A stretch of 64,000 nt of DNA, taken from Primulina eburnea. Taxonomy: Eukaryota; Streptophyta; Magnoliopsida; Lamiales; Gesneriaceae. A model generated the notes under the pieces. That model searched no databases. It was given only the letters and a program-made list of their open reading frames with translations, and was not told the origin of the DNA. A program made the position numbers and the translations under genes. How positions within the stretch are numbered: position 1 is the stretch's first letter; every line of letters begins with the position of its first letter. The DNA lies in assembly GCF_022965805.1 (NCBI RefSeq), contig NC_133117.1, positions 13,292,183-13,356,182 of the forward strand, in the 5' to 3' direction. Below are positions 1 through 64,000 of this stretch, in pieces.

Positions 1-960
1 CAAAATAGGGTAAAACCACCACACAACCACAACAATTTCAATATTTTTTTATGTATTATATTGGGTACATGAATGAAGAATTTGAGCATAAATTTTTAGA
101 GAAACCACTAGCATAAAAATGCAAATTCATGCCTCAATTTTAATGAGTAAGAGTTGAGAAACCAACTTTTTACCATGATTTTAGTCCACCTAACACAACA
201 TTTTCAGTATACAACCACAACAATTTAAGTATATTCCATACTCTATTGTGTACATAAATTGAGAATCTGAGCATATATTCTGAGAAGAACTACTAACAAA
301 AAAATACAAACTCATGTCTCGATTTAATGAAATAAGAGTTGGGAAATCAACTCTTTACCATGGTTTTAATCCACCTAACACAAGTCAGTAGCATAATAAT
401 TTCCAGCACAAAATAGGTTAATTCAAGCATACAATCACAATAATTTCAGTATATTTCATACACTATTGAGCACATAAATTGGGAATTTGAGCATATATTC
501 CAAAGAGAACTACTAGCATAAAAAATCAAACTCATATCTCAATTTATTGAGTAAGAGTTAGGAAACCAACTACTTACCATGATTTTAATATACCTAACAA
601 AAGTTGATATCATAATAATACTCAACACAAAATAGGTTAATTTCATCACCGAAACACAACAATTTTAGTATATATCGTACTCTATTACATATACATAAAT
701 TGAAAATTTGATTCCGAGGGAGACCACTAGCATAAAAAAGTAAACGCATATATCAATTTATTGAGTAAGAGTTGGGAAACCAACTCCTTACCATGATTTT
801 AATCTACATAACAAAAGTCAATATCATAATAATATTCAGCACAAAATAGGGTAATTTCACTATCAACCAAAATAATTTCAGTATATTTCATATTATATTA
901 GATACACAAATTGGGAGTTTGAGCATAAATTTCAAGGGAAACCTCTAACATATATTACCG
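1..960. repeat. Decayed tandem repeat, unit about 215 bp, about 5 copies
   Basis: The same run of landmarks recurs in order: AAAATAGG, a CACAACAATTT stretch, GAGCATAAATTT or GAGCATATATTC, CACTAGCATAAAAA, GAGTAAGAGTTG and TTACCATGATTTTA. The GAGCATA landmark falls near 84, 268, 488 and 920, and a shortened copy lies near 705. Steps are about 184, 220, 217 and 215 bp. Copies have diverged clearly and the second lacks its AAAATAGG part. No reading frame is preserved. This looks like an old satellite or a tandem array inside a larger element whose left part lies outside the window. Confidence 0.8.
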
Positions 961-1089
961 TGATTTTGGTCTACATAATACAAGACCATATAAAAGACAC
1001 AAAATATAATAATTCAGGCATAATATCTCGAAAATATGGTATAATTTGGTTACAAATGAGAATATAACATGAGAATTTGAGCATAAATA

Positions 1090-1690
1090 TGTCCTGAACC
1101 GTTCATAGTAGTCTAATATCTCGACGGATTTTAATTAGCGACTGTTTAATAAATCGTCGCTACAATTAGCGACGGTAGGTTCATGAGTTCCGTCGCTAAT
1201 TTTAGCGATAGTTAATTCGTGATTTTTGTCACTAATATTTTCAATAAAAAAATTATTTTTAATAATTTAATAAATCTAAAAAAACATACAATTCGAATAG
1301 GCTAACAATATTAATTATCTTAACTAACACTTAAAAAATTTACTAGAAAATTAAAGCGAAAAAATTTACCCTAAATCGAAACACTTAAAAAATTTACCAG
1401 AAAATTAAAGCGAAAAAATTTACCCTAAATCGAAACTAAAATCGTGTAAGAAGAAAAATTTTAAGTGTTGTGAAGTGGTAAAATCGTGTGGGAGAGAAGT
1501 GTGTGTGGTAAAATGGATCAAATAGCGACAGTTTTTGTTTAAACCGTCGCTATTAGCGACGGCAATAAAAACCGTCGCTATGAGCGACGGCAATACAAAC
1601 TGTCGCTATTAGCGACGGTATTAAAAACCGTCGCATTGTTAAATGTAGCGACAGTTGTATTTTTAAAACCGTCGCTAAATACGAATTTTT
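1090..1690. repeat. Array of short inverted motifs AGCGACGGT / ACCGTCGCT
   Basis: About a dozen copies of a 9-10 base motif alternate in orientation, for example AGCGACGG, a short A/T spacer, then CCGTCGCT. They are densest at 1520-1680. Such alternating motifs form many small fold-backs and resemble the subterminal repeats of CACTA transposons. The same motif appears at 38263-38277 and 41261-41295. No CACTA terminus is visible next to this copy, so its class is an inference. Between 961 and 1089 I see only A/T-rich sequence. Confidence 0.6.
1327..1434. repeat. Direct duplication of a 54-bp unit
   Basis: Two adjacent copies of a 54-bp segment start at 1327 and 1381, each beginning ACACTTAAAAAATTTAC and ending CCCTAAATCGAA. 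They differ by about one base. The duplication sits between the two clusters of GCGACGG motifs. Confidence 0.85.
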
Positions 1691-3053
1691 TTTTCACAGC
1701 TACCGTGAAATAAAGTTTTTGATTTGTGAGGGAGTGCAGTTAAAAAAATTCTGACATAGGTACTGAACACAAATTTCAGTTTTTGGATGGAGATTTTTCT
1801 CCAATTCTCCCTTTGACAAAATTGTCAATTTTCGGTAAAGTTTTTTTAATTATTATTATTATTATTTTAATAATAATTAATTAATAAATAAATAATGATT
1901 AATGTGTAATTAAGTTATATGTATAATTTAGTATACATATAGCATTTAGTTATTAATTAGTACACATTAAAAACAATTTCAAATTCAGTGCAATTTTCAA
2001 TACATGTTTAGAAATTATTTTTGCATGTTACATAGTGTCAAAATTACGAATAAGTGTTTGATTTGAACATGCAAATTTAATATTATGGTTGTATTTAATT
2101 TTATTTAAAATGCAAATTGTATTGAAAAATATTTTGGTAAATCAATATTCACATTATGTTTATATTAAATTATATTGAGTTGTTTATAATTTAAAATGAA
2201 CATATCAAGTGAGATGTGAATATAATATTTAAATTAAAATATTTCAGATATTCACAAATGAGCAAATAATCCCCACTTTATCACTACTCTGATAAAAGAG
2301 AAAAACTGATGAGGAGCCAACAGTTTTATGTAAATGTGATACTCACTTTATCACTACTCTGATTGAAGAGAAAAACTGATGTGGAATATAATTGTTCATA
2401 TGAAGTAAGAATGTGAATATAAAGTTATTTAATATGAAAATTTTGGCTTATAAAGATTCACATAAATGTGGATAATTAAGTTGAATAATAATTATAAGGT
2501 GACGTAAGAAAACATGATCTGAGGGAGTTCTTCATAGACTGGTTTAAACTGCCTTGACTAGCCACTGGTCTCCCTGATGAACATTGCTCTGTCTAGGAGT
2601 TGGGTATTTAAAGGACCTTAGCACTACCTATCTTTCCTGGGAGCACTCTTGGAAAATGTTGATTGCGAAATAATTATTATATAAACCATTAAGTAAAGCC
2701 AAAATTTTGTCCGGTGAACCGTATAATTTTAAATAATTGAGGAATAGCCACAACATCCTTAATTATGAAAAATTATGCATTAAGTGGATTTGGATCACAT
2801 AATGGACATCAATTGTAATTAATTATATAAACATAATAAAATTTACCCCACATGGATTTTTATTATATTTATATAACTAATTAGGTTAAAATATCAAATT
2901 ATATTTTTCTTGATTTACCCACAGTAGTTAAGGAAAATACATTTTGATAGTTTTCTCATAAAGTTACAAAAAAATATTATTGAATTAAAATTTTAGCCCA
3001 CAGGCAAATTTTATGTCATTAGATTTTTAAAACATGAATTACATTGGTAAAAC
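1691..3053. other. A/T-rich non-coding stretch, probably copia leader from about 2235
   Basis: No gene is visible. The part from about 2235 looks like the untranslated leader of the copia element that follows. It contains a 38-bp direct repeat starting with CACTTTATCACTACTCTGAT at 2274 and again at 2344, a step of 70 bp. I could not identify a 5' LTR matching the 3' LTR at 16487-16863, so the 5' end of that element is either truncated or too decayed to see. Confidence 0.5.
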
Positions 3054-3098
3054 ATGATATTGTCTCAAAATTTTAAGCATATGATATTTTGTGCAGTT

Positions 3099-3875
3099 AT
3101 GCAACCTGCGACTTTTTCTGATATGAAATGTGACATTCCCGATCTAAAGGGCGATAATTATAAAATTTGGAAAGAAAGAATTCTTCTTCAATTAGGGTGG
3201 ATGGATATTGATTATGCTATACGGGAAGACGAACCATCTGCTATTACTGAAAACAGCATTCCGGATGATGTTGATCTTTATGAAAAATGGGAGCGATCTA
3301 ATCGACTCTGCGTAATGTTCATAAAGACCAAAATCTCTGCTGGTATGCGTGGTTCTGTCGATCAGCATAATAATGTCAGAGAGTTACTGAAGGCTATTGA
3401 TGAACAGTTTCAGTCTTCAGATAAGGCACTTGCAAGCACCCTAATTATGGAATTCTCTTCATTAAGGCTTACTAGAGTGAGAGGTGTGCGATAGCACATA
3501 ATGAAAATGCGGGATATAGTGGCTCGATTAAAGACACTTGAAGTGGAAATATCTGAGACTTTTCTTGTGCACTACATTTTATGCACTCTTCCACAGCAAT
3601 ATGGACCCTTCAAATTTTCTTACAACACACATAAGGATAAATGGTATATAAATGAATTAATGACCATGTGTGTTCAAGAGGAAGGAAGGTTGTTGATGGA
3701 AACAAGTGATAATGTCTTTATGACTACACAAGGAAAATTTAAGAAACAAGCCAAAGTCAAGGGAAAAGGGAAAGGAATAATTCCACCCCAACCTGACATC
3801 AAGAAAGAATCCAAGTGTTTCTTCTGTAAAAAGACGGGACACATTAAGAAAGATTGCAATAAATTTAAGGACTGA
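3099..3875 (+). pseudogene. gag: Copia gag with zinc knuckle, two in-frame stops
   Basis: This is the nucleocapsid-type gag of a copia element, which packages the element RNA in cytoplasmic particles. The likely start is ATG at 3099, just after a possible acceptor TTGTGCAG. The frame is broken by TAG at 3492-3494 and TGA at 3873-3875, and it continues in phase after both. Early on there is a gag-polyprotein type block (LKGDNYKIWKERI). A lysine-rich stretch follows, and near the end a CCHC zinc knuckle CFFCKKTGHIKKDC at about 3826-3867. The second stop falls where related elements read through into the protease. Confidence 0.88.
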
Positions 3876-3923
3876 CTTGAAAAGAAAGGTATTCCTACTT
3901 CATTTGTCTGTTATGAATCTAAT

Positions 3924-5401
3924 ATGATTAATATGATTTATAACACATGGTGGATTGATTCTGGTTCCACAATCCATGTTACAAATACCTTACAGGGTAT
4001 GCAAAACCTAAGGAAGCCAATAGGAAATGAGCGGAGCATCTATTCAGGAAACAAGATGTCTTTGCATGTGGAGGCTATTGGGACTTGCTGCCTAGTGTTG
4101 AATAGTGGTTATATTTTAAAATTAGAAAAGACCTTTTACGTTCCTAGTTTTTCTAGGAATTTAATTTCAGTTTCAAAACTTGTACCTCTTGGTTATTCAT
4201 TTCAGTTTTTGAATAAATCAATAAATTTGTTTTATAAATCAAATCTTATTGGAAATGGTACAATGATTGATGGTCTTTTCTCTATTTCTTTACAAAATAA
4301 TAACACCACTATGCATGTTCAGGGAGGTATTAAAAGATGTGTTATAAATGAAGATTCTTCTATATTGTGGCACAGGAGATTGGGACACATCTCCATAGAG
4401 AGAATTAAAAGATTAGTAAATGATGTAGTACTTAGTACTTTAGATTTACTGATTTTGAAACTTGTGTGGACTGCATTAAGGGAAAGCAGACCAATAAGTC
4501 TAAAAATGGTGCCAAGAGGAGTACAGAAATATTAGAAATCACTATTTCAGATATTTGTTGTCCAGATATGGACATGCAAAGTCCGAAATACTTCATCTCT
4601 TTCATTGATGATTACTCACGATACATGTATATCTACATGCTTCATAACAAAAACGAAGCACTAGAAGCCTTTAAAGTTTTTAAGGCTGAAGTGGAGAAGC
4701 AATGTAGAAAACATATTAAGATCGTGAGAACTGATAGAGGTGGAGAATATTATGGTAGATACACTGAGAATGGACAAGCACCTGGTCCGTTTGTGAAGTT
4801 TCTCCAAGAACATGGGATTGTTGCCCAATATACTATGCCTGGTTCTCTGGACCAAAATGGTGTAGCTGAGAGGAGAAACCGAACATTATTGTACATGGTG
4901 AAGAGCATGTTAAGTAGCTCCAAACTTCCTAAATCCTTGTGGACTGAAGCTCTTAAGAAAGCTGTGTATATATTAAATCGAGTTCCAACTAAGGCTGTCC
5001 CAAAGACGCCATTTGAGTTATTTAAAGGTTGGAAACCGAGTTTTCAACATATACGCGTTTGGGGTTGTCCTTCTGAAATAAGAGTTTATAACCCACATGA
5101 AAAGAAACTGGACCCAATAACTATAAGTGGATATTTCATTGGGTATGCCGAAAAATCCAAAGGGTACAGATTCTATTGTCCATCTCACAACACTAGAATT
5201 GTGGAATCAAGAAATGTAAAATTTCTTGAGAATGATTTGATTAGTGGGAGTGATCATGACATAATTTTTGAGAACGATCACATTAATTCACACCCTCTTA
5301 TTCAAATGATAGATTGGTCGTTATCCACACCCCTCAAGACCAAATGGGTGTTAGACAACCAGTTATTGAAGTTCCACAAATTGCTGATGAAAATCCAGTA
5401 G
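3924..5401 (+). pseudogene. pol: Copia protease and integrase, frameshifted
   Basis: The protease core motif DSGSTIH lies at about 3957-3977. The integrase zinc-binding block follows, with HRRLGHISIERIKRL at about 4370-4414 and the CVDCIKGKQ element just after it. A one-base frameshift near 4435-4465 moves the reading phase before the catalytic core. The core retains the three acidic positions: the D of SDICCPDMD, the D of RTDRGGEYYG and the E of NGVAERRN. The C-terminal GKQ/GYFIGYAEKSKGYR region typical of copia integrase is present. A second frameshift near 5305 separates it from reverse transcriptase. Confidence 0.88.
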
Positions 5402-6250
5402 ATCAAGTTTTTAATGAAGAACAACAAGAAATTGTTGATGAACCAAACAACCTAAGGAGATCTACTAGAATTAGAAGATCAGCTATATCTAGTGATTATG
5501 TTGTGTATTTACAAGAATCGGACTTTAACATTGGAGCCGAAAATGATCCTGAAACGTTTTCACAAGCCATGAGTTGTAATGAGTCAAAACTATGGTTTAA
5601 TGCTATGAAAGAAGAGATGAATTCTATGGCAGTTAATGGAGTCTGGGAACTTGTTCAGTTGCATGATGGTGTAAAACCCATTGGATGTAAATGGGTCTTC
5701 AAAACAAAGAAAGACTCATTAGGCAACATTGAAAGGTATAAAGCAAGACTTGTTGCTAAAGGATTCACTCAGCAGGAAGGAATCGACTACAAGGAGACTT
5801 TTTCTCCTGTATCTAAGAAAGATTCTCTTCGTATCATTCTAGCATTAGTTGCACATTTTGACTTAGATTTACAACAAATGGATGTGAAAACAGCTTTTCT
5901 CAATGGAGAACTAGAGGAAGAGGTTTATATGAAACAACCTGAAGGATTCTTCTCTAGTAATGGTGAGCAATTGGTTTGTAAGCTTAAGAAATCTATATAT
6001 GGATTGAAACAAGCTTCCCGTCAATGGTATTTAAAATTTCATGATGTTATCTCTTCATTCGGATTCGTTGAGAACTTCATGGATCAATGTATATACCAGA
6101 AGGTCAGTGGGAGCAAGATTTGTTTCCTTATTCTATATGTGGATGATATATTACTTGTAACCAATGATAAGGGTCTGTTATATGAGGTGAAACAATTTCT
6201 CTCTAAAAACTTTGATATGAAGGATATGGGCGATGCATCTTATGTCATTG
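5314..6250 (+). pseudogene. pol: Copia reverse transcriptase, first half, cut at an insertion
   Basis: This is the copia-type reverse transcriptase. Recognisable blocks are KARLVAKGFTQQEGIDY, DVKTAFLNGELEEEVYMKQP, KSIYGLKQASRQWYLKFH and the catalytic ILYVDDILL. The frame is open from about 5314 up to DMKDMGDASYVI and is then cut at 6250 within the codon after isoleucine. The coding sequence resumes at 15365 with GIKIHRDR. The five bases CATTG are duplicated on both sides of the insertion. Confidence 0.92.
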
Positions 6251-7026
6251 TGTTGGAACTTTTAAAGTTCTCAATCTTGATTTTGATGTTAACAAAACTT
6301 TTTATTGTGTTTCTAACATTACTCAAGTGTGAAGTTGCAAACACAAGAAGCAAGCTGAAACTGAATTATGCACAAACTGAATTTCTGGCGAGCTTCGGTG
6401 TTTTGATGATATCTCTCAACTGAATTATCCAAATGACAATCCTCCAACTGTACTGATTAGAAAACTCAATTTGGAACAAATCATATTTCACGTCAGTTGG
6501 GCAAAATCGGATGTTATCATGGTCTAACTGATCGCTCAATTACCGAACTGATCACATGAAAACAGCAATCAGTTGTGTTTGAGCAGCTGCCGTATTTTGG
6601 TCATATCTCTCAGCTCGGTTATCGAAACTAAGCGATTCAGTATGCGTTGGAAAGATAAGATCTACAAATCATTCTTATAAGTCAAAGTCTGAATCGAAGC
6701 TTATGATGCTGATAAATGACGATGAAGCTACTGGTTCTGCACAAACTGAACTAGCTGATTTCAGCACACCAGCTGAACCAGTCCAACTGAACCAGCTGCT
6801 GACCTGCTGACCAACCAACTGAACTGAACCAGCAGTTGACCAAGTGAACTGAACCAGTCCGACTGAATAACCAGTTGAGTTAACCAGAGTTGACCAGTTG
6901 ACCAGAGTTGACCAGTCGGGAAAATGCCCAGCAAGCTGAATTTGACCGTTGCAATCTCGGAAACAGTACAGAAACTTTTCAAACGGTCATATTCTTGTGT
7001 CTAACGTATATATCAGTGTTGGAGCC

Positions 7027-7034
7027 TATAAATA
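7027..7034 (+). promoter_or_regulatory. TATA box of the SIRE-like LTR
   Basis: TATAAATA in the context GAGCCTATAAATACA is the obvious core promoter element of this LTR. Transcription would begin about 30 bases downstream. The LTR is split at 7676, downstream of this box. Confidence 0.6.
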
Positions 7035-7849
7035 CAATATCTTGAAGATCAAACAAGAGCTTTTGAAGGGGATTCAAAGCATGGGCAGTTAGCATGAAAA
7101 AATCAGCTAGTTGAGAGCACAAGCCCTTGTGTGAGGATACATTTGAGATGTACACTGTAACTGATATATTCCTCACACACGATCACTCACACATATACAA
7201 GAGAGTTGAAGTTCAAAGATTAGTTGAGTGAGTCTTGCACAAAGACAATAAACTTGTGTATGTAGTCTTTGCATATGAGACATTAAACAATATGCTGATT
7301 GTGAGGTGCTGCCTACAATCTTGAGTGCTAGGAGTTCTAGTTGGGTGCTGCCCTTCCGGAATGGGTTTGTACAAGGTGTTGTATAAATCAAAGTCTTCTA
7401 GTGGATCATTCCCAAGAGGAAGAAGGGGTGACGTAGGAGTGTTTGAAATCTCCGAACATCCATAAACAAATTCGTGTCTATTTGTTTATTGTATTTACTT
7501 ACCATTTTCATAGTTTTAAAGATGCATTGTTGAAGCATTTTATGTGTTCTTCAAATACCAAAATATTGTTTACCAAGTGTTTGATAAAATGCTTCAACTG
7601 AAATACTTTTACTCATTCAACTTGCATATATTTTAAATGCTTTACAAAATATTTAATCGGTTTTTACGAAGGATTATGTAATGCCCGAGAATTTAATTAG
7701 CGTAATCTGAAATGATTTGGATACGATTACCGTAATCTGAGAGTAATCTGAAATGACTTATTGAATTAGTCGCGATAAGTATAGACGGAACGGATCGGAC
7801 TAGAACACATGAGAAAGGTGTAAATGTGTGTGTGCCAAGAAAGAGCCCC

Positions 7850-8078
7850 GCGCACATGCGCTGTATGGATTGGCGCACATGCGCGGAGCTGGCCGAGGCT
7901 TACGCGCACATGCGCGAGATAATGCGCGCACATGCGCGGCAAGGCCAGTACCATCGGCGCATATGCGCGACAGAGATGGCGCATATGCGCGGAAATAATG
8001 GCGCATATGCGCGAGTAGGACTTTCGCCGAGACAGTAGGTCTCGCGCATATGCGCTAGTAGTGACCGCGCATATGCGC
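7850..8078. repeat. Nine GC-rich palindromic 12-mers GCGCA(C/T)ATGCGC in the LTR
   Basis: The motif GCGCACATGCGC or GCGCATATGCGC starts at 7850, 7873, 7904, 7926, 7957, 7979, 8001, 8044 and 8067. Start-to-start steps are 23, 31, 22, 31, 22, 22, 43 and 23 bp. These are close to whole numbers of DNA turns (2, 3, 2, 3, 2, 2, 4 and 2). The first four have a CA centre and the last five a TA centre. The surrounding LTR is A/T-rich, so the array stands out. Confidence 0.95.
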
Positions 8079-8127
8079 GAGACGTGTTGCACAAAGGTTG
8101 TGCCATTTGCTTTGCATGCACGGAAGG

Positions 8128-8131
<4 letters not shown>

Positions 8132-8172
<41 letters not shown>
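8132..8172. repeat. (AT)n microsatellite in the 5' LTR of element A
   Basis: A run of about 20 TA/AT units. The same site in the 3' LTR (13528-13544) has only about 8 units, so the tract has changed length since insertion. Confidence 0.97.
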
Positions 8173-8175
<3 letters not shown>

Positions 8176-9877
8176 CATGCAATTCTTCAGAATTGGAAGG
8201 AGAAAATCGAGGGTTTAGGGAAAAGCTTTTTTCTTTTCTTTAGAAATTGATTTACGAGCAAATCGTTTATCTGAATTGGAATCCGACTTCAGTTCTTAAC
8301 TCCTCTCGCTACGAGCTACACAAGGACGTAAGTTTTATTACGTTTAGACAAGATTTGAATTTATGATGTTGTTAGAATTGAATATGATTCGGATATGGTG
8401 TTTCTACTACCGTAGATATTGTAGAATCGAAGTCAGATTTAGAAACAGATTGTTTATGGAATTGTTATGAACTTTAGAGTTGATTTGATTGAGATTGCTA
8501 TCAGAATTATGCTGTTATTCATTGTACAGTGTACAGATACTGAGATTTATTAGGAATTCTGGTAGTGTAATTGTGATGTTAAGACTGACCGGGTTACAAG
8601 ACTGTAGTGTTATGCCGTCTAAACATCAGTTGGTACAGATTGATCAGATTCAGTATTGGTTTCTGTTATCTTGTGATAGTGTTGATGTGATCAGATTTTG
8701 TACTGAATTGGGTATTGATCAGAACATATTGTGTTTTGAGCTACACATTGATACAGTGTATTTATTCTTGTCATTTCAGATTGAAGATGGATAGACTGGA
8801 CTTCGAGACCCCTTCTTCCTCAGACGGGGAAGATAAAGGTATAATTCATGTGATATTCGGGAAAAACAACTCAATTGAGATCGCGTTGAGTTTCCCAAAA
8901 AAATCACATACTAGATTATTGTTTATATTGTTACCTGATTATGCTTTGATTATAGAATTGTATTCAAGCATGTAAGATAATTGTGATATTCAGTTATGAA
9001 TATGATTATGCTTGGTTTACGGATTGTTATTCATTGCATTTAAGATAGGAAAGTCTTGACAGTCATTGTCAGACTTCTAGACGTTCGGTGTATCTCAACT
9101 TAGGAGTAGCCATTACTCCTATTGCCAGCCGTCGATACAGCTCGGACCGAAGTCTAGGAATAAGACGTACAGTCTCCCCGAGTGGTTGGGTAGGTGACAG
9201 CCGGTGACGTCTTATTCACCCCGGGATCCCTAGAGTTATAGTTGAGTCAAGTCTAGACATGATTTGATTAGAACTGCATGCGTATATGAATTGGGTTCAT
9301 AGATTATGGAACCTATTGTTATTGCTTTCAGTCATGACAGTATGTTTCATGATTTAAATTGTTATATACATGCTTATCTGATTCGAGTTGCATGTTCAGT
9401 TAGATTAGATTTCATAGATGATGAAGTCTATTACTATTGTTAGTACTTTTATTCATGGCAGTATGTTTCATGAATTATTATGTGTATATGCATGTTTACC
9501 ATGTTTTATACTGGGATTTATTCTCACCGGAGTTATCCGGCTGTTGTCTTGTTTTGAATGTGTGCATGACAACAGGTGGGGCTGGATCAGGGTCGAGATG
9601 ACGATGAGAGAAGACGAGTTAGCGTGGTGATTCCGGACTTGTAGCAGACTTGGTTTATTACTGGAATTTAGTAACGGAACCTTAGATTTAAGTTGTACAG
9701 TATTGTACCTTTATTCTGAAATGTAGTTTTTATACAGACATGTATATTATTTAGATTCCATTACCTTCCGCAGTTATATTTTAAAAAAGAAAAATTTTTA
9801 GACCCTGTTTATCAGAACTGATAATTAAATCCCAAAGATGATAAAGAAAAGATTAGCGTCCGGGTCCCCACAACAGG

Positions 9878-9889
9878 TGGTATCAGAGC
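9878..9889 (+). promoter_or_regulatory. Primer binding site, initiator tRNA-Met, element A
   Basis: TGGTATCAGAGC begins five bases after the LTR end. It is complementary to the 3' end of plant initiator tRNA-Met and primes minus-strand DNA synthesis. Confidence 0.9.
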
Positions 9890-10338
9890 GAGGATAGTTC
9901 TTTCAGAGCTATAGATTCCTTAGCGATGGATATCATAGAAGTTAGTTCCTTTAGAGGTTTGATCTTTTAGCTATAGATCTTTTAGCGATAGATCTTTTAG
10001 ATTGAGATAGTCAGAGTTGATAGATCTTTTAGACTGACTTAGATTAAGATAGAAGAGAATGAGCGGGGTAGAGGAATTTTCTTTCCTTGCATGTTTGTGC
10101 TAGCATGAGATTGATTTTCATGTTGATTGACATTGTGATGCTAGCATGAGACTATATGTTACTGCTTTAGGATACATGCTTACCTGATTATATGATTTGA
10201 ATTGGTATTATGTATTCTTAAATATGAATCAGATCGGATTCATGCAGTAAGATGATCATGATCAGAAAAGATTGGCACAGATTTGTATTATTGGGTTACT
10301 AATGTTTGTGGTAATCAGATGTACTTCCCAGAAGGATT

Positions 10339-11370
10339 TTGGAAACAGGCAGTACTTCGTATAAGCAGCCATATATACCAGAACCGCAGATAGATGCGTC
10401 AGCGACTCCGATGGAAACCAAGTTGGCAGAATTTCAGTTATTACAGCCGCCGATTCTGAGTGGTATTGAGACATCTGAAGAATGTCAGAACTGGTTTGAT
10501 GATATGGAGATACTGATAGGGTTACTTGATTGTACAGATCAGCAGAGGGTTAAATTGGTAAGTTATCAGTTACGAGAGGCTGCCAGGAATTGGTGGATTA
10601 CGATCAAAAGTATATTAGACCTACGGGGTACGGTGATCACGTGGGAAGTATTTACAACTGAATTCTATCAACGATTTTTCTCAGTGTCTTATAGAGAGGA
10701 CAAAAGAGCGGAATTTGAGAATTTGAGACAAGGTCAAATGAATGTTGAAGACTATGTTGCCAAATTCTCTACGCTACTGCATTTTGCTCCTCAGTTGGCT
10801 GGGAATGAAGAAGCTGTAATGAATCAGTTCGTCAGAGGATTGAATTCAGAGATAGTAGCATTGATGAATGTACAGAAACCTTATCATTTTGCTGGTGTCT
10901 TAAGTAAAGCGAAGAGAGCGGAGGCCAGTCTGACTAGACAATTGAGAAGGTTGTGTATGCAGCAACCTCAGACACAGCAATCCCCTCGCCGATTTGATCG
11001 TGGCAGTACAAGTGGAAAGGAAGAGTTACTGAAAGCTCGGAAGCAACCGTTCAAGAGATTTGGAAGTGGTTCCTCTAGCTCTAGTGGATCCAGTTCGCAT
11101 TATACGGGAGTGTATTGCAGGAATTGTGGAGGGAGACACTCCACAGAGCAATGCCAATGAGTGCTTGGTAGATGCAATAATTGTAGACAGCATGGGCATT
11201 TTGCTAGAGTGTGTACTCAGAAGGGTTCCCAAAGATTCCAGGGAGCAGGACCATCGGGTGGCAATGCATGAAAAACAGACCCCGTAGTTACAACAGGTAC
11301 CATTCTTTATGATTATATTGCATACGTATCGATATATACTAATGCATTCTTTATGAGTATCTGTGAATGA
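10339..11370 (+). pseudogene. gag: Gypsy element A gag with protease vestige
   Basis: This is a gypsy capsid/nucleocapsid frame with the usual blocks: WFDDMEILIGLL, REAARNWW, FYQRFFSVSYREDKR, LRQGQMNVEDYVAKFSTL and FVRGLNSEIVALM. A partial zinc motif CRNCGGRHSTEQC comes first, then a second knuckle CNNCRQHGHFARVC. The frame lacks an ATG at the expected position (the equivalent codon reads GTA). TGA stops occur at 11158-11160 and near 11269. In the same phase the sequence TTGTILYDYIAY marks where a protease should be, but its catalytic Asp-Ser/Thr-Gly is replaced by YTNAF. Element B shows the same loss. Confidence 0.85.
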
Positions 11371-13028
11371 GTAGTATGGAGATATGTTGTATCTGTTGGG
11401 TCTGGGTATACGGTAGTATTGATTCCTTGACTGTTGAGGAATATGTTGATATCAGAAATTTCTGTGACATATTATATACTACAGGTAGATAAGGATGGAT
11501 TGGATTAGATTATGATGTACTTGTTTTATCTGATTTTGATAGCATGATTGATATTTATATGCTGAACAAGTACTGAAATATCGTAGCATGTGTTCCAGAA
11601 ATAGTAAGATTAAGACCAGATCTAGTTGATAAATGAGGATTTTAGATCCAGAAGTCCTTAGAAAATTGTAGGGTTTAGGACTCGATGATTACAGAAAGGA
11701 ACAGATGGCATCCTTATTTATTCAGTAGATCCACTGAAATCGAGCCTAAAATTCGATAGTAAGATAATAGTTAACTGGTGTTTTCTAGAGATAAGATGTC
11801 AGATGGGTTCTCTATCAGAAAGAATTGAAAGAATTGACAGATTAAAGTATGGGCTAAGGAATCCAGTTGATTGTGTATTTCTCTTGAAGACATTTTAGTT
11901 CTGTTTCTAGATTGACAGATTATGTGTTCAGGGGTATTTTGAAGAATTATGCTTGTTATATCTATGATTCCGGGATATATCCACAGCATCTGATTGTTTA
12001 TATTAAATATTTGAAGACTGGGTTAAATATTCCGAGAACTGTGATTATTGTATACAGCAATGGGTCAGGTATGGATCCGAATGCAGTTATTGATACAGGT
12101 TTATATTCAGACTATGTGGTATCAGGAATGTCAGAATTAGCAGAATGTCAGATATGTCAGAACTTTCTTATCTGATTTGGACAGATTATCTTATTCTGAT
12201 TATCTTTTTCTTGTATTGCTTTACATCTGCTGAGTATTGTTATGATTCTAAATCAGTATTTGAGACATCTTATATTGTTTGGGAGTATATTCTATTTGCA
12301 GATGAAATATAGCAGTTGATCTGGACAGTATGAAGATTGGTCAGCCGGCCAGAATCTATTATGTTTTGAGTTTTCTTAAACTCACTAGATCAGCATAGGA
12401 TATTTCTATTCTGAGTTTGATTTGATGTTATTGTAATTATTATTCAGTGTGGGATACTATGAAGTTCCAATTGTATCAGAGTTGTTTGTGGGAAATACAG
12501 TAGTCCCGAACGGTGATCAGAATTTTCAGACCTGTATTTTTTTGATCAGGTCAATATAACATCTATATGATTTTGCGTTTTCTATGGGTTTGGTGCTTGT
12601 GATGAAGTTTGCACTTGTGATAAATTATATCATAAGCTTTTTTTCTCAGACTTGTTACAGATTGACAGGTAGTCAGCGTGTAGTAGTCAGATATTGAAAG
12701 ATATTGATAGAACTCTAGTGCTGGATGTTAGCACTAGTTATCAAGATAGTGCAGAAGGAATAGATGTAGGAAACCAATGTCGGATGATGACGATTGATAT
12801 TTGGAACCGAAGATGGAATATGTCCTTAATTGGAATAAACAGATGGAATAGCAATTACAGGTGGTATTGCTTTGTTATGGATTGCAATTGGCGTATACGG
12901 GTATTGTATAGCTAGTAATATGGGATTGATTCGGCTAGTGAAATGAGTTTGGATGTTAAACTCTGTTATACAGTTCTTCTGATAGATTTGGTTTGATGAT
13001 TGGTGAGTTCGAGGACGAACTCAGATCT
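11371..13028 (+). other. Internal region of element A without recognisable pol
   Basis: No intact frame. The stretch is rich in TATTGAT and CAGAT-like words, and short open pieces do not align with RT, RNase H or integrase motifs. The 5' part matches the reverse complement of element B around 30600-30720, so this non-coding interior is a shared, inherited part of the family and not a private decay product. Confidence 0.6.
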
Positions 13029-13041
13029 AAGAGGGGAGAAA
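13029..13041 (+). promoter_or_regulatory. Polypurine tract of element A
   Basis: AAGAGGGGAGAAA lies directly before the TGTAATGCCC start of the 3' LTR, the expected place for the plus-strand primer. Confidence 0.88.
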
Positions 13042-15244
13042 TGTAATGCCCGAGAATTTAATTACCATAATCTGAAATGATTTGTATACGATTACCGTAT
13101 TCTGAGAGTAATCTGAAATGACTTATTGAATTAATCGCGATAAGTATAGACGGAACGGATCGGACTAGAACACATGAGAAAGGTGTAAATGTGTGTGTGC
13201 CAAGAAAGAGCCCCGCGCACATGTGCTGTATGGATTGGCGCACATGCGCGGAGCTGGCCGAGGCTTACGCGCACATGCGCGAGATAATGCGCGCACATGC
13301 GCGGAAAGGCCAGTACCATCGGCGCATATGCGCGACAGAGATGGCGCATATGCATGGGAGGGCCAGTAAGGGTGGCGCATATGCGCGGAAATAATGGCGC
13401 ATATGCGCGAGTAGGACTTTCGCCGAGACAATAGGTCTCGCGCATATGCGCGAGTAGTGACCGCGCATATGCGCGAGACGTGTTGCACAAAGGTTGTGCC
13501 ATTTGCTTTGCATGCACGGAAGGTATGTATATATATATATATATTGGCATGCAATTCTTCAGAATTGGAAGGAGAAAATCGAGGGTTTAGGGAAAAGCTT
13601 TTTTCTTTTCTTTAGAAATTGATTTACGAGCAAATCGTTTATCTGAATTGGAATCCGACTTCAGTTCTGAACTCCTCTCGCTACGAGCTACACAAGGACG
13701 TAAGTTTTATTATGTTTAGACAAGATTTGAATTTATGATGTTGTTAGAATTGAATATGATTCGGATATGGTGTTTCTACTACCGTAGATATTGTAGAATC
13801 GAAGTCAGATTTAGAAACAGATTGTTTATGGAATTGTTATGAATTTTAGAGTTGATTTGATTGAGATTGCTATCAGAATTATGCTGTTATTCATTGTACA
13901 GTGTACAGATACTGAGATTTATTAGGAATTCTGGTAGTGTAATTGTGATGTTAAGACTGACGGGGTTACAAGACTGTAGTGTTATGCCGTCTAAACATCA
14001 GTTGGTACAGATTGATCAGATTCAGTATTGGTTTCTGTTATCTTGTGATAGTGTTGATGTGATCAGATTTTGTACTGAATTGGGTATTGATCAGAACAGA
14101 TTGTGTTTTGAGCTACACATTGATACAATGTATTTATTCTTGTCATTTCAGATTGAAGATGGATAGACTGGACTTCGAGACCCCGTCTTCCTCAGACGGG
14201 GAAGATAAAGGTATAATTCATGTGATATTCGGGAAAAACAACTCAATTGAGATCGCGTTGAGTTTCCCAATAAAATCACATACTAGATTATTGTTTATAT
14301 TGTTACCTGATTATGCTTTGATTATAGAATTGTATTCAAGCATGTAAGATAATTGTGATATTCAGTTATGAATATGATTATGCTTGGTTTACGGATTGTT
14401 ATTCATTGCATTTAAGATAGGAAAGTCTTGACAGTCATTGTCAGACTTCTAGACGTTCGGTGTATCTCAACTTAGGAGTAGCCATTACTCCTATTGCCAG
14501 CCGTCGATACAGCTCGGACCGAAGTCTAGGAATAAGACGTACAGTCGCCCCGAGTGGTTGGGTAGGTGACAGCCGGTGACGTCTTATTCACCCCGGGATC
14601 CCTAGAGTTATAGTTGAGTCAAGTCTAGACATAATTTGATTAGAACTGCATGCGTATATGAATTGGGTTCATAGATTATGGAACCTATTGTTATTGCTTT
14701 CAGTCATGACAGTATGTTTCATGATTTAAATTGTTATATACATGCTTATCTGATTCGAGTTGCATGTTCAGTTAGATTAGATTTCATAGATGATGAAGTC
14801 TATTACTATTGTTAGTACTTTTATTCATGACAGTATGTTTCATGAATTATTATGTGTATATGTATGTTTACCATGTTTTATACTGGGATTTATTCTCACC
14901 GGAGTTATCCGGCTGTTGTCTTGTTTTGTATGTGTGCATGACAACAGGTGGGGCTGGATCAGGGTCGAGATGACGATGAGAGAAGACGAGTTAGCGTGGT
15001 GATTCCGGACTTGTAGCAGACTTGGTTTATTACTGGAATTTAGTAACGGAACCTTAGATTTAAGTTGTACAGTATTGTACCTTTATTCTGAAATGTAGTT
15101 TTTATACAGACATGTATATTATTTAGATTCCATTACCTTCCGCAGTTATATTTTAAAAAAGAAAAATTTTTAGACCCTGTTTATCAGAACTGATAATTAA
15201 ATCCCAAAGATGATTAAGAAAAGATTAGCGTCCGGGTCCCCACA
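13042..15244 (+). repeat. 3' LTR of gypsy element A
   Basis: This is the second LTR, 2203 bp, ending GGGTCCCCACA and followed by GATTA. It differs from the 5' LTR mainly by one extra 31-bp palindrome unit and a shorter (AT)n tract, plus scattered substitutions. Confidence 0.94.
13215..13474. repeat. Ten GC-rich palindromic 12-mers in the 3' LTR of element A
   Basis: Motif starts are 13215, 13238, 13269, 13291, 13322, 13344, 13375, 13397, 13440 and 13463, giving steps of 23, 31, 22, 31, 22, 31, 22, 43 and 23 bp. The regular 22/31 alternation shows a 53-bp higher-order period. The first and sixth copies are mutated (GCGCACATGTGC and GCGCATATGCAT). Compared with the 5' LTR there is one extra 31-bp step, which gives ten copies instead of nine. 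Confidence 0.95.
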
Positions 15245-15364
15245 GATTATTTCGAGTATCTTCCGCTTGGTTTTTAACCAAACTCGATTTAATGCATCGG
15301 TGTTCCATATTTCAAGAACCGGGCTATTGTAGCTCAAAGATTACCACCCTAATCGATCCTAACA

Positions 15365-16235
15365 CATTGGCATTAAGATACATAGAGACAGAATTCGAGG
15401 TATTATAGGTCTGTCTCAAGAAACCTATATCAACAAAGTTTTAGAGAGATATCGGATGAAAGATTGTTCACCAAGTATAGCTCCCGTTGGGAAAGGCGAT
15501 AAATTCAATTTGAGCCAATGCCCAAAGAATGATCTAGAGCGGGAACAAATGAAAAACATTCCTTATGCTTCTGCTGTCGGAAGCTTGATGTATGCTCAGG
15601 TTTGCACTAGACCTGACATTGCATTTATTGTTGTGATGTTGGGAAGATATCAGAGTAATCCAGGTTTAGACCATTGGAAAGCTGCAAAGAAAGTAATGAG
15701 GTACCTTCAAGGGACCAAAGATTATATGCTTATGTTCAGACGAACTGAGAATTTTGAAGTAATTTGCTACTCTGATTCAGACTACGCTGGCTGCATTGAC
15801 TCAAGAAAATCCACTTCAGGATATATTTTCATGCTAGCTGGTGGAGCTGTATCTTGGAGAAGTGCAAAGCAGACATTGACTGCTACTTCCACTATGGAAG
15901 CTGAGTTCGTATCTTGTTTTGAGGCAACCTCACATGGTGTATGGTTGAAGAGTTTCATTTCAGGGCTTAGAATTATGGATTCTATATCTAGGCCATTAAG
16001 AATATATTGTGACAATTCAGCTGCTGTTTTTATGGCTAAAAATACCAGAAGTGGTAGTCGAAGCAAGCACGTCGACATTAAGTATTTAGCCATACGAGAA
16101 CATGTTAAAGATAAAACCATGGTTATCGAGCACATTAGCACTGAATTGATGATTGCAGATCCTTTGACTAAAGGCATGCCACCATTGAAATTCAAGGATC
16201 ATACAGAAAGAATGGGACTTGGTTCTTTTATGTAA
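15365..16235 (+). pseudogene. pol: Copia reverse transcriptase end and RNase H
   Basis: This continues the polyprotein cut at 6250. It starts with the duplicated CATTG and then GIKIHRDR in the same phase as the upstream RT. Blocks seen are YINKVLERYRMKDC, PYASAVGSLMYAQ, RPDIAFIV, the RNase H acidic motif CYSDSDYAGC, and TATSTMEAEFVS. The terminal DPLTKGMPP box is typical of copia RNase H. The frame is open to TAA at 16233-16235. This half is better preserved than gag and integrase. Confidence 0.93.
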
Positions 16236-16486
16236 TTTTGTTGTAAAAACAAAATTAATGAAACTCATTAAGTTATGATATTTTTCATATTCAGTTATGT
16301 ACATATTCAGTTATCATGAAAAATACCAATAAAGTTGGACCTCGAATAAACATAGGGTTTATTCATTAAGTTATTTGAGAGATATAATACATTGTGATAC
16401 ATGGAAGATAATAATCGCTTTTAGATGACCTATCGCCATGATTCATGTATTTTGTTTTCTCCTATGCTAAATGAGATATACGGGTC

Positions 16487-16863
16487 AAGTGGGAGAACGT
16501 AATAAAATTGTGACCCGTAACTGTAAAATAAACGTGTTGAAAATTTGTACACGGCAGCCTCAAATTTTGAAAATTGAGATGCGTATACAAATTTGATTTG
16601 TATCTCGAGCTCCCAAAACACTCGGTGATGGTTTGAGTGTGCCTATAAATACCGAAGGCATTGAGGTCCCTAAACACACAATCTCATACAGATAATACAC
16701 CATCTAAAGGAGTGTTGGAGTGTTTAGAAGGCTTCAACCGAAAGGAAATCAGAAAGCTTCAACAAATTTTCAATGGCCGGAGGTAATTCTCGATTGAGCT
16801 TCCGCATATTATATCATGTTCATGTCTACGTGCAAAAACATGATTTTGAGAAAAATTCTAACA
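16487..16863 (+). repeat. Polypurine tract and 3' LTR remnant of the copia element
   Basis: AAGTGGGAGA at 16487-16496 is the expected purine tract. The LTR-like remainder carries TATAAATA at 16644-16651 and ends TTCTAACA at 16863. The expected TGTTAGA start is not present right after the tract, so the LTR start is altered. Confidence 0.6.
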
Positions 16864-17588
16864 AAAATCAGATGCATAATATCCTTTCTCGATAAACTTC
16901 AAAAATTCTAATAATCAAACTATCAAAGAGAGAGGTAAGAAACTTGACTTGGAGATACTTATGGAGTTCATAGGTTTATATGTTTTCGTCTCTTAGTACT
17001 GGACTGAAAGTTTTGTTTTCCTTGACCACCACCTTCCTTTCTGAACGTTATGAGAAACCAGTGAAAATATACAATTAACTTGGGAACCCTCTTCTACAAA
17101 AGTTTTATCCTGTTATCCTAAAATGATGGATCAATTTCGCAACCGCCCGCTATCTCTACCACGTTCCAGGAGGACTTTGCGTCTCGTACGAAAGAAATTT
17201 CCAAACAGTGGAGAGTTCTTTGTTCCTTTTTGACTCCCCACTTAATAATATGTTTATTCTTACAGTGTGATTCTTGAGTTGAACGTATAATAATGACAAT
17301 AATGTTCTTTCGTACGATCGTACATACGCTGTCGCTCTCCCTGCTTTCTCGTCAAACGATTTTTGCTCACTTTTTGGGGTTCTCCATCTCTATTAACTTT
17401 TTCGTCCATTTACGTACCCGCCAAATATGTGAAAGAAAGCGGGTTTCAGCATTCAATGCAAAAGCGTGTTTTGTGTTTTTCCTCTGCAAATTTTGTTAAA
17501 AACGGTAGTTGTGTAACTCGCCATGACCGACACTATTCTCTGTTCAATTGCTTCTCTCTCCAAATTGCATCCAATCACTTGTCATAAA
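16864..17588. other. Stretch with no recognisable gene
   Basis: Mixed-composition sequence with short open frames only (for example 17293-17499), none with a known motif. It could be old host intergenic DNA between the copia element and element D. Confidence 0.5.
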
Positions 17589-17593
17589 AAAAT

Positions 17594-18248
17594 TGTTTGC
17601 ACAATATTTGGTGTTGCGGGCGTGCCAAGTGCGAAGTGCACCGATTTGTGTAAAAACGATAAAAATCGAACTTCTAAAAACAAACGAAAGTGGATTCTAA
17701 ATTTGACCGTCGGTTCTAATCTCCTAAAACAACTATAACGCCAAAACGAAGAAAAACTATTGGAATTTGATGGAAATAAACCCCTGACATAATTTTGAAT
17801 TTACAAAAACTGTAGGAGTTCATCAAAGACATGAAAAATATAATAAATTGTAAAGTTGCTGAAATCTGAAACAACAAGACGTAGAATGCTAGAAATATGC
17901 TGGAATGCTTAAAAACTAATGCTTGAAGATTGAATTTTTAGCAGAGAGTATTTTGCAGATTTTTGCTGAGTTGAGTTGTGTGTGTGTCTGTCTCCTGTAG
18001 CCGATTGCTTCCTTTTCTTCCTAGTAACTGGCCGGTTCTCCTCCACTCCCCCATCATCCATGTTCCCCATTTTTCACGCCACGATTTCTACATCTTCTCC
18101 CACTAGCCATGAATTCTTCTCACGATCTCTTTGGCTTGACGTTATCTGCTTATTTAAATACACTAATGGGCCACTTGTTTTTCTCTATTAATTTAAACTT
18201 TTGGGCTTAGACAATTAATTGTGCTCAATTTAATTTTTGGTGCAAACA
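17594..18248 (-). repeat. 3' LTR of element D
   Basis: On the minus strand it starts TGTTTGCACC and ends GTGCAAACA, so TGTTTGCAC and GTGCAAACA are also an inverted repeat. It is nearly identical to the copy at 23925-24578. Confidence 0.93.
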
Positions 18249-18260
18249 AATGCCCCCCGC
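18249..18260 (-). promoter_or_regulatory. Polypurine tract of element D
   Basis: On the minus strand GCGGGGGGCATT abuts the TGTTTGCACC start of the 3' LTR. Confidence 0.8.
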
Positions 18261-19754
18261 AAGCATTGGCCCATTGGGCCAAAATGCTTGTATGTCAGCC
18301 CAGCTCAATTGTACTTGTAGCGTCCCACGATTTTATTTGTCTGTGAGTTGGGTTTATGATAGTGGGCTGAATAACCCAAGCCCATTCTCAATTGGACTTC
18401 AAACCACTGTCTCTCGGTTTCATATATTCACGCTTTATTCACTCTCCAGATTCAAAACTCCCCATCCCGCTTTCTTCAATCTCTCTGCCTCCCCTTTGTC
18501 CGATTACTCTCGCTGTCGCCTGGAAGATCGTTGCCCCTTAGAGCATGCTCGTCTTTCCTTCGTCGGTGTTTCTCCTACTCCATCTTGCATAATCCCACAC
18601 CCTCACTTTTTCACTCAATTTCTGGATTTGAAAATATGGCCACAACCACTCTTCACCAGTTCTCTTCTCCCAGACCACATCACGACTACAGGCTTTTCTT
18701 TATCGCCCCTCCCTGGTTCGAACTCCACGAATGCATTTTCTGCGCAAGTCATCATCTTAGCTTCACCTCCATCCCTTGTTTCTTCTACTACACCGGTCGT
18801 GCACCATAAGTTATTTTGATCACCATTGTGCCTTCATGGTGTTTGTGAATTTTCCCCAAAGAAAAATACATTAACATTTTGTTGTTTTCATCCTCGGCTA
18901 GATCGACGCCCCAACCGCCGTGGCTCCCTGATTCACCGCTGCTTCTATCAGAATTTGTTCGCCCTGCAAGAGCGAACATTACTCTCTTCTCGAGCCATGG
19001 TTTTGCGACTATCACGGCCAAACAAGATTTCTCTTCGGTTGTTTCTGCTTCTTCAATAGCTATTGGTAATATCTCTTCATTTTTCTCGAGTACTATGTGA
19101 TGCTATTCGGTTCCTTGAAATTTCTTGTTGTCTTGATTGGAGTAGACTCTTACATGCCACTGCCTTTTTTCTTTGCTAGTATCGAGTTCTGTGGGGAGTT
19201 TGGTAGTTTTGTGTACGCACCGAGAAACAACTGATTCACGCCATGTGTTGGCATAACTCCCCGCTAGATCACTAGCTCTCTTGTTCAGTGAATGTGCATA
19301 TGACCATGAATTGGCAGCCAAGAGGTAACTCTAATATTTTTTTTGTGTGTTGCACATCACTTGGGTCACATTCCCCCAACCCAAGCAGCCATTTGCATGC
19401 ATTGTACTTCAGTTGGACCCCTTTCCCGCATACACGTATATGCATTTGCACTTCAGTCGAACCCCTTTCCCGCATACACGTTTACTTACTGTTCTTTCAT
19501 GCCGTGACTCCGCTTCTTCTCTGTTGATTGTTGGTTTGGTGTTGTAGTTGTTTGGTGTTGGATGTGGAATGAGGATGGGTTTAATGTGATGTTGTGTATT
19601 GGATGTTAGGAAGGAGTTTCTATTCATTCTTAATCCACTCAACCCAATTCATTCCAACAGTTTCAATCAAAACCATAAGTTGGCTTAAAATTCCCCACTC
19701 GAGAGTATCCTCTTCCTTGATTCCCTATCGAAACACAATGAATCTAATATGATA
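18261..19754. other. Non-coding 3' region of element D
   Basis: No retrotransposon protein is visible. On the plus strand a long open stretch (18250-18819) is rich in Ser, Pro and Phe because the DNA is rich in CT runs, so I do not regard it as a gene. Around 18880-19065 the plus strand reads like a transit-peptide exon followed by GGTAATAT, a possible donor. This might be a captured 5' piece of a host gene, but I cannot name it. Confidence 0.4.
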
Positions 19755-20400
19755 AAAGTGGCCTATTGGCAAACTTTAATTTATCTTTCTCGTTTTTGAA
19801 GTCATAACCAACAAATATTTACATTAGTGGCCCTACGGCCTACTAAAAATAAAATCTTACAACATGAAGCTAAAAACCGTACAAAAATGGTTGGATAGCC
19901 TATTTTTCTTCCAAAGTCAACTTCTGAGTCCTTTTGGGGTTTGTATAACGCCCTTGTTCTCTTCTGTTATTTCTTTATTACTTGCTTTTCCGATCGGTGA
20001 GCTCAACTCCCCGCTCAGTATATTTCTTTCCTGTCATATTCTAAGTGGCCTGAAGGCCTACTTCATGGTCTGTCACTGCACATGCAAACAACAAATTCAT
20101 ATAATGGCGGTACGGTCTACTTTACCATGATTTCTCATACCATAAAAACATTGGAAATAAGTGGCCATAAGGCCGACTCCCTAGTGAAACAAATTGCCTT
20201 CAAAATGATGAATGAAAGTGGCTTAGTGTCCCAATCTCTCTTATCAATTTTATTGTTGAATCATAAACAAATATTTATTTCAGTGGCCCTAAGGCCTACA
20301 TCACGTGACATCTTGAAATAAGGAACTTAATATATACAAAAGTGGCCCCGAAGGCCAACTCCCCACTGAAGAAGGCCAACTCCCCACTGAATATCAGCCT
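19755..20400. repeat. Decayed minisatellite, about 60-bp period, AGTGGCC..AAGGCC..AC
   Basis: A motif like AGTGGCCCTAAGGCCTAC recurs near 19760, 19828, 19887, 20044, 20105, 20160, 20217, 20283 and 20341. From 20044 onward the steps are 61, 55, 57, 66 and 58 bp. Each unit pairs GGCC with a second GGCC about eight bases on. At 20354-20393 a 21-bp piece (GGCCAACTCCCCACTGAAGAA) is duplicated in tandem. Tandem repeats in the 3' untranslated region are a known habit of Tat-lineage elements. Confidence 0.75.
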
Positions 20401-20557
20401 TCGTGTTTGCATCACTCGATAGCTTTTCCCTACTTCTTGGACAACCTCAGTTCCATAGGTGTCCCATACTTCTTCTTCCTCTAATTTGTCCAGTACTTGC
20501 TGCACATGCGCCTTCCATATAGAGGTTGCAGCTACCTCTTTTCCTTTTCGGTTCAAA

Positions 20558-22993
20558 TCAATCATCAACCTCCTCAATCAGCGGTTGAATTATTGGCCTA
20601 GGCGGCACGATAACAGTAGGCTTGAGGATTCTTTCCAACACCGAGCTTGGAGTTGGTGTTTTCATGTACAATGGGTTTTCTTTCTTGCTAATGCTACAAA
20701 TTTTGATAGGCCCAAAATCCCCATTGTAATATCTGGCCTCCACAGCACTTGCACTTGTTTGGAACGGCTGTCCATCCGCTTCTACAACCTCCACATCATC
20801 CTCTTTCCAAAATAACAACAGTTGGTGCATTGAGGATGGGATGCACTGGTTTGCATGGATCCAATCTCTGCCTAACAATGCTTGGAAGTTGGCGGAAGAG
20901 TTCACCACAAAAAATGCACATAAAGATGGCATGCTCCCTACAGTAACATCAGCGGGGAATACCCCAATGGTCTTGGTGGTTTCCCCTGTAAATGCAGCAA
21001 CCGAAACTTCCGAAGGAATCAAGTCTTCTTCAGTTTTGCCTATACTTTTTAACATTCTTACTGGAAGAACATCCACAGCTGAACCATTGTCAATCAACAC
21101 CCTAGACACTGGCTTCCCATTCACGTGGGCTTTGATGTACAACGGCCTTATGTGCTTGGTCATGGCCAGTGTAGGCTTTTCCAGTATCACCTGTTGAGGC
21201 TTATTTGAGTGGCCCTCCTGGATAATCACTCTTGAACTCCCTTCAGAGAGTTTATTTGCATACTCTTTCTTTTGCACTGATTTCTGGGGCATCAACTCCC
21301 CATCCTCTTCTTCCGCCATTTTAAATCTCTCGAATAGTATCACCACTCCTGTGGCACAATCCACTGTGATGTGAAACTCTCCAACGCAAAAATTGATTGT
21401 TTTTCCTCTTTGATCATCTTCTTCGCTTAACAAATCATCACCATCCTCCACAAACATATCCTCAGTATCCGATCTTCCAAACTTGGATTTACTCCTCACT
21501 GGACTCCTTGCGACTGGAATATCATTTGTGGGTTCATTTCTCAACTTAGCGGACTCCTCTCTTCTTGCAATCGCTCTTTCTCTCAACAGCCATCTCTTTT
21601 GAGTTCTAGTTGGTGGCCTAGGGAACTTTTTGTGTTGGGCCACTCTCCAAGACTCATTGAACTCCCCTCTGGCTGGAAGGACGTATCTCGGCTTTGCTCT
21701 TCGAAGCTCAATATTTTTTCCTTTTGACATTTCATATGGGCGCCGCTCTATGCACTGATCAGCTGATACTTTCCTGGTTTCCACCCTTCGTGACTCTACT
21801 TCATATGTATTTCTCCTGTCCCAGTACCTTTGGTGCTGATCATGAAATGATTCCCCTCTGAACTTTTGATTCTCATGCACTGATCTTTCAAGGAAATGTT
21901 GGTTCCTCGGCCTAGAGGCCGCGGATTCGCCAACATTCCTAGTTAAATGCTTCTGAAATGTTCTTAGTCGATCGGTATTATACCTTTCAGTAACTTCATA
22001 CAATTGACATTTTGGGATCCAACATTTCTTGATTATTTGCTCTTTCACTGCAAAGGATCGACTTCTTCTCTCATTGAGGAGATCCCTCAAATCTGTCACA
22101 TTCACATTGACCAAAGCTACTGGGGGAAAACGATCATCATCCACCGCCATAGACTCCTGTTTGTTAGGAAACTTCACGACTCCCTTGTTAATCCTGTCCT
22201 GCAAAATGTTCTTGAACGCCCAACAAGAGTTAGTAGCATGATTGTAGGAGTTGTGGTACTTACAATACTCCCGTACTTTCAGCTCTTCTATGGGTGGCAT
22301 CCTGTGATCAGCTGGAAAAGTGATGAACTTTTCTTTTACCAAGAAATCAAAAACTTCTTCGGTCTTTGATACATCAAATGTATAATGCATGTCTTTGGGG
22401 AGTTGGGAGTTGTTCTTTGTTTCAAGTTCTGCTGACTTCTTTTTTAGCAGAGGAACTGTGCAAGACCCAGCTGATCGAATCTCTGCCAATGCCACGTCTT
22501 CCACCTCTTGATAATAAGATCCCATAGCAATTTTCTTCTTGTATGACTCTTCCCGCAAGAGTTCTTCGTATTCAGCCACTTTGGCAGCAAGTTCAAAGAA
22601 ATCCCTGAACTCCATACCTTGGAACTTCTTCCTTAATTCAAAATCCAGCCCTTTTTGTGCCATCTGCACGAACTCTGTCTCAGGTAAGAACACCTTGCAT
22701 CTATTCTTCATCTTTTTGAACCTGTCGATAAAATATTCTACAGACTCTCCTTTTTTTTGAGTGACTCTGGATAAGTCGGCAATGCACACTTCTGGCTCTG
22801 TTCTATAGAATTGAATGTGAAATTGTCTTTCCATTTCTTGCCAATTCATCACTGAATTTCTGGGGAGTGAAGCATACCAAGCGAATGCAGTCCCAGTGAG
22901 GGAATTAGGGAATAGCCGCAACTTTAGATTGTTGAAGTTCTCCAAGTTGGCTAATTCCCCGCACTGGATGGTGAATCTGGCTATATGTTCCAT
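20558..22993 (-). CDS. gag: Gag-protease polyprotein of element D, 811 codons
   Basis: This is a long uninterrupted frame of a Tat/Retand-like gypsy element. The capsid part opens with MEHIARFTIQCGEL and includes AFAWYASLP, FHIQFYRTEP and SVEYFIDRFKKMKNRC. A zinc-binding-like CKYHNSYNHATNSC follows at about residues 242-255. After a long basic Arg-rich region comes the aspartic protease core with VLIDNGSAVDVLP and, later, LLGRDWIH. The listed ATG is probably internal: the true gag begins at 23893 and reaches here through a TAG at 23000-23002. After PLIEEVDD the frame stops. A different frame (20296-20577) then continues with GKEVAATS-like linker sequence that normally leads to RT. No RT follows. 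Confidence 0.88.
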   Translation of the reverse strand: MEHIARFTIQCGELANLENFNNLKLRLFPNSLTGTAFAWYASLPRNSVMNWQEMERQFHIQFYRTEPEVCIADLSRVTQKKGESVEYFIDRFKKMKNRCKVFLPETEFVQMAQKGLDFELRKKFQGMEFRDFFELAAKVAEYEELLREESYKKKIAMGSYYQEVEDVALAEIRSAGSCTVPLLKKKSAELETKNNSQLPKDMHYTFDVSKTEEVFDFLVKEKFITFPADHRMPPIEELKVREYCKYHNSYNHATNSCWAFKNILQDRINKGVVKFPNKQESMAVDDDRFPPVALVNVNVTDLRDLLNERRSRSFAVKEQIIKKCWIPKCQLYEVTERYNTDRLRTFQKHLTRNVGESAASRPRNQHFLERSVHENQKFRGESFHDQHQRYWDRRNTYEVESRRVETRKVSADQCIERRPYEMSKGKNIELRRAKPRYVLPARGEFNESWRVAQHKKFPRPPTRTQKRWLLRERAIARREESAKLRNEPTNDIPVARSPVRSKSKFGRSDTEDMFVEDGDDLLSEEDDQRGKTINFCVGEFHITVDCATGVVILFERFKMAEEEDGELMPQKSVQKKEYANKLSEGSSRVIIQEGHSNKPQQVILEKPTLAMTKHIRPLYIKAHVNGKPVSRVLIDNGSAVDVLPVRMLKSIGKTEEDLIPSEVSVAAFTGETTKTIGVFPADVTVGSMPSLCAFFVVNSSANFQALLGRDWIHANQCIPSSMHQLLLFWKEDDVEVVEADGQPFQTSASAVEARYYNGDFGPIKICSISKKENPLYMKTPTPSSVLERILKPTVIVPPRPIIQPLIEEVDD

Positions 22994-22999
22994 GCTGGA

Positions 23000-23893
23000 C
23001 TAGCCATCCTCCCCGGAGAATAAACTGAAATCATGAACTCTATAACCCCTTGGGTACGGGTTATTCACGTCTATGTAGTCTGGATAGGGTTTATGAAATT
23101 CTGGGCGGCCTATCTGCTTCAAGGCCGGCCCATATAGCTCTTGAACAGCCTCTCTCACCATTTCTGGATCAATCCCGTGCATGTTCCGAGCGGGGAGTTG
23201 GTGATGGTAGTAATTTCCCCCCCGAGCTTGGAACCCTGCATTTAAACCAAAATTACCTCCTGGGAAGCCCCCATCCACTCCTTGATGATCCATGTGCGAT
23301 ATGTCATCATAAACTCCCGGTTGGTACAGAGGATTGGTCACGTTGTACACTTGAGTAACTGGTTGTTTCGAACTCCCCACTCCATGAGCACGTGGATATG
23401 GCTGGGATCTTCCTCCTAAGGTTTATTCTCTCTTGTGAGGTGGTGTATACCTTCTTTCTGGATGATTTGGGAAAGTAAACTCCGGGCGGCGAGGATCGCC
23501 AGCCCTTGAGTTTCCAACTCCCTGGTCAAATTCATGGACATTATTTCCCTGGACTTGATTGCTTCCTTGGTTCCCTTCTTTTTCACTTATGTTCTGCTCT
23601 TTGTTGGTTCACTGGTTTGGTTTACCCAATACTATCTTCAAGCAATCAGACACAGCCTTGGACAGTGCTTGTGATATTTCTTCAATTTTCATCGCAGTCA
23701 ATTCTTCAACCAAACGGTTTGAAATATGAGCATACATCTCTGGAACATTACTTGGATGCAAATCCAACTCCCTGGTCGGCTCTTCAGCGGCCATAGCGGC
23801 CGGCTGCTCTGTCAGTGGAGCGTGAATCTCTTCCTGGCTTGGTTGAGACTCCCCATCCCCTTGATTGACGTTTTCTTTTCTCCTTGGCGGCAT
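23000..23893 (-). pseudogene. gag: N-terminal gag of element D with in-frame stops
   Basis: The likely gag start is MPPRRKENVNQGDGES at 23893, just inside the primer-site motif. Two open pieces (23893 down to 23609, and 23380 down to 23000) are recognisable, with in-frame stops near 23609 and 23419 and the last TAG at 23000-23002. The final block DFSLFSGEDG leads directly into MEHIARF of the long frame. Acidic and Gly/Asn-rich stretches lie between. Because only the 5' third is broken, the 811-codon part may still look like an intact gene to annotation tools. Confidence 0.75.
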
Positions 23894-23899
23894 AGTGAT

Positions 23900-23918
23900 G
23901 GTCCCACCGGGCGTGCCA
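23900..23918 (-). promoter_or_regulatory. Putative primer binding site of element D
   Basis: On the minus strand TGGCACGCCCGGTGGGACC starts a few bases after the 5' LTR, at the position of a primer site. I did not match it confidently to one tRNA. Confidence 0.6.
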
Positions 23919-23924
23919 AAAATA

Positions 23925-24578
23925 TGTTTGCACAATATTTGGTGTTGCGGGCGTGCCAGGTGCGAAAGTGCACCGATTTGTGTAAAAACGATAAAAATGT
24001 AACTTCTAAAAACAAACGAAAGTGGATTCTAAATTTGACCGTCGGTTCTAATATCCTAAAACAACTATTACGCCAAAACGAAGAAAAAATATTGGAATTT
24101 GATGGAAATAAACCCCTGACACAATTTTGAATTTACAAAACTGTAGGAGTTCATCAAAGACATGAAAATATAATAAATTGTAAAGTTGCTGAAATCTGAA
24201 ACAACAAGACGTAGAATGCTAGAAATATGCTGGAATGCTTAAAAACTAATGCTTGAAGATTGAATTTTTAGCAGAGAGTATTTTGCAGATTTTTGCTGAG
24301 TTGAGTTGTGTGTGTGTCTGTCTCCTATAGCCGATTGCTTCCTTTTCTTCCTAGTAACTGGCCGGTTCTCCTCCACTCCCCCATCATCCATGTTCCCCAC
24401 TTTTCACGCCACGATTTCTACCTCTTCTCCCACTAGCCATGAATTCTTCTCACGATCTCCTTGGCTTGACGTTATCTGCTTATTTAAATACACTAATGGG
24501 CCTCTTGTTTTTCTCTATTAATTTAAACTTTTGGGCTTAGACAATTAATTGTGCTCAATTTAATTTTTGGTGCAAACA
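23925..24578 (-). repeat. 5' LTR of element D
   Basis: Near-identical partner of 17594-18248, followed by the AAAAT target duplication at 24579-24583. Confidence 0.93.
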
Positions 24579-24583
24579 AAAAT

Positions 24584-24635
24584 AAAATAAGATATTTTTA
24601 ATATTATATCTCATTAAATTTAAATTTTCCTCTGT

Positions 24636-24678
<43 letters not shown>

Positions 24679-25063
24679 GTGCGTCTGCTAAATTGAAATA
24701 AGGAGAATTTGTAATAACTCTTTTTTCTAAACTCAACTTTCTTCTTACTCCCTACCCCTCTAAATCTTTGTTTTAACTCCCCATTTTTATAAAATTTTCA
24801 AAACTATCTTTAATTCTTATGATTTTGGTATGTGACATTGTTATACATATCGAACTTGTTCTTGAAGGCATATAGTCCCAAGACATACAGCTACGCAATG
24901 TTTCCAGCATATAAACCATGCTCGAATGATAGATTTTTTTAAATTATAAATGACTCATCATACTTTCATATAATATATTGAACAATTTACCTTTTTGACC
25001 ATAGTACCGTCAGGTTATATCTACCGTTTCAGACAGCTCCTCATAGTCCAACCATACAATCGT
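24584..25063. other. A/T-rich stretch with (AT)n tract, no gene
   Basis: A microsatellite of about 18 AT units lies at 24639-24675. The rest has no preserved frame or recognised element. Confidence 0.6.
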
Positions 25064-25789
25064 TGTAACGTACCGTACTTTTAAACATAAAAAAAATAAT
25101 AAAAATCATCTTAAATAAAAATAAATCTTCAAACTCCAATTTAAAATAAGTTGTTCATCCAAAAATAACTGCAATAAAAGAACACGAATAATGTTTGCTA
25201 AAACTACTTGTTTAATCAACGTAAAAACATATCAAGAAAATCAAAGTATTAAAAATGCCATGCATAGAATCTTAAAACATGGGTGGTCCTCGGGTTTAGC
25301 CTCATGCGCAGTCCAAGGCGGCTCATTGATCCACACCTCTCGCCTCCTCAAGGTCATCATCACCTGCATCGATCAAGTCTAGTGAATTTAAAGACTCAAC
25401 ATGTATAAATTTAAGATAACAAATAATACATAATAAAACCACATGCTTCTTTAAAGTAGAGCGTACATACTTGAAACTTGAACGTAATAACATAAACATA
25501 GACGTGCCATCATCATAAACTTTTCATAAACATACTTGCATCATACCTATTTGAACATGCATAAACTTCATCATTTTGCGTAGAGATATCTTTCCAAGCA
25601 AGTGACCCATACATAAATGTGCCTGATCAGACTAAACCACAGTACTGGGCTAGCAAGGAAGATCCACTACCACTTACATGAGATCCCCGGTCATGCTTTA
25701 TCGGGTGGATTGGTCCCTGGTCATGTTTTACAGTTTTTCAATCCTGATTTAAACCTGTTCATGTTTTTCTTCCAAACCCATTCATAATT
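25064..25789 (-). mobile_element. Truncated Tekay-type LTR
   Basis: It begins TGTAACGTACCGTACTT and shares words in order with the reverse Tekay LTR at 46861, such as GGTCCTCGGGTT.AGCCTC, CACCTGCATCGATCAAGTCTAG and GACTCAACA. The match runs to the TTTACGGG-like repeats and ends near 25789, well short of the 2.77-kb full LTR. No internal region follows. Confidence 0.7.
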
Positions 25790-26119
25790 TGTAACGCCTG
25801 AAAACCTGATCACTCTAAGCACGTGCATGCATAAAAATTTATTTGAATTTATAGTCTACATAAAAATTTATTTGAATTTACAGTCTACAAGCATGCTTAA
25901 GTATTTGCATGGTTAAATGATTATTTAATCGAATGTTATGAATGTGACCTTCTGTAGTCAAATTCACGATGTACGGCAAAGACGAGAGAACTACGGACGA
26001 TTATTTACTGTTGATTATTGCAAGTAAACATTTGTTTACTTGAAATAATCAACAGTAAATAATTCGCGTCCTGATGAGATAACATTAAAATTTTCAACAC
26101 GATAAATAATTTTTGTAAT
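25790..26119. other. Short LTR-like start with a 29-bp direct duplication
   Basis: TGTAACGCCTGAAAACC at 25790 resembles the start of another gypsy LTR, but it is cut by element B at 26125. Inside, a 29-bp unit starting ATAAAAATTTATTTGAATTT is repeated in tandem at 25831 and 25860. No gene is present. Confidence 0.45.
26000..26063. repeat. Near-perfect inverted repeat, 31-bp arms, 2-base centre
   Basis: The left arm from 26000 and the right arm ending at 26063 are reverse complements with one mismatch around a TT centre (core CAAGTAAACA-TT-TGTTTACTTG). It could form a long hairpin or a cruciform. No terminal inverted repeat with target duplication was identified. Confidence 0.9.
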
Positions 26120-27154
26120 ATAATTGTGGGGACCCGGACGCTGATCTTTTTCTTAATCATCTTTGGGACTTAATTATAAATTAAGATAAACAGGGTCTAA
26201 AAATTTTTCTTTTTTAAAATGTCAATGCGGAAGGTAATGGAATGATGCTATTATACAAATCAGTATAATAATAAAAATCTTGTACAACATTTATTTAGCT
26301 CAACTAAGGTTCAACTACTATAATCAAGTAATAACACCTACTCTACAATAAGTCCGGAATCACCACGCTAAACTCGTCTTCTCTCGTCATCTTCTCGACC
26401 CTGAACCTGCCCCCACCTGTTGTCATGCACACATACAAAACAAGACAACAGCCGGATAACTCCGGTGAGAATAAATCCCAGTATAAAACATGGTAAGCAT
26501 GTATAGAAGCAATCTAAATCATAAAACATGCTATCATGATCATATTCAAAAGTAATAGATTTTATAATCTATGAAATCAAATCAAAATAAGCATGCAACT
26601 CAATTCAGATAAACATGCAATTTAAATCAAATCATATAAACATGCTATCATGACTGAAAGCAATAAATATGGGTTTCGTAGTCTATGAAACCACATCTAT
26701 AAACGCATGCAGTTCTAGTCAAATTATGTCTAGACTCGACTCAACTATAACTCTAGGGATCCCGTTGTGAATAAGACGATCTATCACCTACTCTCCAATC
26801 GGGGTGACGGTACGTCTTATTCCTAGACTTCGGTCTAATCTGTATCCACATCTACAATAGGAGAGTGAATCTTCCCCTAAGCTGTGATATCACCGAACGT
26901 CTAGCAGTTTGACGGATCTGTCAAGACTCCCTATCTTAAATGCAATGCATATAAATCTATAAACAAAGTAGTAGCATATCAGCATATAAACAAGAATATT
27001 CATATCAGAATATAACAATAATCTAATATGTGATTTTATTGGGAAACTCAAATGAGATCTGATTTGAGTTATGTCTTCCCAGATATCACATGAATTATAC
27101 CTTTGTCTTCCCTGTCTGACGAAGACGATGACATGTATTCAAATCTGTCCATAT

Positions 27155-27244
27155 CCAATCTGAAATGACAATATCGAATACTCTGTATCAGTAAATGATC
27201 CAATCTGAAATGACAATATCGAATACTCTGTATCAGTAAATAAC
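27155..27244. repeat. 45-bp tandem duplication, only in this LTR
   Basis: Two copies of a unit starting CCAATCTGAAATGACAATAT begin at 27155 and 27200. The matching site in the other LTR (about 33090) has one copy, so the duplication arose after insertion. Confidence 0.92.
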
Positions 27245-27923
27245 TCAATACCCAACCTGTTCTAATCAATAATCAATTCAGTACATCATCTGACTAATAT
27301 CTGAACAAGGTAAAATCTGATTCATATCAACAATAACACGATACAATCTAAATCGTTACTGAATCTGATTAATATCAATCGACTGATGTTTCGACAGCAT
27401 AACAACACAGTCTTGTAATCCCGTCAATCTCAACATCACAGATACAATACCAGAATTAATACTCAATACCAATACAATTCATAATCTTGATATCGGTATA
27501 CTTAAATCAGTAATAACCCCATTCTGATATCAATTCTTAATCAATTCAACTCCGAAAATCATAACAATTGTATAAATAGTTTATTCTTTAATCTGACTTC
27601 AATTCTATACTGTCTACGGTAGCAGAAACATCATATCTGGTTCATATTCAATTCTCACAATATCATAAATTCAAAACATGTTTAAACGTAACAAAACTTA
27701 CGTCCAGTTGTAGCCTGTGTTGATAGGAACACAGTACTGAAGTCGGATTCTAATTCGGACGGACGGATTTCTCACAAAAGGCGTAAGGATTTCTCGTAAT
27801 CTTTCCTCGACTTCTTCTCGTTTTTCCCCTTTCTGATTCTGAAGAAAGAAGGAATTTATATATATATATATCATACGTTGCATGCATGAGGACGAGTGGC
27901 TCATCCCTCCTATTACACGTCTC

Positions 27924-28098
27924 GCGCTCGAGCGGTAAGAAAGTACCGCTCGAGCGCAGCACTTTCTGTCCGAAGGCTAGCTTATCTCCATTGGCGCTCG
28001 GGCGGTACTTTCTACCGCTCGGGCGCCATACGTTATGTCCAATTTTCTTACTTATGGTGTGTTGGCGCTCGGGCGGTCTTTTTCTACCGCTCGAGTGA
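27924..28098. repeat. Three pairs of GC-rich palindromic 12-mers in the element B LTR
   Basis: GCGCTCGAGCGG at 27924 pairs with CCGCTCGAGCGC at 27946. GCGCTCGGGCGG at 27994 pairs with CCGCTCGGGCGC at 28015. GCGCTCGGGCGG at 28065 pairs with CCGCTCGAGTGA at 28087. Within-pair steps are 22, 21 and 22 bp, and pair-to-pair steps are about 70 bp. The first pair is a perfect inverted repeat with a 10-base loop. Confidence 0.95.
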
Positions 28099-28225
28099 CG
28101 AAGGTTCTGTACAAAATTCTTATTTTTCTTGCACCGACGCCCGGCCTCGTCATTTGATTTCTTATTAATCTCAATCATGTTAACTAATCAATGTCTGATT
28201 AAATAATTAAATCTCGGGCATTACA

Positions 28226-28240
28226 TTTCTCCCCCTCTTA
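28226..28240 (-). promoter_or_regulatory. Polypurine tract of element B
   Basis: On the minus strand TAAGAGGGGGAGAAA abuts the TGTAATGCCC start of the LTR, matching the tract of element A. Confidence 0.88.
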
Positions 28241-30652
28241 GATCTGAGTTCGTCCTCGAACTCACAAGTATCGATTCAGATATATCAGAAGAAATTAATA
28301 ACCGCGTTTAAATCAAATACTCATCTCGATGGATCCATTTGCACTCTCCATCTTACATTAGACTCTGTCCTTCAGATAATCTCATAGACACACCAACAAT
28401 CTTACTGTGGTTCAATAAGAGAGAACAAAAAATCTCTCCTTCTGATTCCACTCTGGAATAAGACTTCAATCAAGCATACTATCATAATACTTCTTAAACT
28501 AACTCTGACAGAGTCCATCTAGCCATGCTGGTTATACAGCATCCGTATAAACCAATTACCATTTATAACAAAACAATACCAGTAGTTGTTATCCAATCGG
28601 TTTATCCCCGTCAAGGACCTATACAGTCTTTAGCTTCAAAGACCAATCGTCATCATCCGACGTTGGTTTCTTGAATCTATTCGTTCTGAACTATCTTTAT
28701 CTTCCTTCGAATTTTCTTCAACCGAGTTAGAAATCTGTAGTATTCACTGTATACTGTCTTGACTATAACTATCCCATTATCAATCTGATAAGCTGATAGG
28801 TATTGTCACATAGTGATACTAAGTCATATCCATTAGTGCTAACATCCAGCACTATATAGCTCTACCAAAATCTTCCAATATCTGGACCATACATTCGGAC
28901 TGTCTGCCAGTTGTAACACAATCTAAGAAGAAACTCATGATATACTCTATCACAAGTACAAAATTAACCAGAAAATCACAATCTGATATACTCTATCTCA
29001 ACATTCTGTTGATTCTGATCATTCCTCTGACATCAATCTGTGTCATCTGGTTCTGTTTGTACGTTATCTGGTACAAACTAATAGATATAGATTGAGCAAT
29101 CTGTCAATCATAATCATATCATCTTACCATCTGAAGAAAAATGGCGGTAATGTCATTACTAAAGCCATAGAAACGAACTCTCATTTCTATTCAGAAATAT
29201 ACAAATTCTGTAATAATCTTCTGATTTCTATCTTTCTGTCTTTTTCTGTTAGCGATTCAGACTTATCAGTATGATTTCTGCCAACATTTCCGTACAAATT
29301 ATGTTCTAACTGATTTAACTTGTTTATATCAAAACTGTCTGCTATCCGAATGAAAACTGAATCCATCACTATGCATGTCTGACACTATCTGTGATATCTG
29401 ATTCAAACTATTTGGTACCAACCAATCAGCTAATAAAAGAAATTAAGGAAGAAATACCTACCTGGTATTCGGCTCTGATTCTCAATATCAATTCTGTTAT
29501 ACAATTCTGAAACATTCTGACACATTCTGATTTCATTTCTGAACTGCTGTAACTCTCGACATTAACTCTGATACAATTGAACTGTATATATTCTCAACGG
29601 TTCATAAAAATCTGTATCACAAACGGATTCAGAACAACAGTAATATCCAATCAGATACAAAATATCAGTAACCTATACAGATCTAGTGAGTTCCTTGAAC
29701 TCATAAAACGGTAATCTCTGGCAACAAGATTGCTTCTGATTAATCAAACATGTCTTCATGTCATTCTGATCAACTGTTATATCTCATCTGCAAATAAAAT
29801 ATGCTCCCCAAAACAATATAAAATATATATCTCAAATACTGATTTAGAACAATAATAATACGCAAGCAGATATAAGGCAATAGTCGAATAAGATAACCTG
29901 CCCAATCAGACAATATAAAATTCTGATATTTCTGACTTTTCTGAAATTTCTGATCATTCTGACATCGATATCATGCTCTGTCACTGATCCTAATCTCAAC
30001 TGTATCAAATCAATCTGTATACTACTTCCAGATATCGCATATTCTGAATACAATCTGTTTCAAGCGGAATTCTTATCTGAATAATTTCTGTATAAAATAC
30101 TCACCGTTCTCTGAATATTCAACAAAATCTTTAAATATTCAATATCGTTCTGTACTGACTCTAACAGACAAACAATACAGGATCGTAATTCGCTTTTGAA
30201 ATCTATCTACAAATCTGAAATCTTATCTAGGCAGATATCAGCCAACCTATATATCACTGGTGAATCTGCCAATGCTAGGCTCGATTTCAGTGGGTCTACT
30301 GAATACATAAGGATGCAATCTGCCCCTTTCTGTACTAATCGAGTCATATACAATGCAGATATCAAAGGTATTCTAAATCTAGAATCCTCTCCACTGATCA
30401 GTCATCTCTGATCTGAATCTTACCATTTCTGGCAAAATGCTACCATATGTTTGTACTTGTTCAGCATATTAACATCAATAATGCGTTCGAATCAGAAAAC
30501 ACAAGTACATCATAATCTATTTCTATTTCATTCTCATCTTACTGTAGTATACAATATATACAGAAATCTCTGATATCAACATTTCGTCAACAAGCAAAGA
30601 CATAAATACTACAGTACATACAACCCAACAGATACAGCATATTTCCATGAAC
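28241..30652 (-). other. Internal region of element B without recognisable pol
   Basis: A/T-rich with many CTGATA/TATCAG-like words on the minus strand. No RT, RNase H or integrase motif is visible. It shares segments with the interior of element A, so it is an inherited part of a non-autonomous family. Confidence 0.6.
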
Positions 30653-31694
30653 TCAGTCAAAGCTATTCTTAACAAATGCATTAGTATATATCAATACATA
30701 TGCAATAGAATCATAAAGAATAGTACCTGTTACTATATCATCAAGTGCCTCTTGGGTCTGTTCCTCGGTCACTCCCACCAGATTGTCCTGATCCCTGAAA
30801 TCTTCGGGAATCTCTCTGGTGACAAACTCTAGCAAAGTGCCCCGGCTGTCGACAGATACGACAACTAACAGTAACTTCCTGGCATAGCTCCGTGGGATGT
30901 CTTCCTCCGCAAGTGCTGCAATACACTCCAGTATAACTCGGGCTAGAACCACTGGAGCTAGAGGAACCACTTCCCAACTTCTTAAATGGCTTCTTTCGAG
31001 CTTTCAGCACATCTTGCTTCCCACTCGTACTGCCGTGATCATATCGAAGAGGGGATTGCTGTGTCTGAGGTGGCTTCACACACAACCTTGTCAATTGTCT
31101 AATTAGACTTGCCTCAGCTCTCTTCGCTCTACTCAAGACATCAGCAAAATGGTAAGGTCGCTGCAGATTCAAAAATGCAACTACCTCTGAGTTCAACCCT
31201 CTGATGAATTGATTTACTATAGCTTCATCATTTCCAGCTAGATGAGGAGCAAAACGCATTAGAGTCGAGAATTTAGCAATATATTCGTCAATATTTAGCT
31301 GCCCTTGGCTCAAATTCTCAAACTCTAATTTCTTGTCCTCTCGGTACGAAGCTGAGAAAAATCTTCGATAGAAATCAGTTCTGAATATTTCCCACGAAAT
31401 CACTGTACCTCTCTGTGCCCACATTCTTCTACTGGTAATCCACCAACTCCTGGCGGCTTCTCGTAACTAATAAGGCACCATTTTAACTCTCTGTTCATCT
31501 GTACAATCAAGTAAATCGAACAAGATTTCTATATCATCAAACCAGTTCTGACAATCTTCAGATGTCTCGGTACCACTCAAAACCGGCGGCTGTAATAACT
31601 GAAACTCTTTCATCTTTTCTTCTAGCTGAGTTTCTAATGCATCTATCTGTTCAGACGAGGTACTACCCTTTTCTGGAAATCTCCGAGGCGGTAT
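30653..31694 (-). pseudogene. gag: Gypsy element B gag with protease vestige
   Basis: The minus-strand frame begins at 31694 with a codon ATA where related gags have ATG (following residues PPRRFPEKGSTS). It is open except for TAG at 31467-31469. Capsid blocks match element A: REAARSWW, FYRRFFSASYREDKK, LSQGQLNIDEYIAKFSTL and FIRGLNSEVVAFL. A zinc region has CSTCGGRHPTELC and CRICRQPGHFARVC. After a frameshift near 30760 another phase reads VTGTILYDSIAYVLIYTNAF. This is the same dead protease vestige as in element A, with the catalytic triad replaced by YTNAF. Confidence 0.85.
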
Positions 31695-32041
31695 ATCTGA
31701 ATATCAAACAAATTAATACACAATCTGTATAATCTGTCTCAGCCCTCCTCCGATCATATACCTCTGATTCAGACTCGGTTCTGATTCAGTCTTGGTAATT
31801 ACATGCTGTAATCAACTCAGATAACAAACAACATGTAATAGAGAAAGTAATAAATCATGCTAGCACACACAATGTAAGTCAACAGTGAAATAATTCTCAT
31901 GCTAGCAATCACATGCAAGGAAAGAAAATTTAATCTACCCCGCTCATTCTTTTCTATCTCAGTCTAAAGGATCTATCCGTTCTGACTATCTCAATCTAAA
32001 GGATCTATCGCTCTGAAAATCTAAGTCTAAAGGAACTATCG

Positions 32042-32053
32042 GCTCTGATACCA
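32042..32053 (-). promoter_or_regulatory. Primer binding site, initiator tRNA-Met, element B
   Basis: On the minus strand TGGTATCAGAGC lies five bases after the 5' LTR end, as in element A. Confidence 0.9.
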
Positions 32054-32058
32054 CCTGT

Positions 32059-34110
32059 TGTGGGGACCCGAACGCTGATCTTTTTCTTAATCATCTTTGG
32101 GACTTAATTATAAATTAAGATAAACAGGGTCTAAAAATTTTTCTTTTTTAAAATGTCAATGCGGAAGGTAATGGAATCATGCTATTATACAAATCAGTAT
32201 AATAATACAAATCTTGTACAACATTTATTTAGTTCAACTAAGGTTCAACTACTATAATCAAGTAATAACACCTACTCTACAATAAGTCCGGAATCACCAC
32301 GCTAAACTCGTCTTCTCTCGTCATCTTCTCGACCCTGAACCTGCCCCCACCTGTTGTCATGCACACATACAAAACAAGACAACAGCCGGATAACTCCGGT
32401 GAGAATAAATCCCAGTATAAAACATGGTAAGCATGTATAGAAGCAATCTAAATCATAAAACATGCTATCATGATCATATTCAAAAGTAATAGATTTTATA
32501 ATCTATGAAATCAAATCAAAATAAGCATGCAACTCAATTCAGATAAACATGCAATTTAAATCAAATCATATAAACATGCTATCATGACTGATAGCAATAA
32601 ATATGGGTTTCGTAGTCTATGAAACCACATCTATAAACGCATGCAGTTCTAGTCAAATCATGTCTAGACTCGACTCAACTATAACTCTAGGGATCTCATT
32701 GTGAATAAGACGATCTATCACCTACTCTCCAATCGGGGTGACGGTACGTCTTATTCCTAGACTTCGGTCTAATCTGTATCCACATCTACAATAGGAGAGT
32801 GAATCTTCCCCTAAGCTGTGATATCACCGAACGTCTAGCAGTTTGACGGATCTGTCAAGACTCCCTATCTTAAATGCAATGCATATAAATCTATAAACAA
32901 AGCAGTAGCATATCAGCATATAAACAAGAATATTCATATCAGAATATAACAATAATCTAATATGTGATTTTATTGGGAAACTCAAATGAGATCTGATTTG
33001 AGTTATGTCTTCCCAGATATCACATGAATTATACCTTTGTCTTCCCTGTCTGACGAAGACGATGACCTGTATTCAAATCTGTCCATATCCAATCTGAAAT
33101 GACAATATTGAATACTCTGTATCAGTAAATAACTCAATACCCAACCTGTTCTAATCAATACTCAATTCAGTACATCATCTGACTAATATCTGAACAAGGT
33201 AAAATCTGATTCATATCAACAATAACACGATACAATCTAAATCGTTACTGAATCTGATTAATATCAATCGACTGATGTTTCGACAGCATAACAACACAGT
33301 CTTGTAATCCCGTCAATCTCAACATCACAGATACAATACCAGAATTAATACTCAATACCAGTACAATTCATAATCTAGATATCGGTATACTTAAATCAGT
33401 AATAACCCCATTCTGATATCAATTCTTAATCAATTCAACTCCGAAAATCATAACAATTGTATAAATAGTCTATTCTTTAATCTGACTTCAATTCTAGACT
33501 GTCTACGGTAGCAGAAACATCATATCTGGTTCATATTCAATTCTGACAATATCATAAATTCAAAACATGTTTAAACGTAACAAAACTTACATCCAGTTGT
33601 AGCCTGTGTTGATAGGAACACAGTACTGAAGTCGGATTCTAATTCGGACGGACGGATTTCTCACAAAAGACGTAAGGATTTCTCGTAATCTTTCCTCGAC
33701 TTCTTCTCGTTTTTCCCCTTTCTGATACTGAAGAAAGAAGGAATTTATATATATATCATACGTTGCATGCATGAGGACGAGTGGCTCATCCCTCCTATTA
33801 CACGTCTCGCGCTCGAGCGGCAAGAAAGTACCGCTCGAGCGCGGCACTTTCTGTCCGAAGGCTAGCTTATCTCCATTGGCGCTCGGGCGGTACTTTCTAC
33901 CGCTCGGGCGCCATACGTTCTGTCCAATTTTCTTACTTATGGTGTGTTGGCGCTCGGGCGGTCTTTTTCTACCGCTCGAGCGCAGAAGGTTCTGTACAAA
34001 ATTCTTATTTTTCTTGCACCGACGCCCGGCCTCGTCATTTGATTTCTTATTAATCTCAATCATGTTAACTAATCAATGTCTGATTAAATAATTAAATCTC
34101 GGGCATTACA
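32059..34110 (-). repeat. 5' LTR of element B
   Basis: 2052 bp partner of 26125-28225, followed by ATAAT. Only a few substitutions separate the two LTRs outside the 45-bp duplication, so the insertion is young. Confidence 0.93.
33809..33983. repeat. Three pairs of GC-rich palindromic 12-mers, second LTR of element B
   Basis: Starts are 33809, 33831, 33879, 33900, 33950 and 33972, with the same spacing as in the other LTR. Here the last motif is intact (CCGCTCGAGCGC), so all six copies are full. Confidence 0.95.
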
Positions 34111-34139
34111 ATAATTCACACAAAAAAGACAAAAAATTG

Positions 34140-34306
34140 TGTGAGACGGTCTCACAGGTTGTATTTATGAGACGAATATCTTATTTGGGTCATTCATGAA
34201 AAAATATTATTTTTTATGTTAAGAGTATTATTTTTTATTATGAATATGGGTAGAGTTGACCCGTCTCACATATTAGAATCCGTGAGACGGTCTCACATGA
34301 GACTCA
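34140..34306. repeat. Short dispersed element with GTGAGACGGTCTCAC palindromes at both ends
   Basis: TGTGAGACGGTCTCACA at 34140-34156 and CGTGAGACGGTCTCACAT at 34281-34298 flank an A/T-rich core containing GGGTAGAGTTGACCCGTCTCACA. The palindromic ends and small size suggest a MITE-like or other short dispersed element. Class and target duplication are not established. Confidence 0.65.
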
Positions 34307-35433
34307 CTCCACAAAAAATATCAAGAAACTTTTAAAATTCATCCATAAATTAATCTATTTTAAATTTTATTTTGGTAGTGTAATTAGTCATATTTTGTTC
34401 TAAACACAATATCAGACGTCATATAAGCACCATATTATAAAAAAGAAAGTGCAAAAAAAAAAAAAAAACTCCCTAATTAAAGAATCAAAATAATCCTATT
34501 TACTTTATAATTTTTTTATGAATATTGTAATTTTGTTAGCGAAATTTCTAAATAAAAGAATAATAGTTAATAATTTTTTCATGAAAAACAGTAATTTTTT
34601 TACTGAAATTGCTTGATAACAGAATTCTAGAACGAAACCTGTAAAGACAAAACTGTAAACATAATATATAAATAGGTTGTTTAAAATATGAGTATCGTGT
34701 ATGTAAAAAAAACTAAACCGAGGCCTGTAGCAAGTACAATTTTTTTAAAACAGATTTATCCCCTCCTGTATGTGCTCCAAGGATTTAACCGGACGTCTAT
34801 TTCTCAAGGTACTACGGTCAAACCAGCAGTGATGTTGAACAAATCATCACACAGACGAACGAAGAATAACTGAAATTTATCAGCGAACAATTAGGAGCAC
34901 AAGCAGTCTGTGCAGGAAGAAAGAGGAGGCAGAATGTAGGAGCGAGGGAGAAAGTTGTTGACACATCCTTTATTTTTACACGTAGATTGCACTCATACAA
35001 GAGGCCAAAAGTTACCATCAAAAGGGCAGCTGAAGCACCAACATATAGGGAGATGGAACAATAACAGTCAAGCATGTGAAAGGTCTCAAGGGCACGTGGA
35101 ATGTCTTTTTTGAGGAAAGAAATTGTAAAAGGTGACATAGCCTATCTAGGTATTTTTTGCCTTGATCACTCCGACATTCGACGCATCCAATTCGCGTTCG
35201 TACGCTTGAAAACAAATCAATCATTTTTCAGTTCAAATCGAGCTCATGATTTGCACCCCCTACGCCGACGTGCGCGATAAAGTACTTCTTGACCAATCAT
35301 TCTTACACTTTCATAAAGTGTAGCACAATATAAACTTATCAATACCTCTTTATTTTTCCTATGTTCGACAAACACACGATTCTCCAACTCTCATGCACAC
35401 ATAGAAAGTCTAATAACACACACAACCCAATAT

Positions 35434-35480
<47 letters not shown>

Positions 35481-36300
35481 AATCCAACAAATTTTGCTCC
35501 TATTTGTTTGCTTCTTTGTCATTTCTGTCATCTATACTGTCAACTTCTGGCATTAGTTCGCTATGTTTCCTTACTTTGTTTCCCAAATTTTCGTTATTTT
35601 TTCGTGTGATGCTGACATGACATTGACGTGTTGTGCTACGTACATAATATAAAACTAAATTCACATAGAAACAAATATAAAAATACTAACATTGCAATTT
35701 TTTATTTTTGTAATTTTCAAAACCAATATGAATCAAAAAAAATTTTTCTGGTAAAAAACAATATATATTTTATAAAAAAATTATACATCAAAAATAAAAA
35801 AAATTGTCCATCGATTGATGGAATTTGGTATTTTTAGTATCCCACGATGGGTATACTCCTAATTACGGCAACTATTTTGAGAGGTGAAATAAACTATATT
35901 TATAGGTCAGGAATGTAGCCACGACTTCAAAATTGGAAAGGCTATGTCTCACAGCTTCTATGAACTAAACAAAATATTGGTGTGCATGAATATGATCAGA
36001 TAAGTATGATATCAATGAAGTTTTAAAATTATATTATTGGATAAATTATGGTTAATTTAGATTTTGCAAGGACGTTTAAGATATTATAAAATAGTAAGCA
36101 CAATAATCAGGTAAGTTAAATACATATCAAACAATATATTATTAATATCTATATATTACTCATTTCCTATTTTATCAAACTTATTATTCATCTCATCCAT
36201 AACATCAAACGATATCTTATAAATCCAGTATTTTTTTCAAGGAAAAGAATTCATCCAATAATGATTTTTATTTGATTAAATTTGTGATTGAAGTCAAGAT
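34307..36300. other. Stretch with no recognisable gene
   Basis: It contains poly-A runs, an (AT)n tract at 35443-35476 and weak open frames on both strands (for example 34818-35138 minus, 106 codons, hydrophobic and unrecognised). I see no motif or repeat strong enough to name. It is probably old intergenic or element-derived DNA. Confidence 0.5.
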
Positions 36301-36771
36301 TGTTAGAGTAGATGTCCTACAAGCCAACAGTTGGCTAGAGAATTTATTGACTCAAGTGTAATAAACTATCTTTATTTTAATATAATTAATTATTTCATTG
36401 TTTGTTATTTCTTTATCTGTATACCCATGTGAACAAAATAGATAAAGACCTTTATTTTATTTTAATACAATTGAATCGTAATTCGATGTTGAAACTCGTT
36501 TGTAAACACTGCATATTCTAAATTCGTTCCTAGTTGATTCAGCCGCCTAAAACATAGATAAAGGTCGCTTGAGCTCGACACTAGCATCTGTGATGTTGTG
36601 TACTGCGTTTCTTGGTAAGGGCATAAAGATGTCCAAACATGCATATGGTGTAGTCATATGATGATTATACCGAACAACCCTCCCTTGGACTTTCCAAGTG
36701 ATTATCATTCATCGAGAGGATAAGTCTGTGGTTATGATTGTGCTACTTTGTAGGATATCCAAAGAATTCTG

Positions 36772-37131
36772 TTGGATATTAATTCTATCATCTCAATGAA
36801 GCAAAATGTTTGTTTCAAGAAATGCCACCTTTTTGGAAAAGAAATTTTATTGGATAGAAAAGGAAAGATGATAGAACTTGAAGAAATTCAAGATACTCCC
36901 TCAACTATAGAAGTTGAACCCAATTTCAAACAACCAGTAGTTGAAGTACACGTTCCTAGAAGGTTTGATAGAGTTGTCAGACCACCTGCAAGATATACGC
37001 TTCTTCATGAACAAGGCCATGATGAGCTTTGTGTTGGATGTGATCCAAGGAACTTCAAAGAAGCAATTTCTGATGCTTATTCATCCAAATGGTCTCAAGC
37101 AGGCATCAAAGAGTTGGAACCTCATATTTGA
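36772..37131 (+). pseudogene. pol: Copia integrase tail fused to an RT fragment
   Basis: The frame holds a post-integrase linker (EVHVPRRFDRVVRPPARYTLL and NFKEAISDAYSSKW), matching the region just before copia RT. It then jumps to KELEPHIF-like sequence from the end of the RT palm. The RT fingers and palm start are missing, so a deletion has joined the two parts. The overlap with the next frame reflects a phase change at about 37130. Confidence 0.75.
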
Positions 37132-38042
37132 TAGTACTATCAAAGAGTTTTGTTTTGCTAAGAATCCTGAGAAACCATGCGTGTACAAGAAAGTTAGTGG
37201 GAGTGTAGTGACATTCCTAGTACTTTATGTTGATGACAACATGCTCATTGAGAATGATGTAGGATTACTGCAATCAACTAAAGTATGGTTAGTAAGTAAA
37301 TTCTCCATGAAAGACATAGGTAAAGAATCCTATGTATTGGGAATACAAATCTATAGAGATAGATCAAAGAGGATGTTGAGGTTCACCCAAGCGATTTTTA
37401 TCAATATCATTCTAAATAGATTCTCTATGGAAAGTCCAAGAGATGATACTTACCAATGTGTCATGGTGTTAGTCTATCTAATTCAGTGTGCCCCAATACT
37501 GATGGAAAGATAGAGATGATGACAAGTATTCCATATGCGTCTGCCATTGGTAGTATCATGTATGGTATGATATCGAAACATCCTGATGTTGCTTACGCTC
37601 TGAGTGTTACAAGCAGGTATCAGGAAAACCCTGGTCCAATGCATTGGAAAGCCGTGAAAGATATTCTTAAGTACTTGAGAAGGACTAAGAATTTTTCATG
37701 GTCTATGGGGGTGGAGAATTCAAATTGGAAGGCTACACTGATTCTAGCTTCCAATGTGACGTAGATGATTCGAAATCGATCTCTGGTTTTGTATTCATGC
37801 TAAATGGTGCAGCTGTCTCTTGGAAAAGTTCCAAGCAAGACACCGTTGCGGATTCCACCACTGAAGCTAAATACATTGTTGCATCTACTGCAGCAAAAGA
37901 GGCAGTTTGGATGAGGAATTTTGTCCAAGAGTTGGGCGCTATTCCTAATGGAGTTGATTCAGTCCCTGTGTACTGCGAAAACACTGGTGCCATTGCGCAA
38001 GCAAAGGAAGCAAGGTCTCATCAGCGATCCAAATATTACTGA
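37132..38042 (+). pseudogene. pol: Copia RT end and RNase H, frameshifted
   Basis: Blocks seen are KPCVYKKVSGS, FLVLYVDDNMLI (the catalytic YVDD is kept), FSMKDIGKESYVLGIQI, PYASAIGSIMYGMI, HPDVAYALS and YLRRTKNF. The RNase H part follows with [29 protein letters not shown] and the KEAVWMRNF block. At least three phase changes occur (near 37456-37513, 37700 and 38040). The 3' end decays into stops before the purine tract. Confidence 0.85.
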
Positions 38043-38206
38043 GGAAGTTCCACATCATACGGGAGATTGTGGGAAGAAGAGACATATCAGTCGAAAGAGT
38101 CCCTCTGCAAATAATGTTACTGATCCACTTATATAACCCTTGCCAAGACCATTGTTTGAGTAGCATCGGAAATGGGATTAAAGTTTATGAGTTGTTGGCT
38201 CTAGGG

Positions 38207-38262
38207 CAAGTGGGAGATTGTTAGAGTAGAGGCCCAGCAAGCCAACGGTTGGCTAGAAAATT
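38207..38262 (+). repeat. Polypurine tract and first 44 bp of the 3' LTR
   Basis: CAAGTGGGAGAT at 38207-38218 precedes TGTTAGAGTAGAGG at 38219. The LTR breaks off within GGCTAGAAAATT, where it meets AGCAACCGTCGCTAA. Confidence 0.85.
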
Positions 38263-38339
38263 AGCAACCGTCGCTAATTAATTTCGATTATATCACATAT
38301 CCTTCAGAGACGAGCTCATTTCGATCCACTTTGTCCTTC

Positions 38340-39680
38340 AAAATTACCCCTAACACCACGCCGTTTCACTCACCGCCGTTCGCTTCGAACCACCAACACC
38401 ACCGCCGTTCCACTCACCGAGAGGGAAGCAAAACACCACAGTTCCCTTCCATTTTGCATTTTCCACGTTGATTTCTAATTTTCTATACGTATCTGGGAAT
38501 TGTTTTCTCTAGCAAGAAACATGATGAATTTTTCCTTGTCCGAGTTTTGTGCGGTTTGAGATGCTCACGGGACACCAATGTTGCTCTAAAATTTTCTTCT
38601 AGGGTTTTGTGTTACCTGCCTACTCTGCTAGAAGCCAATTTCAATTCAGGTATTTGTAATTCTTAAATTCAATCTGTATTGTTTCTCAAAGAAAATTTAA
38701 AAACCAATTTGTATTTTCTCAATCAATTAGTGATGTTTTATTTATTTATAATTTTTTGGGCGAAACTCGATGGATTTTTCATTTGCCTTTCACTCCCAAG
38801 GTGTTTACTTCAGTATTAATTGCCCTGAATTTTGTTATACCTTATATGCCTTGTTTAAAAGCCACATATAAGAACTGATTGTTCTGTTATGTTATGTTAT
38901 GCAAGATCTCTGTAATTTTTTGTTGTTGTTTCTTTCTGGACCTGAAAGTGAAGTAGCTTAATTTAATTTTCTGTTTGGAGTGTATTACTGTCATTGTATC
39001 GTGTGACTATATTTGTTTGTTAAATGAGAGAAATTGAGTTCATGTTGATTCATTTGCTTCTTGGGTTTAGGGTGTAATTTTCTTATTGAATATTTGAAGT
39101 CCATACCCCACCCCTGGGATATACATACATGTGTTAATTAATCAACTGAATCATAATACTTTACTTTTTCTTGATAAAGCTGAAACTTCTTGTGAATATG
39201 GTTGATATGTCTTCAAAGTCGACGTCACTTAAAGACTACCTTAAGAAATACACAAGTGACGATGATGCAGAAAAGAAAAAGAAGAAGAAGATAAAAAAGG
39301 GTAAACCGGTTTCTGAAGGTGTTCTTATTGTGGATGAAGATCCCACCTGGCAAAGGCCAAGGAAACTCAATGAAGAAGAAGATTCAGCAGGTAACTACAA
39401 ATAGACATTTTTTTCAGCCTATGATCACATTTTTAGCTCAATTATGTCAATTACCATAATCAAACCTGTTATAGACGAAGATAAGCCTCAGGTTGATGAA
39501 GATATTGAAGTTAAGCATATGAAACAGTGTAAATTCAACTTCTTCAGTTTCTGATCTTTCTCCCTCAAGAAAGAGACTTAAAGAATCGCCTCTTTTGATT
39601 GATCGTGCAAAGACTAGTTTAGTGTCTGGTTTGGATATTAAAGAAGAAATTGATAGAAAGAAAAAGGAAGATTTGCTAAG
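38340..39680 (+). pseudogene. BUD13: BUD13-like splicing factor, 5' gene fragment
   Basis: BUD13 is a component of the RES complex of the spliceosome. The fragment includes a CT-rich 5' untranslated exon ending at 38649, an intron with GT...AG limits (38650-39179), and a coding exon (39180-39390) starting at ATG 39198 or 39207. That exon carries TSLKDYLKKY, a Lys-rich run and VLIVDEDPTWQRPRKLNEEE, the conserved BUD13 N-terminus. After an intron (39391-39474) the next exon gives DEDKPQVDEDIEVKHMKQ. It is then shortened and shifted by one phase into SDLSPSRKRLKE and SGLDIKEEIDRKKKEDLLR at 39680. The C-terminal domain that binds partners is missing. Confidence 0.82.
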
Positions 39681-40479
39681 GTAACTATTATGTTTTCATT
39701 AATATTGTGTCCAAGATTCTCTCTCTACTGCTCAAACATCCGTATTTTCCCCATGGAATTACCTAATTTTGCATCCTGGTAATCTGTACGAGTTGGATCA
39801 GCAACTCCATTAAAATATTTGCATTATATATTATCATTTGTTTCTTGTTAGCATCATTTATACGAATTGGATCAGTGGCGCCCTGCTAAAATTGGCATTA
39901 AATATTGTTTCTTCTTTATATTCTTCAGATACCAAATCAAAACAGGAATCTTTGTCCTGATACGACACATTTATTAAGAAAGTTTTTCCAACGTTTTTGT
40001 TCATGTTTCGTTGACTATTGTTTTAATATTCATCATGTCTCATTTGAAATGGGGTGTGTTTTTGGTTTAGTAAGTGCAATTGTCTTCATGCAATTGGGGT
40101 AATCTGTATTTCAAGATGCAAATGAAATAAGTTTGTACTTTCAAATGAAACATGCCTCTACCAGTACTGATATATTTTATATCTGTCAATTTATATTTGA
40201 AATAGAAGAATCTAATGTATTTTCTTTTTCAAATTTCAGTTTGCAGGATGCATCAAGAACCAATATTACACTCAATGTCAATATGACAAGGTCAGAAGTG
40301 AATTTGTTTACTCCTATGTAGGTGCTTAGATGGATGGTGTATGTTGGGATAAATATTTTGTTTGTCATTGCGGATTTTTGGATATACTTTTGGTTTTGTG
40401 GATACATTTTTTGGGTTACTTGTGGATTGATGAATATGTAATTGTGGATTCGTGGATATTAATCATATTAGTGCATTAA
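39681..40479. other. Intron-like sequence after the BUD13 fragment
   Basis: T-rich sequence starting with a donor GTAACT. A short open piece at 40242-40320 after TTTCAG could be a further decayed exon, but its protein does not match the next BUD13 block clearly. Confidence 0.4.
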
Positions 40480-41260
40480 GTCATATATTGCGAAGTCTTT
40501 TTTTAATACACTAATTATATTAGTGTATTAAGTCATATATTGCGAAGTCTTTTTTTAAAAATTACTTCATCAAAATAAAAAATAATGAAGTGTAACAGGT
40601 AAATTCCTTCGTTGTTATTTGCAAATTGTGAAGTAACATAATATTAAATACTTCGTTAATAAGAAATCAGACGAAGTAATATAATTAATTTACTTCAACA
40701 TTGTTCTGTAAAAACGAAGTTGTTTTGCGCAATTACTTCATCAAAACACAAATTACTGACGTCTTTCGAACCATTTACTTCGTCACTAAATGCAAATTGT
40801 GAAATAACATAATATAAAATACTTCAACAAATAAGAAAAATGCTGAAGTTATAGATAATATTTACTTCGACAAATAGGATAAATTGTGAAGTTGTTTGTG
40901 TCTATTACCTCATCAAAATACATAACTACGAAGTCTTTCAGGTGAATTACTTCGTCGATTATTGTAAACAATGAAGTAAACTATTAAAAACTACTTCGCT
41001 AAATAATAATTAAGACGAAGTTATATATGATATATTACTTCATTATTTACAATAATCGTTGAAGTAAAACACATTTCTTACTTCGCCACCGGCCCAATTC
41101 TGGACCGGTTTTCGAAGACTTCAGTGTTTTCAAACATACAACTTCGGTTATAATGCGAAGTAAAAGGTACATCTATTACTTCACGTCCATATACTTCGGC
41201 AATTAGCTACCTTATTACTTCATTGAATACGCGAAGTAAAAAGCGATTTTTCTACTAGTG
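40480..41260. repeat. Inverted motif array TTACTTCG / CGAAGTAA with CACTA-type end
   Basis: About twenty copies of TTACTTCG-like or CGAAGTAA-like motifs alternate in orientation from about 40495 to 41235. They lead into the terminus TTTTTCTACTAGTG at 41247-41260. Alternating subterminal repeats that end in TAGTG are the signature of a CACTA right end. The three bases TTA follow. Confidence 0.75.
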
Positions 41261-41853
41261 TTAGCGACGGTATTTTATAAACCCATCGCTAAATATTAAC
41301 CGATTTTTTAAAAAAATTAGAAACTACGACAACGTTTGATCAAAAATCGTTGTCTATAACCAAATAAAACACTAAGAAATGACAACGTTTTAAAAAATCG
41401 TTGTTGTAGTTAAAAAACCATCCGAAAGACAACGGTTTACACAAATCGTTGTCTTGGACCCTTGACTGAATCTTATATAGACAACGGTTTTTTAAAAACG
41501 TTGTTGTAGCCCAAAAAATCATCCAAAAGACAACGGTTTTTAAAAACCGTTGTCGTAGTCTAAAAAAAACCGCTCATAGACAATGGCTGTTAAAACCGTT
41601 GTTGTAGCCCAAAAAAAAGCTCTTAGACAACAGTTTTTAAAAACCGTTGTTGTAACGAAAAAAAACGCTCATAAACAACGGTTTTTAAAGACACATAAAA
41701 GACAACGGTTTTTTAAAAACCGTTGTCTATAAGCGAGTTTTTTAGGCTACGACAACGGATTTTGTTAAAACCGTTGTTAAAAGAAAAAAGACAACGCTTT
41801 TAATAAAAACCGTTGTCGTATGAGTGTTGTTGATTAAAGCTTTTCTTGTAGTG
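41261..41853. mobile_element. CACTA terminal region with ACAACGGTTTT inverted motifs
   Basis: A second array, from about 41327, alternates ACAACGGTTTTTAAAAA and AACCGTTGTC and ends in TTTTCTTGTAGTG at 41841-41853, the complement of CACTACAAGAAAA. This is a classic CACTA terminus. Its first bases (41261-41295) carry the AGCGACGG motif seen at 1090-1690 and 38263. The matching left end is not visible here, so the array may be a solo end or part of a larger interrupted element. Confidence 0.75.
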
Positions 41854-42101
41854 TAATCCCCAAATCAATCTACAAAAAATCTCTAAATGATGCAAATATT
41901 TGAAACGAAGATTTTGAAAGCCTGTTGACATCTTTAAAAGAAATTTTACTAGTTACATCCCATTTGCAAAATTTATGTTCCCTAGAAGTTAGAACACTAG
42001 GAGGAAATATTTCCCACGACAAACAAATACAGAATGCTTCATTTTGGAAAATTTGTCAGTGGATGGGTTCATTGGAGATGGTGGCGGAATCCGCCTCCCA
42101 T
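41854..42101. other. Short stretch between CACTA end and PQT3 fragment
   Basis: A 60-codon plus-strand frame (41925-42107) reads LLVTSHLQNLCSLEVRTLGG and so on. It has Leu spacing faintly like a leucine-rich repeat protein, but I cannot assign it. Confidence 0.3.
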
Positions 42102-42677
42102 TTATGACTCTTCTTCTTTCTTTATCCCATGTCTAGACCTTCTTGGAGCCTCATCTTCGCTGCCGCTTTCATCATTCCTGTAGTTTCCAGCACTGAAATG
42201 ATCATCTTGTTGAGTTTTACCACTCTGCTGATGTTGCCCTTCATCTTCTGGTCCACCGCCGGATCCTACCATCTCTGTACCTTTAACTCGATCTGAATTC
42301 TCACACCTATAACTAGTTGGTGCCCTCATATCTCTGTTAACCAGATAAGAATTTTGGGGAAGTTGTGATTGAGGTTGTGGACAAAAAGAAGGCATACCAA
42401 CTGTCCTACCAGCTCTAGTCATGGTAGCAACTCCGATACCCATGAAAGGAGCCCTTGGACCCATAACCATCCCAAATCCACCTGAAGGTCGACCGGGGAA
42501 CATCATACTAGGGGCAGGACCTACAAAATCACCAAAGAACCTAGGACCATATGGTCCAAACCCGCGGGGAGCAGCCATACCAAAAATGTCAGGCACAGGA
42601 AAACCATCAGGATTCATAGCTCGATACGAAAATCCATCGCCCCCCAACATGTTAGGAGGAAAACCTCGAACACTTGC
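42102..42677 (-). pseudogene. PQT3: PQT3-like E3 ubiquitin ligase, C-terminal fragment
   Basis: PQT3-type proteins are RBBP6-related E3 ligases (DWNN, zinc knuckle and RING/U-box domains). Only the low-complexity C-terminus is present, with RGFPPNMLGGDGFSYRAMNP, then Gly/Phe/Met-rich text with FGPYGPRFFGDF and MMFPGRPSGGFGMVMGPRAPF. The acidic-basic tail SGSEDEAPRRSRHGIKKEEES comes last. The terminal SEDEAPRRSRHG block is the best family marker. The reading frame is open and ends with a normal stop. The upstream part of the gene is cut at 42677, where a Tekay LTR begins. The catalytic domains are absent, so it cannot act as a ligase. Confidence 0.68.
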
Positions 42678-45600
42678 TGTAGAACCCGTAAATTAGACTA
42701 CGTATATAAGCCATGCATAATTCCTAGTATTTAAATTAAAATGATTTTTATTGCTTGAGTATTTAAATTCTTTTCTTTAAATTTATTTATTTTATGCAGT
42801 AGTTTAATTGTTAGCTTTTCAGTTCATTAAGTGAGGCCGGACTGGAGTATGAGTAAAGAGATAAAATTTAAAATTAAGAAACATTCCAAAAATTTATTTA
42901 AGTTAAATTATTGTAAAAGAAGATTTAAGAAATTATTTAAATAAGTTGAGATAAGTAGTAAATAAAGTTCAATGATTAATTCCTTAATTCTTAAAATATT
43001 TAATGGGTAGATAAAACACTAGAGATTTAAAATTCAATAATTAAGAAATAATTCCCATCCATTTTTATTATAATTTCGGCCATACCTCTTTAAGGGATTC
43101 AAAATTTTGACAACTCTCCATTTTATGTCTTTCCTTAATCTTTCTTGGAGATAAATCCCTCACCTTGTAATCAATAAAAATTATTAGTTAAGCAATTCCC
43201 TACCCTCAAATTTTATTTGAAAAATTTCGAAAATCACAATTTAAGATTTAAATAAAGTTGGACAACTCATCTCCTTGATTCCTCTCCTTATCCAAATTTT
43301 TGGTAGATGATTCCTCAACTTTTAATCCTCGATAATTAATCAATTAAGCAATTTCTCCCTTAATTTATAAGCATGAAATCGGCCACCTTTTGTTTAAAGA
43401 TTGGATTGAGTTTGTCAACCCTTTCCTTGTTATCGTCCCTTAATCTTTTTTTGGTAGAACTCTTTCCCCACTTTAAATCACAATCAAATAATTTAATTAA
43501 GCAATTTTCTTGTTCCTAGACTCATTGGTCGATCAAATAGATTCAAAATATACCTCAAAAATCTGGTGATATCCTAAGCATTCCTTATCTCACAACTAGA
43601 AAGATAGCAAGATCATTTCATTCCTTTATCTTGTCAACTTTCCCATCTATCTTCTAGCCATTCCCTCCCCCTCCTCTTCACCGAAATATGAGAGAAAAAC
43701 AGAGGTAATTTCAGTGTAAAAATCGTGTTAGAGCAGTAAGAATAAGGGAGAAAAAAAAATCAAGAGAAACAAGGTAGAAAAGAGCACTCCTCTTCCTCCT
43801 CCGCGCCGCGTCGTCGTTCGTTTGTTTTCTTTTCGAAACAAAAATATCCAGGCATGTTTATGTCCTTATTTGCTCTTCAATAAAGTTGTATTATGATTTT
43901 TTTTCACTACATGATCATGATTTTTCAACCAAAACCGAAATTACAGCAAGCTTTTGGTAAAAGAAAATCTGCACAGAATTTGTTCCCCCCTTGTGCTTCA
44001 CGGGTTGCTTGTTTCAATGAGTACATGTGGTTGGCTCGTGTCCAGCCTCCCAAGGCTGTATCTAGACATGTATTAGGACATGTTAGGACCATATTGGTCC
44101 GTTCGTTCAAGCCCCTACACGCTGGAAATTCAGAATGACAGCAACCTTTCCCTTGCATCACATGTGTCCGAATTTTTTCGTGTTTGCTGTCAAAAAGGGG
44201 ATGTTCCTGATCTTGGCTGCCCTAGGGGCTATAGCCATGGTTATAACCTCTCCTTATGATGTATAAGACGTGACCAGGTCACCCTTTTTAGGCTTGGTCC
44301 ACAACGGAATTGGTTTTAAATCAAAACAAGAACAGCCCCTCGGTTTCTGGAAATTGTGGTTGTGTGCGTGTGTTGTGTTTTGAGATTGTTGTGGAGTGGT
44401 GTGGATCTTGTTTAGCCTCTGGCCCTTAGCCACGGTCATACCATCCCCCTTGATGTCTAGATCGTGCCATGGTCAATCAGATGGCCACTGGAACGATCCA
44501 TGACAGCAAAACAATAGTAAATCCCACACGTGCAGAATTGTGCTCTCGGGTGGGTGCACTGTCATGTTTCGGGTGTGGTTTGAATTTTGGCTAGCCTAGG
44601 GCCCTTAGCCATGGTTTAAATCATTGCTTAGGGTGTTGGTAAGAGCCTCTGGTCTGTGGTTCAAGCCCCAATGGCTGGTAGTCTCGAAAACGACACACGA
44701 AATCGAAGGCACAACTGCTGTAATTTTTAACAGCAAGCGTGTCGCGGTTCAGAGGCGAGTTCCGGGTTCTCACTTGGATTTTAGCATATGGCCTTGGACG
44801 GAACAGTGCCTCATCGAGTTATGAAGGTCAGGTTTCTGGCCGTTTGTGATTCGGATCGTTTTAGAGGTCGTACGAGAATTTACGGCGCAATGTGCCAAAA
44901 TGACTCTCGAAAGAGCGTTTCACGTTTTTGGCCTTTATTCACTAAATTTCGAGTACTGTAAATTTAGGAGCATTATTTCATCATTTTAAGCGTATTTTAA
45001 GCATGACTATATGATGGTTCGGTGTTGGTTCGGGTTGATACGGAGTCACGATTAAATACGAAGTCGTTAGACGAAATTGTCTCAGTGTTTGGATTCAATT
45101 GCAAGTTTGGTCAAGTTCAATCATATGCATATTTTTTTTTTTGTGATAGATTTAGGTCGCAGCGAGCCTGGGAGCGATCTAACCCAACCAGAAAATTATT
45201 ACAAGATATTAAATTATGTTATTTAATTATATTACGTGCAAATATTCAATTTGAGATTTATGCGATATTGCTTGTGGCCACTTTACTATCATTACGTCAC
45301 TCGGTCGCCAGTTACCTGTCAATTCAGTTATGTACCACCCAGTATAATGTGACATTAGTATGATCAGACGCTCATTATTTCACCCGGTCGTCAGTTACCG
45401 GTCAGTTTAGTTTATGGACCACTTACGTAGACCATAACCTCACCAAGAAAATTATTATAAGTTATTTCATTACAAGGCTCCAAGGAGCAAACATTTTTTC
45501 TATGATTTTCAGTTCAGTTATGCACGTACTATAATTAATCATGACACGATATATTACGTTATGCCTCATGACATGACATTTTCACTTGAATGAAATTTTA

Positions 45601-45947
45601 TTATATTATTTACTCGTCATTTACGATATATGCATGCTGAGTCTTTAGACTCACTAGACTTGATTGTTGTATGTACTGATGAGGTCGGGACCGAGGGCGG
45701 GGACCAGTGAGCTAGCTTGGGTCGGCAGTAGTGGAACCCGAGGACCTCATTTTTCGACATTTATTATTTTACGATCAAATATTTTTATCTGTCGTTGGAT
45801 TATTTTTAAACTGTTATTTTTCAAACATTAAATTCTTCCGCTGCCATTTTGAATATTAAACGTTATTTATCAGTTTAATTTGTGAATGAGACATTTTTAA
45901 TTATTTTAAAAAGTAAATTTTAAATTTTCCGCAAATTTTCAAACACA
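42678..45947 (+). repeat. 5' LTR of the forward Tekay-type element
   Basis: It starts TGTAGAACCC directly after the PQT3 fragment and probably ends CAAACACA about 20 bases before the primer site, giving a length of about 3.27 kb. Words near its 3' end (GAGTCTTTAGACTCACTAGACTTGA) are the complement of words in the other Tekay LTRs. No gene is visible inside, and open frames such as 43893-44138 and 45022-45363 are not conserved. Confidence 0.75.
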
Positions 45948-45968
45948 AAAATTTTAGCCCTTTAAAGT

Positions 45969-45980
45969 TGGTATCAGAGC
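45969..45980 (+). promoter_or_regulatory. Primer binding site, initiator tRNA-Met
   Basis: TGGTATCAGAGC lies between the LTR and gag of the forward Tekay-type element. Confidence 0.88.
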
Positions 45981-46202
45981 AATGATTCTGTATAGGGTTA
46001 TACTACTGACCACGAGAAGCTCACGAAGTCACGTCTTCGGTCTGTAAGTTTTACATTTACTCATTTTATTTAAAGCATGAATTATTTGACAGCATGTTTT
46101 CATGAAATATTTTACGTCCAGATTTTTATTGTTCAGTATTTAAATTGAAATAAATTGTGGAATTATGCATGTTAGTTACGTATGGGTTATATATAGAACA
46201 TT

Positions 46203-46860
46203 ATGCTTCCTAGACGCCATGTTGGACACCCGAGAGGTAACGTTGAGCCTCGCCAAGAGGATGGTGAGGAGCAGAGACAGGAGAGGCAGGGACCTCCACC
46301 CCCTCCACCTGACATGAATGCCCAGATGCTAGCTGGGATGACTCAGTTCTTCGCACAGTTTGTGGGGAACAATGCCGCGGTGGCAGCTAGGCCGTCCGGG
46401 GCCGAAGCTATTTATGAGAGATTCATGAAGATGCGTCCTAAGGAGTTTTCAGGGACGACGGACCCCATGATTGCCGAGGGCTGGATCAAGTCCCTCGAGG
46501 TTATCTTTGAGTTTATGGAGCTTGGAGATGCAGACAGAGTTCGATGTGCCACCTATTTATTCAGAAGAGATGCCCGCTTATGGTTGGAAGGAGCATCAGT
46601 AGCCCTGAACTTGGCTACACTGAGTTGGACGCGCTTCACGGAGGTATTCTACTCCAAATATTTTACTGAGGAAGTGCGCACCAGGTTGACCACATAATTC
46701 ATGAGCCTGAGGCAGGGAGATCTAACTGTTACGGAGTTCATCCGTAAGATTGAGAGGGGGTGTCATTTCGTTCCCCTGATCGCGAATGATGCTAAAGCCA
46801 AGTTGATGCATTTCTTGGTGGGTCTACGGCCGATCTTGCGCCGTGATGTTAGGGTGTCTG
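46203..46860 (+). pseudogene. gag: Tekay gag, N-terminal part, truncated
   Basis: A chromovirus capsid frame starting MLPRRHVGHPRGNVEP, followed by a Pro-rich run and capsid blocks FMKMRPKEFSGTTDP, AEGWIKSLEVIFEFM, RCATYLFRRDARLWLEG and FYSKYFTEEVR. TAA at about 46696-46698 interrupts it where the family usually reads KEFMSLRQGD. The same phase then continues with SLRQGDLTVTEFIRKIERG to 46860, where the reverse element begins. The zinc knuckle is not reached. Confidence 0.85.
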
Positions 46861-49630
46861 TGTAGCGTACCGTACTTTTACCGTTCAAAATTTACGTAAA
46901 AATATAAAATTTTCTTAAACATAACATAACCTTCAAAGTTTGCCATAAAATATCTCAACCAAGTCCCCCATAAGACATGGTTGCTCAAAATAACTTCAAT
47001 AAAATTTGCACACAAAAGGCTTGCTCAAAGTGTTTCCCTCAAAACATGAAATCAGAGTAAATTAACATTTGCATAAAAACATAAACATTGCGGTCCTCGG
47101 GTTAGCCTCCCGCTCAGTCCAAGCCTGCCCCTTGGTCGCCACCTCCTGTCTCCTCATCAACATACTCACCTGCATTGATCAAGTCTAGTGAGTCTAAAGA
47201 CTCAACACGTATAAACTGGGAAATAGCGAGTACTACATAATAAAACCGCATGCAACTTTAAAAATAGAACATACATACTTGAACTTGAATTTAACATGCT
47301 TGAAACATGAACATCGTGAGCTTAACTTAGACGTGCCATCAACATGAGCTTTTCTTAAACATTCTCGTAACATAAACTTGAGTGTATAAAGCATAATTTT
47401 GCGTAGAGGCATGTTTCAAAGTAAGTGACCCATAACATAATAAGGCCTGATCAGACACACCATAGTACTGGGCTGACAGGGACATATCCACTGCCGCATA
47501 CATAAGATCCCCGTTCATAATTTTAACGGGTGGATTGGTCCCTGTTCATAAGTTTAACGCTTTCCGATCCCGATCTGAACCCGTTCATAAGTTTAACGGG
47601 GCGGAGAGGTCCTCGGCCACGTTCACCGACTTCCAAACCCATTCATACATTTGGTCACAAAGCAATTAGCATACCTCAAAACTTTAAAATGTTTTCTTTT
47701 GCACGTCATCATACTTACTTGGCTTTGAGGGATTCGTTGGATCTCGTTTGGGGCCGTTGCTGCAACATGCTAACATGAGCTCAAAAGTTTAACTTGCGTG
47801 ACTTAGACGTAATCATCATGCCAATACCTAAGCTCAATCGCTTACTTGGGACATGCTAAAATTCCCATGACTCGACCATGTAAATCAATGCACTAAACCA
47901 AGACATCAAACCTCAAAGCATACATCAATATTTTTCCCAAAATAAGCAGTACACGGACCCCGTGCTTGGGTCTGTGTAGTGGCCCGGGTAGGTTCGGTAA
48001 AATGTGTGCGAAGGAAAAAGGGAAGGCACGGGTCCGGGTCCGGGTCCGTGTACTCTCGGTTTCTTGGCACTAAGGAGGAAAGAAAGGCACGGACCCCGTG
48101 TCAGGGTCCGTGTAGGGGTCCGGCTAGCCACTGTATGACGAAACCTGCGTGAAAAACTTAACATGACATTTCTTTCTTCCAACCAACCCAAATGGACTAA
48201 GAATCAACACCCCTAGACACCTCCTAGGACACTATAGCACTGAATCAAACCTTTAAAAATACTCCAATATGACTACGCATCCCAAACGATGCAACAAACC
48301 GTGAACACGACAATTGATGAACAAACCCATCATAGAACTTTTAATGCATAGAAGTGCCTACCAACATGAAACGACAACCCAAAAATCATTCCAACGGCAC
48401 ACTAAACGTACTTAGACGCAGCAACAATCACCCGTCGATCCCCAACGAAGCATGCAATAAATAAACTTCAAGAACGCATCAATATCATAATTTACTGAAA
48501 ACGCAGTTTGAGCAGTCTCACAGAAAACACCATAACTCACTCAATTTTTATCCAAATCACTCAAATTTTATATCAAATCGAAGGTATCGAAACGTTGTCC
48601 ATTTTTCGTGTTGAATGATTTCTCAAAATCTCGACCAAAAATTCGTAGTTTTAACAAGAACAGTAAAAACGGGATTTAGATCTAAAAATTTTCCTTCAAA
48701 GTCGATCCAATCAATTAACCGCTCAAACTACGAACATCATACATGAATTTTTACGCATAAAACAACGCAGCACATAATATGACATGATCGACGCAGCAAA
48801 GGAGAGATTATACATTCCTTTTGAATCTTAAACGTTACCGAACCGGCGATACCGAAGCGGAGATGGAAGCGAGGTTGATCCGGGACGACCGTGGCGCTAA
48901 AATCCTTGAAGAATTCACACGAAAATTGCTGGAATAATATCAGAGGAGGGGCGACTGCACTAGAGTAGGAAGAACCCTAGGTTTTTGCTTCTAAAAAATA
49001 AAATCTAGAATGAATTTTTTGTGTGTGTGTGCTGGCCGATAATTAGTGTGTGAAAAAGGTGTGTGTGCGTGAGTTTAGTACTTAGGGAAATAGATTTTTA
49101 CTTAATCATTCAATTTAGGATTAAAGAGTGGTTTAATTAAATTATTAGGTATAAAAATAATACTAATCCCCTTACTTTAACTCCAAATAATTTTCAATAA
49201 AATAATCATTTTAGAAACTTAAAATCCCTCACTACTTAAACTTAAAATAAACTTCTTAATTAAAGTAACACACCCAAAATGCTAATTTTAAAAGTTTTAA
49301 ACTCTTAAAATTACTAACTAAATGATTTAGGCTTAAAATCCTGAAACTTAATAAATTAATTTAAAAAGCCCCAAACTCAACTTAAAAATAAAATACCACA
49401 TTTTAAATTGCCAAAATCGTCGCCGGTCTTTTTACTCAATCTCGCCTCGAATGATCGCCTGAAACATGTAACTCGAAAGACATTTTAACGTGCATCACAA
49501 TAAACATGACTAATTTAAAATAATACATTTAAATAAATTATGCATGGCTAAGAAAATCATTTTAAATTAAATAACTGATTTAACAAATAAATAATGCATG
49601 GGTTTTACGTGTACTAATTTGGGCTCTACA
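46861..49630 (-). repeat. 3' LTR of the reverse Tekay-type element
   Basis: 2770 bp. On the minus strand it starts TGTAGAGCCC at 49630 and ends GTACGCTACA at 46861. The ends TGTAG and CTACA are inverted copies. The adjoining purine tract fixes the inner border, and the break in the forward gag fixes the outer border. Confidence 0.88.
47952..48112. repeat. Three GC-rich inverted repeats CACGGACCC..GGGTCCGTG in the Tekay LTR
   Basis: Copies at 47952-47976, 48027-48050 and 48088-48112. The first and third have 9-bp arms with a 7-base centre; the middle copy has a GGGTCC-repeated centre. They lie in the half of the LTR expected to be U3, in otherwise A/T-rich DNA. Confidence 0.88.
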
Positions 49631-49645
49631 GTTCCTCCCCCACTT
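49631..49645 (-). promoter_or_regulatory. Polypurine tract of the reverse Tekay-type element
   Basis: On the minus strand AAGTGGGGGAGGAAC abuts the LTR start TGTAGAGCCC. Confidence 0.9.
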
Positions 49646-49666
49646 ATAAAAATTTCGTCCTCGAAA

Positions 49667-50876
49667 TTAAGTCTTACCGAACAACTCTGGGTAGCGAAGT
49701 CTCATATCTTCCTCTGACTCCCAAGTGGCCTCTTCCACTGATTGGTTTAGCCAACGAACTTTGACTAGCTTAGTCACTTTGTTCCGGAGCCTATGCTCTT
49801 TCCTGTCTAGGATTTGGACTGGTTTTTCCTCATAAGACAAGTCTGGAGCCAGTTGCAACGGTTCATAACTCAGAATGTGCGAAGGATTAGCCAGATATTT
49901 CCTCAGCATCGAGACATGGAATATATTGTGTACCCCGGCCAGATTTGGCGGAACGGCAACACAATAGGATAGTGTCCCAACTCTGTCAAAAATTTCAAAC
50001 GGTCCAATGAACCTCGGACTCAACTTGCCTCTTTTCCAGAATATAATCACCCCCTTCATAGGTGCTATCTTGACGAAAACGTGATCACCAACGGCAAATT
50101 CGAGATCTCTCCTCCTCGTCAGTTCATCTGAAAAAAGAAAAAGTGAAAGATGTATCAGCATAACTCTTCTGACGACTCTGGGCGGTCTTCATTCTATCAC
50201 GAATCTTGACCACCACGTCTGCAGTCTGCTGAACTATTTCTGGTCCAAGTTCCGCTCTTTCTCCGACCTCGTCCCAATGAACTGGTGATCTACACTTTCT
50301 TCCATATAAGGCCTCGTAAGGAGCCATACCTATTGATGATTGGAAGCTGCTGTTGTAAGTAAATTCCACTATAGGTATCTTAGACTCCCAAGTTCCCTGA
50401 AAATCAATTATACACGCTCGAAACAAGTCCTCTAAAATCTAAATCACTCGCTCAGACTGGCCATCTGTCTGCAGGTGAAAAGTTGTACTGAAAAGCAACT
50501 TTGTCCCCATGGCTGCATGTAAGCTCTTACAGAAGGACGAAGTGAATCTCGGGTCCCTGTTGGACACAATTGAAACTGGGAATCCATGCAGACGGACTAT
50601 CTCCCTGATATAAAGCTCTGCATATTGCGACATGGAGAAAGTCGTCTTCACTGGCAAGAAATGCGCTGACTTGGTGAGTCGGTCCACTATAACCCAAATA
50701 GCATTAAAACCTCTGACTGATTTAGGCAACCCAACCACAAAATCCACAGTAATATTCTCCCATTTCCACTCTGGGATCGGGAGTGGCTTAAGCATCCCTG
50801 CTGGTCTCTGATGCTCTGCCTTCACCTGCTGACAAGTGAGGCATTCTGACACAAATCGACGGATGTCTCTCTTCAT
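49667..50876 (-). pseudogene. pol: Tekay integrase with chromodomain, broken
   Basis: From 50876 downward come a CLTCQQVKAEHQRPAG zinc-region end, core blocks WENITVDFVVGLP and IVDRLTKSAHFLP, then VSIVSNRDPRF and HLQTDGQSERVI. The second catalytic aspartate (usually SDRDPRF) is Asn here. A stop at about 50438 is followed by the YNSSFQSSIGMAPYEALYGR block. A frameshift with an insertion at 50124-50161 leads to GDHVFVKIAPMKG and a C-terminal chromodomain with VKVRWLNQSVEEATWESEEDM. The chromodomain identifies a chromovirus; its role is targeting of integration to heterochromatin. The frame ends at 49667. Confidence 0.92.
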
Positions 50877-52022
50877 CCCTGGCCACCCATAAAAAATCTA
50901 GAGATCCTTATACATCTTGGTACCTCCTGGATGGATAGAACACGGAGATGCTTGTGCCTTTGTCAAAATATCCTGTCTGATCGATTCACCACTAGGCACC
51001 CACTTTCTACCTCTGTATCTCACAATCCCATCTGACACTGTATAAAGAACACTGCCCTTGGCCTCATCTTTCAGTCTCCATTTCTGTAGCTGCTCATCTG
51101 AAGACTGTCCTGCCCGGATACGATCTAGAAAATCAGATTTGACTGTCAGATTAGACAGCCTAGGAGCTCTGCCCTCACGATAAATCTCTAGACCAAACTT
51201 TTGAATCTCAGACTGAAGAGGTCTCTGCACTGACAACTGCGCTACAACTTCCACCTTCCTGCTCAATGCGTCTGCGACAACATTAGCCTTTCCCGGATGG
51301 TAGCTAATTTCGTAGTCGTAATCCTTCACCAGCTCTAACCACCGTCTCTGTCTCATAATCATCTCTTTCTACGTGAAGAAATATTTGAGACTCTTATGAT
51401 CAGTTAAAATCTAACATTTCTCGCCGTATAGGTAGTGTCTCCAAATTTTCAGTGCGAAGACAACGGCGGCTAACTCAAGATCATGCGTCGGGTAGTTCTT
51501 CACGTGCACTTTCAACTGCCAGGAAGCATAAGCTATGACCCGACCCTGCTGCATCAATACTGCGCCTAACCCGAGCTTAGATGCATCGGTATATAACACA
51601 AAGTCTCCTTGCCCTGATGGCATGGCTAGCACCGGCGCAGAAATAAGAGCTTGCTTCAACGTATCGAAGCTCTTCTGACATTCATCACTCCACACAAATT
51701 TGGCATTTTTCTTGGTTAGTGAAGTGAGCGGCACTGCTATGGACGAAAACCCCCGAATAAACTTTCGGTAGTAACCCGCTAAACCCAAAAAGCTGCGGAT
51801 TTCAGATGCATTCTTTGTCTCAACCCATTCCTTGACAGCTGCTACTTTCGTTGTATCCACCTCGATTCAACTGCTAGATACTATATGCCCCAAAAACGCT
51901 ACTTTCTGCATCCAAAACTCGCACTTACTGAACTTCACAAATAACTTGCGACTCTGCAAAATCTGTAAAATTGTCCTCAAGTGCTGGCTGTGCTCCTCAT
52001 TGCTCTTCGAGTATATAAGGAT
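50877..52022 (-). pseudogene. pol: Tekay RT end, RNase H and linker, broken
   Basis: Starting at the Athila junction, ILIYSKSNEEHSQHL continues into SRKLFVKFSKCEFW and FLGHIVSS, then a stop near 51866. Next come [14 protein letters not shown] and the RNase H blocks [40 protein letters not shown], two stops between 51363 and 51411, and YHPGKANVVADALSR. The linker to integrase (QAHSSPCSIHPGGTKMYKDL-like) ends at another stop near 50897. The order is normal for Ty3/gypsy. Confidence 0.9.
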
Positions 52023-52027
52023 GTAAT

Positions 52028-53410
52028 TGATAAACATAAAAATTGTACATTATTTAAATGTTTTATAATATAGGTTCGATAAGACAAGAATAAACTTGGC
52101 GTTGCAAATGGGATTAAGATGATTCTTGCACCTGTAGAAAGTTGATGTTAATATCTACCATAACGGTGGCAAGCATGAGATAAAAATCTTCTCACAAGTG
52201 GGATCAAATTAAGCAACAAATAAAGTTACCAAAGGAGTGATAGTTTTACCATGCTCTAGTATTTTGACCATATCTCTCAAATTACTTGGTCAAATGGTTT
52301 GAAAAAAATACCACAACTAGACAACTCAATTATCCACATGTTTCTTTTTATGTGAAGAAGCAAATTCGGAGAAGAAGATTTTCAAAAGTGATGTGTAATA
52401 TAATATAATATATTGGAACACCAATGAAGACTTTTGTGTAAAAAAATAATTATTTTATTTGTGGTTGTCTCCCCAAATTTGGCTATAAATAGGGGTGCAT
52501 TGTAATGTATTGAGATATCCTTCATTCTATGAACAAACCTTTGAGTTCATAATATTTCTCTCTATATTTTTCCTTTATTTCTTCATTTAAATATAATTAG
52601 CATGATAATTTCATATTCAAAGTTTTACACTTTGAATAATGAATAGCTAACTTCCTAAAGTTGAGATGAAAAGGTGAAACTCTTGGAATGATAATAAGGT
52701 TACTAAAATGTAAGAATCTATGTTTTATATTATTTAATCATTATTTATTGTTTATGTTATATTTATTTCTTTAAGTATTTTTATACCCTACTTATAAGTG
52801 GGAGTTTTGATTTATTGTTGCTATATGTTACACTAAATTCTTGGAACCATTTAAGTGTTAGTTTGGTATTACCAACCATTTAAAGTGGGAACATTGATTT
52901 ACTATATATAAATATATCATAATATTAATTTCTCGGTACCATTTAAATGTTAGTTTGGTTTTACCAACCATTTAAAGTGGGAACCTTGATTTAGTGTTTA
53001 CAAATATATATAGCACAATAAATACTTGACCACATTTATAAGTTTTAGTATATATTATATACTTATAAGATAATAATATATAACATAATATAAGTATGAT
53101 TATTTAATATATTCGAACTATTTTATTAAGTGGATTTTAATATTGTTCGTTAATGTTAACTTTATTAAAATACCAAGAGTAGATCCTTTAATCTCAACTA
53201 CTTAAATAAAAATTTGAACAATTAAAATTTACCCATTCAAGATTCAAACAATTAAAATTAAAAAGAAACAAAAACAAAAACAAAACAAAAAGACATTGTA
53301 GTGGACTTGTAATTACCTTAGCTTCCCTGTGGATACGATATTCGGACTCACCGAATTATACTACTTGTGGACAACCTGCTCTTGGGAGTGCAACAATCAA
53401 AGTCGCAACA
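52028..53410 (+). repeat. 5' LTR of the Athila-type element
   Basis: It starts TGATAAACATAAAAATTG and ends AGTCGCAACA. TATAAATAG at 52484-52492 is the likely core promoter. Relative to the 3' LTR it lacks about 100 bp near position 52060. Confidence 0.94.
52484..52492 (+). promoter_or_regulatory. TATA box of the Athila LTR
   Basis: TATAAATAG in the context TTGGCTATAAATAGGGG, repeated at 61806-61814 in the 3' LTR. It should drive the element transcript. Confidence 0.7.
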
Positions 53411-53416
53411 AGTTTT

Positions 53417-53434
53417 TGGCGCCGTTGCCGGGGA
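53417..53434 (+). promoter_or_regulatory. Primer binding site, tRNA-Asp
   Basis: TGGCGCCGTTGCCGGGGA is complementary to the 3' end of plant tRNA-Asp, the usual primer of Athila elements. It begins seven bases after the LTR. Confidence 0.92.
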
Positions 53435-53600
53435 AGTATAATTTAATTTCAAGTCTATTTAATTTCCTTTATAGTTTATTTTTTTTTATTTGAATTTTCA
53501 TTGCTTTTGTGTGTTTTTATTCTTTTGCATTTGCATGAGCATTTGGTCACATACACTTAGTGCTCGACTCATTCGAAATAACCCTTTATTTTTACAAAAC

Positions 53601-55315
53601 ATGGCGGAAGAACCCATCCAAGAAAATGAAGATGAAATTTAATCTCAACATGATCATGATAGACGAAGAACACTTAGAGATCACATGAATCCTACACGTA
53701 CTAGTGCACCTTCATGTCTAGTTTTTCCCCCTGATGCATCTCATTTTAATTTTAAGCCTGGTATTATCCAACTTTTACCCAACTTTCATGGCTTAGATTC
53801 TGAAAATCCATACATGCATTTACGAGAGTTTGAAGAAGTGTGCAACACATATAATGATCTAAATTGTAGCATGAACACCATTCGACTTAATCTTTTTCCT
53901 TTTTCTTTAAAAGATAAAGCTAAAACTTGACTACAAAATCTTAGATCGGGATCCATTCGAACTTGGGATGAATTGCAACAAAATTTTTTGAAAAAGTTTT
54001 TTCCATCGCATAGAACAAATTCTTTCAAAAGGCAAATCCTCACTTTCACTCAAAAACAAGAGAAACTTTTTATCAGTGTTGGGATAGATATAAAGAATTG
54101 CTTAATCTTTGTCCTCATTATGGTTTTGAAATTTGGAGAGTTGTTTCTCAATTTTATGAAGGCTTAACACTTAAAGATATGCAAATGGTTGAATTTATGT
54201 GTAATGGAACATTTGAAGATAAAGATCCAAACGAGGCAATTGAGTATCTCGATTCATTAGCTGAAAATGCTCAAAATTGGGACACAATAGGTACAATTGA
54301 ACCATCAAACAAGATTCAATCTCCTACATCTGGTGGAGGTATGTACACTCTCAAAGATGAACATGATCTTCAAGCTAGATTTACCTCTTCGGCAAGAAAA
54401 GTTGAGGCACTTGAATTGAAAAAGAATGGTCAATTAAAATCTGTTCAAGAAATTGTGTGTCATATCTGTGATACAAGTGATCATTTTACAAAAGATTGTC
54501 CCACTTTGCCCTCTTTTAAAGAATGTCTCCATGAATAAGCCAATGTTTTGAACAATTTCAAAAGGCCAAATTTTGAACCATTTTCTCAAAATTACAATCC
54601 AAGTTGGCAAAATCATTCAAATTTTAGTTGGAGGAATGATAATGCTGCACAATTTCCGCAACCACACTTTCAAAATCAACAAAATTTTCAAAATTATGCA
54701 CCTTATGTTCCTCCACCTAAAAGGAATTTGGAAGATTTATTGAATTCTTTCATTGCAAAGCAAGAGTCTATCAATACTCAAACTGCTCAAAACATGACAG
54801 ATTTGAAAGATACTCTTGCTAAATTTGCATCTGCACTTAATGTTCATGAAAAAGGTAAATTTCCTTCACAACCTCTGCCTAATCCCAAGGATCATCATTC
54901 ACAAACTGGAACTTCTAGAACTCAACCGATGGATCAGGTAAAATCTGTTATTACCATTCGAAGTGGTAAGGTTGTGGAAAAATACATTCTTGAACCTTGT
55001 GAAGATGATGATAAATCAACTTCAAAGGGTAAGAAAGTGGAACCCATAACTTGCGAAGAGGAGGTTCAACAGACAGTGTCATCACCATTCCCTCATGCAT
55101 TGAAAAATACAAAAAAATCAAATTTGAATTCTGATATATATGATATTTTTAAACAAGTAAAAGTTAAAATTCCTTTATTAGATGCAATAAAACAGGTACC
55201 ATCATATGCGAAATTTTTGAAAGACTTGTGCATTGTGAAAAGAAAATTGAATGTGAAAAAGAAAGCATTTTTAGCCGAACAAGTAGTGCAATCATTCAAA
55301 ATAATAATACTTTGA
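53601..55315 (+). pseudogene. gag: Athila gag, broken
   Basis: The start ATG at 53601 gives MAEEPIQENEDEI, then TAA at 53640-53642. The same phase continues with FKPGIIQLLPNFHGL, ENPYMHLREFEEVC and FPFSLKDKAKT up to TGA at 53928-53930, then TWDELQQNFLKKFFPSHRT. A frameshift near 54070 leads to a phase carrying FYEGLTLKDMQMVEF and a degenerate zinc region CHICDTSDHFTKDC. TAA follows at 54536-54538, then the Asn/Gln/Phe-rich NYNPSWQNHSNFSWRN block typical of Athila gag. The last open piece ends at 55315, and a frameshift near 55275 joins the protease phase. Confidence 0.9.
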
Positions 55316-56217
55316 AATACAAAGACCCAGGTTGTCCTACTATTTCATGTATTATTGGAGAACGAAAGATTAAAAAAGCCTTGCTTGATCTTGGAGCTAG
55401 TGTGAATTTACTTCCATATTCAGTTTATCAAGAACTCAATCTAGGCGAGTTAAAATCTACTTCGTTAACGCTTTTACTTGCTGATAGATCTGTTAAAGTG
55501 CCAAGAGGTATGGTAGAAGACGTGTTGGTCCAAGTTGATAACTTTGTATATCCTGTCGATTTCATAGTTTTAGATACACAACCTATTGAAGCTTGTAATG
55601 CAATTCCTGTAATTTTAGGTCGTCCATTTTTAGCAACTTCTAATGCTCTTATAAATTGCAGGAATGGAATAATGAAGTTTTCATTTGGTAACATGACCTT
55701 GGAGCTTAATATTTTTAATCTTTGTAAGCAACCACATGACAAAGGAGATGAAAGTGAAGATGAAAATCTTATTGAAACTCTTGTGGAAGAAAACATTCAA
55801 GAAGGGAGTACTCGTGATCAATTAGATATTTGTTCAATTGAAACTGTTAAAGAAAATATTGAAATTTATCTTGATGATTTTATTAGGTATCACTCGTTAC
55901 CAGGATCAGAGAAAGAATTTGAGGCGAAATATGAGAACAAAGACGAACCACCCATATTGGAGTTAAAACTCTTGCCAGAAGAATTGAAGTATGCATTTCT
56001 TGGAGAAGATGAAACATATCCGGTGGTAATTTCTTCCAAACTATCAAGTAATCAAGAAGGTAAATTAGTTGATATGCTTAAAAGACATAAAAATGCAATT
56101 GGTTGGACACTAAAAGATCTTAAGGGCATTAATCCACTAATTTGCACTCACAAAATTCACTTAGAAGAAAATGCTAAAACATCTCAACAACCACAAAGGA
56201 GATTAATCCACGCATGA
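55276..56217 (+). pseudogene. pol: Athila protease and linker to RT
   Basis: The protease core is ALLDLGASVNLLPYSVYQEL. In this lineage the catalytic triad reads DLG. The flap and C-terminal blocks LADRSVKVPRGMVEDVLVQV and PVILGRPFLATSNALI are present. An acidic linker follows, then the RT entry sequences PEELKYAFLGEDETYPVVIS and IGWTLKDLKGINPLICTHKI. A one-base loss in an A run near 56205 ends this phase before the RT fingers. Confidence 0.9.
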
Positions 56218-56890
56218 AAGATGTTGTGAAAAATAAAGTTCTCAAACTACTTGATGTTGGGATTATCTACCCTATTTCTGATAGTAAGTGGGTAAGCCCA
56301 ACACAAGTAGTTCCAAAACAATCTGGCATCATAGTGATAAAAAATGAAAAAGGTGAATTTTTAACAAGTCGAGTCCCATCTAGTTGGCGGATGTGTATTT
56401 ATTATAGAAAATTAAATGACGCCACTGGAAAAGATCATTTTCCATGACCATTTTTGGATCAAATTTTAGAAAGAGTAACAGGTCATCTATACTACTGTTT
56501 TCTTGATGGATATTCAGGATATTATCAAATTTCTATTGCACTCGGAGATCAAAATAAAACTACATTCACATGTCCTTTTGGAACATTTGCATTTAGAAGG
56601 ATGCCATTTGGATTATGCAATGTCCCAGCAACATTTCAAAGATGTATGCTAAGAATTTTTTGCGACATGGTTGAAAATTGTTTGGAAATTTTCATGGATG
56701 ATTTAACTGTCTTTGGGATACATTTGATAATTGTCTTGAAAATTTGGAAAGAGTTTTAAAAAGATGCGAGGAAAAAGGTCTTATTTGAAATTGGGAAAAA
56801 TGTCATTACATGATTACTTCTGGAATTGTTTTGGGACATGTCGTGTCATCTCATGGAATTGAAGTTGATAAAGCAACGACGATCGTTCTT
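56214..56890 (+). pseudogene. pol: Athila reverse transcriptase, broken
   Basis: RT blocks: KNKVLKLLDVGIIYPISDSKW, VPKQSGI and WRMCIYYRKLNDAT. TGA follows at 56445-56447, then FLDGYSGYYQISIA, TFTCPFGTFAFRRMPFGLCN and the catalytic FMDDLTVFG. A phase break comes right after it, then TAA at 56757-56759. Weak traces of the connection ([18 protein letters not shown] in another phase) reach about 56880. There the sequence jumps to the end of RNase H, so several hundred bases are deleted. Confidence 0.88.
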
Positions 56891-56892
56891 AT

Positions 56893-57090
56893 TTGATTGG
56901 ATCAACGACTATTGTGTTTACTGATCATTCTGCTATTAGATATTTGTTGACCAAACAGGATGCAAAGCCACGACTGATACGATGGGTTCTGTTGCTCCAA
57001 GAATTTGACATTGTGATCAAAGATAAAAAAAAGAACCGAGAATGTCGTAGCCGATATTTTATCGAGACTATTAACAGGATCATCTTGTGA
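56893..57090 (+). pseudogene. pol: Athila RNase H, C-terminal remnant
   Basis: Only the last third remains: [21 protein letters not shown] and [17 protein letters not shown]. The acidic start of the RNase H fold (YTDAS-like) is missing because of the deletion before 56890. A stop at 57088-57090 ends the piece. Confidence 0.85.
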
Positions 57091-57091
57091 A

Positions 57092-58432
57092 ATGACACCA
57101 ATTAATGATAATTTTCCTGATGAACATCTATTTTCAGGTACTACTACACCTTGGTTTGCTAACATAGTAAATTTTGTTGTGACAGGAAAAATGCCACCGC
57201 AATGGAGTTCCCAAGATAAAATAAAATTTTTGAATGAGGTAAAAAACTTTTATTGGGATGATCCGTATCTGTTCAAGTATTGTCCAGATCAAATTTTTCG
57301 ACGTTGCATACCCGACAATGAGGTAAATATTGTCATTAAATTTTGTCATTCAGAAGCATGCGGAGGACATTTTTCTTCAAAGAAAACGGCTGCAAAAATC
57401 TTGCAGTGTGGATTTTATTGGCTCACTTTGTTTAAAGACACCCACAAAATCTACAAGATCTGTGAAACTTTTCAAAAATTGGGTGCGATTTCAAAAATAA
57501 ACACGATGCCTTTGAATCCTATCATTGAAATTGAAATCTTTGATTTTTGGGGAATTGATTTTATGGGACCTTTTCCACCGTCGTTTGGATACTTGTATAT
57601 TTTAGTTTCAGTTGATTATGTTTTCAAATGGATAGAGGCAATTCCATGTCGAACAAATGATCATAAAATCGTCATCAAATTTTTAAAAGAAAATATTTTT
57701 AGTAGATTTGGAATTCCTTGAGCCCTGGTAAGTGATGGGGGAACTCACTTTGTTAATAAATTATTTGCTTCATTAATGAAAAAATATGGTATTACTCATA
57801 AAGTAACTACTCCTTATCATCCTCAAACAAATGGACAAGTTGAATTAGCTAATAAGGAGATAAAGCAAATTTTGGAAAAAACTGTTAACTCAAATAGAAA
57901 AGATTGGTCTCTGCGACTTAGTGATGCACATTGGGCATATCGAACAACTTTTAAAACATCATTGAATATGTCTCCCTATAGGTTGGTTTATGGAAAACAT
58001 TGTCATTTGCCTGTGGAATTGGAACATAAAGCTTATTGGGCGATCAAAACTTTAAATTTAAGCATGGATGATGCCAACAAATTGAGTAAATTGCAACTTA
58101 ATTAACTTGATGAACTCAGAAATGACGCGTATGAGAATTCAAGGATTTATAAAGCAAAAATCAAGTCATTTCATGATAAAACAATTCTTAGAAAATCTTT
58201 TGAGATTGGTAAAAAAGTTTTGCTTTATAATTCTCGACTTCACATATTCCCAGGAAAATTACGATCAAGATGGACAGGCCCATATATTGTAAAGCATGTA
58301 TATCCTTATGGAGCTGTGGATATTGAAAATCCTAAAAATGGTGATGTTTTTAAAGTGAATGGACAAAGGCTTAAACCATTTTTGAAAAATGAAATCTTTC
58401 AAGAAGAGTTTATTTCCCTTTCTGATCCTTAA
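57092..58432 (+). pseudogene. pol: Athila integrase, two in-frame stops
   Basis: The frame is in one phase throughout. An N-terminal region has HSEACGGHFSSKKTAAKIL, but the paired cysteines of the zinc motif are degraded (ICETF). The catalytic core keeps the first D in FWGIDFMGPFPPSFGY, the second D in VSDGGTHF and the E in [16 protein letters not shown] at 57719-57721 sits just before VSDGG, and TAA at 58103-58105 after KLSKLQLN. The C-terminal GKKVLLYNSRL and RWTGPYIVKHVYPYGAV blocks follow to TAA at 58430-58432. There is no chromodomain, as expected for Athila. Confidence 0.92.
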
Positions 58433-58681
58433 ATTTTTTTGTTGCATTTAATTTTGTTTGTTTTTATTTCAGGTTTCTTTAATCTTTTTATTTCCCGATT
58501 AAATGGCGGATAACGGTACTCCGTCACTCTCATAGTCGGTTAAATCAGTTTCCCACAATTGCTGATACAAAAATAAAAAAAAAAATCATTTCTTTTCCTT
58601 TCAAAATGGATGAAATTCTCTCAAAAAATTGTAAATATTTTCCCTCTGTTTCTGAAAATGTTCTAAGAAAAAATTTATGCA

Positions 58682-59151
58682 GGAAGGTGTGAAAGATTGA
58701 GATTGCTAATGCAAAAAGGAATTCCAGAAGATATTCTTCTTCTATTAGAAGCTAAGGTCCGATTAGGAGGAGAAGTTCCACAATCATTGCTCATTTGGTA
58801 TTTGCCTGGATTAGAAAAAAGAACTTATGCGAAAAAACGAAGGGCCAAAAGGTTAGGGGTTTCTCATAAGTGTGCAAGATGGACTTGTGACAAACGATGC
58901 AGATCTTTGGGATGTGTTTCCGATAACAGAGAAGATAAAATCGGTTTATTAAGAATGGACTGAGTAAGGAATCTTTAGATAACATCTTATTGACTCTTGA
59001 GACGCATTCTAGTGGACATGTGCATATTGAACTTCTCCGTTTATGGAAACAATTCCAAGATGAGCGTCATAGTCTTGGGAATCTGACTAAAAAAGACCAT
59101 GTTTACAAATTTATAAGAAAATTGGATGGGAAGCATATCCTCGACTCATAA
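58682..59151 (+). pseudogene. Unknown cysteine-rich frame between integrase and LOG
   Basis: I do not recognise this protein. It begins after a possible acceptor TTTATGCAG and reads LRLLMQKGIPEDILLLLEAK, then a basic stretch (KKRRAKRLG) and a cluster HKCARWTCDKRCRSLGC that might bind metal. After a single phase change near 58945 it continues as NGLSKESLDNILLTLETH and KKDHVYKFIRKLDGKHILDS to TAA at 59149-59151. The two halves together would be about 155 residues. Position suggests an accessory frame of the element, or captured cargo like the LOG gene downstream. Confidence 0.5.
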
Positions 59152-59303
59152 AAGGCGTTGAAGCCGTTTCTGGACGTAAAACCAGAGGAAAATTGTGAGC
59201 TACAATCACACTACTGTTTATATGCATGTGTGTCATTATTGTTTTTACTATTTATTCTGTTTACAGCTGTGACCCATAGTTTTGTTATGATAACATATTA
59301 CCC

Positions 59304-59339
59304 CTATAAAATCTCTCATCTTTCTCTCTATTTTCGCAG
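59304..59339 (+). promoter_or_regulatory. Possible TATA box and splice acceptor before LOG
   Basis: CTATAAAAT at 59304-59312 lies about 50 bases before the LOG start. A pyrimidine-rich stretch ending TTTTCGCAG (AG at 59338-59339) lies 22 bases before it. Either could let LOG be expressed apart from gag-pol, the first as a promoter and the second as the acceptor of a spliced subgenomic RNA. This is inference from motifs only. Confidence 0.4.
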
Positions 59340-59360
59340 ACCAAAAAAGAAAGTAAAAAC

Positions 59361-59999
59361 ATGGCTGGCTCCTCTACACAAAAATTGAAAAATATTTGTG
59401 TATTTTGTGGGTCGAGTCCTGGAAAAAATGAAGTGTTTGTAGAAGCAGCGAATAATCTTGGAAAGATATTGGCTGAGAGAAAAATTCATTTGGTATATGG
59501 GGGAGGTAATATTGAGTTAATGGAATCTGTTTCAACATCTGCTCATCTTGGAGGTAGTCAGGTTTTGGGTATTATTCCTACAGCTTTAGCTGAAGGAAAT
59601 ATTACAGGTGTTACGATTGGGGAGGAATTAAAAGTTTCTTCTATGTATGAAAGAATCACTCAAATGATTGAAAATTCTGATGCTTTTATCGCACTACCAG
59701 GTGGTTTTGGTACATTAGAAGAAATTTTTCACACAGTTTCTTGGGCACAACTTAATATCCATAATAAACCTGTGGGCTTGTTGAATATCAATAATTATTA
59801 TGACAGTTTGTTGACATTTCTTGATAAAGCTGTGGAACAGAATTTCATTTCAGAAAATTCACGACGGAAGCTCATCTGTGCTTCGACTGCCGACCAATTA
59901 ATTAATGATTTGGAACCTTTTGTTCATAAGCCTGATTCGATAATAACAAAGATCAATTGGTTGCAATCAAGCAGTAAGAAAATAAAGTTGGATCATTGA
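59361..59999 (+). CDS. LOG: LOG-family cytokinin riboside 5'-monophosphate phosphoribohydrolase
   Basis: LOG enzymes release active cytokinin bases from cytokinin nucleotides in one step, in the cytosol and nucleus. This 212-codon frame has no stop or intron and starts at ATG in a good context (AACATGG). The Rossmann-type fold is complete: ICVFCGSSPG at residues 12-21, LAERKIHLVYGGG near 37-49, VLGIIPTALAEG, SSMYERITQM with the catalytic Arg kept, and the family signature PGGFGTLEE. SWAQLNIHNKPVGLLNINNYY follows. It ends with a basic tail KKIKLDH. Length is normal for plant LOGs, which usually have several introns, so this is a captured mRNA-like copy. The usual GGGxxGLMG reads GGGNIELME, which may weaken substrate binding. 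It lies between integrase and the 3' LTR of an Athila element. Confidence 0.93.
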   Translation: MAGSSTQKLKNICVFCGSSPGKNEVFVEAANNLGKILAERKIHLVYGGGNIELMESVSTSAHLGGSQVLGIIPTALAEGNITGVTIGEELKVSSMYERITQMIENSDAFIALPGGFGTLEEIFHTVSWAQLNIHNKPVGLLNINNYYDSLLTFLDKAVEQNFISENSRRKLICASTADQLINDLEPFVHKPDSIITKINWLQSSSKKIKLDH

Positions 60000-61235
60000 T
60001 TCAAAAGTCGTGCATTGGTTTGCGTTTGTTTCAGTTTGTTATCTTCAATAAAATTCCAGGTGATATCTCTTTCATTATGTAATTTTTATTAATAGTTATT
60101 TTGACATTAGGGACAATGTCATATTCTGATTGGGGGGAGAACAAAATTATAAAAAAAAATTAAAAAAAATTAAAAATAAAAATATAAAAATATATATATT
60201 ATTTTATAATAAATTCATGTTTATTGCTTGTATCTTTGTAATTTTTGCAAAAATATCATACATTACATATTTGAAAGGTTTAAATTAGAAAATGTATTAA
60301 TCTATCCAAGGATGTTTAATTTTTATTTGAAAAAAAAAGTCAATTTTAATAATCTGGGCAATATAAAAATATGATTTATGAAATCTTTTTGAGTGATTAA
60401 CCATTGTGATAAAATCAGGTATTAAAGTATATGGCCCAAGATATACCTCATAAGAGTGCTTAAAATTTTAAACTCACACATATTTTGTGAGTGAGTGGAG
60501 AGGACTGAGAAAACAGCTTTCGAACCTTTATTGATCATGAGAGAGACTATCTATTGTTTAGATCTTGAGTTCTTATTTGGAAAAAAAAATGATATTTCCT
60601 GGAAAAAAAAAAAGAGGAAAAAATACAAAAAGAAAGATATTGAAGATCTATGTAATTTTTAAGTTATATGCTACGACCCATATATCTCTCATAAAAAAAA
60701 AAAAAGAAAGATAGAAATTTATTGTACAAATTAAATAAATATGTGGTCAAGAAGCATAAACTTAGTCTGATTCCATGATGTTATGAAAAAAAAGAAAAAA
60801 ATATATTAGGAAAAAAATATATAATAAGAACAACTAGATTTTGCATCAATGGATTTTCTATCTTTTAATTAGTTTGGCTCGTCTATCTGTCTGCATTCTG
60901 TAAACCATTTTTCTGAGCATTTATCTGTATTCCAACTCCATGAGAGAAATCGTTGCCATAAATTGAAACATTTATTAACCTGTGAGGATATGGAGTTGAG
61001 ACTCTTAATAGGAATTTCTGAAGACCGTGTACATTTAACTACCTGAAATAAGCTTTGAATCGATCATCTCAAATTATTTCATAAATTATAATTATGATGA
61101 TCTTGATATAACTTTGACAGTTTTCAAATTTAATTTAAACACTTAGATAGTTCTGATTACATTTCTATTTAAATTAAGCAATATGTTTTGTATTGCTATT
61201 AACGCTTAAATTGCTAGGGACTAGCAATAAGCTGG
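60000..61235 (+). other. Non-coding 3' region of the Athila element
   Basis: Very A/T-rich with many A runs and no open frame. A block at 60103-60140 with ACATTAGGGACAATGTC followed by TTGGGGGGAG is typical of Athila 3' regions and may be a second purine tract. Near 60057 TTCCAGGTGATA could be another splice acceptor. Confidence 0.6.
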
Positions 61236-61245
61236 TTGGGAGGTG
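61236..61245 (+). promoter_or_regulatory. Polypurine tract of the Athila element
   Basis: TTGGGAGGTG abuts the TGATAAAC start of the 3' LTR. Confidence 0.85.
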
Positions 61246-62731
61246 TGATAAACATAAAAATTGTACATTAATTAAATTAATTATAATATAAATAAATAGT
61301 TTTTGTTTTATTAAATGTTTAAATATTATATGTTTCATAATAAATTGTATAAAATATAATTTGTTGTGTAATTACAAGTTTTTACTATTTTTTACATGTT
61401 CGATAAAACAAGAATAAACTTGGCGTTGCAAATGGGATTAAGATGATTCTTGGACCTGTAGAAAGTTGATGTTAATATCTACAATATTGGTGGCAGGCAT
61501 AAGATAAAAATCTTCTCACAAGTGGGATCAAATTAAGAAACAAATAAAGTTACCAAATGAGTGACAGTTTATCATGCTCTAGTATTTTGACCATATCTCT
61601 CAAATTACTTGGTCAAATGGTTTGAAAAAAATACCACAACTAGACAACTCAATTATCCACATGTTTCTTTTTATGTGAAGAAGCAAATTCGGAGAAGAAG
61701 ATTTTCAAAAGTGATGTGTAATATAATATAATATCTTGGAACACCAATGAAGACTTTTGTGTAAAAAAATAATATTTTATTTGTGGTTGTCTCCCCAAAT
61801 TTGGCTATAAATAGAGGTGCATTGTAATGTATTGAGATATCCCTCAGTCTATGAACAAACCTTTGAGTTCATAATATTTCTCTTTATATTTTTCCTTTAT
61901 TTCTTCATTTAAATATAATTAGCATGATAATTTCATATTCAAAGTTTTACACTTTGAATAATGAATAGCTAACTTCCTAAAGTTGAGATGAAAAGGTGAA
62001 ACTCTTGGCATGATAATAAGGTTACTAAAAGGTAAGAATCTATGTTTTATATTATTTAATCATTATTTATTGTTTATGTTATATTTATTTCTTTAAGTAT
62101 TTTTATACCCTACTTATAAGTGGGAGTTTTGATTTATTGTTGTTATATGTTACACTAAATTCTCGGAACCATTTAAATGTTAGTTTGGTATTACCAACCA
62201 TTTAACTTGGATTCCTTGATTTACTATATATAAATATATCATAATATTAATTTCTCGGTACCATTTAAATGTTAGTTTGGTTTTACCAACCATTTAAAGT
62301 GGGAACCTTGATTTAGTGTTTACAAATATATATATAGCACAATAAATACTTGACCACATTTATAAGTTTTAGTATATATTATATACTTATAAGATAATAA
62401 TATATAACATAATATAAATATGATTATTTAATATATTGGAACCATTTTGTTAAGTGGATTTTAATATTGTTCAATGTTAACTTTATTAAAATACCAAGAG
62501 TGGATCCTTTAATCTCAACTACTTAAATAAAAATTTGAACAATTAAAATTTACCCATTAAAGATTCAAACAATTAAAATTAAAAAGAAACAAAAACAAAA
62601 ACAAAACAAAAAGACATTGTAGTGGACTTGTAATTACCTTAGCTTCCCTGTGGATACGATATTCGGACTCACCGAATTATACTACTTGTGGACAACCTGC
62701 TCTTAGGAGTGCCACAATCAAAGTCGCAATA
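61246..62731 (+). repeat. 3' LTR of the Athila-type element
   Basis: 1486 bp. It ends GTCGCAATA, where the 5' LTR has GCAACA, so the terminal CA has mutated to TA. TATA box at 61806-61814. It carries about 100 bp near 61285-61395 that the 5' LTR lacks. Confidence 0.93.
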
Positions 62732-62736
62732 GTAGT

Positions 62737-63785
62737 CAATGAATACTATGACGAATTGATCGAGGAACGACTGAAATACTCGGTGCATGAGATCCATGAA
62801 AATTTCTGGAGCATTTGTCAATCCAAATGGCATTACCAAGAACTCGTAATTCCCATATCTAGTCCTGAAAGCTGTCTTGTGGACATCAGCATCCTACACT
62901 TTCAGCTGATGATACCCTGATCGAAGATCTATCTTGGAGAACACGGTAGCTCCCTACAACTGATCAAACAAGTCTTCGATTCTAGGAAACGGGTACTTAT
63001 TCTTGATCGTTACCTTGTTCAGCTCACGGTAATCGATGCACAGTCTCATGCTTTCGTCTTTCTTTTTCACAAAGAGCACTGGTGCGCCCCACGATTAGAA
63101 ACTCGGGCGGATAAACTCCTTGTCTAAGAGCTCCTGAATCTGCTGCTTAAGTTCTAACATCTCTGCTGGAGCTAATCTGTACGGTGCCTTAGAGATTGGC
63201 ACCGTGCCTGGCATGAGATCGATTGCAAACTCCACCTCTCTATCTGGTGGAAGGCCTGCGACGTCGTCTGGAAAGACGTCTGGGAAATCTCTGACTACTG
63301 GCACCCTTGATACAGAAGGAATGGGCACGTCCGGTGCTGAGATAATGCTGGTCAAGAAGGCCTGACACCCCTTCGAAATGAGTCTACATGCCTGCATGCA
63401 AGAGATGACGCGCGGGGAACTCCTCCATCTGGCTGGCTCAAAAATAAACTGCTCCATGCTCAATGGTCTGACTAACACCAATCTCTTCTGAAAGTCGATA
63501 AGAACTCTGTTCTTAGTCAGCCAGTCCATTCCCAATATGATGTCGAATTCTGGCATCGGCAATAGAATTAAATCTTCATATACTAGGTGGCCATGCAGTT
63601 CTAGATCGATATCTCTGACCACACTAGTAGCTAACAGCTCTTCTCCTGATGGGACTCTCACTGAAAAGTTCATGTCTAGGCCAATGGACTTGAGGTCCAA
63701 ATGATTAGCAAAAGTCCCCGATATGAAGGAGTGAGTGGCTCCTGAGTCTATCAGTGCAGTTGTGGATAATCTCTTAATAAAAATG
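62737..63785 (-). pseudogene. pol: Tekay protease and first half of RT, broken
   Basis: From 63785 downward: TTALIDSGATHSF with the catalytic DSG, then VYEDLILLPMPEFDIILGMDWL, the end of the protease. RT entry follows with FPDVFPDDVAGLPPDREVEF, DLMPGTVPISKAPYRLAP and LLDKEFIRPSF. A TAA near 63096 interrupts [22 protein letters not shown]. Later come [31 protein letters not shown], another stop, [17 protein letters not shown] and [12 protein letters not shown] at the Athila junction. The phase matches the downstream half at 52022, so the two were one gene before the insertion. Confidence 0.92.
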
Positions 63786-63972
63786 TTTCATGAGGTGCGT
63801 TAGCACAACACAAAACTTATATCCCCAACATACAAACAGTAACATAAAGCATAATAGAACTCAATATCCCAAGTCACACAAAATATTACTAGCACACTAA
63901 TAATCCCAAGCAAAATTTCCACATGCATGGCAAAATAATACTGAGTTTAGGTGGAAAAGTTTACCAGTTAGT
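63786..63972 (-). other. Spacer between gag and protease of the Tekay-type element
   Basis: About 190 bases separate the gag-end sequence ADPDTTLLTG from LSTTALIDSG. The spacer starts GGTAAACTTTTCC on the minus strand, ends close to ATTAAGAG, is T-rich and has stops in frame. It looks like an intron, but the obvious GT and AG positions do not restore the phase. Confidence 0.45.
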
Positions 63973-64000
63973 AAAGTGGTGTCTGGATCCGCCTCCTGTG
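63973..64000 (-). pseudogene. gag: Tekay gag, last codons at the window edge
   Basis: The minus strand reads QEADPDTTLLTG, a known gag/protease border sequence of Tekay-type elements. The rest of gag lies beyond the window. Confidence 0.6.

Follow-up and report, generated by a model that had tools for sequence, protein, structure and literature searches.

Accessory genes are common in plant retrotransposons, and few of them have a known job. In Athila4 and Calypso, an env-like third frame is located between pol and the 3' LTR. Steinbauerova et al. in 2011 reportedly found LOGL4-like frames in two Athila-like elements and extra Athila frames in the 3' region. The LONELY GUY (LOG) frame described here shares with the env-like frame of Athila4/Calypso its place between pol and the 3' LTR and a possible expression by splicing, whereas LOG has the fold of an enzyme. 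PMC7264820 cites Wright and Voytas 2002.

According to the accessible text of PMC9289625, two Citrus species have, in the consensus sequences of their LTR elements, a YgdH domain, which is that of LOG proteins, and with a looser filter Populus trichocarpa has it too; this agrees with Steinbauerova et al. 2011. Those elements and ours have in common a LOG-type gene in a gypsy element. Because LOG-type (YgdH) domains have been published in this way for gypsy elements of Citrus and Populus, LOG in plant gypsy elements is already in print and our central claim is not new. The same text reports domain presence and, as far as it goes, does not mention an accessory gene resembling viral nucleic-acid-binding proteins (NABP), a C-terminal LxLxL tail or the absence of the catalytic motif from Citrus copies; nor does it mention Gesneriaceae. 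The accessory gene, the tail and the Citrus loss were also not found in the literature that we searched, which covered few subscription papers.

Host LOG proteins such as AtLOG3 (2a33) and AtLOG8 (1ydh) share the fold, the active-site motif and approximately 50% identity with the LOG frame of our locus; element-type LOGs, in contrast, form a separate clade and most of the rows examined carry an added tail. For the second accessory gene, the closest described protein is the carlavirus NABP. Chrysanthemum virus B p12 is reported, in the accessible part of PMC7588395, to act on RNA silencing or transcription, and in it, as in the element protein, a Cys-rich stretch comes after a basic patch. The element protein differs in being about 182 aa long and in having additional conserved regions at its N- and C-terminal ends. 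LxLxL is given as an identifying motif of EAR repressors in the available portion of PMC6479872.

The LOG frame and the element around it

We analysed a 64-kb stretch of Primulina eburnea DNA, hereafter the window. Its LOG-carrying element is summarized in Table 1; the LTR ends were read off from the sequence and from repeat comparison. Paired LTRs, a target duplication matching at four of five bases and a reverse transcriptase (RT) preceding the integrase place the element in Ty3/gypsy. The more specific Athila-type assignment is putative, suggested by the sequence of the primer site and the length of the 3' region: we take TGGCGCCGTTGCCGGGG to be a tRNA-Asp type primer site, as in Athila. 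No Athila-named model was among the Pfam matches of the pieces submitted, and the second integrase piece had no Pfam match at 0.001. An A+T-rich stretch separates the LOG frame from the 3' LTR. In their shared part, the two LTRs are identical at 1299 of 1337 bases (K2P 0.029); depending on which of two assumed rates is used, this corresponds to an insertion age of about 1.1 or 2.1 million years.

Table 1 Features of the LOG-carrying element in the window.
Feature	Position	Strand	Remark
Whole LTR element, 10.7 kb	52028-62731	+	nested in older opposite-strand element
Target duplication, left copy GTAAT	52023-52027	.	from sequence
5' LTR (TG...CA)	52028-53410	+	direct repeats with 3' LTR
Primer-binding-site-like TGGCGCCGTTGCCGGGG	53417-53433	+	6 bases past 5' LTR, from sequence
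Gag-pol remains, several broken frames	53601-58432	+	outer limits approximate
Zinc-knuckle-like piece	54098-54538	+	Pfam match under its cut-off
Protease-like piece	55228-56217	+	within gag-pol remains
RT piece	56454-56759	+	within gag-pol remains, before integrase
Integrase piece	57092-57721	+	Integrase_H2C2 (Pfam)
Integrase piece	57776-58105	+	colinear with integrase frame of contig L001
NABP-like accessory gene relic	58606-59151	+	frame broken; longest open piece 58697-58963
Putative intron	59195-59339	+	GTGAGC at 59195 resembles a donor, TTTTCGCAG with its end at 59339 an acceptor; consensus match only
LOG-holding stretch without counterpart in L001	59222-60042	+	both flanks matched; limits approximate
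LOG frame	59361-59999	+	ATG to stop, 212 codons, intact
Polypurine-tract-like stretch	61232-61245	+	directly before 3' LTR; limits approximate
3' LTR	61246-62731	+	about 100 bp longer than 5' copy, extra near start
Target duplication, right copy GTAGT	62732-62736	.	from sequence

When the flanks were joined with one copy of the duplication, the reading was unbroken across the junction, with two stops elsewhere, and the joined outer antisense reading looks by eye like a gypsy reverse transcriptase. The target of the insertion was an older element on the minus strand (50001-52027 and 62737-63700), read by eye as gypsy pol. Elsewhere in the window, the frames 3924-6423, 15456-16235, 20558-22993 (minus strand) and 30741-31424 (minus strand) were read by eye as copia pol and gypsy gag/protease; on this by-eye reading of long frames, the window appears to be a retrotransposon-dense stretch. 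Rfam gave no match at gathering score anywhere in the window.

A reading made from the letters alone (the sequence-only reading) had described a complete LOG frame of 212 codons, located between the Athila integrase and the 3' LTR and inside a target duplication, and both descriptions hold, the duplication matching at four of five bases. The frame scored 170.1 bits with TIGR00730 (cut-off 96.35) and 128.7 bits with Lysine_decarbox of Pfam, above the curated cut-off, and the Arabidopsis chain 2a33 matched it at E 6e-62. The predicted structure had a pLDDT of 88.8, and its best PDB match was again 2a33, with a TM of 0.95 by target length. In 500 base shuffles of 58422-61241, the longest ATG frame had 123 codons versus 212 observed. 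The NCBIfam equivalog CtkRMPhLog scored 122.7 bits, below its cut-off of 300, which lowers only the claim of a proven equivalog.

The LOG occurs once in the 64-kb window (tblastn) and has no internal intron. No poly-A adjoining its stop was seen in the window sequence. The sequence-only reading had named a flanking duplication of LOG's own, together with its being the sole such copy in the genome, as the mark of a secondary insertion; for direct repeats of at least 9 nt around the LOG the answer is that none was found, while a 5-bp duplication falls below the minimum of the tool. The motif PGGxGTxEE is present with its catalytic Glu. The glycine-rich nucleotide-binding loop is altered at positions 52 and 55, where at least 90% of 37 chosen relatives have a glycine. 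The term cytokinin-activating is not supported for the window copy.

LOG as cargo of an LTR-element family

We searched for proteins related to the window LOG. The 7999 candidates sharing most words with it were scored, 7952 passed, and the best 120 were examined; these together with the window LOG are the 121 rows referred to below. All named hosts among the best 120 of 7952 were plants, including Reevesia, Diplodiscus (8 rows), Populus, Xanthoceras, Paulownia, Primulina and Parasponia. Reevesia contributed 12 of these best 120, on 9 chromosomes by their locus-tag names. Intact LOG frames of this type were present in hosts of Lamiales, Malvales, Rosales, Sapindales and Malpighiales. Across hosts of several orders, element-type LOGs only about 60% alike keep intact frames. 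PGGxGT(L/M)EE is kept in 104 of the 121 rows, and 39 columns are invariant among 37 element-type rows picked from them by hand, with Citrus left out. P0122 shares 84% identity with the window LOG over 88% of its length, and P0132 and P0160 share 93% over 46% and 29%, respectively. By eye, the Xanthoceras model P0003 contains a gag-protease-region peptide like that of the window between two LOG pieces.

A second LOG search, limited to longer proteins, gave 49 matches from 1155 candidates. Twelve of the 49 combined pol-type domains and LOG in one annotated protein (three from Primulina eburnea, two from P. tabacum, one from P. huaijiensis and six from Citrus sinensis). LOG was downstream of pol in 11 of them; LOG comes first in P0150, so the pol there is probably that of a neighbour. 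The other 37, among them Citrus models for which no pol domain was listed, merged host-LOG models, fungi and protists, were excluded from the linkage; P0124 and P0135 had no pol domain listed in this search.

In a tree of 56 rows, the 42 LOG rows of element type formed one clade (support 100/98), and ten vascular-plant host LOGs fell apart from it (96/92). The Citrus rows P0131 and P0134 grouped with Citrus element LOGs in this tree. The clade was recovered at 99/98 in a tree of 29 rows (19 element-type, 8 host, one alga and one bacterium) from which the C-terminal tails had been removed. For its attachment, p-AU was 0.25 with the LOG3 group and 0.148 with the LOG8 group. The fusion of pol and LOG in Primulina and Citrus models, taken with a single clade distinct from the host LOGs, shows that a family of LTR elements carries LOG as cargo. 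The sequence-only reading had proposed this, and it is borne out by the fused proteins and by the LOG tree, in which element-type copies form a single clade with bootstrap values of 99-100. From their place in the clade, we infer that the LOGs of Populus, Malvaceae and Rosales are also element-borne, for Populus from print as well.

A relative without LOG was found in a public contig, L001 (3330 bases). It has an integrase frame and, at 1787-2347, an NABP-like frame that is intact, and LOG is absent from its 3330 bases. L001 aligned to window positions 56889-59222 at 72.5%, and the NABP-like relic of the window is colinear with 1799-2347 of L001. The next stretch of L001 matched the window at 60042-60138, beyond the LOG, with a score of 59, which was reached by none of 1000 block shuffles and at none of 578 other places in the window. 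Since L001 matches both sides, the LOG and its short flanks (about 59222-60042) can be present or absent between conserved flanks. The absence in L001, a single contig, fits a gain and a loss of LOG alike. L001 is filed in a Candidatus Nomurabacteria MAG; by content it is a plant gypsy piece, likely a contamination of the public bacterial record.

The window copy represents a single insertion from the LOG-element family and is now decaying, as indicated by its broken gag-pol and NABP-like frames, altered loop, long branch and LTR divergence. Its LOG branch in the 56-row tree was 0.053 compared to 0.0018 for P0002. The two proteins differ at 12 residues, of which about 11 lie on the window branch (0.053 x 212), and about 7 replacements are expected under neutral drift since insertion, taken as half of the LTR divergence. 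Given 12 differences against a neutral expectation of about 7, the window LOG shows no constraint after insertion.

The C-terminal tail and the NABP-like gene

Two features of the family had been overlooked by the sequence-only reading, although it saw the LOG: a tail carried by most relatives and an accessory gene at 58606-59151. Of the 121 rows, 101 carry LxLxL among their final 12 residues, and 96 carry the stricter (D/N)L(T/S/D/N/E)LxL. A basic patch lies in the last 20 residues of 108 rows. The alternating leucines persist in the 121 rows, while the residues between them vary. The 101 tails are not 101 independent events, because the rows are related and many come from Populus-like sources; in the tail-free tree, the LxLxL trait must have changed at least twice among the 19 element-type rows. 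As a crude control, LxLxL occurred in 0 of 59 members of the NABP-like family. The two host LOG models whose ends were visible (P0138 and P0143) had no LxLxL.

The other 20 rows are without LxLxL, and some of these are truncated or merged models. The window LOG ends in KKIKLDH and has neither LxLxL nor a DLNxxP motif. LxLxL is absent from the window subclade (P0002, P0005, P0016, P0026 and P0122), in which the catalytic motif PGGxGT(L/M)EE is kept, and from P0115/P0121; thus, it is not essential to all elements.

Among 17 Citrus models of the longer-protein search, 14 cover the catalytic motif, and DLATLE(A/T) replaces PGGxGTLEE in all 14, which come from two named taxa and more than one annotation set and may represent fewer than 14 independent insertions. 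Annotators' introns cut into the LOG domain in several of these models, and the counts concern the motif alone. DLATLE was found in none of the 121 rows of the main search. LxLxL ends 6 of the 17 models. In the alignment, the same Glu is Ala in 5zbk versus 5zbj; 5zbk is, by its title, P. aeruginosa LOG with AMP. Because the catalytic motif is gone while the tail survives in several models, these sequences suggest that the Citrus LOG fold may be kept for something other than catalysis. P0130, P0136 and P0137 are among the Citrus models without PGGxGTLEE, and several Citrus models keep LxLxL.

The fused models of Citrus and Primulina contain an NABP-like stretch, located between integrase and LOG or directly before LOG, which Pfam labels as carlavirus nucleic-acid-binding protein in 5 of the 49 rows of the longer-protein search. 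A search with the Citrus form gave 296 proteins from 323 candidates. Carla_C4 was found in 117 of the best 120 of these 296, many of them also with Viral_NABP, and the named plant hosts among the best 120 were Populus, Acer, Xanthoceras and Citrus. We aligned 39 of the best 120, with a length of about 182 aa. Twenty-one columns were invariant in the 39 rows, and four central cysteines were preceded by a basic patch, C93 being invariant and C85, C88 and C97 nearly so.

At E 0.01, Carla_C4 matched 37 and Viral_NABP 35 of the 39 proteins, and C6_DPF and AAA_18 matched one member each. The Viral_NABP cut-off was passed by P0196, P0204, P0228 and L001. The broken NABP-like piece of the window scored 16.1 bits with Carla_C4, under the cut-off of 20.9. 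Three reversed and three shuffled NABP-like sequences used as controls matched no carlavirus or Viral_NABP family. All three reversed controls matched Stress-antifung under its cut-off (best E 2.4e-4), and one shuffled control matched a lentivirus envelope family at E 0.12. As reversed controls reach 2.4e-4, Pfam E-values near 1e-4 are unsafe for this composition. The best value of the family was about 1e-8, and P0196, in which both Viral_NABP and Carla_C4 exceed their curated cut-offs (E 4.5e-8 and 1.5e-6), has better E-values than the control matches. The structure model was poor (pLDDT 59.8), and the best viral fold match from that model had E 1.7. The NABP-like profile had no useful match in the PDB (best E 0.33), and scans of viral contigs with the LOG protein, the LOG alignment and the NABP-like alignment found no relative. 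A viral relation of the NABP-like protein is putative and drawn from the Pfam profiles.

LOG and NABP-like matches on contigs of at least 3 kb (22 x 18) included two pairs of equal contig size, 8723 and 4511, and no pair whose sizes differed by 1 to 10 in either direction, which is suggestive of LOG and NABP-like genes on shared contigs. With all sizes (85 x 114), there were 5 equal pairs versus up to 6 at other offsets, short contigs being uninformative. Between the window and L001, dN/dS was 0.196 over the 81 readable codons of the NABP-like gene and 0.081 (208 codons) and 0.128 (109 codons) for the integrase pieces; these values are rough, because synonymous sites are near saturation.

Possible roles of the cargo genes

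We think it probable that a eudicot Ty3/gypsy lineage of Athila type carries the frame as its LOG cargo, and that this cargo serves the element by the following mechanism. LOG would be translated from a spliced sub-genomic message, with the donor at 59195 and the acceptor at 59339. A LOG with an intact active site would free active cytokinin in the cells expressing it, and the extra cytokinin would favour dividing, meristematic tissue. An element is inherited only through dividing cells, and the release of cytokinin could thus help it. In most lineages, the basic patch and the LxLxL tail would direct LOG to the nucleus and recruit a TOPLESS-type co-repressor; in Citrus, where the enzyme site is gone, only the co-repressor role would remain. 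The NABP-like protein may act on silencing or transcription, like the carlavirus NABP. The gain to the element would presumably be more dividing cells or less silencing. A narrower form of this explanation is possible, although we hold it tentatively: the element would carry a two-gene module for manipulating the host, made up of an NABP derived from an RNA virus and a LOG with a nuclear TOPLESS tail, the enzyme and the tail having been parted by lineage. The enzyme motif without the tail would then be the state of the window's Gesneriaceae-like group and the tail without the motif that of Citrus, with Populus and Malvaceae holding both.

The LOG could instead have been captured once, by read-through or recombination, and carried along with no benefit, its frames being intact because the copies are young. 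The drift of the window LOG, which is not clearly below the neutral expectation, and the loss of the catalytic motif in Citrus would fit such a passenger. However, LOGs about 60% alike are intact across several orders with 39 invariant columns in the 37 chosen rows, and the leucines of the tail persist while the residues between them vary; we consider mere capture unlikely. Alternatively, the LOG fold may be kept as a nuclear repressor through its LxLxL tail, any enzyme activity being incidental; the basic patch in 108 of the 121 rows and the Citrus models (motif lost in 14 of 14, tail on 6 of 17) agree with this. We give this explanation little credence, since PGGxGT(L/M)EE is kept in 104 of the 121 rows and the window subclade has the catalytic motif without LxLxL.

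A secondary insertion, in which the LOG is a processed host pseudogene in this single element copy, could explain the intronless frame, and a 5-bp duplication around it would be shorter than the 9-nt search minimum. Against it, LOGs of the same type are joined to pol in other species and form one clade apart from host LOGs, and no poly-A lies beside the stop; the Primulina and Citrus models contradict this explanation, which is very improbable.

The cargo of these elements is a defined enzyme: structures of its relatives have been solved, the class of its substrates is known, and its tail can be tested. Since the enzyme motif and the tail occur apart from each other in natural lineages, the reason why an element keeps a hormone gene is directly testable. 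If the NABP-like gene is viral, a retroelement would hold a viral silencing or transcription factor beside a hormone gene. LOG elements occur in accessible trees, namely citrus and, by clade and print, poplar.
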